A DNA stretch of 43,993 nt from Sulfurovum sp. GTDB lineage: Bacteria; Campylobacterota; Campylobacteria; Campylobacterales; Sulfurovaceae. The position numbers and the translations under genes are program-made. The notes below the pieces were generated by a model. That model worked only from the letters and a program-made list of their open reading frames with translations, was not told the DNA's origin and did no database searches. This document shows positions 1-43,993 of this stretch, in pieces. Location: the NCBI GenBank assembly GCA_027062365.1, contig JAMOTK010000028.1, positions 1 to 43,993 on the forward strand. The letters are read 5' to 3'. Each line of letters begins with the position of its first letter. The stretch's first letter is position 1.

Positions 1-109
1 GAGAGAACTTTTATCTAAGATTGTGGCTAATTTAGTTATTATTTTATGTAGTTTTTTTTCATCATTGTAACTGGAAGATTACTACAAACTTACTTTAGCC
101 GGGGTTTCT

Positions 110-1081
110 TTGGCTAAGGTGTTGATAGAAGGGTATAGAAAAAATATATATATTGACAATATTCGCTATTTAAAATCGGATACATGGATTACTAAAAAAG
201 AATGGGTTAAATATGCTCAAGTATTTATAAATAAAGATATACATATTGTTAAAGCATTAGAAATCTTACTTTCAGAAGAATTTGAAAAATATTATGAATA
301 TGCAAATAATTTTATACAGGATTGGAATAAAACTAAAGATTATGATTATACAAAAGAATATTATAATATTTTAGCTTTTTTTCCCAAAAAGCATCCTCTT
401 AGAATTTTTTTAAATAATTATAATTATGGAACTAGAAATAATTATAATTCCACTATACTAAGAAAAGCACTTATTCATTCAGGAGATATAGATTTTTGTA
501 AATTTTTAGCTAATAAATGTAATAAAATAATAAGAAGAAACTGCAACAATAATAAAAATTTAGAAGCTATTATCAACATTGTATCAGAGCTAGGAACTTA
601 TGCCTTAAAGTATATAAAAGCAGAAAATTTAGTAATTTTAAAAAAATTTGTTTATAATTATTTGGATAAAGATAAACAAATTGCATACAAAATTTTAAAT
701 GATTATCCAATAACAGATAAACGAATATTATGGATTTCGGATAATATTGCTTTGATTGCTTGGTCTTTACAGTGGTACGATATTTTAGATTATCTAATAG
801 ATGAAGATTGGTATTGGTTATTTTTATTTGAGGATAGTGGATATGGATATTATGATGATAAGAATATAAATTTGTTGGTATGGTCTGATTATACTAATAA
901 CTATATATTAAGGACTCAAGCAATTAAAATCATAGAAGAAAGTGATGTTGAAAACAAAATTGATGGTGTTATCGCTTTATCAAGATTAGATAATCAGATT
1001 AATGTCGGGGATAAGGGGTCAAATGAACATAATCGTAAACTGATAAATTCCCCAAAAGTAACAAATATTACGCTAAAATAA
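110..1081 (+). CDS. Hypothetical protein, very A+T-rich, no internal Met
   Basis: I do not recognise this 323-aa product. The frame is open from just after a stop at 68-70 and has no ATG anywhere, so the start must be TTG at 110, GTG at 119 or TTG at 122, or the ORF is the 3' part of a longer gene. It contains no methionine beyond the initiator and is rich in Asn, Tyr, Ile, Lys and Trp, with codons visibly more A+T-rich than the nuo genes. The first half looks like short alpha-helical units, perhaps an ankyrin- or HEAT-like solenoid, but no repeat is clear enough to name. The last 30 residues change character (Gly, Asn, Lys, Ser) as if the 3' end were joined from other DNA. It is probably horizontally acquired and possibly degenerate. 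Confidence 0.45.
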   Translation: MAKVLIEGYRKNIYIDNIRYLKSDTWITKKEWVKYAQVFINKDIHIVKALEILLSEEFEKYYEYANNFIQDWNKTKDYDYTKEYYNILAFFPKKHPLRIFLNNYNYGTRNNYNSTILRKALIHSGDIDFCKFLANKCNKIIRRNCNNNKNLEAIINIVSELGTYALKYIKAENLVILKKFVYNYLDKDKQIAYKILNDYPITDKRILWISDNIALIAWSLQWYDILDYLIDEDWYWLFLFEDSGYGYYDDKNINLLVWSDYTNNYILRTQAIKIIEESDVENKIDGVIALSRLDNQINVGDKGSNEHNRKLINSPKVTNITLK

Positions 1082-1128
1082 TAAACCTAATGTAAAGGGT
1101 CAGCTGTTAAATATACACTCTTCTTTTA

Positions 1129-1305
1129 TTATCCATACTCTAAAATCGGAAAAACACAACTCAAAAACCCCTCCTTCCTCTTAAAATCAAGAGCTTCAAC
1201 AGCCCAAGAGGGAGAAAATACGCTAAATGTGGATTGGAGAGTGTTGAGTAGCTCACTTTGGACAAACGGTCTAATAGCTATCTTTTTTTTTAAGATTCGA
1301 TTGAA
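1129..1305 (-). pseudogene. Possible C-terminal remnant of a protein gene
   Basis: On the minus strand a frame is open from a stop at 1306-1308 to a stop at 1129-1131, about 58 codons with no ATG. The translation has a protein-like mixture of residues, including LNTLQSTFSVFSPSWAVEAL and then FKRKEGFLSCVFPILEYG, rather than low-complexity sequence. This suggests the tail of a lost gene, but no family is recognised and chance is possible. It lies just downstream of the Rpn-family gene. Confidence 0.2.
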
Positions 1306-1314
1306 TTAAATAGA

Positions 1315-2109
1315 TTATTTTAAATGTTTCTTCAACTCATCAAGTGAGATATTAAGCTTTTTTGCGACTATTTCTACTGATAAATTGAACTCTTTTATCA
1401 TGGTGATAGCTGTTTTGATGATGCCTTCTGAAAGTCCTCTTTCTACACCTTTTTCTAAAACCAACTGATAACTAGGTAACTCTTCTATTTTTACAGTTCT
1501 TAACATATCTTCTGCCTCCTTTAGTTTGTTTTGTAAATCTCTATTGGTAGATAGCGTATCTAGGATAAGCATATATTTACCAAGTTTATGTGCATTGTCT
1601 TTTGTCAGTTCTTCTAATCTTGTGAGAATATAAGTCAATATATCTAACTCATCTTTACCTTTAAAATCACAAAGTATCGCTAAGACTAAAGCATCAGGGC
1701 TATTCATATCTAAGAACTTTTGACAATCTATCGTATGCATATCTACAATATTATAGCTAAAATTGAGTCTTTTTTCAATAATCTCATTTTTCATAGAGAG
1801 TTTTGCTTTACCTATATAGACTACATATTGATATATTTCTAGTTTGTCAAATCTTTGTTTGATGTCTGTGTAGTATCTTAGCATTCTGTGGTGCATGGTT
1901 TTATCGTTATTGTTTTGAATTTCTAGGTGGAGAATCGCTTTTTTACCGTTTACTTTACACAAAGCTACGATGTCTGCTTCACGCTTCTCTATGCGTTGGA
2001 GTTCTTTATCTACAAATTCAATCTCAGTCACTTCAAGTTCTAAAATATATTTGGATATATCTTGGGTGATGGTTTTGATGGTATCTTTGGTCGTTATATC
2101 TTTTTTCAT
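1315..2109 (-). CDS. Rpn/PD-(D/E)XK nuclease family protein
   Basis: This 264-aa protein matches the Rpn family (recombination-promoting nuclease, often annotated as PD-(D/E)XK nuclease family transposase). The nuclease core shows Asp46 in READIVAL and the Glu63-x-Gln65 pair in HLEIQ, the usual (D)...ExQ arrangement of this family. The YYTDIKQRF and YVVYIGKAKL stretches are also typical. The C-terminal third is helical and carries a short GVERGLSEGIIKTA motif common in these proteins. Members are DNA endonucleases that stimulate recombination in E. coli and some act in defence; which applies here cannot be read from sequence. A TATAAT (complement of 2116-2121) lies six bases before the ATG with no Shine-Dalgarno, so the transcript may be leaderless. 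Confidence 0.8.
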   Translation of the reverse strand: MKKDITTKDTIKTITQDISKYILELEVTEIEFVDKELQRIEKREADIVALCKVNGKKAILHLEIQNNNDKTMHHRMLRYYTDIKQRFDKLEIYQYVVYIGKAKLSMKNEIIEKRLNFSYNIVDMHTIDCQKFLDMNSPDALVLAILCDFKGKDELDILTYILTRLEELTKDNAHKLGKYMLILDTLSTNRDLQNKLKEAEDMLRTVKIEELPSYQLVLEKGVERGLSEGIIKTAITMIKEFNLSVEIVAKKLNISLDELKKHLK

Positions 2110-2282
2110 GGAGTGATTATAGCGTATATCTTGTTAATCGTTATAATAATCACTACTTTGAAATGTATGACCAAGTATAAAAACAAATCCAATTAGATAA
2201 AACATACAGATACCTTTTTTCTATATCATACACTATATTCTTTTATTTTAAGTGCAATAAATAAAATCTATAATCAATCTGC

Positions 2283-2288
2283 TATAAT
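2283..2288 (+). promoter_or_regulatory. Extended -10 promoter element of ypfJ
   Basis: TATAAT preceded by TGC (extended -10) sits 28 bases upstream of the ypfJ ATG. A purine-rich AAAGGGATAGG lies just before the start as ribosome binding site. No clear -35 was found. Confidence 0.45.
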
Positions 2289-2316
2289 AAATGCACTAAA
2301 TATTAAAGGGATAGGT

Positions 2317-3213
2317 ATGAAATGGCAAGGTGGACGTAAAAGTAGCAATGTAGAAGATAGACGAAGCTCATCAGGTGGAAGTGGAGGTGGTATGCCATCT
2401 ATGGGAATAATGATGATGCTTTGGCCGATAGTAAGACCTTTACTTAAAACCAAATTTGGTTGGGCAGTGATAGGGCTAGGGGTTGCTTCATATTTTGCAG
2501 GGTTTAACCCTCTTTCGCTGATAGGTATGGGTACTAGGACTACAGGTCAAACCACCGTAGCCAATGAAGCCAAGGACAATCAAATGTCTGATTTTATGAA
2601 AACCACACTAGGCTACACCGAAGACGTATGGAACACCGTACTACCTAAGTATGGTATGCGTTACAAAGAACCTATCATGGTACTTTACCGTGGAGGTACA
2701 AAAAGTGGTTGTGGTTTTGCTTCTTCGGCTATGGGTCCTTTTTATTGTCCTGCTGACCAAAAAGTATATCTTGACCAAAGCTTTTTTGAAGAGTTAGCCA
2801 AAAACCACTCAGCCCCTGGAGACTTTGCCCAAGCCTACGTACTGGCACACGAAGTAGGACACCACATCCAAAACCTACAAGGCACACTAGCAAAAGTACA
2901 AAGAGCCAAACAAAGCTGGGGAGGCAGTAGCACAAAAGCCAATGCCCTACAAGTAAAAGTAGAACTCCAAGCAGATTGCTACGCAGGTGTCTGGGCATAC
3001 CATGCACACAACAAGTTTGGCATACTAGAACGTGGAGACGTAGAAGAAGCACTTCGTGCTGCTAGTTCCATAGGAGATGATACCTTACAAAAAAAAGCAG
3101 GAAGACAAGTAAACCCAGACGGCTTTACCCACGGCTCTGCCAAGCAACGCATGAAATGGCTCAAACGTGGACTAAAGTCTGGAGACATGAAACAGTGTAA
3201 TACATTTGGGTAG
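2317..3213 (+). CDS. ypfJ: YpfJ-type neutral zinc metallopeptidase
   Basis: This 298-aa protein belongs to the YpfJ/KPN_02809 putative neutral zinc metallopeptidase family. The zinc site HEVGHH is at residues 178-183 (His178, Glu179, His182), preceded by AQAYVLA and followed by the downstream QADCYAGVWA segment that supplies the third ligand region. The N-terminus has the family's charged, Gly/Ser-rich start (WQGGRKSSNVEDRR), then a hydrophobic segment at about residues 28-70, so the catalytic domain is probably membrane-anchored. The C-terminal DGFTHGSAKQRMKWLKRG is also a family signature. The substrate is unknown. The codon bias is close to that of the nuo operon, so it looks native. It is followed by a hairpin and the nuo promoter, so it is likely a separate transcription unit. 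Confidence 0.88.
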   Translation: MKWQGGRKSSNVEDRRSSSGGSGGGMPSMGIMMMLWPIVRPLLKTKFGWAVIGLGVASYFAGFNPLSLIGMGTRTTGQTTVANEAKDNQMSDFMKTTLGYTEDVWNTVLPKYGMRYKEPIMVLYRGGTKSGCGFASSAMGPFYCPADQKVYLDQSFFEELAKNHSAPGDFAQAYVLAHEVGHHIQNLQGTLAKVQRAKQSWGGSSTKANALQVKVELQADCYAGVWAYHAHNKFGILERGDVEEALRAASSIGDDTLQKKAGRQVNPDGFTHGSAKQRMKWLKRGLKSGDMKQCNTFG

Positions 3214-3230
3214 GGTATTAGAGGGATAAG

Positions 3231-3254
3231 CATCAAAAACAGTTATTTTTGATG
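3231..3254 (+). terminator. Hairpin downstream of ypfJ
   Basis: A perfect 9-bp inverted repeat (CATCAAAAA / TTTTTGATG) with a six-base loop lies 18 bases after the ypfJ stop. The T-run forms part of the stem, so it is a modest intrinsic terminator separating ypfJ from the nuo promoter. Confidence 0.45.
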
Positions 3255-3261
3255 GTTATCA

Positions 3262-3291
3262 TAGACAAAGCCTTACTATATGTGATATACT
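3262..3291 (+). promoter_or_regulatory. Candidate sigma-70 promoter of the nuo operon
   Basis: A TAGACA box at 3262-3267 and TATACT at 3286-3291, separated by 18 bases, match the sigma-70 consensus well. They lie 58 bases before the preferred nuoA start, immediately after the ypfJ hairpin. Confidence 0.5.
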
Positions 3292-3348
3292 CTTTATTAA
3301 GACTTTTACAAATGTTTGTAAAAAATGAAACTCCAGAAAGTAGTTGTT

Positions 3349-3687
3349 ATGGAAATTTTTTTAATCTATACTGTGGGTGTCGTATTGGCAGTTTTTTTAC
3401 TTTATTTTATTGGTATTCTTATGGCTCCTTATGCACCTGATCCTATCAAAAATGATCATTTTGAATGTGGATTACCTACGAGTAGTTCTGTACCTAAAAA
3501 AGCTAATTTTAGTTTTTTTGTGTATGCAATTATGTTTATTATCGTAGATATGACAGGTTTGTTTTTTACACTTTTTGTGTATGCTGATGCAAAACACGCT
3601 TCTTTGATTGGGGCGTTGTTTGCTGTGATTATGGCTATTGCCATTACTATTGCTATGAAGGAGCATCGATATGCTGAAAATTCTTGA
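3349..3687 (+). CDS. nuoA: Complex I subunit A (NuoA)
   Basis: This is a small membrane subunit of the complex I proton-pumping arm. At 112 aa from the ATG at 3349 it has three transmembrane segments and the family motif YAPDPIKNDHFECGLPT, which holds the conserved loop Cys near the quinone cavity. An ATG at 3325 would add eight residues, but neither start has a strong ribosome binding site, and MEIFLIYTVG fits the family start better. The end overlaps nuoB by 17 bases, so translation is probably coupled. It is the first gene of a ten-gene operon in the order A-B-CD-H-I-J-K-L-M-N. Confidence 0.9.
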   Translation: MEIFLIYTVGVVLAVFLLYFIGILMAPYAPDPIKNDHFECGLPTSSSVPKKANFSFFVYAIMFIIVDMTGLFFTLFVYADAKHASLIGALFAVIMAIAITIAMKEHRYAENS

Positions 3688-4144
3688 TTTTTTTAATTAT
3701 GCCCAAAGTGAAAGCCTTTGGATGGCACATTTTTGTACAGGGTGTTGCTCGTTAGAAATGGCAGCAGCTATGGGACCACGTTATGATTGGGAAAGATATG
3801 GTTATCTGCCTACGCCTACCCCTAGACAAGCTGATGTTTTGATGATTACAGGGTTGGTAAGTAAAAAGATTTTACCTGCACTTTTGCGTACCTATGCCCA
3901 AATGCCAGAACCTAAGTATGTTGTAGCGTTGGGTGCATGTTCTTTTGATGGAGGGCCGTATAATGATTCGCTTTCTGTTATCAAAAATCCTACAGAGATT
4001 TTACCTGCTGATGTCTTTATCGCAGGGTGTCCTCCCAAGCCTGAAGCGATTATCGAAGGATTAGAGCAGATTAAACAAAAGATTAAAAACAAGATACCTA
4101 GTGCTGCTAGTCAAGGTGGACTTTGGAAAGAGATGGACTTTTAA
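3671..4144 (+). CDS. nuoB: Complex I subunit B (NuoB), N2 cluster subunit
   Basis: This 157-aa Fe-S subunit should carry the terminal N2 [4Fe-4S] cluster that passes electrons toward the acceptor site. The tandem Cys25-Cys26 pair is in HFCTGCCSLEM, and the remaining ligands are in VALGACSFDGG and IAGCPPKPEA. PTPRQADVLMITG is the typical NuoB strand. Two deviations stand out: an additional Cys22 giving CTGCC, where most NuoB proteins have an FGLACC-like sequence, and SVIKNPTEILP in place of the usual segment with GVDxIVPVD. These changes parallel those in the NuoD half of the next gene. The start lies inside nuoA and the stop overlaps the nuoCD start (TAATG). Confidence 0.9.
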   Translation: MLKILDFFNYAQSESLWMAHFCTGCCSLEMAAAMGPRYDWERYGYLPTPTPRQADVLMITGLVSKKILPALLRTYAQMPEPKYVVALGACSFDGGPYNDSLSVIKNPTEILPADVFIAGCPPKPEAIIEGLEQIKQKIKNKIPSAASQGGLWKEMDF

Positions 4145-5787
4145 TGCAAAAAATCAAAGATATTTTAAAAGAGTTTTCTACCGAATATATAGAAGACTAT
4201 AAAAAGATATGGATTAAGAGTAAACTCACGACTTCTGATAGCCTATTGTCTGTAGCCAAAGCACTCAAAGAGGAGGGGCTTCGCTCTTTGAGTACTGTAT
4301 CGCCTACAGATTTTCCTGATACTGATACTATTGAGATGAACTACTTTTTTGAAGATTTGCAAACCAAGCGTAATTTATGGCTCAAATGTGATATTCCAAG
4401 AGAGATTGAGAAGTGTGAGATAGCATCTTTGACTCCGTTGTTTGCTTCTGCTAATTGGCATGAGCGTGAAGCTTTTTCTATGTTTGGTGTTAGGTTTCTC
4501 AATCATCCTGATTTGCGTCCTATTATTGCGTCTGAAGACTTTAAAGGCAAAGCACCTTTTAGAAGAGACTTTGATTGGGATGCACACGAAAAAGATACAA
4601 TGATTCACATGAAAATGATTGTGGATGCTTTTAAAGAAGAACAAGAAAACAACGAGATTAATCTTGATGCAGATAGTTCAGAAATGGTACTTAATTGGGG
4701 TCCTACCCATCCTGCTAGTGGGCCTATACGTCTTCGTATTCATACCGATGGAGAAGAGATTATTAGTGTAGACCCTGATATAGGCTATGTATGGCGTGCG
4801 TTAGAGCATTTGGTAACCAAAAAAGATTTTATTGGGGCGATTGTCGCAGTAGAACGCTTGTGCTTTATGGACAATATCAATTCTATGGTAGGCTATAGTA
4901 TGGCAGTAGAAGAGATAGCAGGGACAGAGATTACCCCTTTTGCTAAGTGGATGCGAGTGCTTTTAGGTGAGGTGGCTAGAGTCTCTTCTCATGTGATGGG
5001 ACTAGGTGGATTTTTTAATAATCTAGGACTACATACGCTTTTTATGTGGAATATGGATATGCGTGAATTTTTTCTTGATTTTCTCGAATCTTATAGTGGT
5101 GCACGTATCGCTACAGCAGCGATAGAGCCAGGTGGTGTGCGTTATGGTTTAGATATGACAATGTTTGATGAGCTTCAAAAAGCCATCGAAAAGTTTGATG
5201 AGGGGATTGATGAAGTTTATACGATTTTTGTACAAAATCCTACGATGAAAATGCGTGCTAAACAGGTAGGACAATTGAGTGCTGATGACATCGAAGACTT
5301 TGGTTTGAGTGGTATCGTTGCACGAGGAAGTGGTGTGAAAACAGATATTCGTATGGATGAGCCTTATGCAGCGTATGATGAGGTGGATATGGAGTATATT
5401 ACACAAAAAGATGGTACTTCTTATGACCGTTTTGTGATGCTATTTGAAGAGCTTAAACAGTCTGTCAATATCATTAGACAAGCCAAAAAACATATCGAAG
5501 ACGGTGTGGCATCGGGTGCGTTTAATCCGACCAAAGACCACATGGTAAAAGTACCCAAGAAGCTTCCAAAAGGGGAAGCTATTTCACGTGTAGAATGGGC
5601 TAGGGGAGAAGTATTGATGCATCTTGTTACACAAGAGAAATCAAGCAAACCCTATAGGCTCAAATTAAGAGCCCCTAGTTTCAATCATACGATGATGCTC
5701 GACCATCTGCTTAAAGATAAAACATTATCAGATGTACCTCTTGTTTTTGGTAGTTTATATATCTGCCAAGGCGATTTAGATAGATAA
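4144..5787 (+). CDS. nuoCD: Fused complex I subunit C/D (NuoCD-like), altered quinone site
   Basis: This 547-aa protein is a NuoC-NuoD fusion forming the connecting arm. The ATG at 4144 overlaps the nuoB stop (TAATG); in-frame ATGs at 4123 and 4132 lie inside nuoB. The NuoC part (about 1-160) has HEREAFSMFGVRFLNHPDLRP. The NuoD part begins near LNWGPTHP (183-190). Compared with mammalian NDUFS2, the quinone-site His59 is deleted (GPTHPAS-GPIR), Tyr108 is Phe241, and Asp160 is Asn293. Two Cys residues, 240 (ERLCFMD) and 541 (SLYICQGD), stand where the first Cys of each [NiFe]-hydrogenase CxxC motif would lie, with Asp where the second Cys would be. The fold is clearly NuoD, but the electron acceptor is therefore uncertain. 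Confidence 0.88.
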   Translation: MQKIKDILKEFSTEYIEDYKKIWIKSKLTTSDSLLSVAKALKEEGLRSLSTVSPTDFPDTDTIEMNYFFEDLQTKRNLWLKCDIPREIEKCEIASLTPLFASANWHEREAFSMFGVRFLNHPDLRPIIASEDFKGKAPFRRDFDWDAHEKDTMIHMKMIVDAFKEEQENNEINLDADSSEMVLNWGPTHPASGPIRLRIHTDGEEIISVDPDIGYVWRALEHLVTKKDFIGAIVAVERLCFMDNINSMVGYSMAVEEIAGTEITPFAKWMRVLLGEVARVSSHVMGLGGFFNNLGLHTLFMWNMDMREFFLDFLESYSGARIATAAIEPGGVRYGLDMTMFDELQKAIEKFDEGIDEVYTIFVQNPTMKMRAKQVGQLSADDIEDFGLSGIVARGSGVKTDIRMDEPYAAYDEVDMEYITQKDGTSYDRFVMLFEELKQSVNIIRQAKKHIEDGVASGAFNPTKDHMVKVPKKLPKGEAISRVEWARGEVLMHLVTQEKSSKPYRLKLRAPSFNHTMMLDHLLKDKTLSDVPLVFGSLYICQGDLDR

Positions 5788-5796
5788 GGAATTAAC

Positions 5797-6750
5797 ATGG
5801 ATACCCTCATTCAAGCTTTTGTGTTTCCTGGGCTTTTGTATATATTACTTTGGACAGTTGGACTTTTTTGGTTTTTTCGTAAATTTATGGCAAAACTACA
5901 TAAACGTGTAGGCCCTCATTACAATGGACCAGCAGGAACATACCAAACACTTTTTGATTTTAGTAAATTATTGACAAAAGAGAGCATTACCCCTCATGGT
6001 GTCAATCCTTATCTTTTTTCGATGATGCCACTTTTGGCACTGATTACGGCGATGCTTCCTGCTGCTTTTATCCCATGGACAGAAGACTACCCTGTGGTGG
6101 TTACTTCTTATGGGCTTTTGGCATTGGTCGTGTTGATAGGGATTGAGCCTTTTTTACTTTTTTTGACAGGGTTTGGTTCAGAAAATAAATACTCTTTTTT
6201 AGGAGGTATTCGTGTCTTAGCACAATCTATCTCTATGGAAACAGCATTTTTATTATCGGCTCTCTCTCCTGCTCTTTTGTTTGGTACGATGAACTTGACA
6301 GAGATTGTAGAACAAAGTACATGGCTAAGTTTTTTGATTTTGTTTCCAGGTTTTGTGGTCTATTTTATCGCGTTATTGGGACTATTGGAACAACCCCCTT
6401 TCAATATCCCTGATGCCGAACAAGAGATAGTGTATGGGTTCTATACCGAGTACAGTGGTACAAATTATTTTTTATTAAAGATGGCAGCCTTTGCAGAATT
6501 TATGGCAGTCTTTGGTACGGCTACGACACTCTTTTTGGGTGGGCATTATGGGATATTTTTTGATGGATATATATTTTTCTTTGTCAAGATGCTGATGGTT
6601 GCTATCGTGATGATGACCATTCGAGCAGCCACACCACGTATTACACTAAAACAAATGTTAAGCTTTTCATGGCGTTACCTTGTGCCTATTAGTCTGCTCA
6701 ATGTGGCATGGGTCATGGTAGCAAAAGTATTTTTCTTTGGGAGTATATAA
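5797..6750 (+). CDS. nuoH: Complex I subunit H (NuoH)
   Basis: NuoH links the connecting arm to the proton-pumping membrane arm and forms part of the quinone channel. The 317-aa product has about eight transmembrane segments and the family signatures KRVGPHYNGPAGTYQTLFDF near residue 40, an acidic cytoplasmic loop with LLGLLEQPPFNIPDAEQE near 200, and FYTEYSG just after. The usual ERxPFDLPEAE motif is here EQPPFNIPDAE, so an Arg that most family members have is Gln. The gene starts nine bases after nuoCD and abuts nuoI (stop 6748-6750, next ATG 6751). Confidence 0.92.
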   Translation: MDTLIQAFVFPGLLYILLWTVGLFWFFRKFMAKLHKRVGPHYNGPAGTYQTLFDFSKLLTKESITPHGVNPYLFSMMPLLALITAMLPAAFIPWTEDYPVVVTSYGLLALVVLIGIEPFLLFLTGFGSENKYSFLGGIRVLAQSISMETAFLLSALSPALLFGTMNLTEIVEQSTWLSFLILFPGFVVYFIALLGLLEQPPFNIPDAEQEIVYGFYTEYSGTNYFLLKMAAFAEFMAVFGTATTLFLGGHYGIFFDGYIFFFVKMLMVAIVMMTIRAATPRITLKQMLSFSWRYLVPISLLNVAWVMVAKVFFFGSI

Positions 6751-7308
6751 ATGATGATAATAGATATGATTAAAAAGGTCATACGGGTATTTAGGGTTGT
6801 ATGGATTAAAAGTCCTGCCCAAGTAGATGTCCGTTATACCCCTATGCACCATCCTGCTAGATATAGAGGTCAGCATACCATAGATTATGAAAGTTGTATA
6901 GGCTGTGATGCCTGTAATAAGATATGTCCTGTCCATGCTATCACGATGAAAGAATTACCTCTAAAAAAACAAAATATCGTACCAGAAGTCAATCTCTCTG
7001 TGTGTATATTTTGTGGTTTATGTGAAGATGTTTGTCCTACCAAGCCTAGCAAATCAATACTTCTAAGTGGAGGGAGATATGATATGCTAAGTGGGGGATG
7101 GCATGAAGACCAAGAGGATTTTTGGGTCAATGTGGATATACCTCAAAGCTATATAGAAAGTCGCTTAGAAGAGGAAGAAGCCACACGTGTCAAAAAAGAG
7201 TTGGCAGCGAAAAAGAGAAAAGCAATAGCCAAAGCCAAAGCAATGGGTACAGATGTATCCAAACCAACCTTTGATGGTACACCAGACTTTTCAGGAGGAG
7301 CTAAATGA
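6751..7308 (+). CDS. nuoI: Complex I subunit I (NuoI), 2x[4Fe-4S] ferredoxin subunit
   Basis: This 185-aa connecting-arm subunit carries two [4Fe-4S] clusters (N6a and N6b). The two binding motifs are CIGCDACNKICP near residues 50-61 and CIFCGLCEDVCP near 88-99. Because no nuoE, nuoF or nuoG is present in the operon, this subunit is the most likely entry point for electrons, for example from ferredoxin or flavodoxin; that is an inference. The C-terminal tail of about 45 residues is highly charged (EEEEATRVKKELAAKKRKAI) and longer than in many homologues, so it could be a docking segment. Its TGA overlaps the nuoJ ATG (ATGA). Confidence 0.92.
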   Translation: MMIIDMIKKVIRVFRVVWIKSPAQVDVRYTPMHHPARYRGQHTIDYESCIGCDACNKICPVHAITMKELPLKKQNIVPEVNLSVCIFCGLCEDVCPTKPSKSILLSGGRYDMLSGGWHEDQEDFWVNVDIPQSYIESRLEEEEATRVKKELAAKKRKAIAKAKAMGTDVSKPTFDGTPDFSGGAK

Positions 7309-7778
7309 ATATCTTACTTTTAACAATTATATTACTCTTAGCAGTCGCATCTTTGATGATTAAAAAAACTGTTCCTGCGATGATAAGTTTTGCTTTGATG
7401 ATGTTGCTTTTAGGGCTTTATTATATGAGTATAGATGCCAAACTACTAGGACTTTTTCAGATATTTATCTATGCAGGAGGTATCGTAGTACTGTTGCTTT
7501 TTGGTATTACTATCATTGGTATAGAGTTTCCCAAAGCCAAAACACGCCCATTGGCAGTGGTCAATGCTTTGCTTGTTTTTGTGATATTAAGCACGATATT
7601 TTTTAGAGGAGTAGACAGTCTCTCCAAAGTGATAGATAAACCCACAGAAGATATTCATCTTTTTGCACATAGTTTTAGTGATATGGTCATTCTCTTTGCT
7701 TTGATAGGTACAAGTCTTTTGTATGGTACGATAAAGATGACCGATGCACTTCGCTCAAAAAGGAGAAAAGATGTTTGA
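7305..7778 (+). CDS. nuoJ: Complex I subunit J (NuoJ)
   Basis: This 157-aa integral membrane subunit of the pumping arm has five transmembrane segments. The conserved third-helix region is visible as FIYAGGIVVLLLFGITIIG, which contains the pi-bulge helix that rotates during turnover in characterised complex I. It overlaps nuoI by four bases and nuoK by eight bases, consistent with tight translational coupling. Confidence 0.9.
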   Translation: MNILLLTIILLLAVASLMIKKTVPAMISFALMMLLLGLYYMSIDAKLLGLFQIFIYAGGIVVLLLFGITIIGIEFPKAKTRPLAVVNALLVFVILSTIFFRGVDSLSKVIDKPTEDIHLFAHSFSDMVILFALIGTSLLYGTIKMTDALRSKRRKDV

Positions 7779-8067
7779 AATTGAAATGTTATTTGCCTTT
7801 GCTTTGTTTGGGGTAGGTTTATATGGTGTGACTTCGGGTAGAGATTTTTTACGGATTCTTTTTTCGCTAGAAATGTTACTCAATGCTGTCATTATGATGT
7901 TGGCAATCACGGCACATTATCTAGGCATGACACAAAATATCACGATGGCATACATGGTCATCGTATTAGCCACGTTAGAAGCAGGGGTAGGGATACTCAT
8001 CTTTGCGTTAGCTCATAAAGTCAGTAAGATGGTGATTCCAGATGACTATACACAGGAGGTCATATAA
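7771..8067 (+). CDS. nuoK: Complex I subunit K (NuoK)
   Basis: This 98-aa subunit has three transmembrane helices and the two conserved membrane glutamates of the proton path, in SLEMLLNAV and LATLEAGVGI. The start at 7771 is preferred over an upstream in-frame ATG at 7744 because AAGGAG lies at ideal spacing before it, within the nuoJ 3' end. The stop overlaps the nuoL start (TAATG). Confidence 0.9.
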   Translation: MFEIEMLFAFALFGVGLYGVTSGRDFLRILFSLEMLLNAVIMMLAITAHYLGMTQNITMAYMVIVLATLEAGVGILIFALAHKVSKMVIPDDYTQEVI

Positions 8068-9911
8068 TGGTAGCGTCTTTACTTCTTTTACCACTTTTGG
8101 GTGCTATATTGGCATATCTTTTAGGCTTACAAAACAAAAAACTGGCTTTTTGGGTGGCAGAAATTACAGGAATCTTACTTTTTATGATTTCACTTATCTT
8201 AATGATAAATTACACTGAACCCATTGATATACCTATGACATGGTTTGAATTTGGTGCTATCTCTATCCCCTTTGGTATTTATATCGACCAACTCTCTTTA
8301 GTAATGTTGCTCATCGCTACAGGATTGGGGTTTTTGGATATTCATTTTGCCCATGATTATATGTCTGATGACCCACATCAACCACGTTATTATGCCAAGG
8401 TTCTTTTCTTTATAGGAGGGATGATATTACTGGTCTCTGCTAAAGATATGATTTCTCTTTTTGTAGGATGGGAATTTATGGGATTGGCTAGTTATCTGCT
8501 TATCTCTTTTTGGCATGAACAAAAAGCACCTGCTGATGCAGGTGTTTCAGCATTTTTATTTACTAGATTTGGGGATATTTTTCTTTTTGCTGCGATTGGA
8601 TTGCTCTTTTACTTTTCTGGTACACTTGATCTCATGCAAATCAATGCCATGGCAAACAGTGGTACGCTTGATAAGGATACTATGTTTCTCATTGCTATCT
8701 TTATCTTTATCGCTGCCATTGGTAAATCAGGGCAATTCCCACTCTTTCCTTGGTTAATGCGTGCAATGGAAGGGCCTACGACTGTCTCGGCATTGATACA
8801 TGGTGCAACTATGGTAAACTCTGGTATCTATATCGTAGCACGTCTTTTTGATTTTTATACCGTAGCAGGGGCATTGATAGTGGTAGCTTCCATTGGTGCG
8901 ATAAGTGCTTTTATAGGAGCAACAAGTGCCTTGGTACAGTCTGAACTCAAAAAGGTATTGGCATACTCAACTATGTCACATCTCTCTATTGCTTTTGTAG
9001 GATTGGGAGCAGGGTCACTCGTAGCAGGAATGACACACCTTGTCAATCATGCTGTGTTTAAAGCATTGCTGTTTTTGGGTGCAGGAGCTGTCATAATGTC
9101 GGTACATCATGTCAAAGATATGTGGCGTTTGGGTGGATTGAGCAAAAAGATGTTATGGATTTCTATTTTTATGGGGATGGCAGTACTTTCTTTGAGTGGT
9201 ATCCCTCCTTTTAGTGGTTTTTATTCTAAAGATGCCGTCATTGCTTCTGCAATAATAAATCCTGATACAACAGGGTTGATTGCTATCTTAGTGACCATTG
9301 CAGGATTACTTTCTATGGCATATATCGGCAGACTTTGGGTACTTACCTTTAGGGGAGAACCTAGAGATAAATCACTGTTTACACAGGTCAAAACACCCTC
9401 TACATTTTGGATTGTATTGCCTTTAGCCATCATGGCAGGAGTTACTCTCTTATTGGGCTTTGTTCAAACACCATTGGCTCAAATGCTAAGTGGGGAAACA
9501 AGCGTGAAAATGCATCATGTCGATGGCTTGGTTCTAGGTTTGATATTTGCTATGAGTATTTTGGCATTGCTTGTCTATTATTTTTATATAAGACGGCTTG
9601 ACCTTACAGCAAAGGTGAGCAAACACCCTTTGATGAAAGCCATACATTCTGTACTTTTTAATGGCTATTATGTAGAATATCTTATCTATTGGTTTATAGA
9701 GCATGTCATTATTCAAAGTATCGCAAAGACGATGCATTGGATAGACCAACACTTGATAGACGCAAGTATCAATGGCGTAGTGACACTTGCTAAAAAAGTG
9801 TCTAAAGTATTTGGATATACCTATAGTCAAAAAGTAGGAGACAATGCAAGTGCTATGGCTATTGGACTCTTCTTCTTACTCGTGGCTATGCTTTTAGGAG
9901 GTATCGTATGA
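8067..9911 (+). CDS. nuoL: Complex I subunit L (NuoL), antiporter-like
   Basis: The 614-aa product is the distal antiporter-like proton-pumping subunit. It shows the Glu-containing helix FVGWEFMGLASYLL, the Lys helix AIGKSGQFPLFPWLMRAMEGPTTVSALIHGATMV, and a long C-terminal extension that should form the lateral helix along the membrane arm (ending in YTYSQKVGDNASAMAIGLFF). Length and motif order are normal for NuoL. Pumping residues appear intact, so the complex is expected to conserve energy whatever its redox partners. It overlaps nuoM by four bases. Confidence 0.93.
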   Translation: MVASLLLLPLLGAILAYLLGLQNKKLAFWVAEITGILLFMISLILMINYTEPIDIPMTWFEFGAISIPFGIYIDQLSLVMLLIATGLGFLDIHFAHDYMSDDPHQPRYYAKVLFFIGGMILLVSAKDMISLFVGWEFMGLASYLLISFWHEQKAPADAGVSAFLFTRFGDIFLFAAIGLLFYFSGTLDLMQINAMANSGTLDKDTMFLIAIFIFIAAIGKSGQFPLFPWLMRAMEGPTTVSALIHGATMVNSGIYIVARLFDFYTVAGALIVVASIGAISAFIGATSALVQSELKKVLAYSTMSHLSIAFVGLGAGSLVAGMTHLVNHAVFKALLFLGAGAVIMSVHHVKDMWRLGGLSKKMLWISIFMGMAVLSLSGIPPFSGFYSKDAVIASAIINPDTTGLIAILVTIAGLLSMAYIGRLWVLTFRGEPRDKSLFTQVKTPSTFWIVLPLAIMAGVTLLLGFVQTPLAQMLSGETSVKMHHVDGLVLGLIFAMSILALLVYYFYIRRLDLTAKVSKHPLMKAIHSVLFNGYYVEYLIYWFIEHVIIQSIAKTMHWIDQHLIDASINGVVTLAKKVSKVFGYTYSQKVGDNASAMAIGLFFLLVAMLLGGIV

Positions 9912-11347
9912 ATCCCGTGTTAATGATTGTTGCACCCATTGTATTATCAGGAGTCCTAGCACTCTTCTTAAAAAAAGATACCCCAATTATCAAATATATA
10001 GCCTTAGGCTTTTTTAGCTTTATGCTTCTGTTTTCTATCAAGCTTCTCTCCTCTTTACCCAAGGTGGGCTATCTTGACTTAGCTAAGATGCTCACAGTAG
10101 AAAAGTGGGATTTTGTACTCTCCTTACAAGTAGACCATTTGTCTGTGATTATGCTTATCTTAACGTCTGTACTGTTGATACTCGTAACCCTTTCAAGTTG
10201 GACAATGAAAGGTTCTGTAGGGTATTTTTCTCTTTTAATCTTTTTTGCTGGCCCTATCTCTGGGGTCTTTATGAGTACCAATTTCCTTTGGTTCTTTATC
10301 TTTTGGGAATTGACACTTGTACCGATGTTTTTTCTTGTGGGTATATGGGGAGCTGAGGGGCGTATCTATGCGTCTATAAAGTTTTTCCTCTATACACATG
10401 TGGCATCTATGTTTATATTATTGGCATTTTTTCTTATCTACAAAGAGACAGGTACATTTGATATGACGTTAGTCAAAGAATCCATGTTGGCTTCACCTGT
10501 ACTGATATGGTGGTTACTTTTTATCGGTTTTGCTGTGAAGATGCCTATCTTTCCTTTTCATACATGGTTGCCTGATGCCCACGTACAAGCACCAGCACCT
10601 ATCTCTGTACTATTGGCAGGGGTACTACTCAAAATGGGTGCATACGCGATGATTCGTATGGTTGTCTTACTCCTACCACAACAGACAGAAGCCTTTTCAT
10701 GGGTCATACTCACTTTAGGGCTTATTACACTCTTTTATGCAGGGTTCATGGCACTGTATGAAACACATCTCAAAAAGATGGTAGCCTATAGTTCTATCTC
10801 TCACATGGGATTGGTAACGGTGGCTATTGGTACGGCGAGTTACGCAGGATTGAGTGCAGGAGTCTATGAAATGATAGGTCATGCCCTCATCATCTCTCCA
10901 CTTTTTTTGATTGCAGGATTTTTACATCAGCGTACAGGAAGTTGGTATATTAAAGATATGGGAGGTTTGATGCAAAAAGCACCCTATCTTTCTACTATTT
11001 TTGTCTTGGCAGGTTTGGCAGCATTGGGCTTACCTGCTACGATGGGATTTGTCGCAGAGCTAAGTATCCTCATCGCTTCGATAGAACGTTTTGGTATGGG
11101 CATGATACTCATTGCCTTAGGTTCTATGATTGGGGCAGGGTACATAATATGGACATTTAGACGTGTCATTTATGCCGAGCAGTCTACGTTGATAGAAAAA
11201 AGCGATTTTAAGATGCATCGCATTGAGTTTTTGGCACTCCTACTCTTTGCTTTGGGTATAGTGGTCTTTGGTCTTTTCCCATCGCTTTTATTTGATACGA
11301 TTAATACAGCCTTTGTGGCATTATCTACAGCAGGAGGTATCGGATGA
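9908..11347 (+). CDS. nuoM: Complex I subunit M (NuoM), antiporter-like
   Basis: This 479-aa antiporter-like subunit has about 14 transmembrane segments. The conserved Glu is in FIFWELTLVPMFFLVGIWG, and the Lys/His helices appear as FAVKMPIFPFHTWLPDAHVQAP and LLAGVLLKMGAYAMIR. These match ordinary NuoM closely, unlike the divergent NuoB/NuoD pair. It overlaps nuoL upstream and nuoN downstream by four bases each (ATGA). Confidence 0.93.
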   Translation: MNPVLMIVAPIVLSGVLALFLKKDTPIIKYIALGFFSFMLLFSIKLLSSLPKVGYLDLAKMLTVEKWDFVLSLQVDHLSVIMLILTSVLLILVTLSSWTMKGSVGYFSLLIFFAGPISGVFMSTNFLWFFIFWELTLVPMFFLVGIWGAEGRIYASIKFFLYTHVASMFILLAFFLIYKETGTFDMTLVKESMLASPVLIWWLLFIGFAVKMPIFPFHTWLPDAHVQAPAPISVLLAGVLLKMGAYAMIRMVVLLLPQQTEAFSWVILTLGLITLFYAGFMALYETHLKKMVAYSSISHMGLVTVAIGTASYAGLSAGVYEMIGHALIISPLFLIAGFLHQRTGSWYIKDMGGLMQKAPYLSTIFVLAGLAALGLPATMGFVAELSILIASIERFGMGMILIALGSMIGAGYIIWTFRRVIYAEQSTLIEKSDFKMHRIEFLALLLFALGIVVFGLFPSLLFDTINTAFVALSTAGGIG

Positions 11348-12681
11348 TAAGTGCTTTTTCTATTTTATTTGCTTCGGCATTGCTTAGTTTATTGTTCCAT
11401 AGAACGATTTGGTTAAAACCTTTTACACTCATAGCGTTAGTCATAGGTATGTGTCTTAGTGGCACAGCGATTGGGATAAGTGGGTTTGAAACATCTCAAG
11501 CCACAAGCCTTTTTGAGTTTATCTTACAGTGGGTACTTTTTGCTCTAGTTTTGCATGATAAAAATGAGACAAGCATCACACAAATACTCTTTATCGGGGC
11601 AGCTTCTATTGCTCTACTTCAAAGTAGTACCCTCATAAGCTTTGTCATCTCTTTTGAAGCTTTAAGTATTATCTCTATGGTTTTGGTGAGTCAGATTAGA
11701 ACGCCAGACCAAGCAGAGGGGGCTATCAAAATGTTTATCGCAGGGGCTATCTCTACAGGGATACTTTTGTTAGGTACAGCATTTTATCTCATGGGTGGTG
11801 GCATGTTAGATAAAGCCATAGATATTCATGCTGATGGTTTTGCTTCGATGGGTATCGTTATCATGTTGTTTGGTGTTTTTTATAAGCTTACGATAGTACC
11901 GATGCACGGTTGGGCTATGGATACTTATACTTTGATACGTCACTCTCATGCAGGACTGTTGACAGGGGTAGCCAAAACGGTGGTAGCCGTGGCTACTTTC
12001 AAGATATTTTCAGGATTCTTAGCCGTACAGATAGAGATGGGTATTTTGTTACTAGCATTTCTTTCTGTGCTTACGATGACGTTGGGTAACTTCTTGGCAC
12101 TCTTTCAAACACAAATATCTCGTATTCTTGCCTACTCTTCTATCGCACACGCAGGGTATATCCTACTTGCTTTTGTAGGGGTCAAAAGTAGCTATGCTTC
12201 TACAGGATTACTCTATATGGCGATTGCATATATCTTTATGCAAACGGCAGTTTTTTTATTGTTAGATACGTTGGCACACAGATACAATATCAAATCCCTA
12301 GATGACCTCAATGGATTGGGTAAAGCCAATAGGGTTTTGGCATTTTTCTTTACGGTGCAACTTTTCTCTTTGGCAGGGATACCCCTCTTAGCAGGATTTT
12401 TAGCCAAAGCAGTGGTCTTTTATGCCGTGGTAGATGCTGGGTTATGGTATATCGTATTGATTGCCTTACTCAATTCTGCTCTTTCTGTAGGGTATTATGC
12501 GTGGATAATTAAACATATCTATTTTGATAAACCTAGCACTCTATTTGCACAAGAGCAAACAGATAAACATAAAACAGGTAAATATGCAAATGAAAAGCTT
12601 AGTATACTATCTCAGAGCATGTTACTTCTAGGTACAGTGTTCTTTGGTATCTTTGCTTCGCTTGTCTTTTCTGTTATTTAA
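11344..12681 (+). CDS. nuoN: Complex I subunit N (NuoN), antiporter-like
   Basis: This 445-aa antiporter-like subunit lies next to NuoK in the membrane arm. Family features are SFVISFEALSIISMVLVSQI, the helix FGVFYKLTIVPMHGWAMDTYTLI with its Lys, and ILAYSSIAHAGYILLAFVG. It is somewhat shorter than E. coli NuoN, mainly at the N-terminus, as in other Campylobacterota. It is the last complex I gene of the operon; no nuoE, nuoF or nuoG follows. Confidence 0.9.
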   Translation: MISAFSILFASALLSLLFHRTIWLKPFTLIALVIGMCLSGTAIGISGFETSQATSLFEFILQWVLFALVLHDKNETSITQILFIGAASIALLQSSTLISFVISFEALSIISMVLVSQIRTPDQAEGAIKMFIAGAISTGILLLGTAFYLMGGGMLDKAIDIHADGFASMGIVIMLFGVFYKLTIVPMHGWAMDTYTLIRHSHAGLLTGVAKTVVAVATFKIFSGFLAVQIEMGILLLAFLSVLTMTLGNFLALFQTQISRILAYSSIAHAGYILLAFVGVKSSYASTGLLYMAIAYIFMQTAVFLLLDTLAHRYNIKSLDDLNGLGKANRVLAFFFTVQLFSLAGIPLLAGFLAKAVVFYAVVDAGLWYIVLIALLNSALSVGYYAWIIKHIYFDKPSTLFAQEQTDKHKTGKYANEKLSILSQSMLLLGTVFFGIFASLVFSVI

Positions 12682-12695
12682 GTCAAAGGAACAGT

Positions 12696-13505
12696 ATGCA
12701 AATAGTCACAGAAGCTTTGCTTGATTTGGGTGTAGATAGTGATAAAGAAATCAATAAATCTCAATTGCTTTTACTTGATATGAAGGCAGAGCAGACAGAG
12801 CATTGGAGAGAGGAAGCCTTGGGCAAATCGCTCTCCGATGCACGTGTAGAGCTTTTTGTTTTGCTCAATGGTATGGATGACGTGAGCTTACAAGAGAAAG
12901 TCATTGCCAACTATAAAGCCTTACAAAAATTTAGAAAAAAACCACAACCAAAAGCAAAACCAAAACCTATTATAGCACCTTCAATCCATGCTAAAGTCAC
13001 TCTTTATTGTGATGGTGGATGTACGCCAAATCCTGGTAAAGCAGGTTCTGGTGTGGCACTCTATCGAGATGAGTGTTTAGAATCGCTTTGGTATGGACTC
13101 TATGAGCCAATGGGTACGAACAATACAGCAGAATTGGGCGCATTGTATCAGTCTTTGCTTCTTGCCCAAGAAGAAATCCAACAGGGCAATAGTGTTGAGA
13201 TTAAATGTGATTCGATGTATTCTATCAATTGTATCAAAACATGGGCTATCTCATGGGAGAAAAAGGGATGGACAAAAAAGGGTGGAGAGATTAAAAATCT
13301 GGACATTATCAAACAAGCTTACGCTCTATATACCCGTATCAAAAAAGAGGTAAATCTCTCTCATATCAAAGCACATGCAGGATTTGAAGGCAATGAATTG
13401 GCAGACAGGATGACGATGTATGCTATTGCACAACAGTCTAAGGCATTTGTATGTTATGACAAAGAGATAGATGTTTTGACTATTTTGGCTATGAGAGCAG
13501 GATAG
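12696..13505 (+). CDS. rnhA: RNase H-type protein with N-terminal extension
   Basis: This 269-aa protein has a C-terminal RNase HI domain (about 99-260) that cleaves the RNA strand of RNA:DNA hybrids. The catalytic carboxylates are visible as Asp106 (LYCDGGCTPNPG), Glu146 (NTAELGAL), Asp172 (KCDSMYSI) and Asp237 (GNELADRM), with His227 in AHAGFEGN. The first 95 residues are an extra helical domain ending in a Lys/Pro linker (KKPQPKAKPK); it resembles no domain I can name. The gene follows nuoN by 14 bases and may be co-transcribed as a passenger. A second, shorter RNase HI elsewhere in the genome is possible, so the gene symbol is tentative. Confidence 0.82.
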   Translation: MQIVTEALLDLGVDSDKEINKSQLLLLDMKAEQTEHWREEALGKSLSDARVELFVLLNGMDDVSLQEKVIANYKALQKFRKKPQPKAKPKPIIAPSIHAKVTLYCDGGCTPNPGKAGSGVALYRDECLESLWYGLYEPMGTNNTAELGALYQSLLLAQEEIQQGNSVEIKCDSMYSINCIKTWAISWEKKGWTKKGGEIKNLDIIKQAYALYTRIKKEVNLSHIKAHAGFEGNELADRMTMYAIAQQSKAFVCYDKEIDVLTILAMRAG

Positions 13506-13576
13506 CGTCATCAGTATTTTGGTATATTTTGGTCATAATGTCACTTCACACTAAATAATCATAAAAGGCAATAGTA

Positions 13577-14959
13577 ATGTTAGAGAGTATTCATAATATA
13601 GACGTAAAAGCAGAGATAGCAAAACTAAAGAATCTAAATTGTGCAGAGGATGATGTATTTTTTCAAGCGATGGAAGAGGTACTTTTGTCTATTTTACCAC
13701 TTTTTGAATCAGATGAATTTTATACAAAAATGAAGAGTCATTCTATTTTAAAACGATTGGTTACACCAGATAGAATTATTAAGTTTAAAGTCACATGGTT
13801 TGATGACAATCAAAATGTACAAGTCAATATGGGCTATAGAGTACAGTTTAATAATTCACTCGGACCCTACAAAGGTGGGCTACGTTTTCATCCAACTGTA
13901 AATGAAGGGATTTTAAAATTTTTAGGATTTGAACAAATTTTAAAAAATGCACTGACTGGTTTGCCTATTGGTGGAGGGAAGGGAGGTAGTAACTTTGACC
14001 CTAGAGGTAAAAGTGATTTTGAAATTATGAAATTTTGTACAGCTTTCATGAAAGAACTCTCTAAGTATATCGGTCCACGTATTGATGTCCCTGCTGGTGA
14101 TATTGGGGTAGGTGGACGTGAGATTGGGTATCTTTTTTCAGAGTATAAAAAGATGACTTCTTCTTTTGAGGGTGTATTGACGGGTAAACCCTCTTTCTTT
14201 GGAGGTTCTGTGATGAGACCAGAGGCTACAGGCTATGGGGTCATTTACTTTACACGTAGAATGCTAGAACTCGAAGGGAAAGAATCATTAGAAGGCAAGA
14301 TTTGTACCGTGAGTGGAGCAGGTAATGTAGCACTTCATGCCATCGAAAAATTACAACAGCTTGGTGCTATCCCTGTGACGTGTAGTGATTCAAGAGGTAC
14401 AATCTATGATGCAAGAGGGGTGGATTTACCTCTATTAAAAGAATTAAAACTTCAAAAACGTGTCTCTTTAGAAGTCTATAAAGAAGAACATCCTGAAGCA
14501 GAGTATATCCCTGTATCACAGTATCCTAAAGAGGGACATGCTGTATGGACTATTCCTTGTTACGCAGCCTTCCCTTGTGCTACACAAAATGAGCTTACAC
14601 TCTTAGATGCCAATACGCTGATTGACAATGGCTGTCACAGTGTCAGTGAAGGGGCAAATATGCCTTCTACAGCAGAGGCTGTACATACCATGCTTAAAAG
14701 TGATATGTGTCTAGCCCCTGCCAAAGCAGCCAACGCAGGAGGTGTGGCTACAAGCTCTTTTGAGATGAGCCAAAATGCTTCTATGTCCAAATGGACACGT
14801 GATGAAGTGGATGCCAAATTAGAAGCTGTGATGATAGACATTTGTGAAAATGTTTCAGCCACAGCCAAAGAGTATGGTGTAGAGGGTAATTATGTAGATG
14901 GTGCAAATATTGCAGGATTTAAAAGAGTCTCAGAAGCAATGATGGCTGAGACAATATAA
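13577..14959 (+). CDS. gdhA: Glutamate dehydrogenase, GdhA type (likely NADP-specific)
   Basis: This 460-aa enzyme catalyses the reductive amination of 2-oxoglutarate to glutamate and so assimilates ammonium in the cytoplasm. The length and sequence fit the hexameric bacterial GdhA class (about 450 aa). Substrate-binding and catalytic stretches are PYKGGLRFHPTVNEGILKFL, LPIGGGKGGSNFDPRGKS with the catalytic lysines, and DVPAGDIGVGGREIGY. The Rossmann domain begins near ICTVSGAGNVA. NADP preference is inferred from class membership. It has its own upstream gap of 71 bases and a strong downstream hairpin, so it is probably monocistronic. Confidence 0.92.
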   Translation: MLESIHNIDVKAEIAKLKNLNCAEDDVFFQAMEEVLLSILPLFESDEFYTKMKSHSILKRLVTPDRIIKFKVTWFDDNQNVQVNMGYRVQFNNSLGPYKGGLRFHPTVNEGILKFLGFEQILKNALTGLPIGGGKGGSNFDPRGKSDFEIMKFCTAFMKELSKYIGPRIDVPAGDIGVGGREIGYLFSEYKKMTSSFEGVLTGKPSFFGGSVMRPEATGYGVIYFTRRMLELEGKESLEGKICTVSGAGNVALHAIEKLQQLGAIPVTCSDSRGTIYDARGVDLPLLKELKLQKRVSLEVYKEEHPEAEYIPVSQYPKEGHAVWTIPCYAAFPCATQNELTLLDANTLIDNGCHSVSEGANMPSTAEAVHTMLKSDMCLAPAKAANAGGVATSSFEMSQNASMSKWTRDEVDAKLEAVMIDICENVSATAKEYGVEGNYVDGANIAGFKRVSEAMMAETI

Positions 14960-14969
14960 TAAAAATAAA

Positions 14970-15003
14970 AATATGAAAGAAAAAATTATTTTTCTTTCAT
15001 ATT
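14970..15003 (+). terminator. Intrinsic terminator-like hairpin after gdhA
   Basis: A perfect 15-bp inverted repeat with a four-base loop (ATTA) starts ten bases after the gdhA stop. Arms are AATATGAAAGAAAAA and its complement. It is A+T-only except for two G-C pairs but has a T-rich 3' arm. Confidence 0.6.
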
Positions 15004-15189
15004 AAAATATATAAAAATCATTCACTTTTCGCAGTAAAATCAACAATTATTAACCACAATGATGCTTTATTAATGAAAATAGGGCTATTTTACTATAAAG
15101 TGTCCTGTTTTGATACAATTTGTTAATGATTCATTAATTAAAAATAAATAATATCATTTAATATCACTAAACTATAATTTAATCTATGC

Positions 15190-15195
15190 TATACT
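15190..15195 (+). promoter_or_regulatory. Extended -10 element of the outer-membrane protein gene
   Basis: TATACT preceded by TG at the extended -10 position lies 35 bases before the ATG of the beta-barrel gene. AAAAGGATTAAAA precedes that ATG as ribosome binding site. The 170 bases upstream are extremely A+T-rich, as is common at highly expressed porin promoters. Confidence 0.45.
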
Positions 15196-15229
15196 TCTCT
15201 TGTAATAAAAAACATAAAAAGGATTAAAA

Positions 15230-15889
15230 ATGAAAAAATTAAATCTTTCATTAGTAGCAGTTTTGGCTATGAGTACATTTGCAATCGCAGGTGGAGATAT
15301 CGCTCCTGTTGAACCAGCAATTGAAATTATTGAACAGCCTATGGTTGTTGCTGAAGTTGTTGTAGAAGATGACTCAGGTTTCTATCTTGGTTTAGGTTAT
15401 GGTTTCCTATCTGTTGATAGAGCTATCGATCAGTATGGTACGGACAATAATTATAAAGAAGGTACAGATGACTATGACCAAGTCATGATTCAAGCAGGAT
15501 ATAAAATCAATAAATATGTTGCAGTTGAAGCTAGATACTGGGCAGGATTAAGTGAAAACAGTTGGGCAACTATTTCTGATAATAGAATCCAATCAGTAGG
15601 AAATATTGATGCGTATGGTATCTATGCGAAGCCAATGTATCCATTGACACAAGACTTAGATGTCTATGCACTTCTTGGATATGCATCTGTTGATTATTCA
15701 ATCACAAATGATTATTCTGGTACATTAGATGGTTTCTCTTGGGGTCTAGGTGCATCGTATGAATTTGGGAATAGCGTTTCTGTATTTGCAGACTATACAG
15801 TACTTTACCAAGATACTACAGCAACACCTATCACAGACCTTGAAGACACAGTAGATGTTGTCACTGTCGGTGTAGGTTACAAATTTTAG
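15230..15889 (+). CDS. Outer-membrane beta-barrel protein (OmpA-like barrel/OMP_b-brl)
   Basis: This 219-aa protein has a signal peptide (MKKLNLSLVAVLAMSTFAIA, cleavage probably after the Ala of IAG) and then an acidic, Val/Glu-rich linker. From residue 50 there are alternating beta strands with aromatic ends, such as SGFYLGLGYGFLSVDR, YDQVMIQAGYKINKYVAVEA and FSWGLGASYEFGNSVSVF, ending in VDVVTVGVGYKF. The terminal Phe is the usual outer-membrane insertion signal. Eight strands fit the small OmpA/OmpW-like barrel class. There is no OmpA peptidoglycan-binding domain. The function, a structural or pore-forming role, is not determined by the sequence. The gene is isolated by hairpins on both sides. 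Confidence 0.82.
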   Translation: MKKLNLSLVAVLAMSTFAIAGGDIAPVEPAIEIIEQPMVVAEVVVEDDSGFYLGLGYGFLSVDRAIDQYGTDNNYKEGTDDYDQVMIQAGYKINKYVAVEARYWAGLSENSWATISDNRIQSVGNIDAYGIYAKPMYPLTQDLDVYALLGYASVDYSITNDYSGTLDGFSWGLGASYEFGNSVSVFADYTVLYQDTTATPITDLEDTVDVVTVGVGYKF

Positions 15890-15897
15890 TTATCTTT

Positions 15898-15924
15898 CTA
15901 CTAAGCCACTTGGCTTGGTAGTAG
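15898..15924. terminator. Bidirectional terminator between the OMP gene and truD
   Basis: An imperfect inverted repeat (CTACTAAGCC ... GGCTTGGTAGTAG, with a three-base bulge) lies between the convergent stops at 15889 and 15928. Pyrimidine- and T-rich flanks on both sides fit a terminator used by both genes. Confidence 0.55.
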
Positions 15925-15927
15925 ACT

Positions 15928-17022
15928 TTACACTTTTTCTTTTAACGAAAACTTTCCAATCTCTTCCAAAAATGTCGTAGCATAAGAACCTTTGGGTAAA
16001 TAAAAATCAACCGTTAGCTTTTTACTGTCAGGATTGTACTTAGTTTCTACCTCTTTTGGCCATATCCATGCAAACCTTCTATCCCCTTTGAGTGCATTGA
16101 GTTCTGTATCATCATAAGGCTCTTCCAAATAATAGGCATCACTAGCAGAGCGGTCTACTTTTGCACCACAAAGAAGACCTGTAGGGCTTATCTTTTGTTG
16201 CTCAAACAATGCAGAAGAAAATGTCATATCTTTGACATACTTCATTTTCCCATACGGGTAAGGTGTGACAATATCCCCTAAAAAGAGTTTAAAAAACATT
16301 TTTTGTTTCGCCAATACGCTGATAAGTTTCAAAGGATACCCCAATTTTTTAGAAGCTTGTTCATGGGTATTGGAGGCAATAATCGTAGAGAGTTTGACCC
16401 TTTCTCCTAGCCATTTGTTATACAGATGGCTTTGGTAGGCAGCGACCAAAAGCTTTTCTTTGCTTCCTTTGAGTCTTTTGCCAGAGTGGGCTATCTCTTT
16501 GCCTTGCATATAAGAACGGCTATCTTCTCCGAAGCGTTGGTAGCCATAATAGTTAGGGATACCCTCTTTTTGCATTTTTTTGGCAGTAGTATTAAAAAAT
16601 TTGGCATCTTTTTCTTCGATATTATGTAAGACAATCGAAAATTTATTGCCTTTTAAATGACCTACTTTAATAGGAGATTTATGGTACGTACGTTCAAGTA
16701 TCTGTACACGTTCTGTAGTGAGGTTCTTATTGAGTAATCTTTCTGCATTTTTGGGTATAGAAAAGTACTGAATAGTCGTGGCACTCTTGTCTTTGAGTCC
16801 TGCGTATCCTATATCTCGTTCAGATAATTCGGTGGCTTTTGCCAAAACAGAGATAAGTTTCCATGTACTCATATCTTGCTTTTGTACCTTAAGTATAAGA
16901 TAATTACCACTATGACTAAAAGGATACATAGGTATCTCTTCTACAAAAAAACGTTCGATGGTTTGTCGGAAGTTAAAGGGAATAGGGCTGTGATTATAGG
17001 CGTAAATTTTTATATGATTCAT
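15928..17022 (-). CDS. truD: tRNA pseudouridine(13) synthase TruD
   Basis: TruD isomerises U13 of tRNA(Glu) to pseudouridine. The 364-aa product has the family catalytic motif GLKDKSATT with the nucleophilic Asp78, the conserved N-terminal IERFFVEEIPMYPFS, and the central GNKFSIVLHNI and YGYQRFGEDSR motifs, all in the normal order and length. The TauE-like gene ends 24 bases upstream on the same strand, so both may share a transcript. A TATAAT (complement of 17028-17033) ends five bases before the ATG, and no Shine-Dalgarno is seen, so a leaderless start is possible. Confidence 0.93.
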   Translation of the reverse strand: MNHIKIYAYNHSPIPFNFRQTIERFFVEEIPMYPFSHSGNYLILKVQKQDMSTWKLISVLAKATELSERDIGYAGLKDKSATTIQYFSIPKNAERLLNKNLTTERVQILERTYHKSPIKVGHLKGNKFSIVLHNIEEKDAKFFNTTAKKMQKEGIPNYYGYQRFGEDSRSYMQGKEIAHSGKRLKGSKEKLLVAAYQSHLYNKWLGERVKLSTIIASNTHEQASKKLGYPLKLISVLAKQKMFFKLFLGDIVTPYPYGKMKYVKDMTFSSALFEQQKISPTGLLCGAKVDRSASDAYYLEEPYDDTELNALKGDRRFAWIWPKEVETKYNPDSKKLTVDFYLPKGSYATTFLEEIGKFSLKEKV

Positions 17023-17046
17023 GCGACATTATAGCCAAACTTTATA

Positions 17047-17841
17047 CTAACCACATTTACCAGGGGCACATTTCATACCATTAAATTTACCCGAAAACGT
17101 GTCTGCATCTTCATTGATACCCTCACTATGCATCTTATCCATCATACTTTTCATCTCTTCAGGATGGACGATAAATTGATAACTTTTGGCTAAAGTAAAG
17201 AGACCATAGACGATGATAAGCAAAGCAGAAAGCTTCATCATCGTATGACGTAACGACCCTTTTTGCAAAAATTTACTCACAAACCCTAAGAAAAATAGGG
17301 CAGGGATAGTCGCCAACCCAAAAGTCGCCATCACAAGCATCCCACTGAAAGGATTGGCAGTACTCGCAGCAAAAATAGCAAAAGTATACACCAATCCACA
17401 AGGGATAATCCCATTGAGCATCCCTAAAAAATAAAAACTTTTATAAGATTTGGAAGCAATGAGCTTTCTAAAGCTTTGTTGATACCAATGATATTTGGAG
17501 ACAGACCACTCTGCTGAGTTTAAAAACTTGATATTACCCAAAAGACTTAACCCTGAGAGCAACATCAAAACACCAGTCAAAGCAAAAAGAATACCTTTCA
17601 TCGTAGGACTAAAAGCCAAAACTTTACCCAAATACCCAAATATCCCACCCAAAAAAGTATAGGTAGTAACACGACCAAAATTATATGCCAAATGAGAAAA
17701 AGTCTCTTGAAGATAAGAAACATTCTGGTCTAACTTCGTAGAAGAATACGCCATAACAATACCCCCACACATCCCAATACAGTGTCCAAAAGACCCTAAA
17801 AATGCCGTGGTTAAAATAATAATAATATCAATATTACCCAT
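17047..17841 (-). CDS. Sulfite exporter TauE/SafE (UreH-like) membrane protein with metal-binding tail
   Basis: This 264-aa integral membrane protein has about six transmembrane helices of the DsbD/TauE/UreH superfamily. The first helix carries the signature FGHCIGMCGGIVMAYSS, and the second repeat has MLNGIIPCGLVYTFAIFAAS, giving the paired Cys/Pro motifs of the group. In many Campylobacterota such proteins are linked to copper delivery for cytochrome oxidase, but the substrate here is not proven. The C-terminal 35 residues contain HPEEMKSMMDKMHSEG and end in MKCAPGKCG, a Met/His/Cys-rich tail suited to binding a soft metal such as copper. It precedes truD on the same strand. Confidence 0.78.
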   Translation of the reverse strand: MGNIDIIIILTTAFLGSFGHCIGMCGGIVMAYSSTKLDQNVSYLQETFSHLAYNFGRVTTYTFLGGIFGYLGKVLAFSPTMKGILFALTGVLMLLSGLSLLGNIKFLNSAEWSVSKYHWYQQSFRKLIASKSYKSFYFLGMLNGIIPCGLVYTFAIFAASTANPFSGMLVMATFGLATIPALFFLGFVSKFLQKGSLRHTMMKLSALLIIVYGLFTLAKSYQFIVHPEEMKSMMDKMHSEGINEDADTFSGKFNGMKCAPGKCG

Positions 17842-17895
17842 ATAAATTATCCATTATGTTGATTTTTAAAACTATAGTATATTTTTGTTAAATTA

Positions 17896-18417
17896 GTATT
17901 AAAATCCAAAAAATCGGCAAATGTTGTAATAAACATCCGTAGGGTGCGATTGCCATCGCACCACCCGTTTCAATCCCCTAAAAATCGGGTCATATTGTAA
18001 TTCCCGTGAAAGGGTAGGAAATCAAATAACCAAAGTTTCAATCCCCTAAAAATCGGGTCATATTGTAATTATACCTGTTGTGCTTGTTAGTACACCGTCG
18101 AAGGTTTCAATCCCCTAAAAATCGGGTCATATTGTAATAATAGATGTGTAGCTCTTAAATACGGAACGAATACGTTTCAATCCCCTAAAAATCGGGTCAT
18201 ATTGTAATCTAAAGTTTCTGCTATTCAGTATTTGGATGGTCTGTTTCAATCCCCTAAAAATCGGGTCATATTGTAATAAAACCAAATTACATAAAACATG
18301 GTTTAATAAGAGGTTTCAATCCCCTAAAAATCGGGTCATATTGTAATCTTAGAAGCTAAAGTGTACTACAAGCAAAAACTAAGTTTCAATCCCCTAAAAA
18401 TCGGGTCATATTGTAAT
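17896..18417 (-). CRISPR. Type III CRISPR array: 7 perfect repeats plus 1 decayed repeat
   Basis: Seven identical 35-bp repeats start at 17967, 18035, 18104, 18174, 18243, 18313 and 18383. They begin GTTTCAATCCCCTAAAAATC and end GGGTCATATTGTAAT. The six spacers are 33-35 bp. Read on the minus strand each repeat ends in ATTGAAAC, the classic eight-base 5' handle of type III crRNAs, so transcription runs right to left and the leader lies above 18417. A decayed eighth repeat at 17896-17930 matches 25 of 35 bases and encloses a further 36-bp spacer (17931-17966). Cas6, encoded at the far end of the island, should process the transcript. No spacer matches any other part of the window that I could see. 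Confidence 0.97.
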
Positions 18418-18530
18418 AGCTCTTTCACCCCATTTCTAGGGCTTGGCTATTCTTAAAAAAAACTTTAATCCAAAATAACAGTAAAATGTTAAAAATCTCT
18501 TTTAAATATATAAATTATTTTACACTAATT
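18418..18530 (-). promoter_or_regulatory. Putative CRISPR leader
   Basis: This A+T-rich stretch of 113 bases lies between the first-transcribed repeat and the cas2 stop. It is the expected leader position given the repeat orientation, and it contains several A/T runs and TATA-like hexamers. The boundary and promoter are not resolvable by eye. Confidence 0.5.
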
Positions 18531-18812
18531 TTACTTAAATATCAAAGGGTTATGTAGGTCTATGGCTTTGCCTAGAGATATACCTTTGTTTTTGATGCGA
18601 TAGATGCGTATGTCATCGCTTTTTTCATCTATGAGGGCTTCCAAAGATGCTACGAGTATGTCCAATTCTAAGGGGCTGACTTGTTCGTAAAAATAAACGG
18701 ACTTTTGGATACGCATGGTGTATTTTTCTAAGAGCCTTGCTATCTTGGAGAGCCTTTTTTTGTCTGTAATGTCGTAGCAGATTAAAAAATCATGTTTTTT
18801 TCTTGTGCTTAT
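18531..18812 (-). CDS. cas2: Cas2, complete frame but no standard start codon
   Basis: Cas2 pairs with Cas1 in spacer acquisition. The frame encodes a full-length product of 93 residues: STRKKHDFLICYDITDKKRL, then ARLLEKYTMRIQKSVYFYEQ and a C-terminal IRIYRIKNKG strand. The beta1 Asp (CYD) is present. The only in-frame ATG (18716) would remove the whole first strand. Where a start belongs, eight bases after an AAGGAG, there is ATA at 18812-18810, overlapping the cas1 TAA. A former ATGA overlap changed to ATAA would keep the cas1 stop but lose the cas2 start. Translation, if any, must use ATA or the preceding ATT, so the gene may be silent. Confidence 0.75.
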   Translation of the reverse strand: MSTRKKHDFLICYDITDKKRLSKIARLLEKYTMRIQKSVYFYEQVSPLELDILVASLEALIDEKSDDIRIYRIKNKGISLGKAIDLHNPLIFK

Positions 18813-19249
18813 AATAGACTCCTTAAGTGGCTAATCTCTTGGTCTATGGGTCTTTCTATGCTTTGCATGAAGTCCTTAAACTTGACCCATATTTCTTTGC
18901 GTGAGGAATATTTGAGATAGATGCCATTTTTTTTAGCAAAGTCACTGTGTGTGAGAAAGCCTTGGTCAAAGAGTGTAAAAACAAATGCGTTGATGTCTGC
19001 ACGAAAAATCTCCATTAAATCCGAACTCAAAGCATTGTGAGAACGAAAAGGCTTATGCAAAAATCCAATACTCGGCTCAAACCCAAAAGAGAGCAGTCTC
19101 ACAGTAATGAGATGATACACCATCATATAGACAAAAGAGAGCATGGCATTGAGAGGGTCTAGGGGTGGTTGTCTGCTTCTTTTGCCTTTGTGAATGCTTT
19201 TAGGGAGTAGGGTAAAATAATGGCTAAAGTATTCCCTACTCTCTCTTCT
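18809..19249 (-). pseudogene. cas1: Cas1 C-terminal fragment (truncated cas1)
   Basis: Only the C-terminal part of the Cas1 integrase remains. In frame from 19249 the translation reads ESREYFSHYFTLLPKS, then KRSRQPPLDPLNAMLSFVYM, and later GFLHKPFRSHNALSSDLMEI, which holds the conserved His and Asp of the Cas1 active site. The N-terminal beta domain and the catalytic Glu (expected seven residues before YFSHYF, where a TGA now stands) are gone. The first Met is at 19144, giving only 111 aa. The break joins directly to a cas2-like fragment in another frame, so a deletion fused two genes. Spacer integration by this protein is not expected. Confidence 0.85.
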
Positions 19250-19367
19250 TCAAAGGGACTTCTAATGCAGACTTTTGCCCACCTAAAGCATGGTCATACA
19301 CCAATTTACGCACATGATAGGCTCGTTTTGTATCAAATATATCATAGGCGATGATAAAATGCTTCAT
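19236..19367 (-). pseudogene. Second Cas2-like N-terminal fragment
   Basis: This 43-aa reading frame starts MKHFIIAYDIFDTKRAYHVR and continues KLVYDHALGGQKSALEVPL, which matches the beta1-alpha1-beta2 part of a Cas2 protein, including the YD Asp. It stops at 19236-19238 after about half the normal Cas2 length, at the point where the cas1 frame takes over. Its ATG overlaps the stop of a 44-aa ORF (TAATG), so the original operon order was small ORF - cas2-like - cas1 - cas2. The missing Cas2 C-terminus and Cas1 N-terminus indicate one internal deletion. It is distinct in sequence from the complete cas2 frame downstream. Confidence 0.7.
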
Positions 19368-19501
19368 TATAAAGACGCTTTGCTAGGCTTTTTTGTATGT
19401 TTTGCTTTTCTAGTATAGGCTTTTTTAGAGGGTACAGAAGTAGTGTAGCCTCTTGCCTCTTTGCGAATGATGGCTAGTTTGTGTAGGTCTCTAGGTTTCA
19501 T
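19367..19501 (-). CDS. 44-aa basic peptide, unknown
   Basis: This short frame encodes MKPRDLHKLAIIRKEARGYT followed by a Lys/Ser-rich tail (KKAYTRKAKHTKKPSK). It is strongly basic with no membrane segment, which would suit nucleic-acid binding; that is inference. It overlaps the 167-aa gene upstream by 11 bases and ends in TAATG overlapping the cas2-like fragment, so it sits between the unknown cluster and the old adaptation genes in a coupled arrangement. No family is recognised. Confidence 0.4.
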   Translation of the reverse strand: MKPRDLHKLAIIRKEARGYTTSVPSKKAYTRKAKHTKKPSKASL

Positions 19502-19994
19502 GGTTGATACTCTCCTGTATTTGTACTGTAGCCATGTTTGCTTCTTTGAGTTGCACTTTTAGATGATTGAGGTTGCTAGAGATACCGTCTTTAACTTTGA
19601 AGAGTTCTTTTCTTGTATGGACTACAATAGTGATATTTTGTTGGATGCTTCGCTTCATATCTGCTTTGTCGGCATACTTTTTTTGATGAAAAAGCGTGTC
19701 TAGTGTATATTTAGATGCTTTGAGCTGGGCATTGACTTTACTATAGTGATGGCGACTGTTTTTTAGTTCGCTATAGATAGCATCGGCTATTTTGCGTTTG
19801 GCTCTTTTGGCTTTAAAGAGTTTGTCTAATCGGTCTTTTCTTTGTGCGTTGTAAAAGCTACTTTGTAGTGTAGACTTTGATTGTGCGACCTCATTGTTAT
19901 ACTCTCTTCTAGCTGAACGATTTTCACTTTTGGAATCTTCTAAAAGATACGCACCTACACCTACGACTGCTGCTCCTATAATCCATGGTAACAT
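19491..19994 (-). CDS. Membrane-anchored helical protein, unknown
   Basis: This 167-aa protein opens with a transmembrane segment (MLPWIIGAAVVGVGAYLLED) and then is almost entirely charged alpha helix with coiled-coil character through residue 160 (for example LFKAKRAKRKIADAIYSELK and KEANMATVQIQESINHE). An inner-membrane anchor with a cytoplasmic helical stalk is the simplest reading. I recognise no family. It follows the 161-aa gene with a single base between stop and ATG, so the two are surely co-transcribed and probably partner proteins. Its position between csx1 and the cas1/cas2 remains makes it a candidate CRISPR-associated accessory or an unrelated passenger. Confidence 0.6.
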   Translation of the reverse strand: MLPWIIGAAVVGVGAYLLEDSKSENRSARREYNNEVAQSKSTLQSSFYNAQRKDRLDKLFKAKRAKRKIADAIYSELKNSRHHYSKVNAQLKASKYTLDTLFHQKKYADKADMKRSIQQNITIVVHTRKELFKVKDGISSNLNHLKVQLKEANMATVQIQESINHET

Positions 19995-19995
19995 A

Positions 19996-20481
19996 TTATT
20001 TCCCTTCTAATAGTATTTGATTTGATGGAACATGACGCATCAGGTCTAACTTTTGCATCGCTAAATGGTTCTCTTTGTCAATAGACTGATGTGCTATAGC
20101 CATAAGAGTAGGGATGGTCTCTTTGATAGAGAGTGGTATCTCTGGGTTTGACAACATTTTTGTAAGCTCTTCTATCTGTTTGTAGTGATAGTCTCTATGT
20201 TTTGAATCCTTTTTTAACGATTTTGCAATCGTTTTTAGACGGTACATCTCTTGTTTGAAGTTCTTTTTATTTTCATCTAGTGAGAGCTGTAGCCTACGCT
20301 CTATCTCTGCTAGTAGTATCTTGGTTTGTTGTTTTACTTTTATCGTTTCATGCTCTATCATAGCAGTCTCTCTTTTGTAGTCAAAGTAGCGTCCTACTGT
20401 CTTGCCGACTATATCTAAGGGAGCATAGACCTTAGATATGGTGGGTAAGTTGCTTTGTATGGTCATCATTTTATCTTGCAT
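19996..20481 (-). CDS. Helical soluble protein, unknown
   Basis: This 161-aa product has no signal peptide or membrane segment and is predicted from residue pattern to be largely alpha-helical, with a long amphipathic stretch from about 40 to 110 (TIKVKQQTKILLAEIERRLQ and onward). A short N-terminal segment (YAPLDIVGKTVGRYFDYKRE) is the most distinctive part. No family is recognised. It lies one base upstream of the membrane-anchored 167-aa gene and about 85 bases downstream of a 28-aa peptide gene, all on the same strand. Confidence 0.6.
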   Translation of the reverse strand: MQDKMMTIQSNLPTISKVYAPLDIVGKTVGRYFDYKRETAMIEHETIKVKQQTKILLAEIERRLQLSLDENKKNFKQEMYRLKTIAKSLKKDSKHRDYHYKQIEELTKMLSNPEIPLSIKETIPTLMAIAHQSIDKENHLAMQKLDLMRHVPSNQILLEGK

Positions 20482-20566
20482 TTTTTGTCCTTAGTAAATA
20501 GAGTCTTGCGACTACAAAAGAGTATCTCAATAGACACACAGAAGGTGGAAGAAGTGGCAAAAAGCC

Positions 20567-20653
20567 TTACTTGTCGTCAGACAAGACTTCTTTCGCAGTG
20601 ATTGCCGCAGCAACAATAACGATAAGCTGTACACAAAGTGGAATAGGTATCAT
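20567..20653 (-). CDS. 28-aa hydrophobic small protein with strong RBS
   Basis: A short frame encodes MIPIPLCVQLIVIVAAAITA followed by KEVLSDDK. It is a single hydrophobic segment with a charged tail, the layout of a small membrane protein or type I toxin-like peptide. AAGGAG lies four bases upstream of the ATG, stronger than most initiation sites in this window, which argues for real translation. It begins the operon-like run of unknown genes that continues to the cas2-like fragment. The function is unknown. Confidence 0.5.
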   Translation of the reverse strand: MIPIPLCVQLIVIVAAAITAKEVLSDDK

Positions 20654-20698
20654 AAGTTCTCCTTTTTTAAATTTGATAAATATAGTATAGCGTTTAAA

Positions 20699-21256
20699 CT
20701 AGACAAAAATTGTCTTGCAAAGCTTCGGTTTACCGATAATGACTTTGGTTTTAATCACCCCATTAATCTCTCTTTTATAATGATAGCCATCTGCACAATA
20801 GCCCACTATATCTTTGTCTGTCAATTGGGAGGCTAGGGCATTAGATACCAAATATCTCTCTCCACCATTTTGGATAATAAACCTCTCAGCCCCCTCACTC
20901 ACCTCCATCCAACTATGGGCAAAAGTAACTTTAAAAAGATAAGAGAGCATTGTTTTGGTATGTTGTTTGAGAGAGCTACTAAGCGTGTTAGAAAGTGCCA
21001 ATGCCACCATTTTAAGACCTCTTTTTGCCTTATATATCATCACCCCCACAATAGTAGATTGAAAATAGATAACCCTCCACCTAGAAGTATTCATCACAAG
21101 CTCATCAGCAGAAGCAAAAAGCAACCCACCCCGAATATTGGCATAAGCCAACCTAAGAAGCTCAAAAACTTCATCAGCGATATACACTCTCTCAGCCATA
21201 GAGCTAATATCTTCGGTTTGTAATATCTCTAGTGATGTTAAGTTTGTGTAGTTCAT
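20699..21256 (-). CDS. Unknown 185-aa protein, possibly GNAT-like
   Basis: The product has an N-terminal helical region (IADEVFELLRLAYANIRGG), a central two-strand segment (WRVIYFQSTIVGVMIYKAKR), a helix pair, and a C-terminal NGGERYLVSNALASQL ... GYHYKREINGVIKTKVIIG. The strand-helix order and the closing aromatic/basic strand resemble GNAT acyltransferases, but the acetyl-CoA P-loop (Q/RxxGxG/A) is not visible, so this is only a guess at fold. It lies 74 bases downstream of csx1 in the same direction and may belong to the same transcript. A degenerate GNAT or an unrelated fold are equally possible. Confidence 0.55.
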   Translation of the reverse strand: MNYTNLTSLEILQTEDISSMAERVYIADEVFELLRLAYANIRGGLLFASADELVMNTSRWRVIYFQSTIVGVMIYKAKRGLKMVALALSNTLSSSLKQHTKTMLSYLFKVTFAHSWMEVSEGAERFIIQNGGERYLVSNALASQLTDKDIVGYCADGYHYKREINGVIKTKVIIGKPKLCKTIFV

Positions 21257-21330
21257 ACTTGCTCCTATGTTTTATAGGAGAAGTATAGTAGGTTAAGTAG
21301 ACAGATTTTGGGGAGTTAGGGGTGGGTTAG

Positions 21331-22689
21331 TTATTTTGAAGCTTTTTTAATTATTCGTATAGGTTTTAATTTTGGGATAGTGGTTTTCTTTAATGGAGTA
21401 TTTGTAATTTTTTTTTCTATAATATTTTTATATTTAAACATCAACTTTTTCACACTTTTTTTAATATCTGCAAAATTGCCTTTAGAATTAGCATGAGATA
21501 AATTATTCCTTGTATTAGAAATATGCTCAATAATAGTAGCTTCTTGTGTTAAATTTGGGATGCCCTTAAATTTTATTTTTTCTTTAAAATCTTTTGGATA
21601 TGATTTTTGTAATTTATTATAATTATCATAGGTAATCAATTTTTTTTCTTTATATTTTAATTTACAATAATCTTTCCAAGATAAATTTTTAAAAAAATCA
21701 CCAACTTTATACCAATCTTCTTCAAAATATTTTTCAATATCTTCTACTATCTCTTTATGCTCTTTTTTAATTGTAGTTTTTATATACATTCTACTACTTT
21801 CATATAATAGTGATAGTGACAACAGCATATAATTTTTACTACATAAATCTATTGCTAATTTCAAATAAATTTCATATCTTTTTTGTCCATCTTTTAGAGT
21901 AAAATTTTGTTCTATATCATCTCTTAGTTTTTCAGCCATTGATTTAATTGATATATCATCTAACTTATTTAGCTCTTTAATTAATTTTCTTGAACTTTGT
22001 TTAAAAAGATTATTTAAATTAATAGCCATAATATCATTAGAAAAATCATTTAAAGCTATGATTAAATCATTGTATTTTTTTGATGCTATATGATTTGCTA
22101 CTGTATAATTTTTATTAAATGTAGTCAAAATAAAAGATATATTTGCTAACTCTAAATACTCTTTTAAATCTATGATTTCATATAATCCTTTTTCCTTTGG
22201 AGTATGCTTTATCTCTTCTTTAGCAAAAAGAATTTTTTCTATTTTAGAAGTATCTCTAAAGTTAATTATCATTAAATCAATTAGCATTAAAAGTGGTAAA
22301 TGTCTAAATCCATGAGTTACATCAATAATAATTTCATCAAACTCTTCTAATGTATTATTAAATAATTTAAATACCTCTTTAAAATCTTTTTCATCTTCTA
22401 TACCGTACTGTTCTTTATAAGAAAATTTTGATTTTAATGTAGAATATAATTCATCAAATACTGCGTTATTGAAAATTTTTGAATCAGCAGTATAAATTGG
22501 TATAATTTCATATTCTTCACTATATTTATCAATTAATAATGGCAAAGTATTAAAATATTCTTTTTTAGTATTTTCATTACTATTTTCAAAATAATACTCT
22601 GCTATATGTTCTGAATTATTTAATGTAGCTTTATTTTTATCAACATAACCACCTTGTATTCCTAAAATCGTAATCACTGCTTTTGCCAT
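21331..22689 (-). CDS. csx1: Csx1-type CARF-HEPN ribonuclease (DxTHG family)
   Basis: This 452-aa protein is a type III CRISPR ancillary effector of the TM1812/DxTHG group. The N-terminal CARF-like domain (about 1-180) carries DVTHGFRHLP at residues 123-132, the family signature for sensing cyclic oligoadenylate. The C-terminal HEPN domain has the RNase motif Arg394-NNLS-His399 (Rx4H). Established Csx1/Csm6 proteins cleave RNA without sequence specificity when bound to cyclic oligoadenylate made by Cas10. The length matches the family. It is preceded by AAGGGA and lies 12 bases after hepT, ending the fic-WYL-MNT-hepT-csx1 run, so it is probably expressed with those genes rather than directly with csm. 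Confidence 0.88.
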   Translation of the reverse strand: MAKAVITILGIQGGYVDKNKATLNNSEHIAEYYFENSNENTKKEYFNTLPLLIDKYSEEYEIIPIYTADSKIFNNAVFDELYSTLKSKFSYKEQYGIEDEKDFKEVFKLFNNTLEEFDEIIIDVTHGFRHLPLLMLIDLMIINFRDTSKIEKILFAKEEIKHTPKEKGLYEIIDLKEYLELANISFILTTFNKNYTVANHIASKKYNDLIIALNDFSNDIMAINLNNLFKQSSRKLIKELNKLDDISIKSMAEKLRDDIEQNFTLKDGQKRYEIYLKLAIDLCSKNYMLLSLSLLYESSRMYIKTTIKKEHKEIVEDIEKYFEEDWYKVGDFFKNLSWKDYCKLKYKEKKLITYDNYNKLQKSYPKDFKEKIKFKGIPNLTQEATIIEHISNTRNNLSHANSKGNFADIKKSVKKLMFKYKNIIEKKITNTPLKKTTIPKLKPIRIIKKASK

Positions 22690-22701
22690 AATATCCCTTT
22701 T

Positions 22702-23184
22702 TTATTTACTTCCTAAAAAATCAAACTGATTATAACAGTAACTACGTAAACCATCATAAATCGCTATGAGTGTATCTAACTTTGTATAGATGAGGTTAAT
22801 GCTGTCTACTACTTCATCTTGGTTAAAACTATACTCATGGGCTATCTCATTTCTATCGTGTCTTAGCTCCATCCACTCATTTTTAGATAAAAGTTCTAGC
22901 TCTTCAAGACGGTTGAGCCTATCTATAAAAGTCATCTTTTTGACACTCTCACCATTTAACGCTAAGATAGCAGGAAAAATCTTTTCACCCATAGTATCTT
23001 GAAGTTTTGAAAATCTAAAAATCATTTGGTCGATGATACTCATAGATATATCATCCAACTTCTCATACACATCTAAACGCAAAGGCATCATAGTTTGGAG
23101 ATTATTTTTCGCACTAAGTAACCTTTTTTTGTGTTGGTCACATTCATATAGCTTCTCTTTAAAGGTCTGTATTTTATCTCTCAT
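22702..23184 (-). CDS. hepT: HepT-like HEPN ribonuclease toxin (first pair)
   Basis: This 160-aa helical protein is the HEPN partner of the MNT gene just upstream. The active motif RNEIAHEY (Arg111, His116, Tyr118) is the HepT Rx4HxY signature, where Arg and His act in RNA cleavage and Tyr is the residue AMPylated in characterised HepT/MntA systems. FRFSKLQDTMGEKIF near residue 57 is also conserved. Its ATG overlaps the MNT stop (ATGA), showing translational coupling. The order here is antitoxin then toxin, opposite to the second pair in the same island. Confidence 0.85.
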   Translation of the reverse strand: MRDKIQTFKEKLYECDQHKKRLLSAKNNLQTMMPLRLDVYEKLDDISMSIIDQMIFRFSKLQDTMGEKIFPAILALNGESVKKMTFIDRLNRLEELELLSKNEWMELRHDRNEIAHEYSFNQDEVVDSINLIYTKLDTLIAIYDGLRSYCYNQFDFLGSK

Positions 23185-23468
23185 AACGCTACTCCATATT
23201 TGAGGGCTTCTCTCTCAATCAGCCTATTTTTATCTTTAGATATTACTATATCTATCTTCTGTTCTCCTATGTACTCTTGTAATTTCGTTAAAAATTGTAT
23301 TTTTTGCTTGTATTGAAGAGGATTTTTGTCGCTAACGATGTACAAATCTATATCTCCACCCTTTTGTGTATCATCAACACGGCTTCCAAATAGATAAATT
23401 TTGCCATTATCGAATATCTCTTTAAAAGCTTTTTTTATCATCTTTATTTCATAATTAGTTAATCTCAT
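23181..23468 (-). CDS. mntA: MntA-like minimal nucleotidyltransferase antitoxin (first pair)
   Basis: This 95-aa minimal nucleotidyltransferase has the core GSRVDDTQKGGDIDLY, with Gly28-Ser29 and the metal-binding Asp39 and Asp41; a third acidic residue is in KIDIVIS (Asp73). In characterised type VII systems this protein transfers AMP to the Tyr of HepT and neutralises it. It overlaps the WYL gene upstream by three bases and hepT downstream by four bases. The protein is shorter than Shewanella MntA (about 139 aa) but contains the full catalytic core. Confidence 0.85.
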   Translation of the reverse strand: MRLTNYEIKMIKKAFKEIFDNGKIYLFGSRVDDTQKGGDIDLYIVSDKNPLQYKQKIQFLTKLQEYIGEQKIDIVISKDKNRLIEREALKYGVAL

Positions 23469-24412
23469 ATAGAATTATCCTTATGATTATTTAGACCACT
23501 TTGTAACTTCACTTTATACGCTTCTCTAAGCTCTTTTGGTTCTAAGATAATGAGGTCTGGTAGCCATTTTTGGATAAAGGGGAGTATCTCTAAATCTTGG
23601 GTATATTGTACCTCAAATATGATTGAGCCGTCTGCTAACTCCTCTTTAAACTTTTGAGTTGAAAGAAACTTTTTCATGTCCTCTTTGAAGTATTTGGCTA
23701 TGAGAGGCGTGGCTTTGATGGTGGCTGTCTTTTTTTCTATGCCGTAGAGGGTCATGGCGTTTTGTAAATCATTGCTTAAAAATTCTTTATGCTTCTTTAC
23801 TGATGAGGGTTGAAAGTGTTCACTTTTAGAGCCATAATATACTTTATTTATGAAGCTTACTCTGCCAAATTTAAGGTAATCATCACAGTCAACATAGGCA
23901 ATGTACCAGTTATTATCTACAAATACCAATTTAATTGGTTTGAGATTGTCATACTCTTTGTCATCATAAAAAAATGTTATTTTGGTATATTCTCTAGCTT
24001 CTATATTTCTTTTTAGTCTTCTAAACTTTTGGCTTGACTCTATGGTGTTTGTATCTTCAAAAGGGTTGTTTTGAAACAAATATATATCTTTGTCTTTTTG
24101 TGTAAGCTCCTTTAGTTCTGCAAATAGTTCAGGGTCTCCATCGTGAGCCATATTAAAAAACCAACCTATCTCATCAGAGTTATTGAATGACTCTTTGAAA
24201 ATGTCTAAAGGTTTTATGAGTCTATATGTATTTTTTCGTCCTTTCTTTTCTAAAACAATATTATCAAACTCTCTCTCAAACTCTTTGAGTATAAGACTTA
24301 AGTTTTTAACAGACATATTATCTAAAAGCTTTTGCAATTTCTCATCATAACTATCTAGTACTTTTCTAGTATGAAACTCTTCTAAGATTATTTTATATTT
24401 ATTTAATGACAT
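23465..24412 (-). CDS. WYL-domain transcriptional regulator
   Basis: This protein of about 315 aa has an N-terminal DNA-binding region (LNKYKIILEEFHTRKVLDSY, then a predicted winged helix) and a central WYL domain visible at IKLVFVDNNWYIAYVDCDDY, followed by the usual C-terminal extension (LPFIQKWLPDLIILEPKELR). WYL regulators are common in defence islands and CRISPR loci and are thought to sense nucleic-acid or nucleotide ligands. The start at 24412 is preferred over an upstream ATG at 24442 because AAAGGAG sits just before it, inside the fic 3' end. The fic stop overlaps the start, and MNT follows with a three-base overlap. It is a likely regulator of this operon. Confidence 0.85.
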   Translation of the reverse strand: MSLNKYKIILEEFHTRKVLDSYDEKLQKLLDNMSVKNLSLILKEFEREFDNIVLEKKGRKNTYRLIKPLDIFKESFNNSDEIGWFFNMAHDGDPELFAELKELTQKDKDIYLFQNNPFEDTNTIESSQKFRRLKRNIEAREYTKITFFYDDKEYDNLKPIKLVFVDNNWYIAYVDCDDYLKFGRVSFINKVYYGSKSEHFQPSSVKKHKEFLSNDLQNAMTLYGIEKKTATIKATPLIAKYFKEDMKKFLSTQKFKEELADGSIIFEVQYTQDLEILPFIQKWLPDLIILEPKELREAYKVKLQSGLNNHKDNSI

Positions 24413-25547
24413 CTTTTTCTCCTTTATGTAAAACCACCTCATACCTCACGCTTCGTCCTGAACTTCCTTCTACTTGTTTGATGCACCCAAGGAGGAGTAG
24501 GTTTTTAATATCCCTAGAGGCTGTAGCTGATGAGGTTTGTGCCATTTTTATGTACCTTTTTGTGGAGAGTGTCTCTATCTCTTTATCTAAAAGTGCATTG
24601 AGGGCTTTGGTTTGTCTTTTGTTGATGGCACTCTCTTTGTGATTGTCCCAAAATATAGCTTTTTGGACGACATACTCTATGGACTCTATGGCTTCTGTTA
24701 GGGCATTGTGTAGTGTCGTTAAAAACCACTCACACCAGTAGCCAATGTCTAAAGGGCTATCTTTATAGATGTATCCTGTCGTATGCTCCAAGGCTTTGTA
24801 ATAGCCTTTTTTAGAGCTATGTATGCTCTTTGACATGGAGTATAGTCTCGTGGTTTGTGACTCTTCTAGTTCAGCAAGTACCATATCGCTGATGATCCTA
24901 GTCAACCTACCGTTACCATCATCAAATGGGTGTATGATGACAAACCACAAATGGGCTATAGTCACCTTCATAAGAGAGGGTGGCGTAGTGTTGAACCACG
25001 CTAAGAACAGTTGCATCTCTTTGGTGAGTTGCGTAGGAGGAGGGGCTTCATAGAAGACTTTTTGTTTCCCTACTACACCTGATACTATCTGCATAGTGCC
25101 ACTGTTTCTAAATCTACCTACCTCTATCTGCCATAGTTTACTCGTATGGTTTTCAAACATTTTATGATGCCATCTATAAAGTCTTTCTAGGCTTAATCCA
25201 TCGGCATAGTTACTCTGTGCATCGAGTAATATATCTACAAAATTACTCTCTTTGGTCTCTTTTTTGTAGCTATAGGATACCTCTATTTCTAGCCTCTCTT
25301 TGATAGAAGATTTTACACTAGCTCTATCTAAAATCTCACCCTCAATAGCAGAGCTAGAGAGTATCTCCGATTCAAGAGCATTGAGTTGGCTTAGTTTTAG
25401 AGCTTTGTTACTTATGATGCTACTTAAAATTTTGAGTTCACCTTGTTTTCTCGATATTGACTCTATGAGCCTTTCTAGCTTTTTGCTATCATATACAAAG
25501 TGAGGATACTCTTTATGTTGCCAAATCCATCTAGTTGCCTCTTTCAC
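24399..25547 (-). CDS. fic: Fic-family AMP-transferase with DUF4172 N-terminus
   Basis: This 382-aa protein carries the Fic motif HPFDDGNGRLTR beginning at His206, the catalytic core for transferring AMP (or similar) to target side chains. The N-terminal domain (WIWQHKEYPHFVYDS) is DUF4172, and the inhibitory helix motif SSAIEG (Ser65, Glu69) matches class II Fic, which is autoinhibited in cis. A C-terminal winged-helix segment (residues about 320-375) could bind DNA. The start is GTG at 25547 behind AAAAAGGGTG. Two palindromes lie directly upstream. It heads the coupled fic-WYL-MNT-hepT-csx1 run. The cellular target is unknown. Confidence 0.9.
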   Translation of the reverse strand: MKEATRWIWQHKEYPHFVYDSKKLERLIESISRKQGELKILSSIISNKALKLSQLNALESEILSSSAIEGEILDRASVKSSIKERLEIEVSYSYKKETKESNFVDILLDAQSNYADGLSLERLYRWHHKMFENHTSKLWQIEVGRFRNSGTMQIVSGVVGKQKVFYEAPPPTQLTKEMQLFLAWFNTTPPSLMKVTIAHLWFVIIHPFDDGNGRLTRIISDMVLAELEESQTTRLYSMSKSIHSSKKGYYKALEHTTGYIYKDSPLDIGYWCEWFLTTLHNALTEAIESIEYVVQKAIFWDNHKESAINKRQTKALNALLDKEIETLSTKRYIKMAQTSSATASRDIKNLLLLGCIKQVEGSSGRSVRYEVVLHKGEKDVIK

Positions 25548-25571
25548 TTTTGCACCCTTTTTGTACTATAT

Positions 25572-25623
25572 TATCATAAATGATACGATTAACCAAGATA
25601 ATCCTATCAAAAATGATAGGATT
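25572..25623. promoter_or_regulatory. Tandem palindromic operator candidates upstream of fic
   Basis: Two perfect inverted repeats share a TATCA/TGATA core. One is TATCAT-AA-ATGATA (25572-25585); the other is AATCCTATCA-AAAA-TGATAGGATT (25600-25623). Their centres are 33 bases apart, about three helical turns. They lie between the fic GTG and the MYG1 stop. The right-hand one could also act as the MYG1 terminator. They are the best candidate binding sites for the WYL or Fic regulator. Confidence 0.5.
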
Positions 25624-25628
25624 AGTAA

Positions 25629-26402
25629 TTATACAACCTTTTTTAAGTAACTCTTCATCGTCTCTTCATCTTTGGCAATAGCAAAAAACCCTGCACTATG
25701 CACAAACTCCATAGAGTCATCTTGTGGCAAAGATTTGCCGTTTAACTCAAATGAACCCAACTTTTTAGGTGGGATTTTGACTTTGTAGTTATTGTCTATT
25801 TCATCTTCCCATACCACGGCTTTGATATGAGGGGTTAATGCTCCATTGATGTAGGTTGTCCAATGAGGGGTAAATTGTTCTAGCTCTAGTATGGCAGGGT
25901 TACGGTCAAAGAGAAATGAATTTGCTACTATCTCTTTGGCTTCTTCTAGGGCTTCTTGTGCCTCTGCCATAGAGATGAGTATCGTCTGTGCAAATTTTAC
26001 AGCTTTGTCAAACTGCTTTTCTTGTGCTTCATCGTGAATATCTTTGTGGTTGTAACACTTTAGCAAAGAGGAGTACTCAAAAGGTTCTGCTTTGGCTACG
26101 CCTGTGTCGTTGTCGTCTATTATTTTGATGAGTTTAGAGATTTTTGGGTAATCCTCTTGCACATCTATATAATCCCAAATCAACCCAGCACTACTCTTGC
26201 CACCTTTATATTGATGATGGTCAAAAAGCTTCACCCCATCAAACTTTTTACCAATATCTATAACCATATCAAAAGAGCTAAAATCTTTAGTATCATGTGC
26301 GACTCTGCTTACCTCTATCTCATCATCTGTAAAAACTTTAAGAAGTGCTATAGCTGTCACCTCATCAGCGTGGAAGATACCTTTATGTGTTGCTATTTTC
26401 AT
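25629..26402 (-). CDS. MYG1/UPF0160-family DHH-like metal-dependent hydrolase
   Basis: This 257-aa protein matches the MYG1 family. The N-terminal metal site THKGIFHADEVTAIALL and the downstream VIDIGKKFDGVKLFDHHQYK with its DHH triad are both visible, and IIDDNDTGVAK follows. MYG1 proteins are DHH-related phosphoesterases; the eukaryotic member is a 3'-5' RNA exonuclease. A DHH/MYG1 enzyme next to a type III CRISPR operon invites a role in RNA or cyclic-oligonucleotide breakdown, but that is inference, since MYG1 is also found in ordinary contexts. It is shorter than eukaryotic MYG1 and follows the second MNT gene after a gap of 67 bases. Confidence 0.8.
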   Translation of the reverse strand: MKIATHKGIFHADEVTAIALLKVFTDDEIEVSRVAHDTKDFSSFDMVIDIGKKFDGVKLFDHHQYKGGKSSAGLIWDYIDVQEDYPKISKLIKIIDDNDTGVAKAEPFEYSSLLKCYNHKDIHDEAQEKQFDKAVKFAQTILISMAEAQEALEEAKEIVANSFLFDRNPAILELEQFTPHWTTYINGALTPHIKAVVWEDEIDNNYKVKIPPKKLGSFELNGKSLPQDDSMEFVHSAGFFAIAKDEETMKSYLKKVV

Positions 26403-26469
26403 ATTTATCCTTTTTGGTTTGGGGTATTATAGTTGTTTAGTTAGACGTATTTTGTCTAGTTTGCTATGT

Positions 26470-26745
26470 TTATAGTTTAATGCCTCGTAGACCCTCTTTT
26501 TCTATCTCTCTTGTAAAGTCTTTGTGTAGTACTATATCTACAGGTTTATGTAGAAGCATTTTTAGTTTTGATAATGCTTTTATTTTATTGATAAATGTTG
26601 CATTGTTTGAGACAACAAAAAGGTCAATATCTCCACCCTTTTTACTTATATCCATACGACTACCAAAGAGATATATGGTAACTTCGCCAAAGATAGATAC
26701 CATCGTATCTTTAATAATGTTTTGCTCTTTTTTGCTCAATCTCAT
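26470..26745 (-). CDS. mntA: MntA-like minimal nucleotidyltransferase antitoxin (second pair)
   Basis: The product of 91 aa from the ATG at 26745 has the core YLFGSRMDISKKGGDIDLFV (Gly28-Ser29, Asp39, Asp41) plus PVDIVLHKD, the same family as the first MNT but clearly diverged from it. An ATG at 26781 would extend the frame into hepT and is less likely. The start lies 35 bases inside hepT, so the two are translated together, here with the toxin gene first. Its expected role is AMP transfer to the HepT tyrosine. Confidence 0.83.
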   Translation of the reverse strand: MRLSKKEQNIIKDTMVSIFGEVTIYLFGSRMDISKKGGDIDLFVVSNNATFINKIKALSKLKMLLHKPVDIVLHKDFTREIEKEGLRGIKL

Positions 26746-27184
26746 TATATTTACTCTCCAATCTATATAAAATATCCACAAGTTTAGAACTCTCCTCTAT
26801 AAATAGATTGATACTCTCAACCACCTCATCAGCTTCTTCGGGGTAGTCGTGAGCAATTCTATTTCTAAGCTCTCTTAGCTCACTCCAACTATCTATATCT
26901 ATAATACCCTCTTTTTCTACCTCTCTAAGTATATCAAAAAAGCTTTTTTCAACCACATCAAAGCCACTAAAATCTAAGTAATTTCTAAAAATCTTAACCC
27001 CTATCAAATCTTGAAGTTTAGAAAATCTAAAAATCAAAGCATTAAGAGCAAATCGTTCTAACTGATTTAAAGAGTCATAATCTTCTATCGGAGTTTGAGC
27101 CTTCAATACCTCTAAAGATTCCTCTATCAAATCTATATGTTTTTTAGCTTCTTTGAAGTAGGTTTTTAATCTTGTTTTGGTCAT
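26711..27184 (-). CDS. hepT: HepT-like HEPN ribonuclease toxin (second pair)
   Basis: This 157-aa protein has the HepT motif RNRIAHDY (Arg107, His112, Tyr114; Rx4HxY) and the conserved FRFSKLQDLIGVKIFRNYL. It resembles the first HepT in length and layout, but the sequences differ across most positions, so a recent duplication is unlikely. A GGAG ribosome binding site precedes the ATG. It lies 18 bases downstream of the 80-aa ORF that follows csm5, so it is probably read from the csm operon promoter. Confidence 0.83.
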   Translation of the reverse strand: MTKTRLKTYFKEAKKHIDLIEESLEVLKAQTPIEDYDSLNQLERFALNALIFRFSKLQDLIGVKIFRNYLDFSGFDVVEKSFFDILREVEKEGIIDIDSWSELRELRNRIAHDYPEEADEVVESINLFIEESSKLVDILYRLESKYNEIEQKRAKHY

Positions 27185-27202
27185 CTCTTACTCCTTATGG
27201 GT

Positions 27203-27445
27203 TTATTTTTCATTTAAAAGACTCTCTATATACTCTTTACGCTTTAAAGATTTTTGTTTGGCTCTATCCCAATCCTTAGGAGTTTTTTGTAACTCTTTTT
27301 TAATCTCTTGGGCTAGCTCTGCTTTTATATTTTCAAAGTTTTCTAATTTTTTGTTTTGCATTGCTCTAATAATTTCAGTTTTTATATCACTATTAAATAC
27401 TATCTCTCCATTTGAAGATTGAAATATCTCTATTTTATTTTTCAT
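27203..27445 (-). CDS. 80-aa hypothetical protein after csm5
   Basis: The product begins MKNKIEIFQSSNGEIVFNSD and is otherwise helical and highly charged (KKELQKTPKDWDRAKQKSLK). The first 20 residues recall the start of RhuM-family proteins, which open with a similar strand pair, so this could be a relic of such a gene; the match is too short to be sure. It begins three bases after the csm5 stop with only a weak ribosome binding site and is followed by the second hepT. Confidence 0.5.
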   Translation of the reverse strand: MKNKIEIFQSSNGEIVFNSDIKTEIIRAMQNKKLENFENIKAELAQEIKKELQKTPKDWDRAKQKSLKRKEYIESLLNEK

Positions 27446-27447
27446 AT

Positions 27448-28548
27448 CTACTTACTTATCTCACACAAAATCCACCCAAAAGGCAACTCAGATTTATCTT
27501 TTTTCTCTTCTGCCCTAAATAAAGATTTTGTTTTAGGATTAAACTCTTCAGGCTTACTAACCATAAACTTTTGACCACAATATCTACCTACTCTTAAAAT
27601 AAATTGCTTATCATTTTTTATTTCTCTACTAAAATTTGTAAAGCCTTGATTATCTGCTTTTTGATAATGTTCATTGATTTTTTTTCTTATATCTTCAAAA
27701 GATAAACTATTTATTTTTGTTAAATAAAATTCTAATGTTGAACCCTTTGATATTACTTCTAATTTTTGTGGGATAGTACCTTTTGAAGTTTTTCTTACAG
27801 ACCATACAATCTGATTTTTTACATTTAAAGGAATGGCATCTGAAATTTTAAACTTTTGACTCTCTTTCACGGATAAATTTAGAACTGTTTGCAATGCACC
27901 TTTAAATGAGCTTCCTGCTATGTATGGTACTATTTTATTATCTTTACTATTTGTTGATATATGCTCATTGATTAACATTTGGTTGATTGACTCATCATTG
28001 TTATTGCTTAGCCCAAAATCTTTTTTATAGAGTCTTACTATATCTTTGGCTACTGGAATTTTTTTATTATAAAGTCTATTGTCAATAATGAAATCAGCTT
28101 CTGCTCTAAAAAAAGCTACAAGTGTATTTAAGTTAGAGAGTTGATGTTCTGTTGGTAGCTTTTTATCTCTTTCATATAGTTGTTCAACAACAAGATGCTC
28201 GTTAAAAGCATATAAAAAATTATCTCTAATTACATAATTAGTAGGTTCATACTCATAACCACTTCCTATATGTATAGGAGAGAGGGTTGTGATTTTTATT
28301 TTAAAGGTTTTTAAATCACTCTCTTCTAGTCTCTTCCTCTGTCTCTCAGCCTCCTCTTGTTTCTCTTTTTCTCTTTGAACTCTATCTTCCTCTGTTCTTT
28401 TTAATTCTTTTTCCTTTTGTATTCTTTCTTCTTCCTCTTTTCTTTTTTTAGTAGCTTCTATTTTATGATTTTTGTTAGATTGTGTTTTTGCAAAAGCATT
28501 AAATAAATTTGCATTATTTTTTTTATTATTACTCTTTTTTTTAGCCAT
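27448..28548 (-). CDS. csm5: Csm5, RAMP subunit of the type III-A complex
   Basis: Csm5 caps the head of the Csm backbone and recruits crRNA-maturing nucleases. The RAMP core begins near residue 85 with FKIKITTLSPIHIGSGYEYE and has the Gly-rich loop PYIAGSSFKGALQTVL; FILRVGRYCGQKFMVSKP is the C-terminal motif. The first 85 residues are an unusual extension: an Asn/Lys start, then a long Glu/Lys/Arg coiled-coil region that most Csm5 proteins lack. It overlaps csm4 by eight bases. Codons are strongly A+T-biased like the rest of the csm genes. Confidence 0.87.
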   Translation of the reverse strand: MAKKKSNNKKNNANLFNAFAKTQSNKNHKIEATKKRKEEEERIQKEKELKRTEEDRVQREKEKQEEAERQRKRLEESDLKTFKIKITTLSPIHIGSGYEYEPTNYVIRDNFLYAFNEHLVVEQLYERDKKLPTEHQLSNLNTLVAFFRAEADFIIDNRLYNKKIPVAKDIVRLYKKDFGLSNNNDESINQMLINEHISTNSKDNKIVPYIAGSSFKGALQTVLNLSVKESQKFKISDAIPLNVKNQIVWSVRKTSKGTIPQKLEVISKGSTLEFYLTKINSLSFEDIRKKINEHYQKADNQGFTNFSREIKNDKQFILRVGRYCGQKFMVSKPEEFNPKTKSLFRAEEKKDKSELPFGWILCEISK

Positions 28549-29416
28549 TATCTAGTCCTTTATCATCAAATATAAATGGTACTACAATAGAATAACCTTG
28601 TATAAATGATTTACTATTGATACCATTATCTATACTTCTTCCAATATACTCTTGATTCTTTTCTAGCTTAACTACAGCCCCACTATCTGCCATAAGAAGA
28701 GGTTTTTTAAATGGTGTTTGTCTACTATGAGACTTACCAAAACGGTTAAAGGTGTTATAGTAGGCTTTCTTAATATTTGGCTGTTTGTTTAAGATAGTCG
28801 GAGACAGAGTTAAATAGTAATCACTTTCTACCTCATCAAATCCTTTAAAACTATCATCAACTTCTGCTTTAAAATGACCTTTCCCAATGCTCCCTTTTTT
28901 ACCAAATCCAACTTTACCAATAAGATTTAATTGTTCCAATATTTCTGATTTTTCAAAATATTCTTCATCAAACAAAACATAAATAATAGGCTGTTCTAAA
29001 AAGCTTATCTCTTCTATAGAGTAAGGTGCAAAAACTCCACTATCATCAGTACTAAAAGTAACTCTATTAATACTATTTCTAATTTTTATGTCTGTTTTAA
29101 AAAAGCCCAACTCTTTTGCCTCTAATAACTCTCCATCCTGCAAATTTTCAATACTTATCCAAGCTTTTTTTCTAAACTCTTTCTTCTGACTCTCATCAAC
29201 ACCAAAAGCACTTAAAGGTAAAGTAGGTTTATAGAGATGCCCATTAGGTAATATATCAGAAAAAATAATCTTTGGCTTCTCGTTAAGATAGTTTTCAAAA
29301 ATCTCTTCTCTATTTAAAAATGAGTGATAGACAAAATGCCCAAAAATAGTATCACCTTTAGGGAAAGTTACAAATGATGAATGTGGGGTTATTTTAACCT
29401 TTATTAATTTCATCAT
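28541..29416 (-). CDS. csm4: Csm4, RAMP subunit holding the crRNA 5' end
   Basis: Csm4 binds the crRNA 5' handle and docks Cas10. The 291-aa product shows the N-terminal LIKVKITPHSSFVTFPKGDT followed by IFGHFVYHS and a Gly-rich loop GKVGFGKKGSIGKGHFKAEV, typical of Csm4. Adjacent ATGs at 29416 and 29413, and a TTG at 29419, are all possible starts, since the ribosome binding site is weak and the gene begins inside csm3 (overlap 23 bases). It ends inside csm5. Confidence 0.87.
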   Translation of the reverse strand: MMKLIKVKITPHSSFVTFPKGDTIFGHFVYHSFLNREEIFENYLNEKPKIIFSDILPNGHLYKPTLPLSAFGVDESQKKEFRKKAWISIENLQDGELLEAKELGFFKTDIKIRNSINRVTFSTDDSGVFAPYSIEEISFLEQPIIYVLFDEEYFEKSEILEQLNLIGKVGFGKKGSIGKGHFKAEVDDSFKGFDEVESDYYLTLSPTILNKQPNIKKAYYNTFNRFGKSHSRQTPFKKPLLMADSGAVVKLEKNQEYIGRSIDNGINSKSFIQGYSIVVPFIFDDKGLDNG

Positions 29417-30137
29417 CAATCTTCTTTCTCAAATCTTCAATATTGCTCTCTATATTATCAAAGTGAATGCGTCCATAACCACGGCTTCCACTTCCTCCCA
29501 AAGTATCAAGTTCAAGCAGTTTTAGACCTAAAATAATAATATTCTCAAATAATTCCTTATTATCATTTTCAAAAACTCTAATAGTCATATTAAAATCAAA
29601 TTCAATGGCTGATATTACTCTCTCTACTTGTCTAAGTCCACCTTGTTTAGTTGTACCTGTTTTCCTATCAATAACATTTTCATACTTTACTTCAAAAAAC
29701 TCTATTTTGTTATCAAGATATGCTTTTCTAATATCTTGAGTTATAAAACAATCTCTAAAAAGAGCCCTTGTTATCCTTATTTCTCCATCTATACCATCAT
29801 TTCCAGCACTCTCTCCAAAAAGTTTAATAATAAGTTCTCTATATTCTTTTTTACCAAATTCTGATTTACTATCTACTACATCTCCATTACCTAAAGGGTC
29901 AACTAATCTAAAATAGTGTTCTAGTAAACTTCTAACTTTACCCTTCAAAGAACTCCCTGCAATGTAAGGTTCTCTTACCTTTTTATTATTGCTGTCAAAA
30001 CCAATAATCCCATTTTTATCACAAAAAATTTCTCTCTTCATCACAGGAGAATCAACTCCTCCAATCTTCATGCCATCATCAGCTCCACCTATATGTAGCC
30101 CAGTTACCAATGTTAATTTACTATCAATTGTTATCAT
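29394..30137 (-). CDS. csm3: Csm3, backbone RAMP and target-RNA nuclease
   Basis: Csm3 forms the repeated backbone and cuts target RNA at six-base intervals. The 247-aa product has LTLVTGLHIGGADDGMKIGG followed by VDSPVMK; Asp29 in GGVDSPV corresponds to the catalytic Asp33 of Streptococcus thermophilus Csm3, so RNA cleavage should be intact. The RAMP loop EPYIAGSSLKGKVRSLLEHY and the C-terminal LGGSGSRGYGRIHF are both present. AGGAGGAG precedes the start, the strongest ribosome binding site in the operon, consistent with the need for several copies per complex. Confidence 0.93.
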   Translation of the reverse strand: MITIDSKLTLVTGLHIGGADDGMKIGGVDSPVMKREIFCDKNGIIGFDSNNKKVREPYIAGSSLKGKVRSLLEHYFRLVDPLGNGDVVDSKSEFGKKEYRELIIKLFGESAGNDGIDGEIRITRALFRDCFITQDIRKAYLDNKIEFFEVKYENVIDRKTGTTKQGGLRQVERVISAIEFDFNMTIRVFENDNKELFENIIILGLKLLELDTLGGSGSRGYGRIHFDNIESNIEDLRKKIDDEINKG

Positions 30138-30148
30138 CTCATCTCCTC

Positions 30149-30544
30149 CTATTTTTTTGGCATATAGCCGATAATTGCTTCAAGAAAATATTTAAAATTT
30201 CTTAATTCTATCTCTGAATTTACAGATTTTATGGACTGATTCATCATTTTTTCAAATATTTCGCCACAATTTTTTCTGGCTCTTGAGTATTGTACTTTTG
30301 AGTTAAGTAGTTTAACAAAAGGTAAGATTTTAATTTTAAATTCATCTTCTGATAAACCTTGAGCTTTATCATTGAGTTCTAATATTTTTTCATAAAACTG
30401 TCTAAATTGGGTGGTATGAATATCAGGTTCTTTACCACCATCATTTAATCTTTTGGCTAACTCTTCTGCCTTATCTCCAAACAGAACAATCAGCTCTTTA
30501 GTATCTTCAAAGTTTGGCTTAAAATCTTTTATATCTTTAATCAT
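30149..30544 (-). CDS. csm2: Csm2, small subunit of the type III-A complex
   Basis: This 131-aa helical protein forms the inner filament along the crRNA:target duplex. Family features are IHTTQFRQFYEKILEL, the central LLNSKVQYSRARKNC and the C-terminal LRNFKYFLEAIIGYMPK. It overlaps the csm1 3' end by eight bases and is followed by csm3 after 11 bases. Length is normal for Csm2. Confidence 0.9.
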   Translation of the reverse strand: MIKDIKDFKPNFEDTKELIVLFGDKAEELAKRLNDGGKEPDIHTTQFRQFYEKILELNDKAQGLSEDEFKIKILPFVKLLNSKVQYSRARKNCGEIFEKMMNQSIKSVNSEIELRNFKYFLEAIIGYMPKK

Positions 30545-32321
30545 TTTTCTTCTCCTTATTTTTATCTCTATTTTGATATATCTTTAAAAAGATAGTGGGT
30601 TTAAATTTTTCACCTTCTTCTATTAGATTACTTATCTTTGTAAATATCTCACTATTATTATTATTCTTATCTATATTTCGTCTAATAATATAGTTAAGCT
30701 TTGATTTCCACATTGCATTTCTTATATCTTTTTCAATATTTATTCTCATATCACAAAGCTCTATAAGTCTATAATAGAATGTTGTAGTATCTACTTTATT
30801 ATTTTCTAAATACTCAATAATCTCTTTAAAATCATTTTCTATCTTATAAAATGTATCAAATTTCATAGATACACCAAAAAGATCAATGCTATCTCGCTCT
30901 ACTTTTGCTCTTTTTTCTGCTTCATCTGCCAACTTAGAGATAAAGGTAATGGGTGTAGAGGGGTTAAACATCACAAGCCCCATAGAGATAGTTGTTTTTT
31001 TCAAAGAAAACTTATAAAACTCATCTCTAATTTCTTTGACTAAACTCATCATCTCTTTATATTCACCTATTAAAAATAGGTCATCCCCACCTGCAAACAC
31101 AGTATAAATATTCTCTTTTTTTGCTACCAATGAGGTTATATAATCAGAAAAGAAAAATTCAACCTCACGAGATAAACGATTAAATATTCTAAAATCATCT
31201 TTATATAGTTCTCTAAAGGTATCGCCTAGTTTATCTATATCTGCTTTTAATGCCATAAGTCCTGAGCTATTTTTTGCCAAAGTGGAAAAATCTTTAATAT
31301 CATCATTTTCATCTTTGGGAACATAAGAGTTTAGAGACCACTTAGGATAATCATAATATGAGTTAGCAGATATATCAAAAGTATCTCCTTTTTCTGTAAC
31401 TTTATCTTCAAATTTTGCATAATAATATATTTTATCAAGTTTAATAATATAAATATTATCTTTACTCTCCTCTTTATCTGAAGAAAAAATAGTAATATAG
31501 GCTTTTTTTGTTAGTTGTTTACCTAACTTTATATCATTAAAACAAATCTTACAAGCTTTTGTATCATCTACATTATGTGTTTTAATTCGTTTGCTACAAA
31601 ACTCACAAATAGCATCATCTTTTTGTGTCTTAGAAAAAGGGTCTTGAAGTATATATTCATCACTACAATTTAATAAATCAAATTTGTTTAACTTTTTATC
31701 ATCATTATCAGTACCTAAAGCATCTAAATCTTCTTCCATATTTTTTTGATTTAAAAGTTTATTTTTAGTTGTGGTGGTAGAAGAGATTATAAACCCATTT
31801 TGACCAAAGAAATTTTCTAAAAAATAGCTATCCAACTCTTTTTGAATATCCTTTATCTTATTGGCATTCTCATTTTTAGCCAAAATCATAAACTTTCCAG
31901 CACCAAAAAGCAGAGCCTCACTACCATTAAACTCTTTTTTAATTCTATCAATCACTGCATAGGTAATAAGCTGTACCATAGTAGAACGACTTCGTAAAAT
32001 TTTAGAAGCTTTTGAAGAAGTTAAACCATCAAAAATAAACTTTTGAATACCCCAAAAATCACCAGAGATTAAAAGTAAATTATTTCCTAAATTATTTCCT
32101 AATTTATTAATTTTATCATTATCATATTTAGAAATAATTTTTCTTTCTTCTAAAGGAACTAAAGAATGATAATATTTTCTTGAAAAATCATTATCTAAAC
32201 TATGGTCTTCATAATTATTATAATTCTTTAAAGTAAAATAATCAATCTCAAAAGGTTGTGTATCTATTAATGATTTTTTATTTCCTGTTTTTACTATGTT
32301 AAATATATGTTCTATTTTCAT
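30537..32321 (-). CDS. csm1: Cas10/Csm1 without HD domain, cyclase motif intact
   Basis: The signature subunit of type III-A. The 594-aa product starts almost directly at the first Palm domain (ISGDFWGIQKFIFDGLTSSK, about 85-104), with no HD nuclease domain and no HD motif in the first 84 residues; usual Csm1 proteins are about 750-850 aa with an N-terminal HD. A zinc knuckle has Cys239/Cys242 and Cys257/Cys260. The second Palm carries GGDD at residues 411-414, the cyclic-oligoadenylate synthase motif, flanked by TVFA and LFLIG. It is therefore predicted to signal but not to cut DNA. The start overlaps the cas6 stop (ATGA). Confidence 0.92.
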   Translation of the reverse strand: MKIEHIFNIVKTGNKKSLIDTQPFEIDYFTLKNYNNYEDHSLDNDFSRKYYHSLVPLEERKIISKYDNDKINKLGNNLGNNLLLISGDFWGIQKFIFDGLTSSKASKILRSRSTMVQLITYAVIDRIKKEFNGSEALLFGAGKFMILAKNENANKIKDIQKELDSYFLENFFGQNGFIISSTTTTKNKLLNQKNMEEDLDALGTDNDDKKLNKFDLLNCSDEYILQDPFSKTQKDDAICEFCSKRIKTHNVDDTKACKICFNDIKLGKQLTKKAYITIFSSDKEESKDNIYIIKLDKIYYYAKFEDKVTEKGDTFDISANSYYDYPKWSLNSYVPKDENDDIKDFSTLAKNSSGLMALKADIDKLGDTFRELYKDDFRIFNRLSREVEFFFSDYITSLVAKKENIYTVFAGGDDLFLIGEYKEMMSLVKEIRDEFYKFSLKKTTISMGLVMFNPSTPITFISKLADEAEKRAKVERDSIDLFGVSMKFDTFYKIENDFKEIIEYLENNKVDTTTFYYRLIELCDMRINIEKDIRNAMWKSKLNYIIRRNIDKNNNNSEIFTKISNLIEEGEKFKPTIFLKIYQNRDKNKEKKND

Positions 32322-33154
32322 CCCAACCCCTCCACTTCCATCTTCCCAAGTCCAAACACCGTCTGCTTACCTACGCCTATGAGTTCGCCTAATTTTAAGA
32401 GCCTATAACTCTCTTGATTTAACCCTCTTATCTCTATCGTTCCCATGATGCCTCCTAGGTTCATTGTGCTTTTTTGTCGGTTACTCATGCGTGTTAGCTC
32501 CTTGTATTTGAGGTTTCTACTCACTATCTGTCCCTCTATTATATAGGGAAATCTCTTGTAGCCAAGCCCAAGTAGTTGCATCTGTCTTTTGTATATGGAG
32601 TTTACTATATCTTTAAGCTCTATGTTGTCATCTCGTATAAGCCTATTGTTTTTCTTTACTCTTAATGGTGTTTTGAAGTGTAGCTTTATATCTTGACATA
32701 TTTTGACTATTTGGAGGGTTTTTATGCTGTTTTTTGGTATTTGAATATTATTGTCTGCATTTATAAGCTTGTCATCTATATACATGTCAAACTCCTTGTA
32801 GGTACTTCTCTCTTTACCTAAACCAATTTGAGTTAACATCATCTGTAGAGCCGAGATGGCATAGGGTAGTTTGTTAGTTGCATCATCAAATAGGTATAGA
32901 CTAAAGTCATAAAACTCTTTACCTAATCCAAAGTCAAACCTATATTTATGGGGTCTATTTTTTTCTTCATAAAATTCATAATACAAACAAGTAGCTTGTG
33001 CAAAGCATCCTTCACATTTGTATGATGGGTTGATACAGGTCACTTTTTTAAGTGCATATCCAAATGCACCACGGATTTGAGAACCGATGAAGTAGGGTGG
33101 TTTGTCTTTTATATGTATTGATAGTTTTGTATAAGTCATGGATAATGATAACAT
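32318..33154 (-). CDS. cas6: Cas6 pre-crRNA processing endoribonuclease
   Basis: Cas6 cuts the array transcript within each repeat, leaving the eight-base 5' handle ATTGAAAC that the array predicts. This 278-aa member is of the Cys-rich RAMP type: PPYFIGSQIRGAFGYALKKV, then CINPSYKCEGCFAQATCLYY with four Cys likely binding metal, and a C-terminal GELIGVGKQTVFGLGKMEVE with the Gly-rich loop. It is the first gene of the csm operon, with 200 bases of divergent intergenic DNA before it. ATG codons at 33154 and 33139 both lack a clear ribosome binding site. Confidence 0.88.
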   Translation of the reverse strand: MLSLSMTYTKLSIHIKDKPPYFIGSQIRGAFGYALKKVTCINPSYKCEGCFAQATCLYYEFYEEKNRPHKYRFDFGLGKEFYDFSLYLFDDATNKLPYAISALQMMLTQIGLGKERSTYKEFDMYIDDKLINADNNIQIPKNSIKTLQIVKICQDIKLHFKTPLRVKKNNRLIRDDNIELKDIVNSIYKRQMQLLGLGYKRFPYIIEGQIVSRNLKYKELTRMSNRQKSTMNLGGIMGTIEIRGLNQESYRLLKLGELIGVGKQTVFGLGKMEVEGLG

Positions 33155-33354
33155 TTAAATATAAAATCATTCACTATTTTTATAAAACTATGGTGTATTG
33201 TATACCTTATCTCTTTTAGACTTGATAGACTACACATATAAAGACTAGCATTTGAGTCTGCTATATAGGCAATATGTTGTTGTTTTGGTGTAATTAGTGT
33301 ATACTTTTGTTAAAATATCGTAATAGTATAAAATTTTTAAATTAAGGATAGGGT

Positions 33355-33795
33355 GTGTTTAAAAATATAAAACGTACTGTAAAAAAAATGTTTAGAGAGA
33401 TTTTGGTTTATCATCATAGCTCTATGGAATATAGAGCCAAAATCTTGACATTGATGGTCTCTGCCAATGGAGAAATCTGTGAATGTGAAAAGCAAAAACT
33501 CGAAGAGATAGCCCATAGTATTTATGGTAATGATAGCGAACGTGCCGAAATTCTTATTGATACTGTTTATGAGTATCATACGAAGATTATTACCAACAAT
33601 GGTCTAAATTTCAATCATCTCATCCAGCTTGTAGAAAAAGAAAGTAAAGTAGTCCCACGTTATGTCAACAAGATAGATATACCAATGCTAAGAGAACTCT
33701 ATGCGTGTACAAAAGATGAAGACGATAGACGCTTTCAAGAGCATATCTTGGAGTTTTTGGAAACACTCAAAGAAGATATGCAAAAGAGATTCTAA
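33355..33795 (+). CDS. TerB-like / DnaJ-associated helical domain protein
   Basis: This 146-aa protein starts at GTG 33355 behind AAGGATAGGG. The segment YRAKILTLMVSANGEICECE followed by KQKLEEIAHSIYG is typical of TerB-like tellurite-resistance/DjlA domains, a compact helical bundle with an acidic metal-binding loop. The exact role is unknown. It is the first gene after the CRISPR island on the opposite strand, with more native codon use, and its 3' end overlaps the msrA 3' end by four bases. Confidence 0.6.
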   Translation: MFKNIKRTVKKMFREILVYHHSSMEYRAKILTLMVSANGEICECEKQKLEEIAHSIYGNDSERAEILIDTVYEYHTKIITNNGLNFNHLIQLVEKESKVVPRYVNKIDIPMLRELYACTKDEDDRRFQEHILEFLETLKEDMQKRF

Positions 33796-34319
33796 GCAAT
33801 TTCTCTTCCAAATTTAGCACGTAATTTGGCTAGTTTTGGTGGGATAACTGCTAGACAATAGCCTTGGGTTTGGTTGTACTTGTAGTAGTCTTGATGGTAG
33901 GCTTCGGCTGTGTAGTAGCACTCTAAAGGTTCTATTGTTGTGACGATTTTATCGTTATAGTCTTTTTGTGCTGATTCTAATGAGGCTTGGGCTACTTCTA
34001 AGGTCTCTTCATCGGTATAAAGGATAGTTGAGCGATATTGTGTGCCTCTATCTGCCCCTTGTTGGTTGAGAGTTGTAGGGTTGTGTACTACAAAGAAAAT
34101 GTCCAGTAGGGTGTCTGAGGTAATGATACTATCATCATAAGTGATTTTAATGACTTCGGCATGACCTGATTCTCCTGTACATATATCTCTGTAGGTTGGC
34201 TGAGTTACATGACCATTTGCATAGCCACTTTCTACATCGCTTACCCCTTTGAGTAGTTCAAATACTGCTTCGGTACACCAAAAACACCCACCACCTACGA
34301 TTAATTCTTGTTTTGCCAT
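33792..34319 (-). CDS. msrA: Peptide methionine-S-sulfoxide reductase MsrA
   Basis: MsrA repairs oxidised methionine (S-epimer) in proteins. The 175-aa product has the catalytic GGGCFWCTEAVFELLKGV motif with Cys12 as nucleophile, then SGYANGHVTQPTYRDICTGE and HAEVIKITYDD, all canonical. YHQDYYKYNQTQGYC supplies a C-terminal Cys that can act in resolution. No signal peptide, so cytoplasmic. It is read away from trxC, whose thioredoxin could recycle it. Confidence 0.95.
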   Translation of the reverse strand: MAKQELIVGGGCFWCTEAVFELLKGVSDVESGYANGHVTQPTYRDICTGESGHAEVIKITYDDSIITSDTLLDIFFVVHNPTTLNQQGADRGTQYRSTILYTDEETLEVAQASLESAQKDYNDKIVTTIEPLECYYTAEAYHQDYYKYNQTQGYCLAVIPPKLAKLRAKFGREIA

Positions 34320-34403
34320 GATTGTTCCTATTTAATTTATATTTACTTTATTTGCTATAATACCTAAGAAACTAAAAACTAATCTAAAATGGAGAATTTT
34401 ATT

Positions 34404-34832
34404 ATGAATATTAACGTCGTATGCCCACATTGTCTCAAAGTAAATCGTATTCCCAAAAAAGAGTCTTATGCTAAAGCCAACTGTGGAGAGTGTAAAAACT
34501 CACTACTTCATGCTGACCCTACCGAAGTCAATAGCGATACACTAGGTACATTTTTGGCTAATTCTGACATCCCTGTGGTGGTAGATTTTTGGGCTCCGTG
34601 GTGTGGTCCTTGTTTGCAAATGGCACCTGCATTTAAAGAAGCCTCAAAAGCGATGTCTCTTCAATCCCAATTTCTAAAAGTCAATACCCAAGAGGAACAA
34701 ACACTAGGAGGACAGTATCGTATAGAAAGTATCCCCACCATCATCCTCTTCAAAAATGGCAAAGAGGTAGATAGACTAAGTGGAGCATTGAGTGCAAGTA
34801 GATTACAAAGTTGGGTCAAGCAATCGCTTTAG
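34404..34832 (+). CDS. trxC: Thioredoxin 2 (TrxC) with zinc-binding N-terminus
   Basis: This thiol-disulfide reductase of 142 aa has the TrxC layout: an N-terminal zinc ribbon (VVCPHCLKVNRIP and NCGECKN) followed by a thioredoxin fold with active site WAPWCGPC and the cis-Pro segment SIPTIILFKNG. The start at 34404 is preferred over an upstream ATG at 34389 because GGAG sits nine bases before it and E. coli TrxC starts at the same point relative to the first Cys pair. A TATAAT near 34357 could be its promoter. It diverges from msrA and probably serves oxidative-stress repair. Confidence 0.93.
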   Translation: MNINVVCPHCLKVNRIPKKESYAKANCGECKNSLLHADPTEVNSDTLGTFLANSDIPVVVDFWAPWCGPCLQMAPAFKEASKAMSLQSQFLKVNTQEEQTLGGQYRIESIPTIILFKNGKEVDRLSGALSASRLQSWVKQSL

Positions 34833-34872
34833 GGGTTTATAGCTCTTAGTAGCTATGTACTCAATGCAATAA

Positions 34873-34904
34873 AGGAGAGGAACTAAGATACTTAAGCCTC
34901 TCCT
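34873..34904. terminator. Hairpin between trxC and the carbonic anhydrase gene
   Basis: An 8-bp perfect stem (AGGAGAGG / CCTCTCCT) with a 16-base loop lies between the convergent stops at 34832 and 34916. T- and A-runs flank both sides, so it can serve either direction. Confidence 0.5.
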
Positions 34905-34915
34905 GCTTTGTACAT

Positions 34916-35695
34916 CTATTCTACGATTGTTCTCTTGTGCGTATCTTGTAATGGTCTATTGTTTGCATGACCAAAAATATCATAAAATTTTTGAACTTGA
35001 TTTTTGGATATACTCATTTGTGTTTTATAGACATTCCATTTAACATTTTCACTACATGGAGGAGTGGTCAATGAACCCATAAATTTATAATAGTCTTTAT
35101 CTGATGGCATGATAGCTTGTATATCAGCACTGCTCAACTCTATAGATACAGCTTTGTTTTCTTCAAGTGGAAATTTATTCCAAATTTTTTCTATAATTGG
35201 ATTGGATTTACCCTCTTTAAACATCACAGCTACCACAGCAAGGTTACCTTCTTTTGTTGCATGTACAAAGTGTGCTTCAAGAGGATACGATGTGCCGTTG
35301 ATATTGTTTTCACTTGGCGTATGGAAATGAAATTGTTTTAATTCATATATATTATTGTCAATGGTTAATGTACTACCACTTTTAATATTGACTTGAACCG
35401 TATGACCATTATTAATTACATCGTTAGACGCTGTTGTATAACTTAATGCTAAAGGAGTGAGGTCTTTATCTTCTGTGGCGATGATATTGATAGGTGTTTG
35501 CATTTTACCTTTACCACACATCGAAAACTTTTCATTTATGGCAGACCAATGGCTTGGACCAACATCACCTTGATACCCCCAGTGGGCTTTATGCAAAGAA
35601 GTATGAGTCTTCACATTTTCTGCGTAACTAGCAGTACTTGTAGCTAAAAAAAGTATAGCCATTGATGATAATGACAATGTAGTAATTTTATTCAT
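34916..35695 (-). CDS. Periplasmic alpha-type carbonic anhydrase
   Basis: This 259-aa enzyme interconverts CO2 and bicarbonate. A signal peptide is clear (MNKITTLSLSSMAILFLATS, cleavage near SYAE). The mature part shows HWGYQGDVGPSHWSAI, QTPINI, and the zinc ligands in LKQFHFHTPSENN and LEAHFVHATKEGNLAV, then SLTTPPCSENVKW, which forms the conserved disulfide and substrate pocket. A periplasmic alpha-CA is common in autotrophic Campylobacterota and in Helicobacter. It is monocistronic between a hairpin and a 166-base upstream gap. Confidence 0.93.
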   Translation of the reverse strand: MNKITTLSLSSMAILFLATSTASYAENVKTHTSLHKAHWGYQGDVGPSHWSAINEKFSMCGKGKMQTPINIIATEDKDLTPLALSYTTASNDVINNGHTVQVNIKSGSTLTIDNNIYELKQFHFHTPSENNINGTSYPLEAHFVHATKEGNLAVVAVMFKEGKSNPIIEKIWNKFPLEENKAVSIELSSADIQAIMPSDKDYYKFMGSLTTPPCSENVKWNVYKTQMSISKNQVQKFYDIFGHANNRPLQDTHKRTIVE

Positions 35696-35861
35696 ATTTT
35701 AAATCCTTAGGTATTATTTCATAACTTTTTACGGTTATATCTTCTATCATCCTTGATGACACAAGATATAACTTCTGAAAATCTTTAAAATCCTAGTTTA
35801 GCTATTTTATGTTAATATACACTAAATGTATCCGACAGCTAAAGCCATCGAACTCGTAAAA

Positions 35862-37796
35862 TTATTGGCGTTTTTCCATTATTTCTACAATTTGAGAAAA
35901 CTCTTTTTCATGACCGAAACAGGCACTGCTATTGCACAACATATAGCCATCATTGCTATCGTTTTTGAGGTAGCTAAAAGGGTTGGGGAGGGTGTCTAGG
36001 TCTGTGATGTGTGCTTTTAGTTTTGCTTCTGTGGCTTTGATGATGACATCATCTTTGAGGTAGCGTATCACCATGCGAGTCATGCGAGGGGTAGAGAGAG
36101 GTTGACGCATGACATCATAAGAATAGACTTCTAAGGTCTTGAAGACAAATTTTTTGTATACCACATCGACTAGCGATGAGATAGAAAAGAGTACATTAAG
36201 TATGGTTGCTACCGAAGAAGGGTAGGAGCTATCATAGATGTCTGCATTGGTTTCAAATTCACCACGAGAGAATTTCCATTTGCCTTTGTCGAAGTATTTT
36301 TCTATGGCAGTGTTGGTAAGTTTGGTAGCTGTGATGAGATAGACTTCATTAAGGGTACTTTGGTAGGCTTCTATGAGGGCATCAGCTAGGTAGGCATAGT
36401 CTTCTAAAAAGGCTTTGATTTTAGGGGCTTTCGTGATAAGGGTAGCGTGGTAAAGCTCAGAATTGATATACATACTTTGCAAAAGAGCATCAAGGGATTT
36501 AATCGCAGGGGCGAGATACTTTTTGTCTGTACGACTGGCTTTGAAAAGTGATTTTATCATCATGGCATTCCATGAAACCAATACTTTTTTATCTATAAAA
36601 GGATAGGTACGCTTTTTTCGTCTTTTGGCTAAAGCTTGGATTGCTTCTGTGTAGTAAGGGATAGTGATATGGCTAGGGTCATCTAAACGAATAATATTTT
36701 TAAACTCAAAATTTCCTGCTTCTGTGATGTGAAGTGCTTTTGCCAATGCCTTATGGGCGTTGCTAGGAATCCCAGCTTTTTCAAAAGACTTGATGGCTTT
36801 GTCATAGTCGTAGATAAAGTATTTGCCTTCTACTCCCTCTGTATCAGCATCTGAAGCCGAATAAAACAAGCCATCTTGATACATCTTCTCTAACATAAAG
36901 TCTAAAGTTTCAAAGGCAACATTTTTATAAAATACATTTCCACTGACATGATATGCTTTGAGATAGACCTCTGAGAGTAGGGCATTGTCATAGGTCATCT
37001 TTTCAAAGTGAGGTACAAGCCATTCATCATCGGTAGAATAACGACAAAACCCACCATCAACCAAGTCTCGTAACCCTCCTTTTGCCATGGAAGAGAGCGT
37101 GAATAGTGCCATGTTTAGTGTCTCTTTTTCTCCTGTGAGACGATAGACATCCAACAGTAAGTCTAGCATAGAGGCTTGTGGAAACTTGGGTGCTTTGTTA
37201 AAGCCTCCATATTTATGGTCAAAAAGTTGAGTCGATTGCTCGGAGAGACGTTTAATGATACTAAGGTCAAGTTTGGTTGCTTGTATTTTGTCTTCATCTG
37301 GGTTTAAAAAGCGTAAGATTTCATCGGCTTTTTCTGTTAGTAAATCTTTTTCTTTACTATACTTATCTGAGATAACTTCTAACAAAGAAGAAAATGACAT
37401 CATCCCATAACGTGGTTCATCGGGTATATACGTAGCAGAATAAAAAGGTTTTTGCTCTTGTGTCAAGAAGATAGATGTAGGCCATCCTCCTGGGCGTTGG
37501 TTCATGAGCTGATAGATAGCTTGAAAGTGCTTGTCTATATCAGGACGCTCTTCACGGTCGACTTTGATAGCGATGAAATGGGTATTGAGTATCTTTGCTG
37601 TGGCATCATCCTCAAAAGATTCATGTTCCATCACATGACACCAGTGACAAGAGCTATACCCTATAGAGAGAAAGATAGCCTTGTTTTCTTTACGTGCTTT
37701 TGCAAAGGCTTCTTCTCCCCATGGATACCAATCAACAGGATTATCAGCGTGTTGCTGTAAATAAGGGGAGTGTTCATTTTTGAGATGATTTGCCAT
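35862..37796 (-). CDS. DUF255 thioredoxin-domain protein (YyaL/SPATA20 family)
   Basis: This protein of about 644 aa has an N-terminal thioredoxin-like domain ([20 protein letters not shown], then [20 protein letters not shown]) and a large (alpha/alpha)6 domain resembling N-acylglucosamine epimerase and cellobiose epimerase, seen at [20 protein letters not shown] and [19 protein letters not shown]. The substrate is unknown. The ATG at 37796 is preferred over 37814, since the family begins just before [11 protein letters not shown] and AAAGGC precedes it. It diverges from dsbD across about 115 bases, hinting at a shared thiol-redox context. Confidence 0.9.
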
Positions 37797-37913
37797 TTCG
37801 ATGCCTTTTATCATTTTATTAACATAGTGCTAACGCACTTTAAGTTACTATTACACTGTTTATACACAAACTGTAGTATAGAATACAATAAATTTTTATA
37901 GAAAAGAGAAAAA

Positions 37914-39698
37914 ATGAATAATTTAATCAAAAAGTTACTTCTCGTGACGGTCTTAGCACATACCTTTGTCTTTGCTGGGTTCAGTAGTGCCTTACAAAAA
38001 CAAAAGTTTTTATCTCCAGATGAAGCATTTCAAACTACAGCTGTATTAAAAGATGATATGATTGAGACCAAGATAGTTATGGCAGACAAAATCCATATCT
38101 ATGAAGATTCTTTACATTATAAAATTGTCTCTCCTCAAATACTTTTATTGAAAGTAGAAAAGCCTACGCCTCATACCTTTGATGGAGATAATGTCTATGA
38201 TAAAACATTAAGTGTCACTATTCCTACCTCGATGATAGAAGAAACAATCATTGGAGAATATACTTTAGAAATAGAGTTTCAAGGGTGTTCGGATGCGGGG
38301 ATTTGTTATCAGCCTATTAAAAAGAGTTTTACTTTTAAAGGGAAAGAAGCAGGTACTTTTGATAAGATAAAACAACTTATCAAAGAAGGAAATGCTGCAA
38401 AAATTGTAGATGTATTGGTCAATGAAAGTTCACTTTTTGTTCTTTTTATCTTCTTTATCTTTGGTTTACTGCTCTCTTTAACCCCTTGTATTTTTCCTAT
38501 GATTCCTATCTTGTCTTCTATCATTATCTCTCAGCAAAGTACTCAGGATAAACCTAGCATGTCCCAAGCATTCTTTACTTCATTGACCTATGTATTGGCA
38601 ATGGCATTGACCTATACACTTGTAGGACTTATCGCAGGGCTTTTAGGTGCAGATTTACAATCAGCGATGCAAAACCCATGGGTATTGACTATCTTTTCAG
38701 GGGTATTTATAGCATTGGCATTGTCTTTGTTTGGCTACTTTGAGATAGGTCTTCCTTCTTCATGGCAATCTAAACTTACCAAAGTAAGTGATAATGCTCA
38801 AGGTAAAGGAGGGATGTTAGGTACGATTATCATGGGTGCATTATCAGCACTCATTGTAGGACCATGTACGGCTGCTCCTATCTCTGGGGCTGTAATATTC
38901 ATTTCTCATACAGGGGATGCACTGCTAGGTGGAGCGGCTCTTTTTGTGATGAGTATGGGTATGGGTATGCCTCTTCTTTTGGTAGGATTAGGTGCAGGTA
39001 AATTTATGCCACGTCCTGGTGGATGGATGACACGTGTATCACAAGTCTTTGGGGTGATGATGTTGGCTCTTGCTATCTTTATGCTTTCTCGTATTTTACC
39101 TGCTGGTTTTACTATGGCATTATGGGCATTACTCTTTATGGGAATAGCCATATATATGGATGTATTTGGACACAAAGATGGTGAAGGTGCGATGAGATTG
39201 TTTAAGCTTCTTGGTATGACCTTTATGCTTTATGGAGCGTCTTTATTTATCGGAGCAATTAGTGGTTCTACCTCATTTATACGTCCTTTTGAAAAATTTA
39301 CCCAAGCAACCGTACGGGTAAACACCTCTTCTACTCAAACAGACAAAAGTACCCATCTGGGGTATAGTATAGAACGACTCATGAAAGAAGTCAAAGCATC
39401 AGATAAGCTTGTAGTAGTAGATTTTGGTAAAGATTCATGTACAGCATGTACAGAACTCGAAGAGATTACATTCCCAGATGCCAAAGTCCAAGCCCAACTT
39501 AAAAACTTTACTTTCATCAAAGTAGACCTCACAGCCAACAGCGATGAAGACAAAGCTTTACTCAAAAAGTTTGACCTCTTTGGTACACCCAATATCATCT
39601 TTTTTGATACAAACAATCAATATATACCAGAAAAAAGCCTCACAGGATTTATCCCCCCAGAAGACTTTGCAAAGCATTTAGAGAGTATTGCTAAGTAA
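37914..39698 (+). CDS. dsbD: Thiol:disulfide interchange protein DsbD
   Basis: DsbD moves reducing power from cytoplasmic thioredoxin to the periplasm. The 594-aa product has a signal peptide, an N-terminal periplasmic alpha domain with the Cys pair in GCSDAGICYQP, an eight-helix membrane domain with its two Cys in LTPCIFPMIPI and IVGPCTAAPISGA, and a C-terminal thioredoxin-like gamma domain with DSCTACTELEE. All six redox cysteines are present and length is normal. AAAAGAGAAAA is the ribosome binding site. murJ follows after 12 bases. Confidence 0.95.
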   Translation: MNNLIKKLLLVTVLAHTFVFAGFSSALQKQKFLSPDEAFQTTAVLKDDMIETKIVMADKIHIYEDSLHYKIVSPQILLLKVEKPTPHTFDGDNVYDKTLSVTIPTSMIEETIIGEYTLEIEFQGCSDAGICYQPIKKSFTFKGKEAGTFDKIKQLIKEGNAAKIVDVLVNESSLFVLFIFFIFGLLLSLTPCIFPMIPILSSIIISQQSTQDKPSMSQAFFTSLTYVLAMALTYTLVGLIAGLLGADLQSAMQNPWVLTIFSGVFIALALSLFGYFEIGLPSSWQSKLTKVSDNAQGKGGMLGTIIMGALSALIVGPCTAAPISGAVIFISHTGDALLGGAALFVMSMGMGMPLLLVGLGAGKFMPRPGGWMTRVSQVFGVMMLALAIFMLSRILPAGFTMALWALLFMGIAIYMDVFGHKDGEGAMRLFKLLGMTFMLYGASLFIGAISGSTSFIRPFEKFTQATVRVNTSSTQTDKSTHLGYSIERLMKEVKASDKLVVVDFGKDSCTACTELEEITFPDAKVQAQLKNFTFIKVDLTANSDEDKALLKKFDLFGTPNIIFFDTNNQYIPEKSLTGFIPPEDFAKHLESIAK

Positions 39699-39710
39699 AG
39701 GTGGTTCTAT

Positions 39711-41117
39711 ATGAAATTAAAATCAATATTTACCAATAGTTTTGGCATACTGCTTTCTCGGATTGTGGGTTTTTTGCGTGACCTTATTATGGCTTCTGTT
39801 TTGGGGGCTGGGTATTGGAGTGATATATTTTTCCTTGCCAATCGTTTGCCCAATTTGTTTAGGAATATTTTTGCTGAGGGGGCTTTTACTCAGGCTTTTA
39901 TGCCGTCTTTTGTGGCATCTGCAAATAAAAGTGTATTTTCTACAGCTATCTTTTTGAGGTTTTCTCTTTTTATTGTATTTGGTTCTTTGGTGGTGAGCTT
40001 TTATCCTGAGTGGATTACCAAGCTCCAAGCGATGGGTTGGGATGCACAGCGTATTAGCGATACTGCACCTTTGACGGCTATCAACTTTTGGTACTTGTAT
40101 CTTATCTTTATCGTGACCTTTATTGCCACACTTTTACAATACAAAGAGCATTTTGCTACGACGGCTCTCTCTTCTGTACTTTTGAATATGGCGATGATTG
40201 TGGCTCTTTTACTTTTTATGAAAGATGACCCAAAGACTATTGCGTATGCTTTGAGTGTCTCTGTGTTGGTAGGTGGAGCATTGCAAGTGTTGGTACATCT
40301 GATTGCACTGTTTCGACTCAAACTCTCTAGGCTTTTGTGTGCAGGGTGGCAGTACCGTAAAACACGAGACATTAAAGCAGAGAAAAAGAAGTTTACTTCT
40401 TTGTTTATCCCTGCTGTGTGGGGTGGGTCTAGTTTACAGATTAATAGCTTTGTGGGTACGATTTTGGCTTCTTTTTTGGTCACTGGGTCAGTATCATATC
40501 TTGCCTATGCACAAAGGCTTTTCCAACTTCCTTTGGCTCTTTTTGCTATCGCTACGGCTACGGCACTCTTTCCTACTATCTCTAAAGCATTAAAAAATGG
40601 ACAAGAAAAAGAAGCGTATTTAAACCTTTCCAAAGGCTTTTGGTTACTTAGCTTTTTGCTCACGATGGCGACACTCGGAGGTGCGATATTAGCCGAGCCT
40701 ATTATTTGGCTACTCTTTGAGAGAGGTCAATTTACACAGATACAGACAGCACAGACAGCACAAGTGTTGAGTATGTTTATGTTAGGACTTCTGCCCTTGG
40801 GACTGAGTAAGCTTTTTTCACTCTTTTTATATGCTTCGTATCGTCAAGGAAAGGCTGCGATGATTGCCACGATTTCGGTTGTGGTCAATATCGTGGCATC
40901 TTTGTTACTCATGGATTCTATGGGGGCTATGGGATTGGCATTGGCAGGTAGCATTGGGGGGTGGGTACTCTTTATACTCACGGTCAAAGAGGTAGGCTAT
41001 GATAAATTTTTGAGTATTATACAGTCTAAAATGTCATTGTATTATGTCATGAGTATGTTACTTTTTGGCTTTATCTTACTACTTATAAATGGATGGATAC
41101 TAAGCCTCATTAGATAA
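39711..41117 (+). CDS. murJ: Lipid II flippase MurJ
   Basis: MurJ flips lipid II across the inner membrane for peptidoglycan synthesis. The 468-aa product has about 13-14 transmembrane segments and the conserved N-terminal FGILLSRIVGFLRDLIMASV, GAGYWSDIFFLANRLPNLFR and FAEGAFTQAFMPSF motifs with the essential Arg residues. Length is slightly below the usual 500 or so. Its last 38 bases are duplicated 734 bases downstream, where they serve as the end of a vapC gene, so murJ was the boundary of an insertion; murJ itself looks complete. Confidence 0.93.
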   Translation: MKLKSIFTNSFGILLSRIVGFLRDLIMASVLGAGYWSDIFFLANRLPNLFRNIFAEGAFTQAFMPSFVASANKSVFSTAIFLRFSLFIVFGSLVVSFYPEWITKLQAMGWDAQRISDTAPLTAINFWYLYLIFIVTFIATLLQYKEHFATTALSSVLLNMAMIVALLLFMKDDPKTIAYALSVSVLVGGALQVLVHLIALFRLKLSRLLCAGWQYRKTRDIKAEKKKFTSLFIPAVWGGSSLQINSFVGTILASFLVTGSVSYLAYAQRLFQLPLALFAIATATALFPTISKALKNGQEKEAYLNLSKGFWLLSFLLTMATLGGAILAEPIIWLLFERGQFTQIQTAQTAQVLSMFMLGLLPLGLSKLFSLFLYASYRQGKAAMIATISVVVNIVASLLLMDSMGAMGLALAGSIGGWVLFILTVKEVGYDKFLSIIQSKMSLYYVMSMLLFGFILLLINGWILSLIR

Positions 41118-41169
41118 TTTTGATATAATCACGTTCTAATGTTCTTTGGGTTTGTTTTGTCACACTTAG
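41080..41169 (+). repeat. Direct repeat, left copy (murJ 3' end and downstream)
   Basis: This 90-bp segment is repeated at 41814-41903 with three mismatches. It contains the last 12 codons of murJ and the sequence following its stop, up to ACACTTAG. The pair brackets the vapBC genes exactly. Confidence 0.93.
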
Positions 41170-41216
41170 ACCTTTATTAATCATAAATGAGATAAAATTA
41201 AAATAAAGGATTTTGA

Positions 41217-41465
41217 ATGATACGAGAAGTGATACGACCACAATATACAAGTTTGACTATTGATATACCAACTAGCTATATAGATAGAGAGATTGAATTT
41301 ATAATGTTTCCTCTTGATGAAAAAGAAACCATTCAAAATGTAGAAGAAAAAAAGCATCAATCATTAAGAGGTGTTTTTAATCAATATCAAGATAATTCAA
41401 AAAATCATTTAGAAGATAATGCTTGGAAAAATCATATTTTAGATAAGTTTAAACGAGATGATTAG
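41217..41465 (+). CDS. VapB-like antitoxin
   Basis: This 82-aa protein is the upstream partner of a PIN-domain toxin. The N-terminal part (SLTIDIPTSYIDREIEFIMF) is the strand-loop pattern of short AbrB/VapB-like antitoxins (a YxxREIEFI core), and the C-terminal half is charged and helical (LRGVFNQYQDNSKNHLEDNA), as expected for the toxin-binding tail. AAAGGA precedes the ATG. It overlaps vapC by eight bases. Family assignment is weaker than for the toxin. Confidence 0.65.
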   Translation: MIREVIRPQYTSLTIDIPTSYIDREIEFIMFPLDEKETIQNVEEKKHQSLRGVFNQYQDNSKNHLEDNAWKNHILDKFKRDD

Positions 41466-41847
41466 AATAGATACAAATTATATTATTAGATATTTTATGA
41501 ATGACAATATTGAAATGGCAGAAATTGCTGAAGAAATTTTAATATCAAAAAATGTATTTATTTCCAATGAAATATTGGCAGAAGTTGTTTATGTTCTATC
41601 TGGAGTGTATAAAATTTCAAAAATAGAAATTTCAAACCAACTCTTAGCACTGATAAATTTTAATAATATCTCTGTATCTAATATGAAAGTGATAACACAT
41701 ACATTAGAACTATTTAAAACTAAGAACTTAGATTTTGTAGATTGTTTATTGTGTGCTTATTCTCATCAAGATGAAATATTAACATTTGATAAGAAATTAA
41801 ATAAGTGTATTCATACTTATAAATGGATGGATACTAAGCCTCATTAG
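41458..41847 (+). CDS. vapC: VapC-like PIN-domain ribonuclease toxin
   Basis: This 129-aa PIN-domain protein has the acidic site Asp5 (RIDTNYIIRYF), a Glu near 38-42 (SNEILAEVVYV), Asp95 (LDFVDCLLCAYS) and Asp111 (TFDKKL), as in VapC toxins that cut RNA. The last ten residues (TYKWMDTKPH) and the stop are encoded by the right-hand copy of the murJ-derived repeat, read in a different frame from murJ. The original C-terminus of this toxin may therefore have been replaced, although the catalytic core is complete. Confidence 0.83.
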   Translation: MIRIDTNYIIRYFMNDNIEMAEIAEEILISKNVFISNEILAEVVYVLSGVYKISKIEISNQLLALINFNNISVSNMKVITHTLELFKTKNLDFVDCLLCAYSHQDEILTFDKKLNKCIHTYKWMDTKPH

Positions 41848-41903
41848 ATAATTTTGATATAATCACGTTCTAATGTTCTTTGGGCTTGTTTTGCAACACT
41901 TAG
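41814..41903 (+). repeat. Direct repeat, right copy (vapC 3' end and downstream)
   Basis: Second copy of the 90-bp murJ-derived repeat, offset exactly 734 bases from the first. Mismatches are at 41885, 41894 and 41895. It encodes the vapC C-terminus and stop. Confidence 0.93.
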
Positions 41904-41946
41904 TTTTTTAGTCCATCAAGGCAAAATCAACATATCAGGATTTATA

Positions 41947-41991
41947 ATGACAGATGAGGGGTTGAAGCTTAGTTATATGGAGTCGGAGTAA
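41947..41991 (+). CDS. 14-codon ORF upstream of hsdM
   Basis: ATG at 41947 behind a CAGGA-like sequence encodes MTDEGLKLSYMESE and stops. It could be a leader peptide or the stub of a lost gene. The region 41904-42038 otherwise holds only the hsdM ribosome binding site (CAAGGAAT) and A+T-rich DNA with a TATAAT at 42005-42010 region. Confidence 0.2.
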   Translation: MTDEGLKLSYMESE

Positions 41992-42038
41992 AGTCTTCTT
42001 ATACTATAATGTTTTAGAAATTTTCAAGGAATATATCT

Positions 42039-43874
42039 ATGACCAATCAACAGATAAAAGCACTAGAAAAAGAGTTATGGGCAACAGCCGATAATTTACG
42101 AGCCAATTCAAAACTCACTGCGAGTGAATATAAAGACCCCGTTTTGGGATTGATTTTATTGCGTTTTGCAGGTAACCGTTTTGATGAAGCACTCAAGGTT
42201 ATAGAAAAAAACCTCCCTATTAATCCACGCACAAACAAAAAAAGAGACATCAGCAAAGACGACTTTTTGGGTGAGGGGGCTATTTATCTACAAGAAAAAT
42301 CCAAATATGATTATTTAGCCAATCTTCCAGAGGGAGAGGATATAAATGAAGCCGTAAATGAAGCGATGCGTTTGGTAGAAGAAGATTATGAAGATTTAGA
42401 AGGAAATTTACCTAGAAATTATCATGAACTAGATGCCAATCTCTTGCGTGATTTGATTAGGGCGTTTAATACAGAAGCTGTAAAGTCTATTACAGGTGAT
42501 GCTTTTGGTCGTATTTATGAATATTTTTTGATGAAGTTTTCTATGAGTGGAGCAGGAGCTCAAGAGGGGGGAGAGTTTTTTACACCTCCTTCTTTGGTGG
42601 GCTTGATTGTCAATTTTATAGAACCAAACCACGGTATTATCCACGACCCTGCTTGTGGAAGTGGTGGTATGTTTGTTCAAACGGGACACTTTGTCAAAGA
42701 GCATTCAAACAAATCTGTCAATGAAGCGATTACCGTTTATGGAACAGAGCTAAAAAGCAATAATACAAAATTAGCCAAGATGAACCTTGCCATTCACGGA
42801 TTAGAGGGCAAAATCATCGAAGCAAACTCTTTTTATAGTAATCCTCACAATCTCACAAACAGATGTGATTTTGTTATGGCAAATCCTCCTTTTAATGTCA
42901 AAAAAATAGATAAAAATAATAAATTCCTCAAAATAGATGAGCGTCTACCTTTTGGTCTGCCCAAAAATGACAATGGAAACTATCTTTGGGTTCAATATTT
43001 CCACTCTTTTCTCAACGAAAAAGGAAGAGCAGGGTTTGTAATGGCTTCTTCGGCAACAGACGCAGGAAATACAGAAAAAGCCATTCGCCAAAAGCTTATA
43101 GAAACGGGAGATGTAGAAGCCATTGTAAGTGTTGGAAACAACTTTTTTTATACGCGTTCTTTACCTTGTCATGTATGGTTTTTCAACAAAGCCAAAAAAG
43201 ACAAAGATAGTATTTTGATGATAGATGCTAGAAATACCTTTAGAGTCGTCAATCAAACAATTAACGATTTCTCACAAGGACAACTAAGCAATTTAAAAGC
43301 CATATTAGAATCTTATAGAAACGAAAAAGACCCCATAGCCAAAGCCAAAACACAACATCAAGAAGCCTTACAAATCATAGCCATAGAATTAAATGATTTT
43401 GTTGAAGTCTATCATACAGCTATTTTAAAAGTTGATGAGACTATCAAGATGAAAATCTATAATAAAGAGATTTACACCCAAAAACAAAAATGGCAAGAAC
43501 TATTAACACATTTTGAAAATCCTATGCCTAGTGTTTCACAAAATATAGCAACCATAGAAAGCCGTATAGAAACGATAAACAAAAGTATCAAAGCCAAAAC
43601 ATCTAAAGCAACAGAGGTAAAAGAAGAATTAAAAAAGATTAAATCAGATTTATCACTTTTAAAATATGCCCAAAATATCTACACCGAGCAAAAAGAAGAA
43701 CCTATAAAAGAGTTTAAACAACTACTAAAAGATTGGGAAGACCTAGAAAGCTATTTTCCTGATGGAGAGTATCAAGATGTAGAAGGGCTTTGTAAAATTG
43801 CCACACTAGACGAGATAAAAGAAAACGATTACAGCCTCACCCCAGGGCGATATGTTGGTTTTAGCATAGTATAA
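42039..43874 (+). CDS. hsdM: Type I restriction-modification methyltransferase HsdM, C-terminus cut by IS
   Basis: The HsdM subunit methylates adenine at N6 within the type I recognition site. The 611-aa product has the N-terminal helical domain (LWATADNLRANSKLTASEYK), the SAM motif DPACGSGGMFVQ from Asp203, and the catalytic NPPFN at residues 282-286. The end reads EIKENDYSLTPGRYVGFSIV and then stops, immediately before an IS3-like terminal TGTACCCC. Relatives usually continue with a helical tail after GRYVG, so the IS probably replaced the natural C-terminus, which contacts HsdS. No hsdS or hsdR is inside the window. It lies just downstream of the vapBC insertion. Confidence 0.9.
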   Translation: MTNQQIKALEKELWATADNLRANSKLTASEYKDPVLGLILLRFAGNRFDEALKVIEKNLPINPRTNKKRDISKDDFLGEGAIYLQEKSKYDYLANLPEGEDINEAVNEAMRLVEEDYEDLEGNLPRNYHELDANLLRDLIRAFNTEAVKSITGDAFGRIYEYFLMKFSMSGAGAQEGGEFFTPPSLVGLIVNFIEPNHGIIHDPACGSGGMFVQTGHFVKEHSNKSVNEAITVYGTELKSNNTKLAKMNLAIHGLEGKIIEANSFYSNPHNLTNRCDFVMANPPFNVKKIDKNNKFLKIDERLPFGLPKNDNGNYLWVQYFHSFLNEKGRAGFVMASSATDAGNTEKAIRQKLIETGDVEAIVSVGNNFFYTRSLPCHVWFFNKAKKDKDSILMIDARNTFRVVNQTINDFSQGQLSNLKAILESYRNEKDPIAKAKTQHQEALQIIAIELNDFVEVYHTAILKVDETIKMKIYNKEIYTQKQKWQELLTHFENPMPSVSQNIATIESRIETINKSIKAKTSKATEVKEELKKIKSDLSLLKYAQNIYTEQKEEPIKEFKQLLKDWEDLESYFPDGEYQDVEGLCKIATLDEIKENDYSLTPGRYVGFSIV

Positions 43875-43993
43875 TGTACCCCATAAAAAGAACCAACAAA
43901 AAAATAATTTAATTATAAAAGTGTAAAATAAGAACATAATATAAGGGGTATAAGATGAGCAAGAAAAGAAAAGTATATAGTGCAGAGTACAAA
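43875..43993 (+). mobile_element. Left end of an IS3-like insertion sequence
   Basis: The element begins right after the hsdM stop with TGTACCCCATAAAAAGAACC, a TG-starting terminus typical of IS3-family inverted repeats. An orfA-like gene starts 80 bases inside. Only the left end is in the window, so the right terminus and target duplication are not visible. Confidence 0.65.
43955..43993 (+). CDS. Start of IS3-family transposase OrfA (partial)
   Basis: Thirteen codons are visible: MSKKRKVYSAEYK, the standard opening of IS3-group OrfA proteins (helix-turn-helix DNA-binding subunit). AAGGGG lies seven bases upstream. The gene runs off the window end. Confidence 0.7.
   Translation, partial: MSKKRKVYSAEYK

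Follow-up and report, generated by a model that had tools for sequence, protein, structure and literature searches.

Among the relatives of respiratory complex I, the number of pumping subunits rises with the potential of the acceptor, from one in MBH to two in MBS and three in complex I itself. The quinone-site Tyr of complex I is described as strictly conserved and as binding quinone, His and Tyr act as proton donors in current models, and in canonical models the acidic residues of ND1 receive charge from the quinone-site His and the Asp paired with it (PMC8119997). According to those parts of Yu 2020 (PMC7684303) on which we draw throughout, MBS reduces sulfane sulfur rather than quinone; the His and Tyr of the quinone site are missing from it, while its large subunit retains the C85/C385 pair. 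These two Cys are dispensable for dimethyltrisulfide reduction, and catalysis depends on a proximal cluster that has three Cys ligands. The same parts of that paper state that complex I has lost all four [NiFe] Cys, and describe the tandem-Cys motif of cluster N2 as complex I-type, not MBS- or hydrogenase-type.

We analysed a stretch of 43,993 nucleotides from Sulfurovum sp. (assembly GCA_027062365.1, contig JAMOTK010000028.1, positions 1 to 43,993 of the forward strand), hereafter the window. At 3325-12681 (+) it carries a complete, tightly packed nuoA-B-CD-H-I-J-K-L-M-N operon of the 11-subunit complex I type, in which neighbouring genes overlap or lie no more than 9 bases apart. Its features are:

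3325-3687 (+): nuoA (ND3-like); HFECG loop kept, Thr77 (3553-3555) at the equivalent of Glu81 (E. coli numbering).
3671-4144 (+): nuoB; four cluster-N2 Cys (C25, C26, C90, C120) and an extra conserved C22 in FCTGCC.
4144-5787 (+): nuoCD fusion, 547 aa, carrying the altered quinone-site residues.
4699-4722 (+): GPTHPAS-G, residues 186-193; His59/His38 of the quinone site deleted.
4861-4872 (+): C240-F241-M242-D243; Phe241 in place of Tyr108, Cys240 and Asp243 at the L1 CxxC positions of [NiFe] hydrogenases.
5020-5022 (+): Asn293, at the Asp160 position; mostly Asn, Thr or Ala in the family.
5764-5775 (+): C541-Q-G-D544; Cys541 at the first L2 CxxC position, Asp544 at the second.
5797-6750 (+): nuoH (ND1-like); PFNIPDAEQE loop, Asn203 at the Asp213 equivalent, equivalents of Glu157, Glu218 and Glu220 kept.
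6751-7308 (+): nuoI; two 4Fe-4S motifs.
7305-7778 (+): nuoJ; orthologues present in relatives.
7744-8067 (+): nuoK; Glu36 and Glu72 kept in 31/31.
8067-9911 (+): nuoL; Glu144, Lys229, Lys342 and Lys399 kept in 29/29.
9908-11347 (+): nuoM; Glu144, Lys234, Lys265 and Glu407 kept in 26/26.
11344-12681 (+): nuoN; Glu133, Lys158, Lys217, Lys247 and Lys395 kept in 25/25.

NuoCD matches Pfam Complex1_30kDa and Complex1_49kDa, and NCBIfam scores it as NuoD-like at 333 bits, below the equivalog cut-off of 360. A preliminary description of this DNA had placed NuoCD correctly at 4144-5787 (+) and had rightly found NuoL, M, N and K to look normal, but it missed the absence of nuoE, nuoF and nuoG from the operon. 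These three genes are lacking from the operons of relatives too, and the same nuoABCDHIJKLMN order is found in all relative contigs of sufficient length. Further along the window, on the - strand, a Fic-domain protein adjoins a WCX-domain regulator-like protein (23465-25547), and type III CRISPR-Cas genes, including Cas10 with a Csm1 domain and a RAMP protein, occupy 27448-32321.

NuoCD was aligned to NDUFS2, Thermus Nqo4, E. coli NuoCD and HycE, using phmmer against the PDB and MAFFT on several sets. The window reads GPTHPAS-GPIRL where the references have GPQHPAAHGVLRL, so that the second His of GPQHPxxHG (NDUFS2 His59) is deleted; Tyr108 of the reference motif DRLDY is Phe241 in ERLCF; and Asp160, in AL-D-IGA, is Asn293 in FN-N-LGL. 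No shifted His or Tyr was seen nearby in NuoD in these alignments, and the three changes proposed in the preliminary description proved real, also against Campylobacterota NuoD. As phmmer and MAFFT agree across sets, an alignment artefact was rejected, as was chance or sequencing error, since 41 distinct sequences share the trait. Both the His59 deletion and Phe241 are found in 41/41 non-identical family members, which makes the loss of the quinone residues a family trait and not an accident. At the third position the Asp is indeed lost, but the Asn of the window is not conserved (Asn in 16, Thr in 14 and Ala in 9 of 41). The full His, Tyr and Asp set is present in all 44 canonical NuoD compared and in none of the 41 family members. 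All three residues are retained by canonical Campylobacterota NuoD, also where the canonical complex shares a genome with the family, and adaptation to menaquinone was therefore rejected as an explanation. Two NuoD from plasmid records, one haloarchaeal (L125) and one actinobacterial (L126), have Trp at the quinone Tyr position, and the latter additionally has Glu at the Asp position; the set is therefore not strictly invariant elsewhere.

The 41 distinct relatives, which are 56-81% identical, come from Sulfurovum, Sulfurimonas and, probably, Nautiliaceae. An all-genome scan with one genome per species gave 32 close relatives, all from Sulfurovum, Sulfurimonas or other Campylobacterota; it used exact 8-residue patterns, detects close relatives only, and returned none of the copies at 56-61% identity. 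The remaining genome searches were confined to Campylobacterota, with a phylum set of 397 genomes, and here further copies at 56-61% identity were found in one family of small genomes (f4). We infer that f4 represents Nautiliaceae, because reverse gyrase scored above the cut-off in 9/9 of its genomes (one copy apparently broken) and because the operon content matches that of Nautilia profundicola, where all nuo genes are annotated except nuoE, F, G and K (PMC2628731). When the nine f4 genomes were searched for canonical NuoD, no complex I-type NuoD was found beyond that of this family, the other matches being weaker and of hydrogenase large subunit length; the family is therefore the only complex I found in these Nautiliaceae-like genomes. 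Nautiliaceae are vent bacteria, and the carriers include deep-sea and sulfur-spring bacteria. Carriers in f1 and f7 have both NuoD types, and in the host of the window another contig carries a second NuoD, which reads GPQHPSAHG, DRLDY and ALDVGA and belongs to a canonical cluster. That cluster (L003:6187-20000) has no recognisable NuoE or NuoF; between its nuoD and nuoH stand a flavoprotein-like ORF of 669 aa and two NuoG-like ORFs, of 758 and 826 aa. MBS-like complexes are also seen in Sulfurovaceae-type genomes (L093, L094, L096-L102; L095 is a canonical NuoD). Their large subunit, with RICVPEPD/CPPE, is closest to solved MbsL at about 300-340 bits, and their small subunit, where read, has a single Cys at the proximal-cluster loop (GTGCGAIE), in contrast to the family.

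The preliminary description read the three losses correctly but missed two hydrogenase/MBS-type Cys and two Asp in the same pocket. Cys240 and Asp243 are invariant in 41/41 non-identical members, Cys541 and Asp544 in the 37/37 sequences with an intact C-terminus, and together they align with the two [NiFe]-binding CxxC motifs of HycE and MbhL. The four Cys of the hydrogenase motifs are absent, CxxD and CxxD standing in place of the two CxxC; with the second Cys of each motif being Asp, no hydrogenase-like [NiFe] site is possible, and a [NiFe] hydrogenase was rejected. The large subunit of MBS (PDB 6u8y) reads RICVPEPD and NCPPDIDR at the same places. Cys240 aligns with MbsL C85 and Cys541 with C385, the computed numbering agreeing with that published, and family NuoD thus has the MBS large-subunit features of no His38/Tyr87 and Cys at the C85/C385 positions. 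With four invariant, metal-capable ligand positions, the Cys240/Asp243/Cys541/Asp544 group might bind a metal at the old [NiFe] position, as a terminal redox or structural site acting with a small non-quinone substrate. We consider this improbable: ordinary complex I often has Asp or Glu at the fourth position, the parts of PMC7684303 drawn on here report no metal at the matching MBS site, which has a similar residue set, and the loops concerned are weak in the AlphaFold model of NuoCD (pLDDT <50 at 241-245 and 545-547). The fold of that model is nearest to complex I and MbsL (VIA Z about 29).

NuoB has all four N2 Cys in 35/35 family members. Within its FCTGCC motif, FCTGC is in register with MbsJ C25/C28, C22 matching MbsJ C25, and CC is the complex I tandem; with four Cys at N2 and not three, membership of MBS was rejected. 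One relative (L012:9481-10010) has an in-frame stop codon in an otherwise intact nuoB, which is either an error or a pseudogene. NuoA, NuoJ, NuoK and three antiporter-like subunits are present, and the pump Lys and Glu residues tested in NuoK, L, M and N are invariant; Arg175 of NuoL varies, to Lys only, and two further NuoM positions checked are variable. Because the four N2 Cys and the pump Lys/Glu are retained, the family complex, judged by its sequences, is neither MBS nor hydrogenase. The junction between pocket and pump is changed: the NuoH Asp213 equivalent is Asn in 33/39 family members, the NuoA Glu81 equivalent is Thr, Ala or Ser in 37/37 (both in E. coli numbering), and the NuoH Glu36 position is a gap in the family alignment. 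With the charge route from His/Asp to the ND1 acids altered, the coupling route would have to be built differently in this family.

The intact N2 and pump residues would also fit an ordinary ferredoxin:menaquinone complex I whose quinone residues have drifted because it runs mainly backwards or slowly, new chemistry not being involved. The coexisting canonical complex of Sulfurovum-type genomes could have relaxed the demand on a second copy, yet 9/9 Nautiliaceae-like genomes have no other complex I, and most of the replacements are invariant over a deep divergence, which is not the mark of drift. We judge this explanation quite unlikely.

To place the family, trees were built with MBS and a sample of canonical NuoD, without FpoD. 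The family is monophyletic (100/100), on a long stem. In the tree of NuoD alone it lies outside MBS and Nuo (98/90), and it stays there when the trait columns are removed (98/91) and with broader Nuo sampling (90/75), although forcing it together with Nuo is not rejected for NuoD alone (AU p 0.11 and 0.26). The NuoB tree joins MBS and Nuo without the family (80/75), the NuoH tree places the family with Nuo (99/98), and the concatenated NuoB+D+H tree makes it the sister of Nuo (93/89). A grouping with MbsL is absent from the best trees, and forcing it gives AU p 0.11 for NuoD alone and 0.09 for the concatenation. As long branches are in play, we limit the claim to this: on these trees the family is a deep lineage that lies outside the canonical NuoD sampled. 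The preliminary description called the quinone-site residues altered. They do differ from the canonical ones, but the word may be wrong, since a family branching outside the sampled canonical NuoD may never have had them. On the sister-of-Nuo tree the simplest account is that the two Cys were retained from a hydrogenase-like ancestor and that the quinone residues were gained later in Nuo; the family may instead have lost them secondarily.

The genomic partners suggest a source of electrons. In two relatives (L012, L029), a pyruvate:ferredoxin oxidoreductase gene (PFOR; TIGR02176, 1810 bits, above cut-off) and a dihydroorotate dehydrogenase-like gene lie between nuoJ and nuoK on the same strand. 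This insertion suggests that ferredoxin is the electron partner of the complex; the linkage is seen in these 2 loci only, and the presence of nifJ genome-wide does not track the family. A CoA-disulfide-reductase-like flavoprotein of 454-457 aa adjoins the operon in 6 loci, upstream in 4 and downstream in 2. Its gene is rare, occurring in 15/397 phylum genomes; 5/5 non-Nautiliaceae carriers have it, compared with 10/383 of the others (Fisher p 4e-8 when f4 is left out and 6e-5 when it is counted, values that assume independence of genomes and so overstate the association). A fumarate reductase set lies 3' of the operon in one relative (L030). NADP-type glutamate dehydrogenase genes are found 3' of nuoN in the window (12696-14959), where an N-terminally extended RNase H gene comes between, and immediately 5' of nuoA in another locus (L028:5692-7068). 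Beyond these, the neighbours are apparently unrelated. In the Nautiliaceae-like loci (L113-L121), an AAA+ ATPase gene of about 570 aa is upstream of the operon in 9/9 and a TPR/DUF7494 gene of about 750 aa is downstream in 8/9, both on the operon strand.

The flavoprotein bears on whether the family could be a sulfane reductase of complex I architecture that works like MBS, with polysulfide or an organic trisulfide receiving the electrons of ferredoxin, via N2, in what was once the quinone cavity. Its nearest solved structures are CoA disulfide reductases, and the active-site Cys is kept in 20/20. MBS likewise lacks the His and Tyr and has the same two Cys with acidic residues three positions on, FCTGC of NuoB is in register with MbsJ, and several hosts are named Sulfurovum or Sulfurimonas. 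However, MBS catalysis depends on a three-Cys proximal cluster where the family has four N2 Cys, and the MBS large-subunit Cys are dispensable for dimethyltrisulfide reduction (PMC7684303, in the parts drawn on here); family NuoH also groups with complex I. Moreover, nifJ is close to the flavoprotein gene in three genomes; one of these has a family operon elsewhere, unlinked, and in the other two no such operon was detected. This speaks for pyruvate/CoA metabolism no less than for sulfur, so the protein may serve CoA instead. A sulfane reductase is in our estimate unlikely, and we retain it because the pocket is shared with MBS.

We tentatively favour, at somewhat under even probability, a deep-branching 11-subunit ferredoxin-type complex I with menaquinone in a non-canonical pose as its most likely acceptor. 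Low-potential ferredoxin, loaded by pyruvate:ferredoxin oxidoreductase, would exchange electrons at NuoI, and these would pass through the two NuoI clusters to cluster N2 of NuoB and on to an acceptor lying in the cavity formed by NuoB, NuoD and NuoH, while the membrane arm would pump with its three normal antiporter-like subunits. Flow might instead run in reverse, with ferredoxin reduced for CO2 fixation. Menaquinone would be held differently, without the His/Tyr/Asp set, and protons would come from other groups, for which the invariant Cys240/Asp243/Cys541/Asp544 group is the obvious candidate. We prefer this reading because N2 and the pump are complex I-type and because pump number rises with acceptor potential: three pumping subunits, compared with the single one of MBH and the pair in MBS, would better match the greater redox drop that menaquinone offers. 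Also in its favour are the operon content without nuoEFG, the NuoH and NuoB+D+H trees, the PFOR insertion, the flavoprotein association and the lack of another complex I in Nautiliaceae-like genomes. Against it count the absence of all three quinone residues, the changes in the acidic relay (NuoH Asp213, NuoA Glu81), the restriction of PFOR linkage to 2 loci with nifJ not tracking the family, and the precedent of MBS, which lacks His and Tyr and is described in those parts of PMC7684303 as no quinone reductase. It is possible, if doubtful, that this is a surviving lineage with the full modern pump that never had a quinone headgroup site, its cavity still keeping two of the four hydrogenase Cys along with two Asp, and that it delivers electrons to an acceptor other than quinone, either a bound metal centre or sulfane sulfur. 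The lineage would then be intermediate between MBH/MBS and complex I. The preliminary description had proposed a different acceptor or a differently bound quinone. This proposal is supported in part: since every member of a deep family shares the change, there is good support for an acceptor site of different build, while sequence alone does not decide between acceptors.

Overall, the family would represent a second kind of complex I beside the canonical one, and the only kind in Nautiliaceae-like genomes, with the whole pump kept and the quinone residues absent. We found no earlier description of this quinone-pocket variant in the open-access PMC literature. Mechanistic models of quinone-driven pumping centre on the His/Tyr/Asp set, so a natural family with the pump and none of the three residues offers a ready test of whether coupling needs them. 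It would also qualify the published statement that complex I has lost all four [NiFe] Cys, and give a concrete target for electron exchange between ferredoxin and the membrane in Nautiliaceae, where no other complex I was found.

Set beside respiratory complex I, the family is alike in its homologues of NuoA-D and NuoH-N, its NuoCD fused as in E. coli, its tandem-Cys N2, its three antiporter-like subunits with conserved Lys/Glu and its NuoK glutamates. It differs in having no NuoE/F/G, in lacking the equivalents of His59, Tyr108 and Asp160, in its changed NuoH Asp213 and NuoA Glu81, and in keeping two Cys where the parts of PMC7684303 drawn on here state the loss of all four. With the 11-subunit complex I-like enzymes of Desulfitobacterium (PMC11238625; compared by description) and of a Prevotella plasmid (L127) it shares gene content and, probably, ferredoxin input, but the Prevotella copy keeps GPQHPSTHG, DRMNY and AQDLGA and the family does not. 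Like MBS (PDB 6u8y), it has no His38/Tyr87, has Cys at C85/C385 followed by acidic residues, and has a NuoB FCTGC resembling that of MbsJ; unlike MBS, it has a four-Cys N2, NuoA/J/K, three pump subunits and a complex I-type NuoH, and its large subunit is not grouped with MBS in the best trees. In comparison with the group 4 [NiFe] hydrogenases (HycE, MbhL), the first Cys of each CxxC is kept and the second is Asp.
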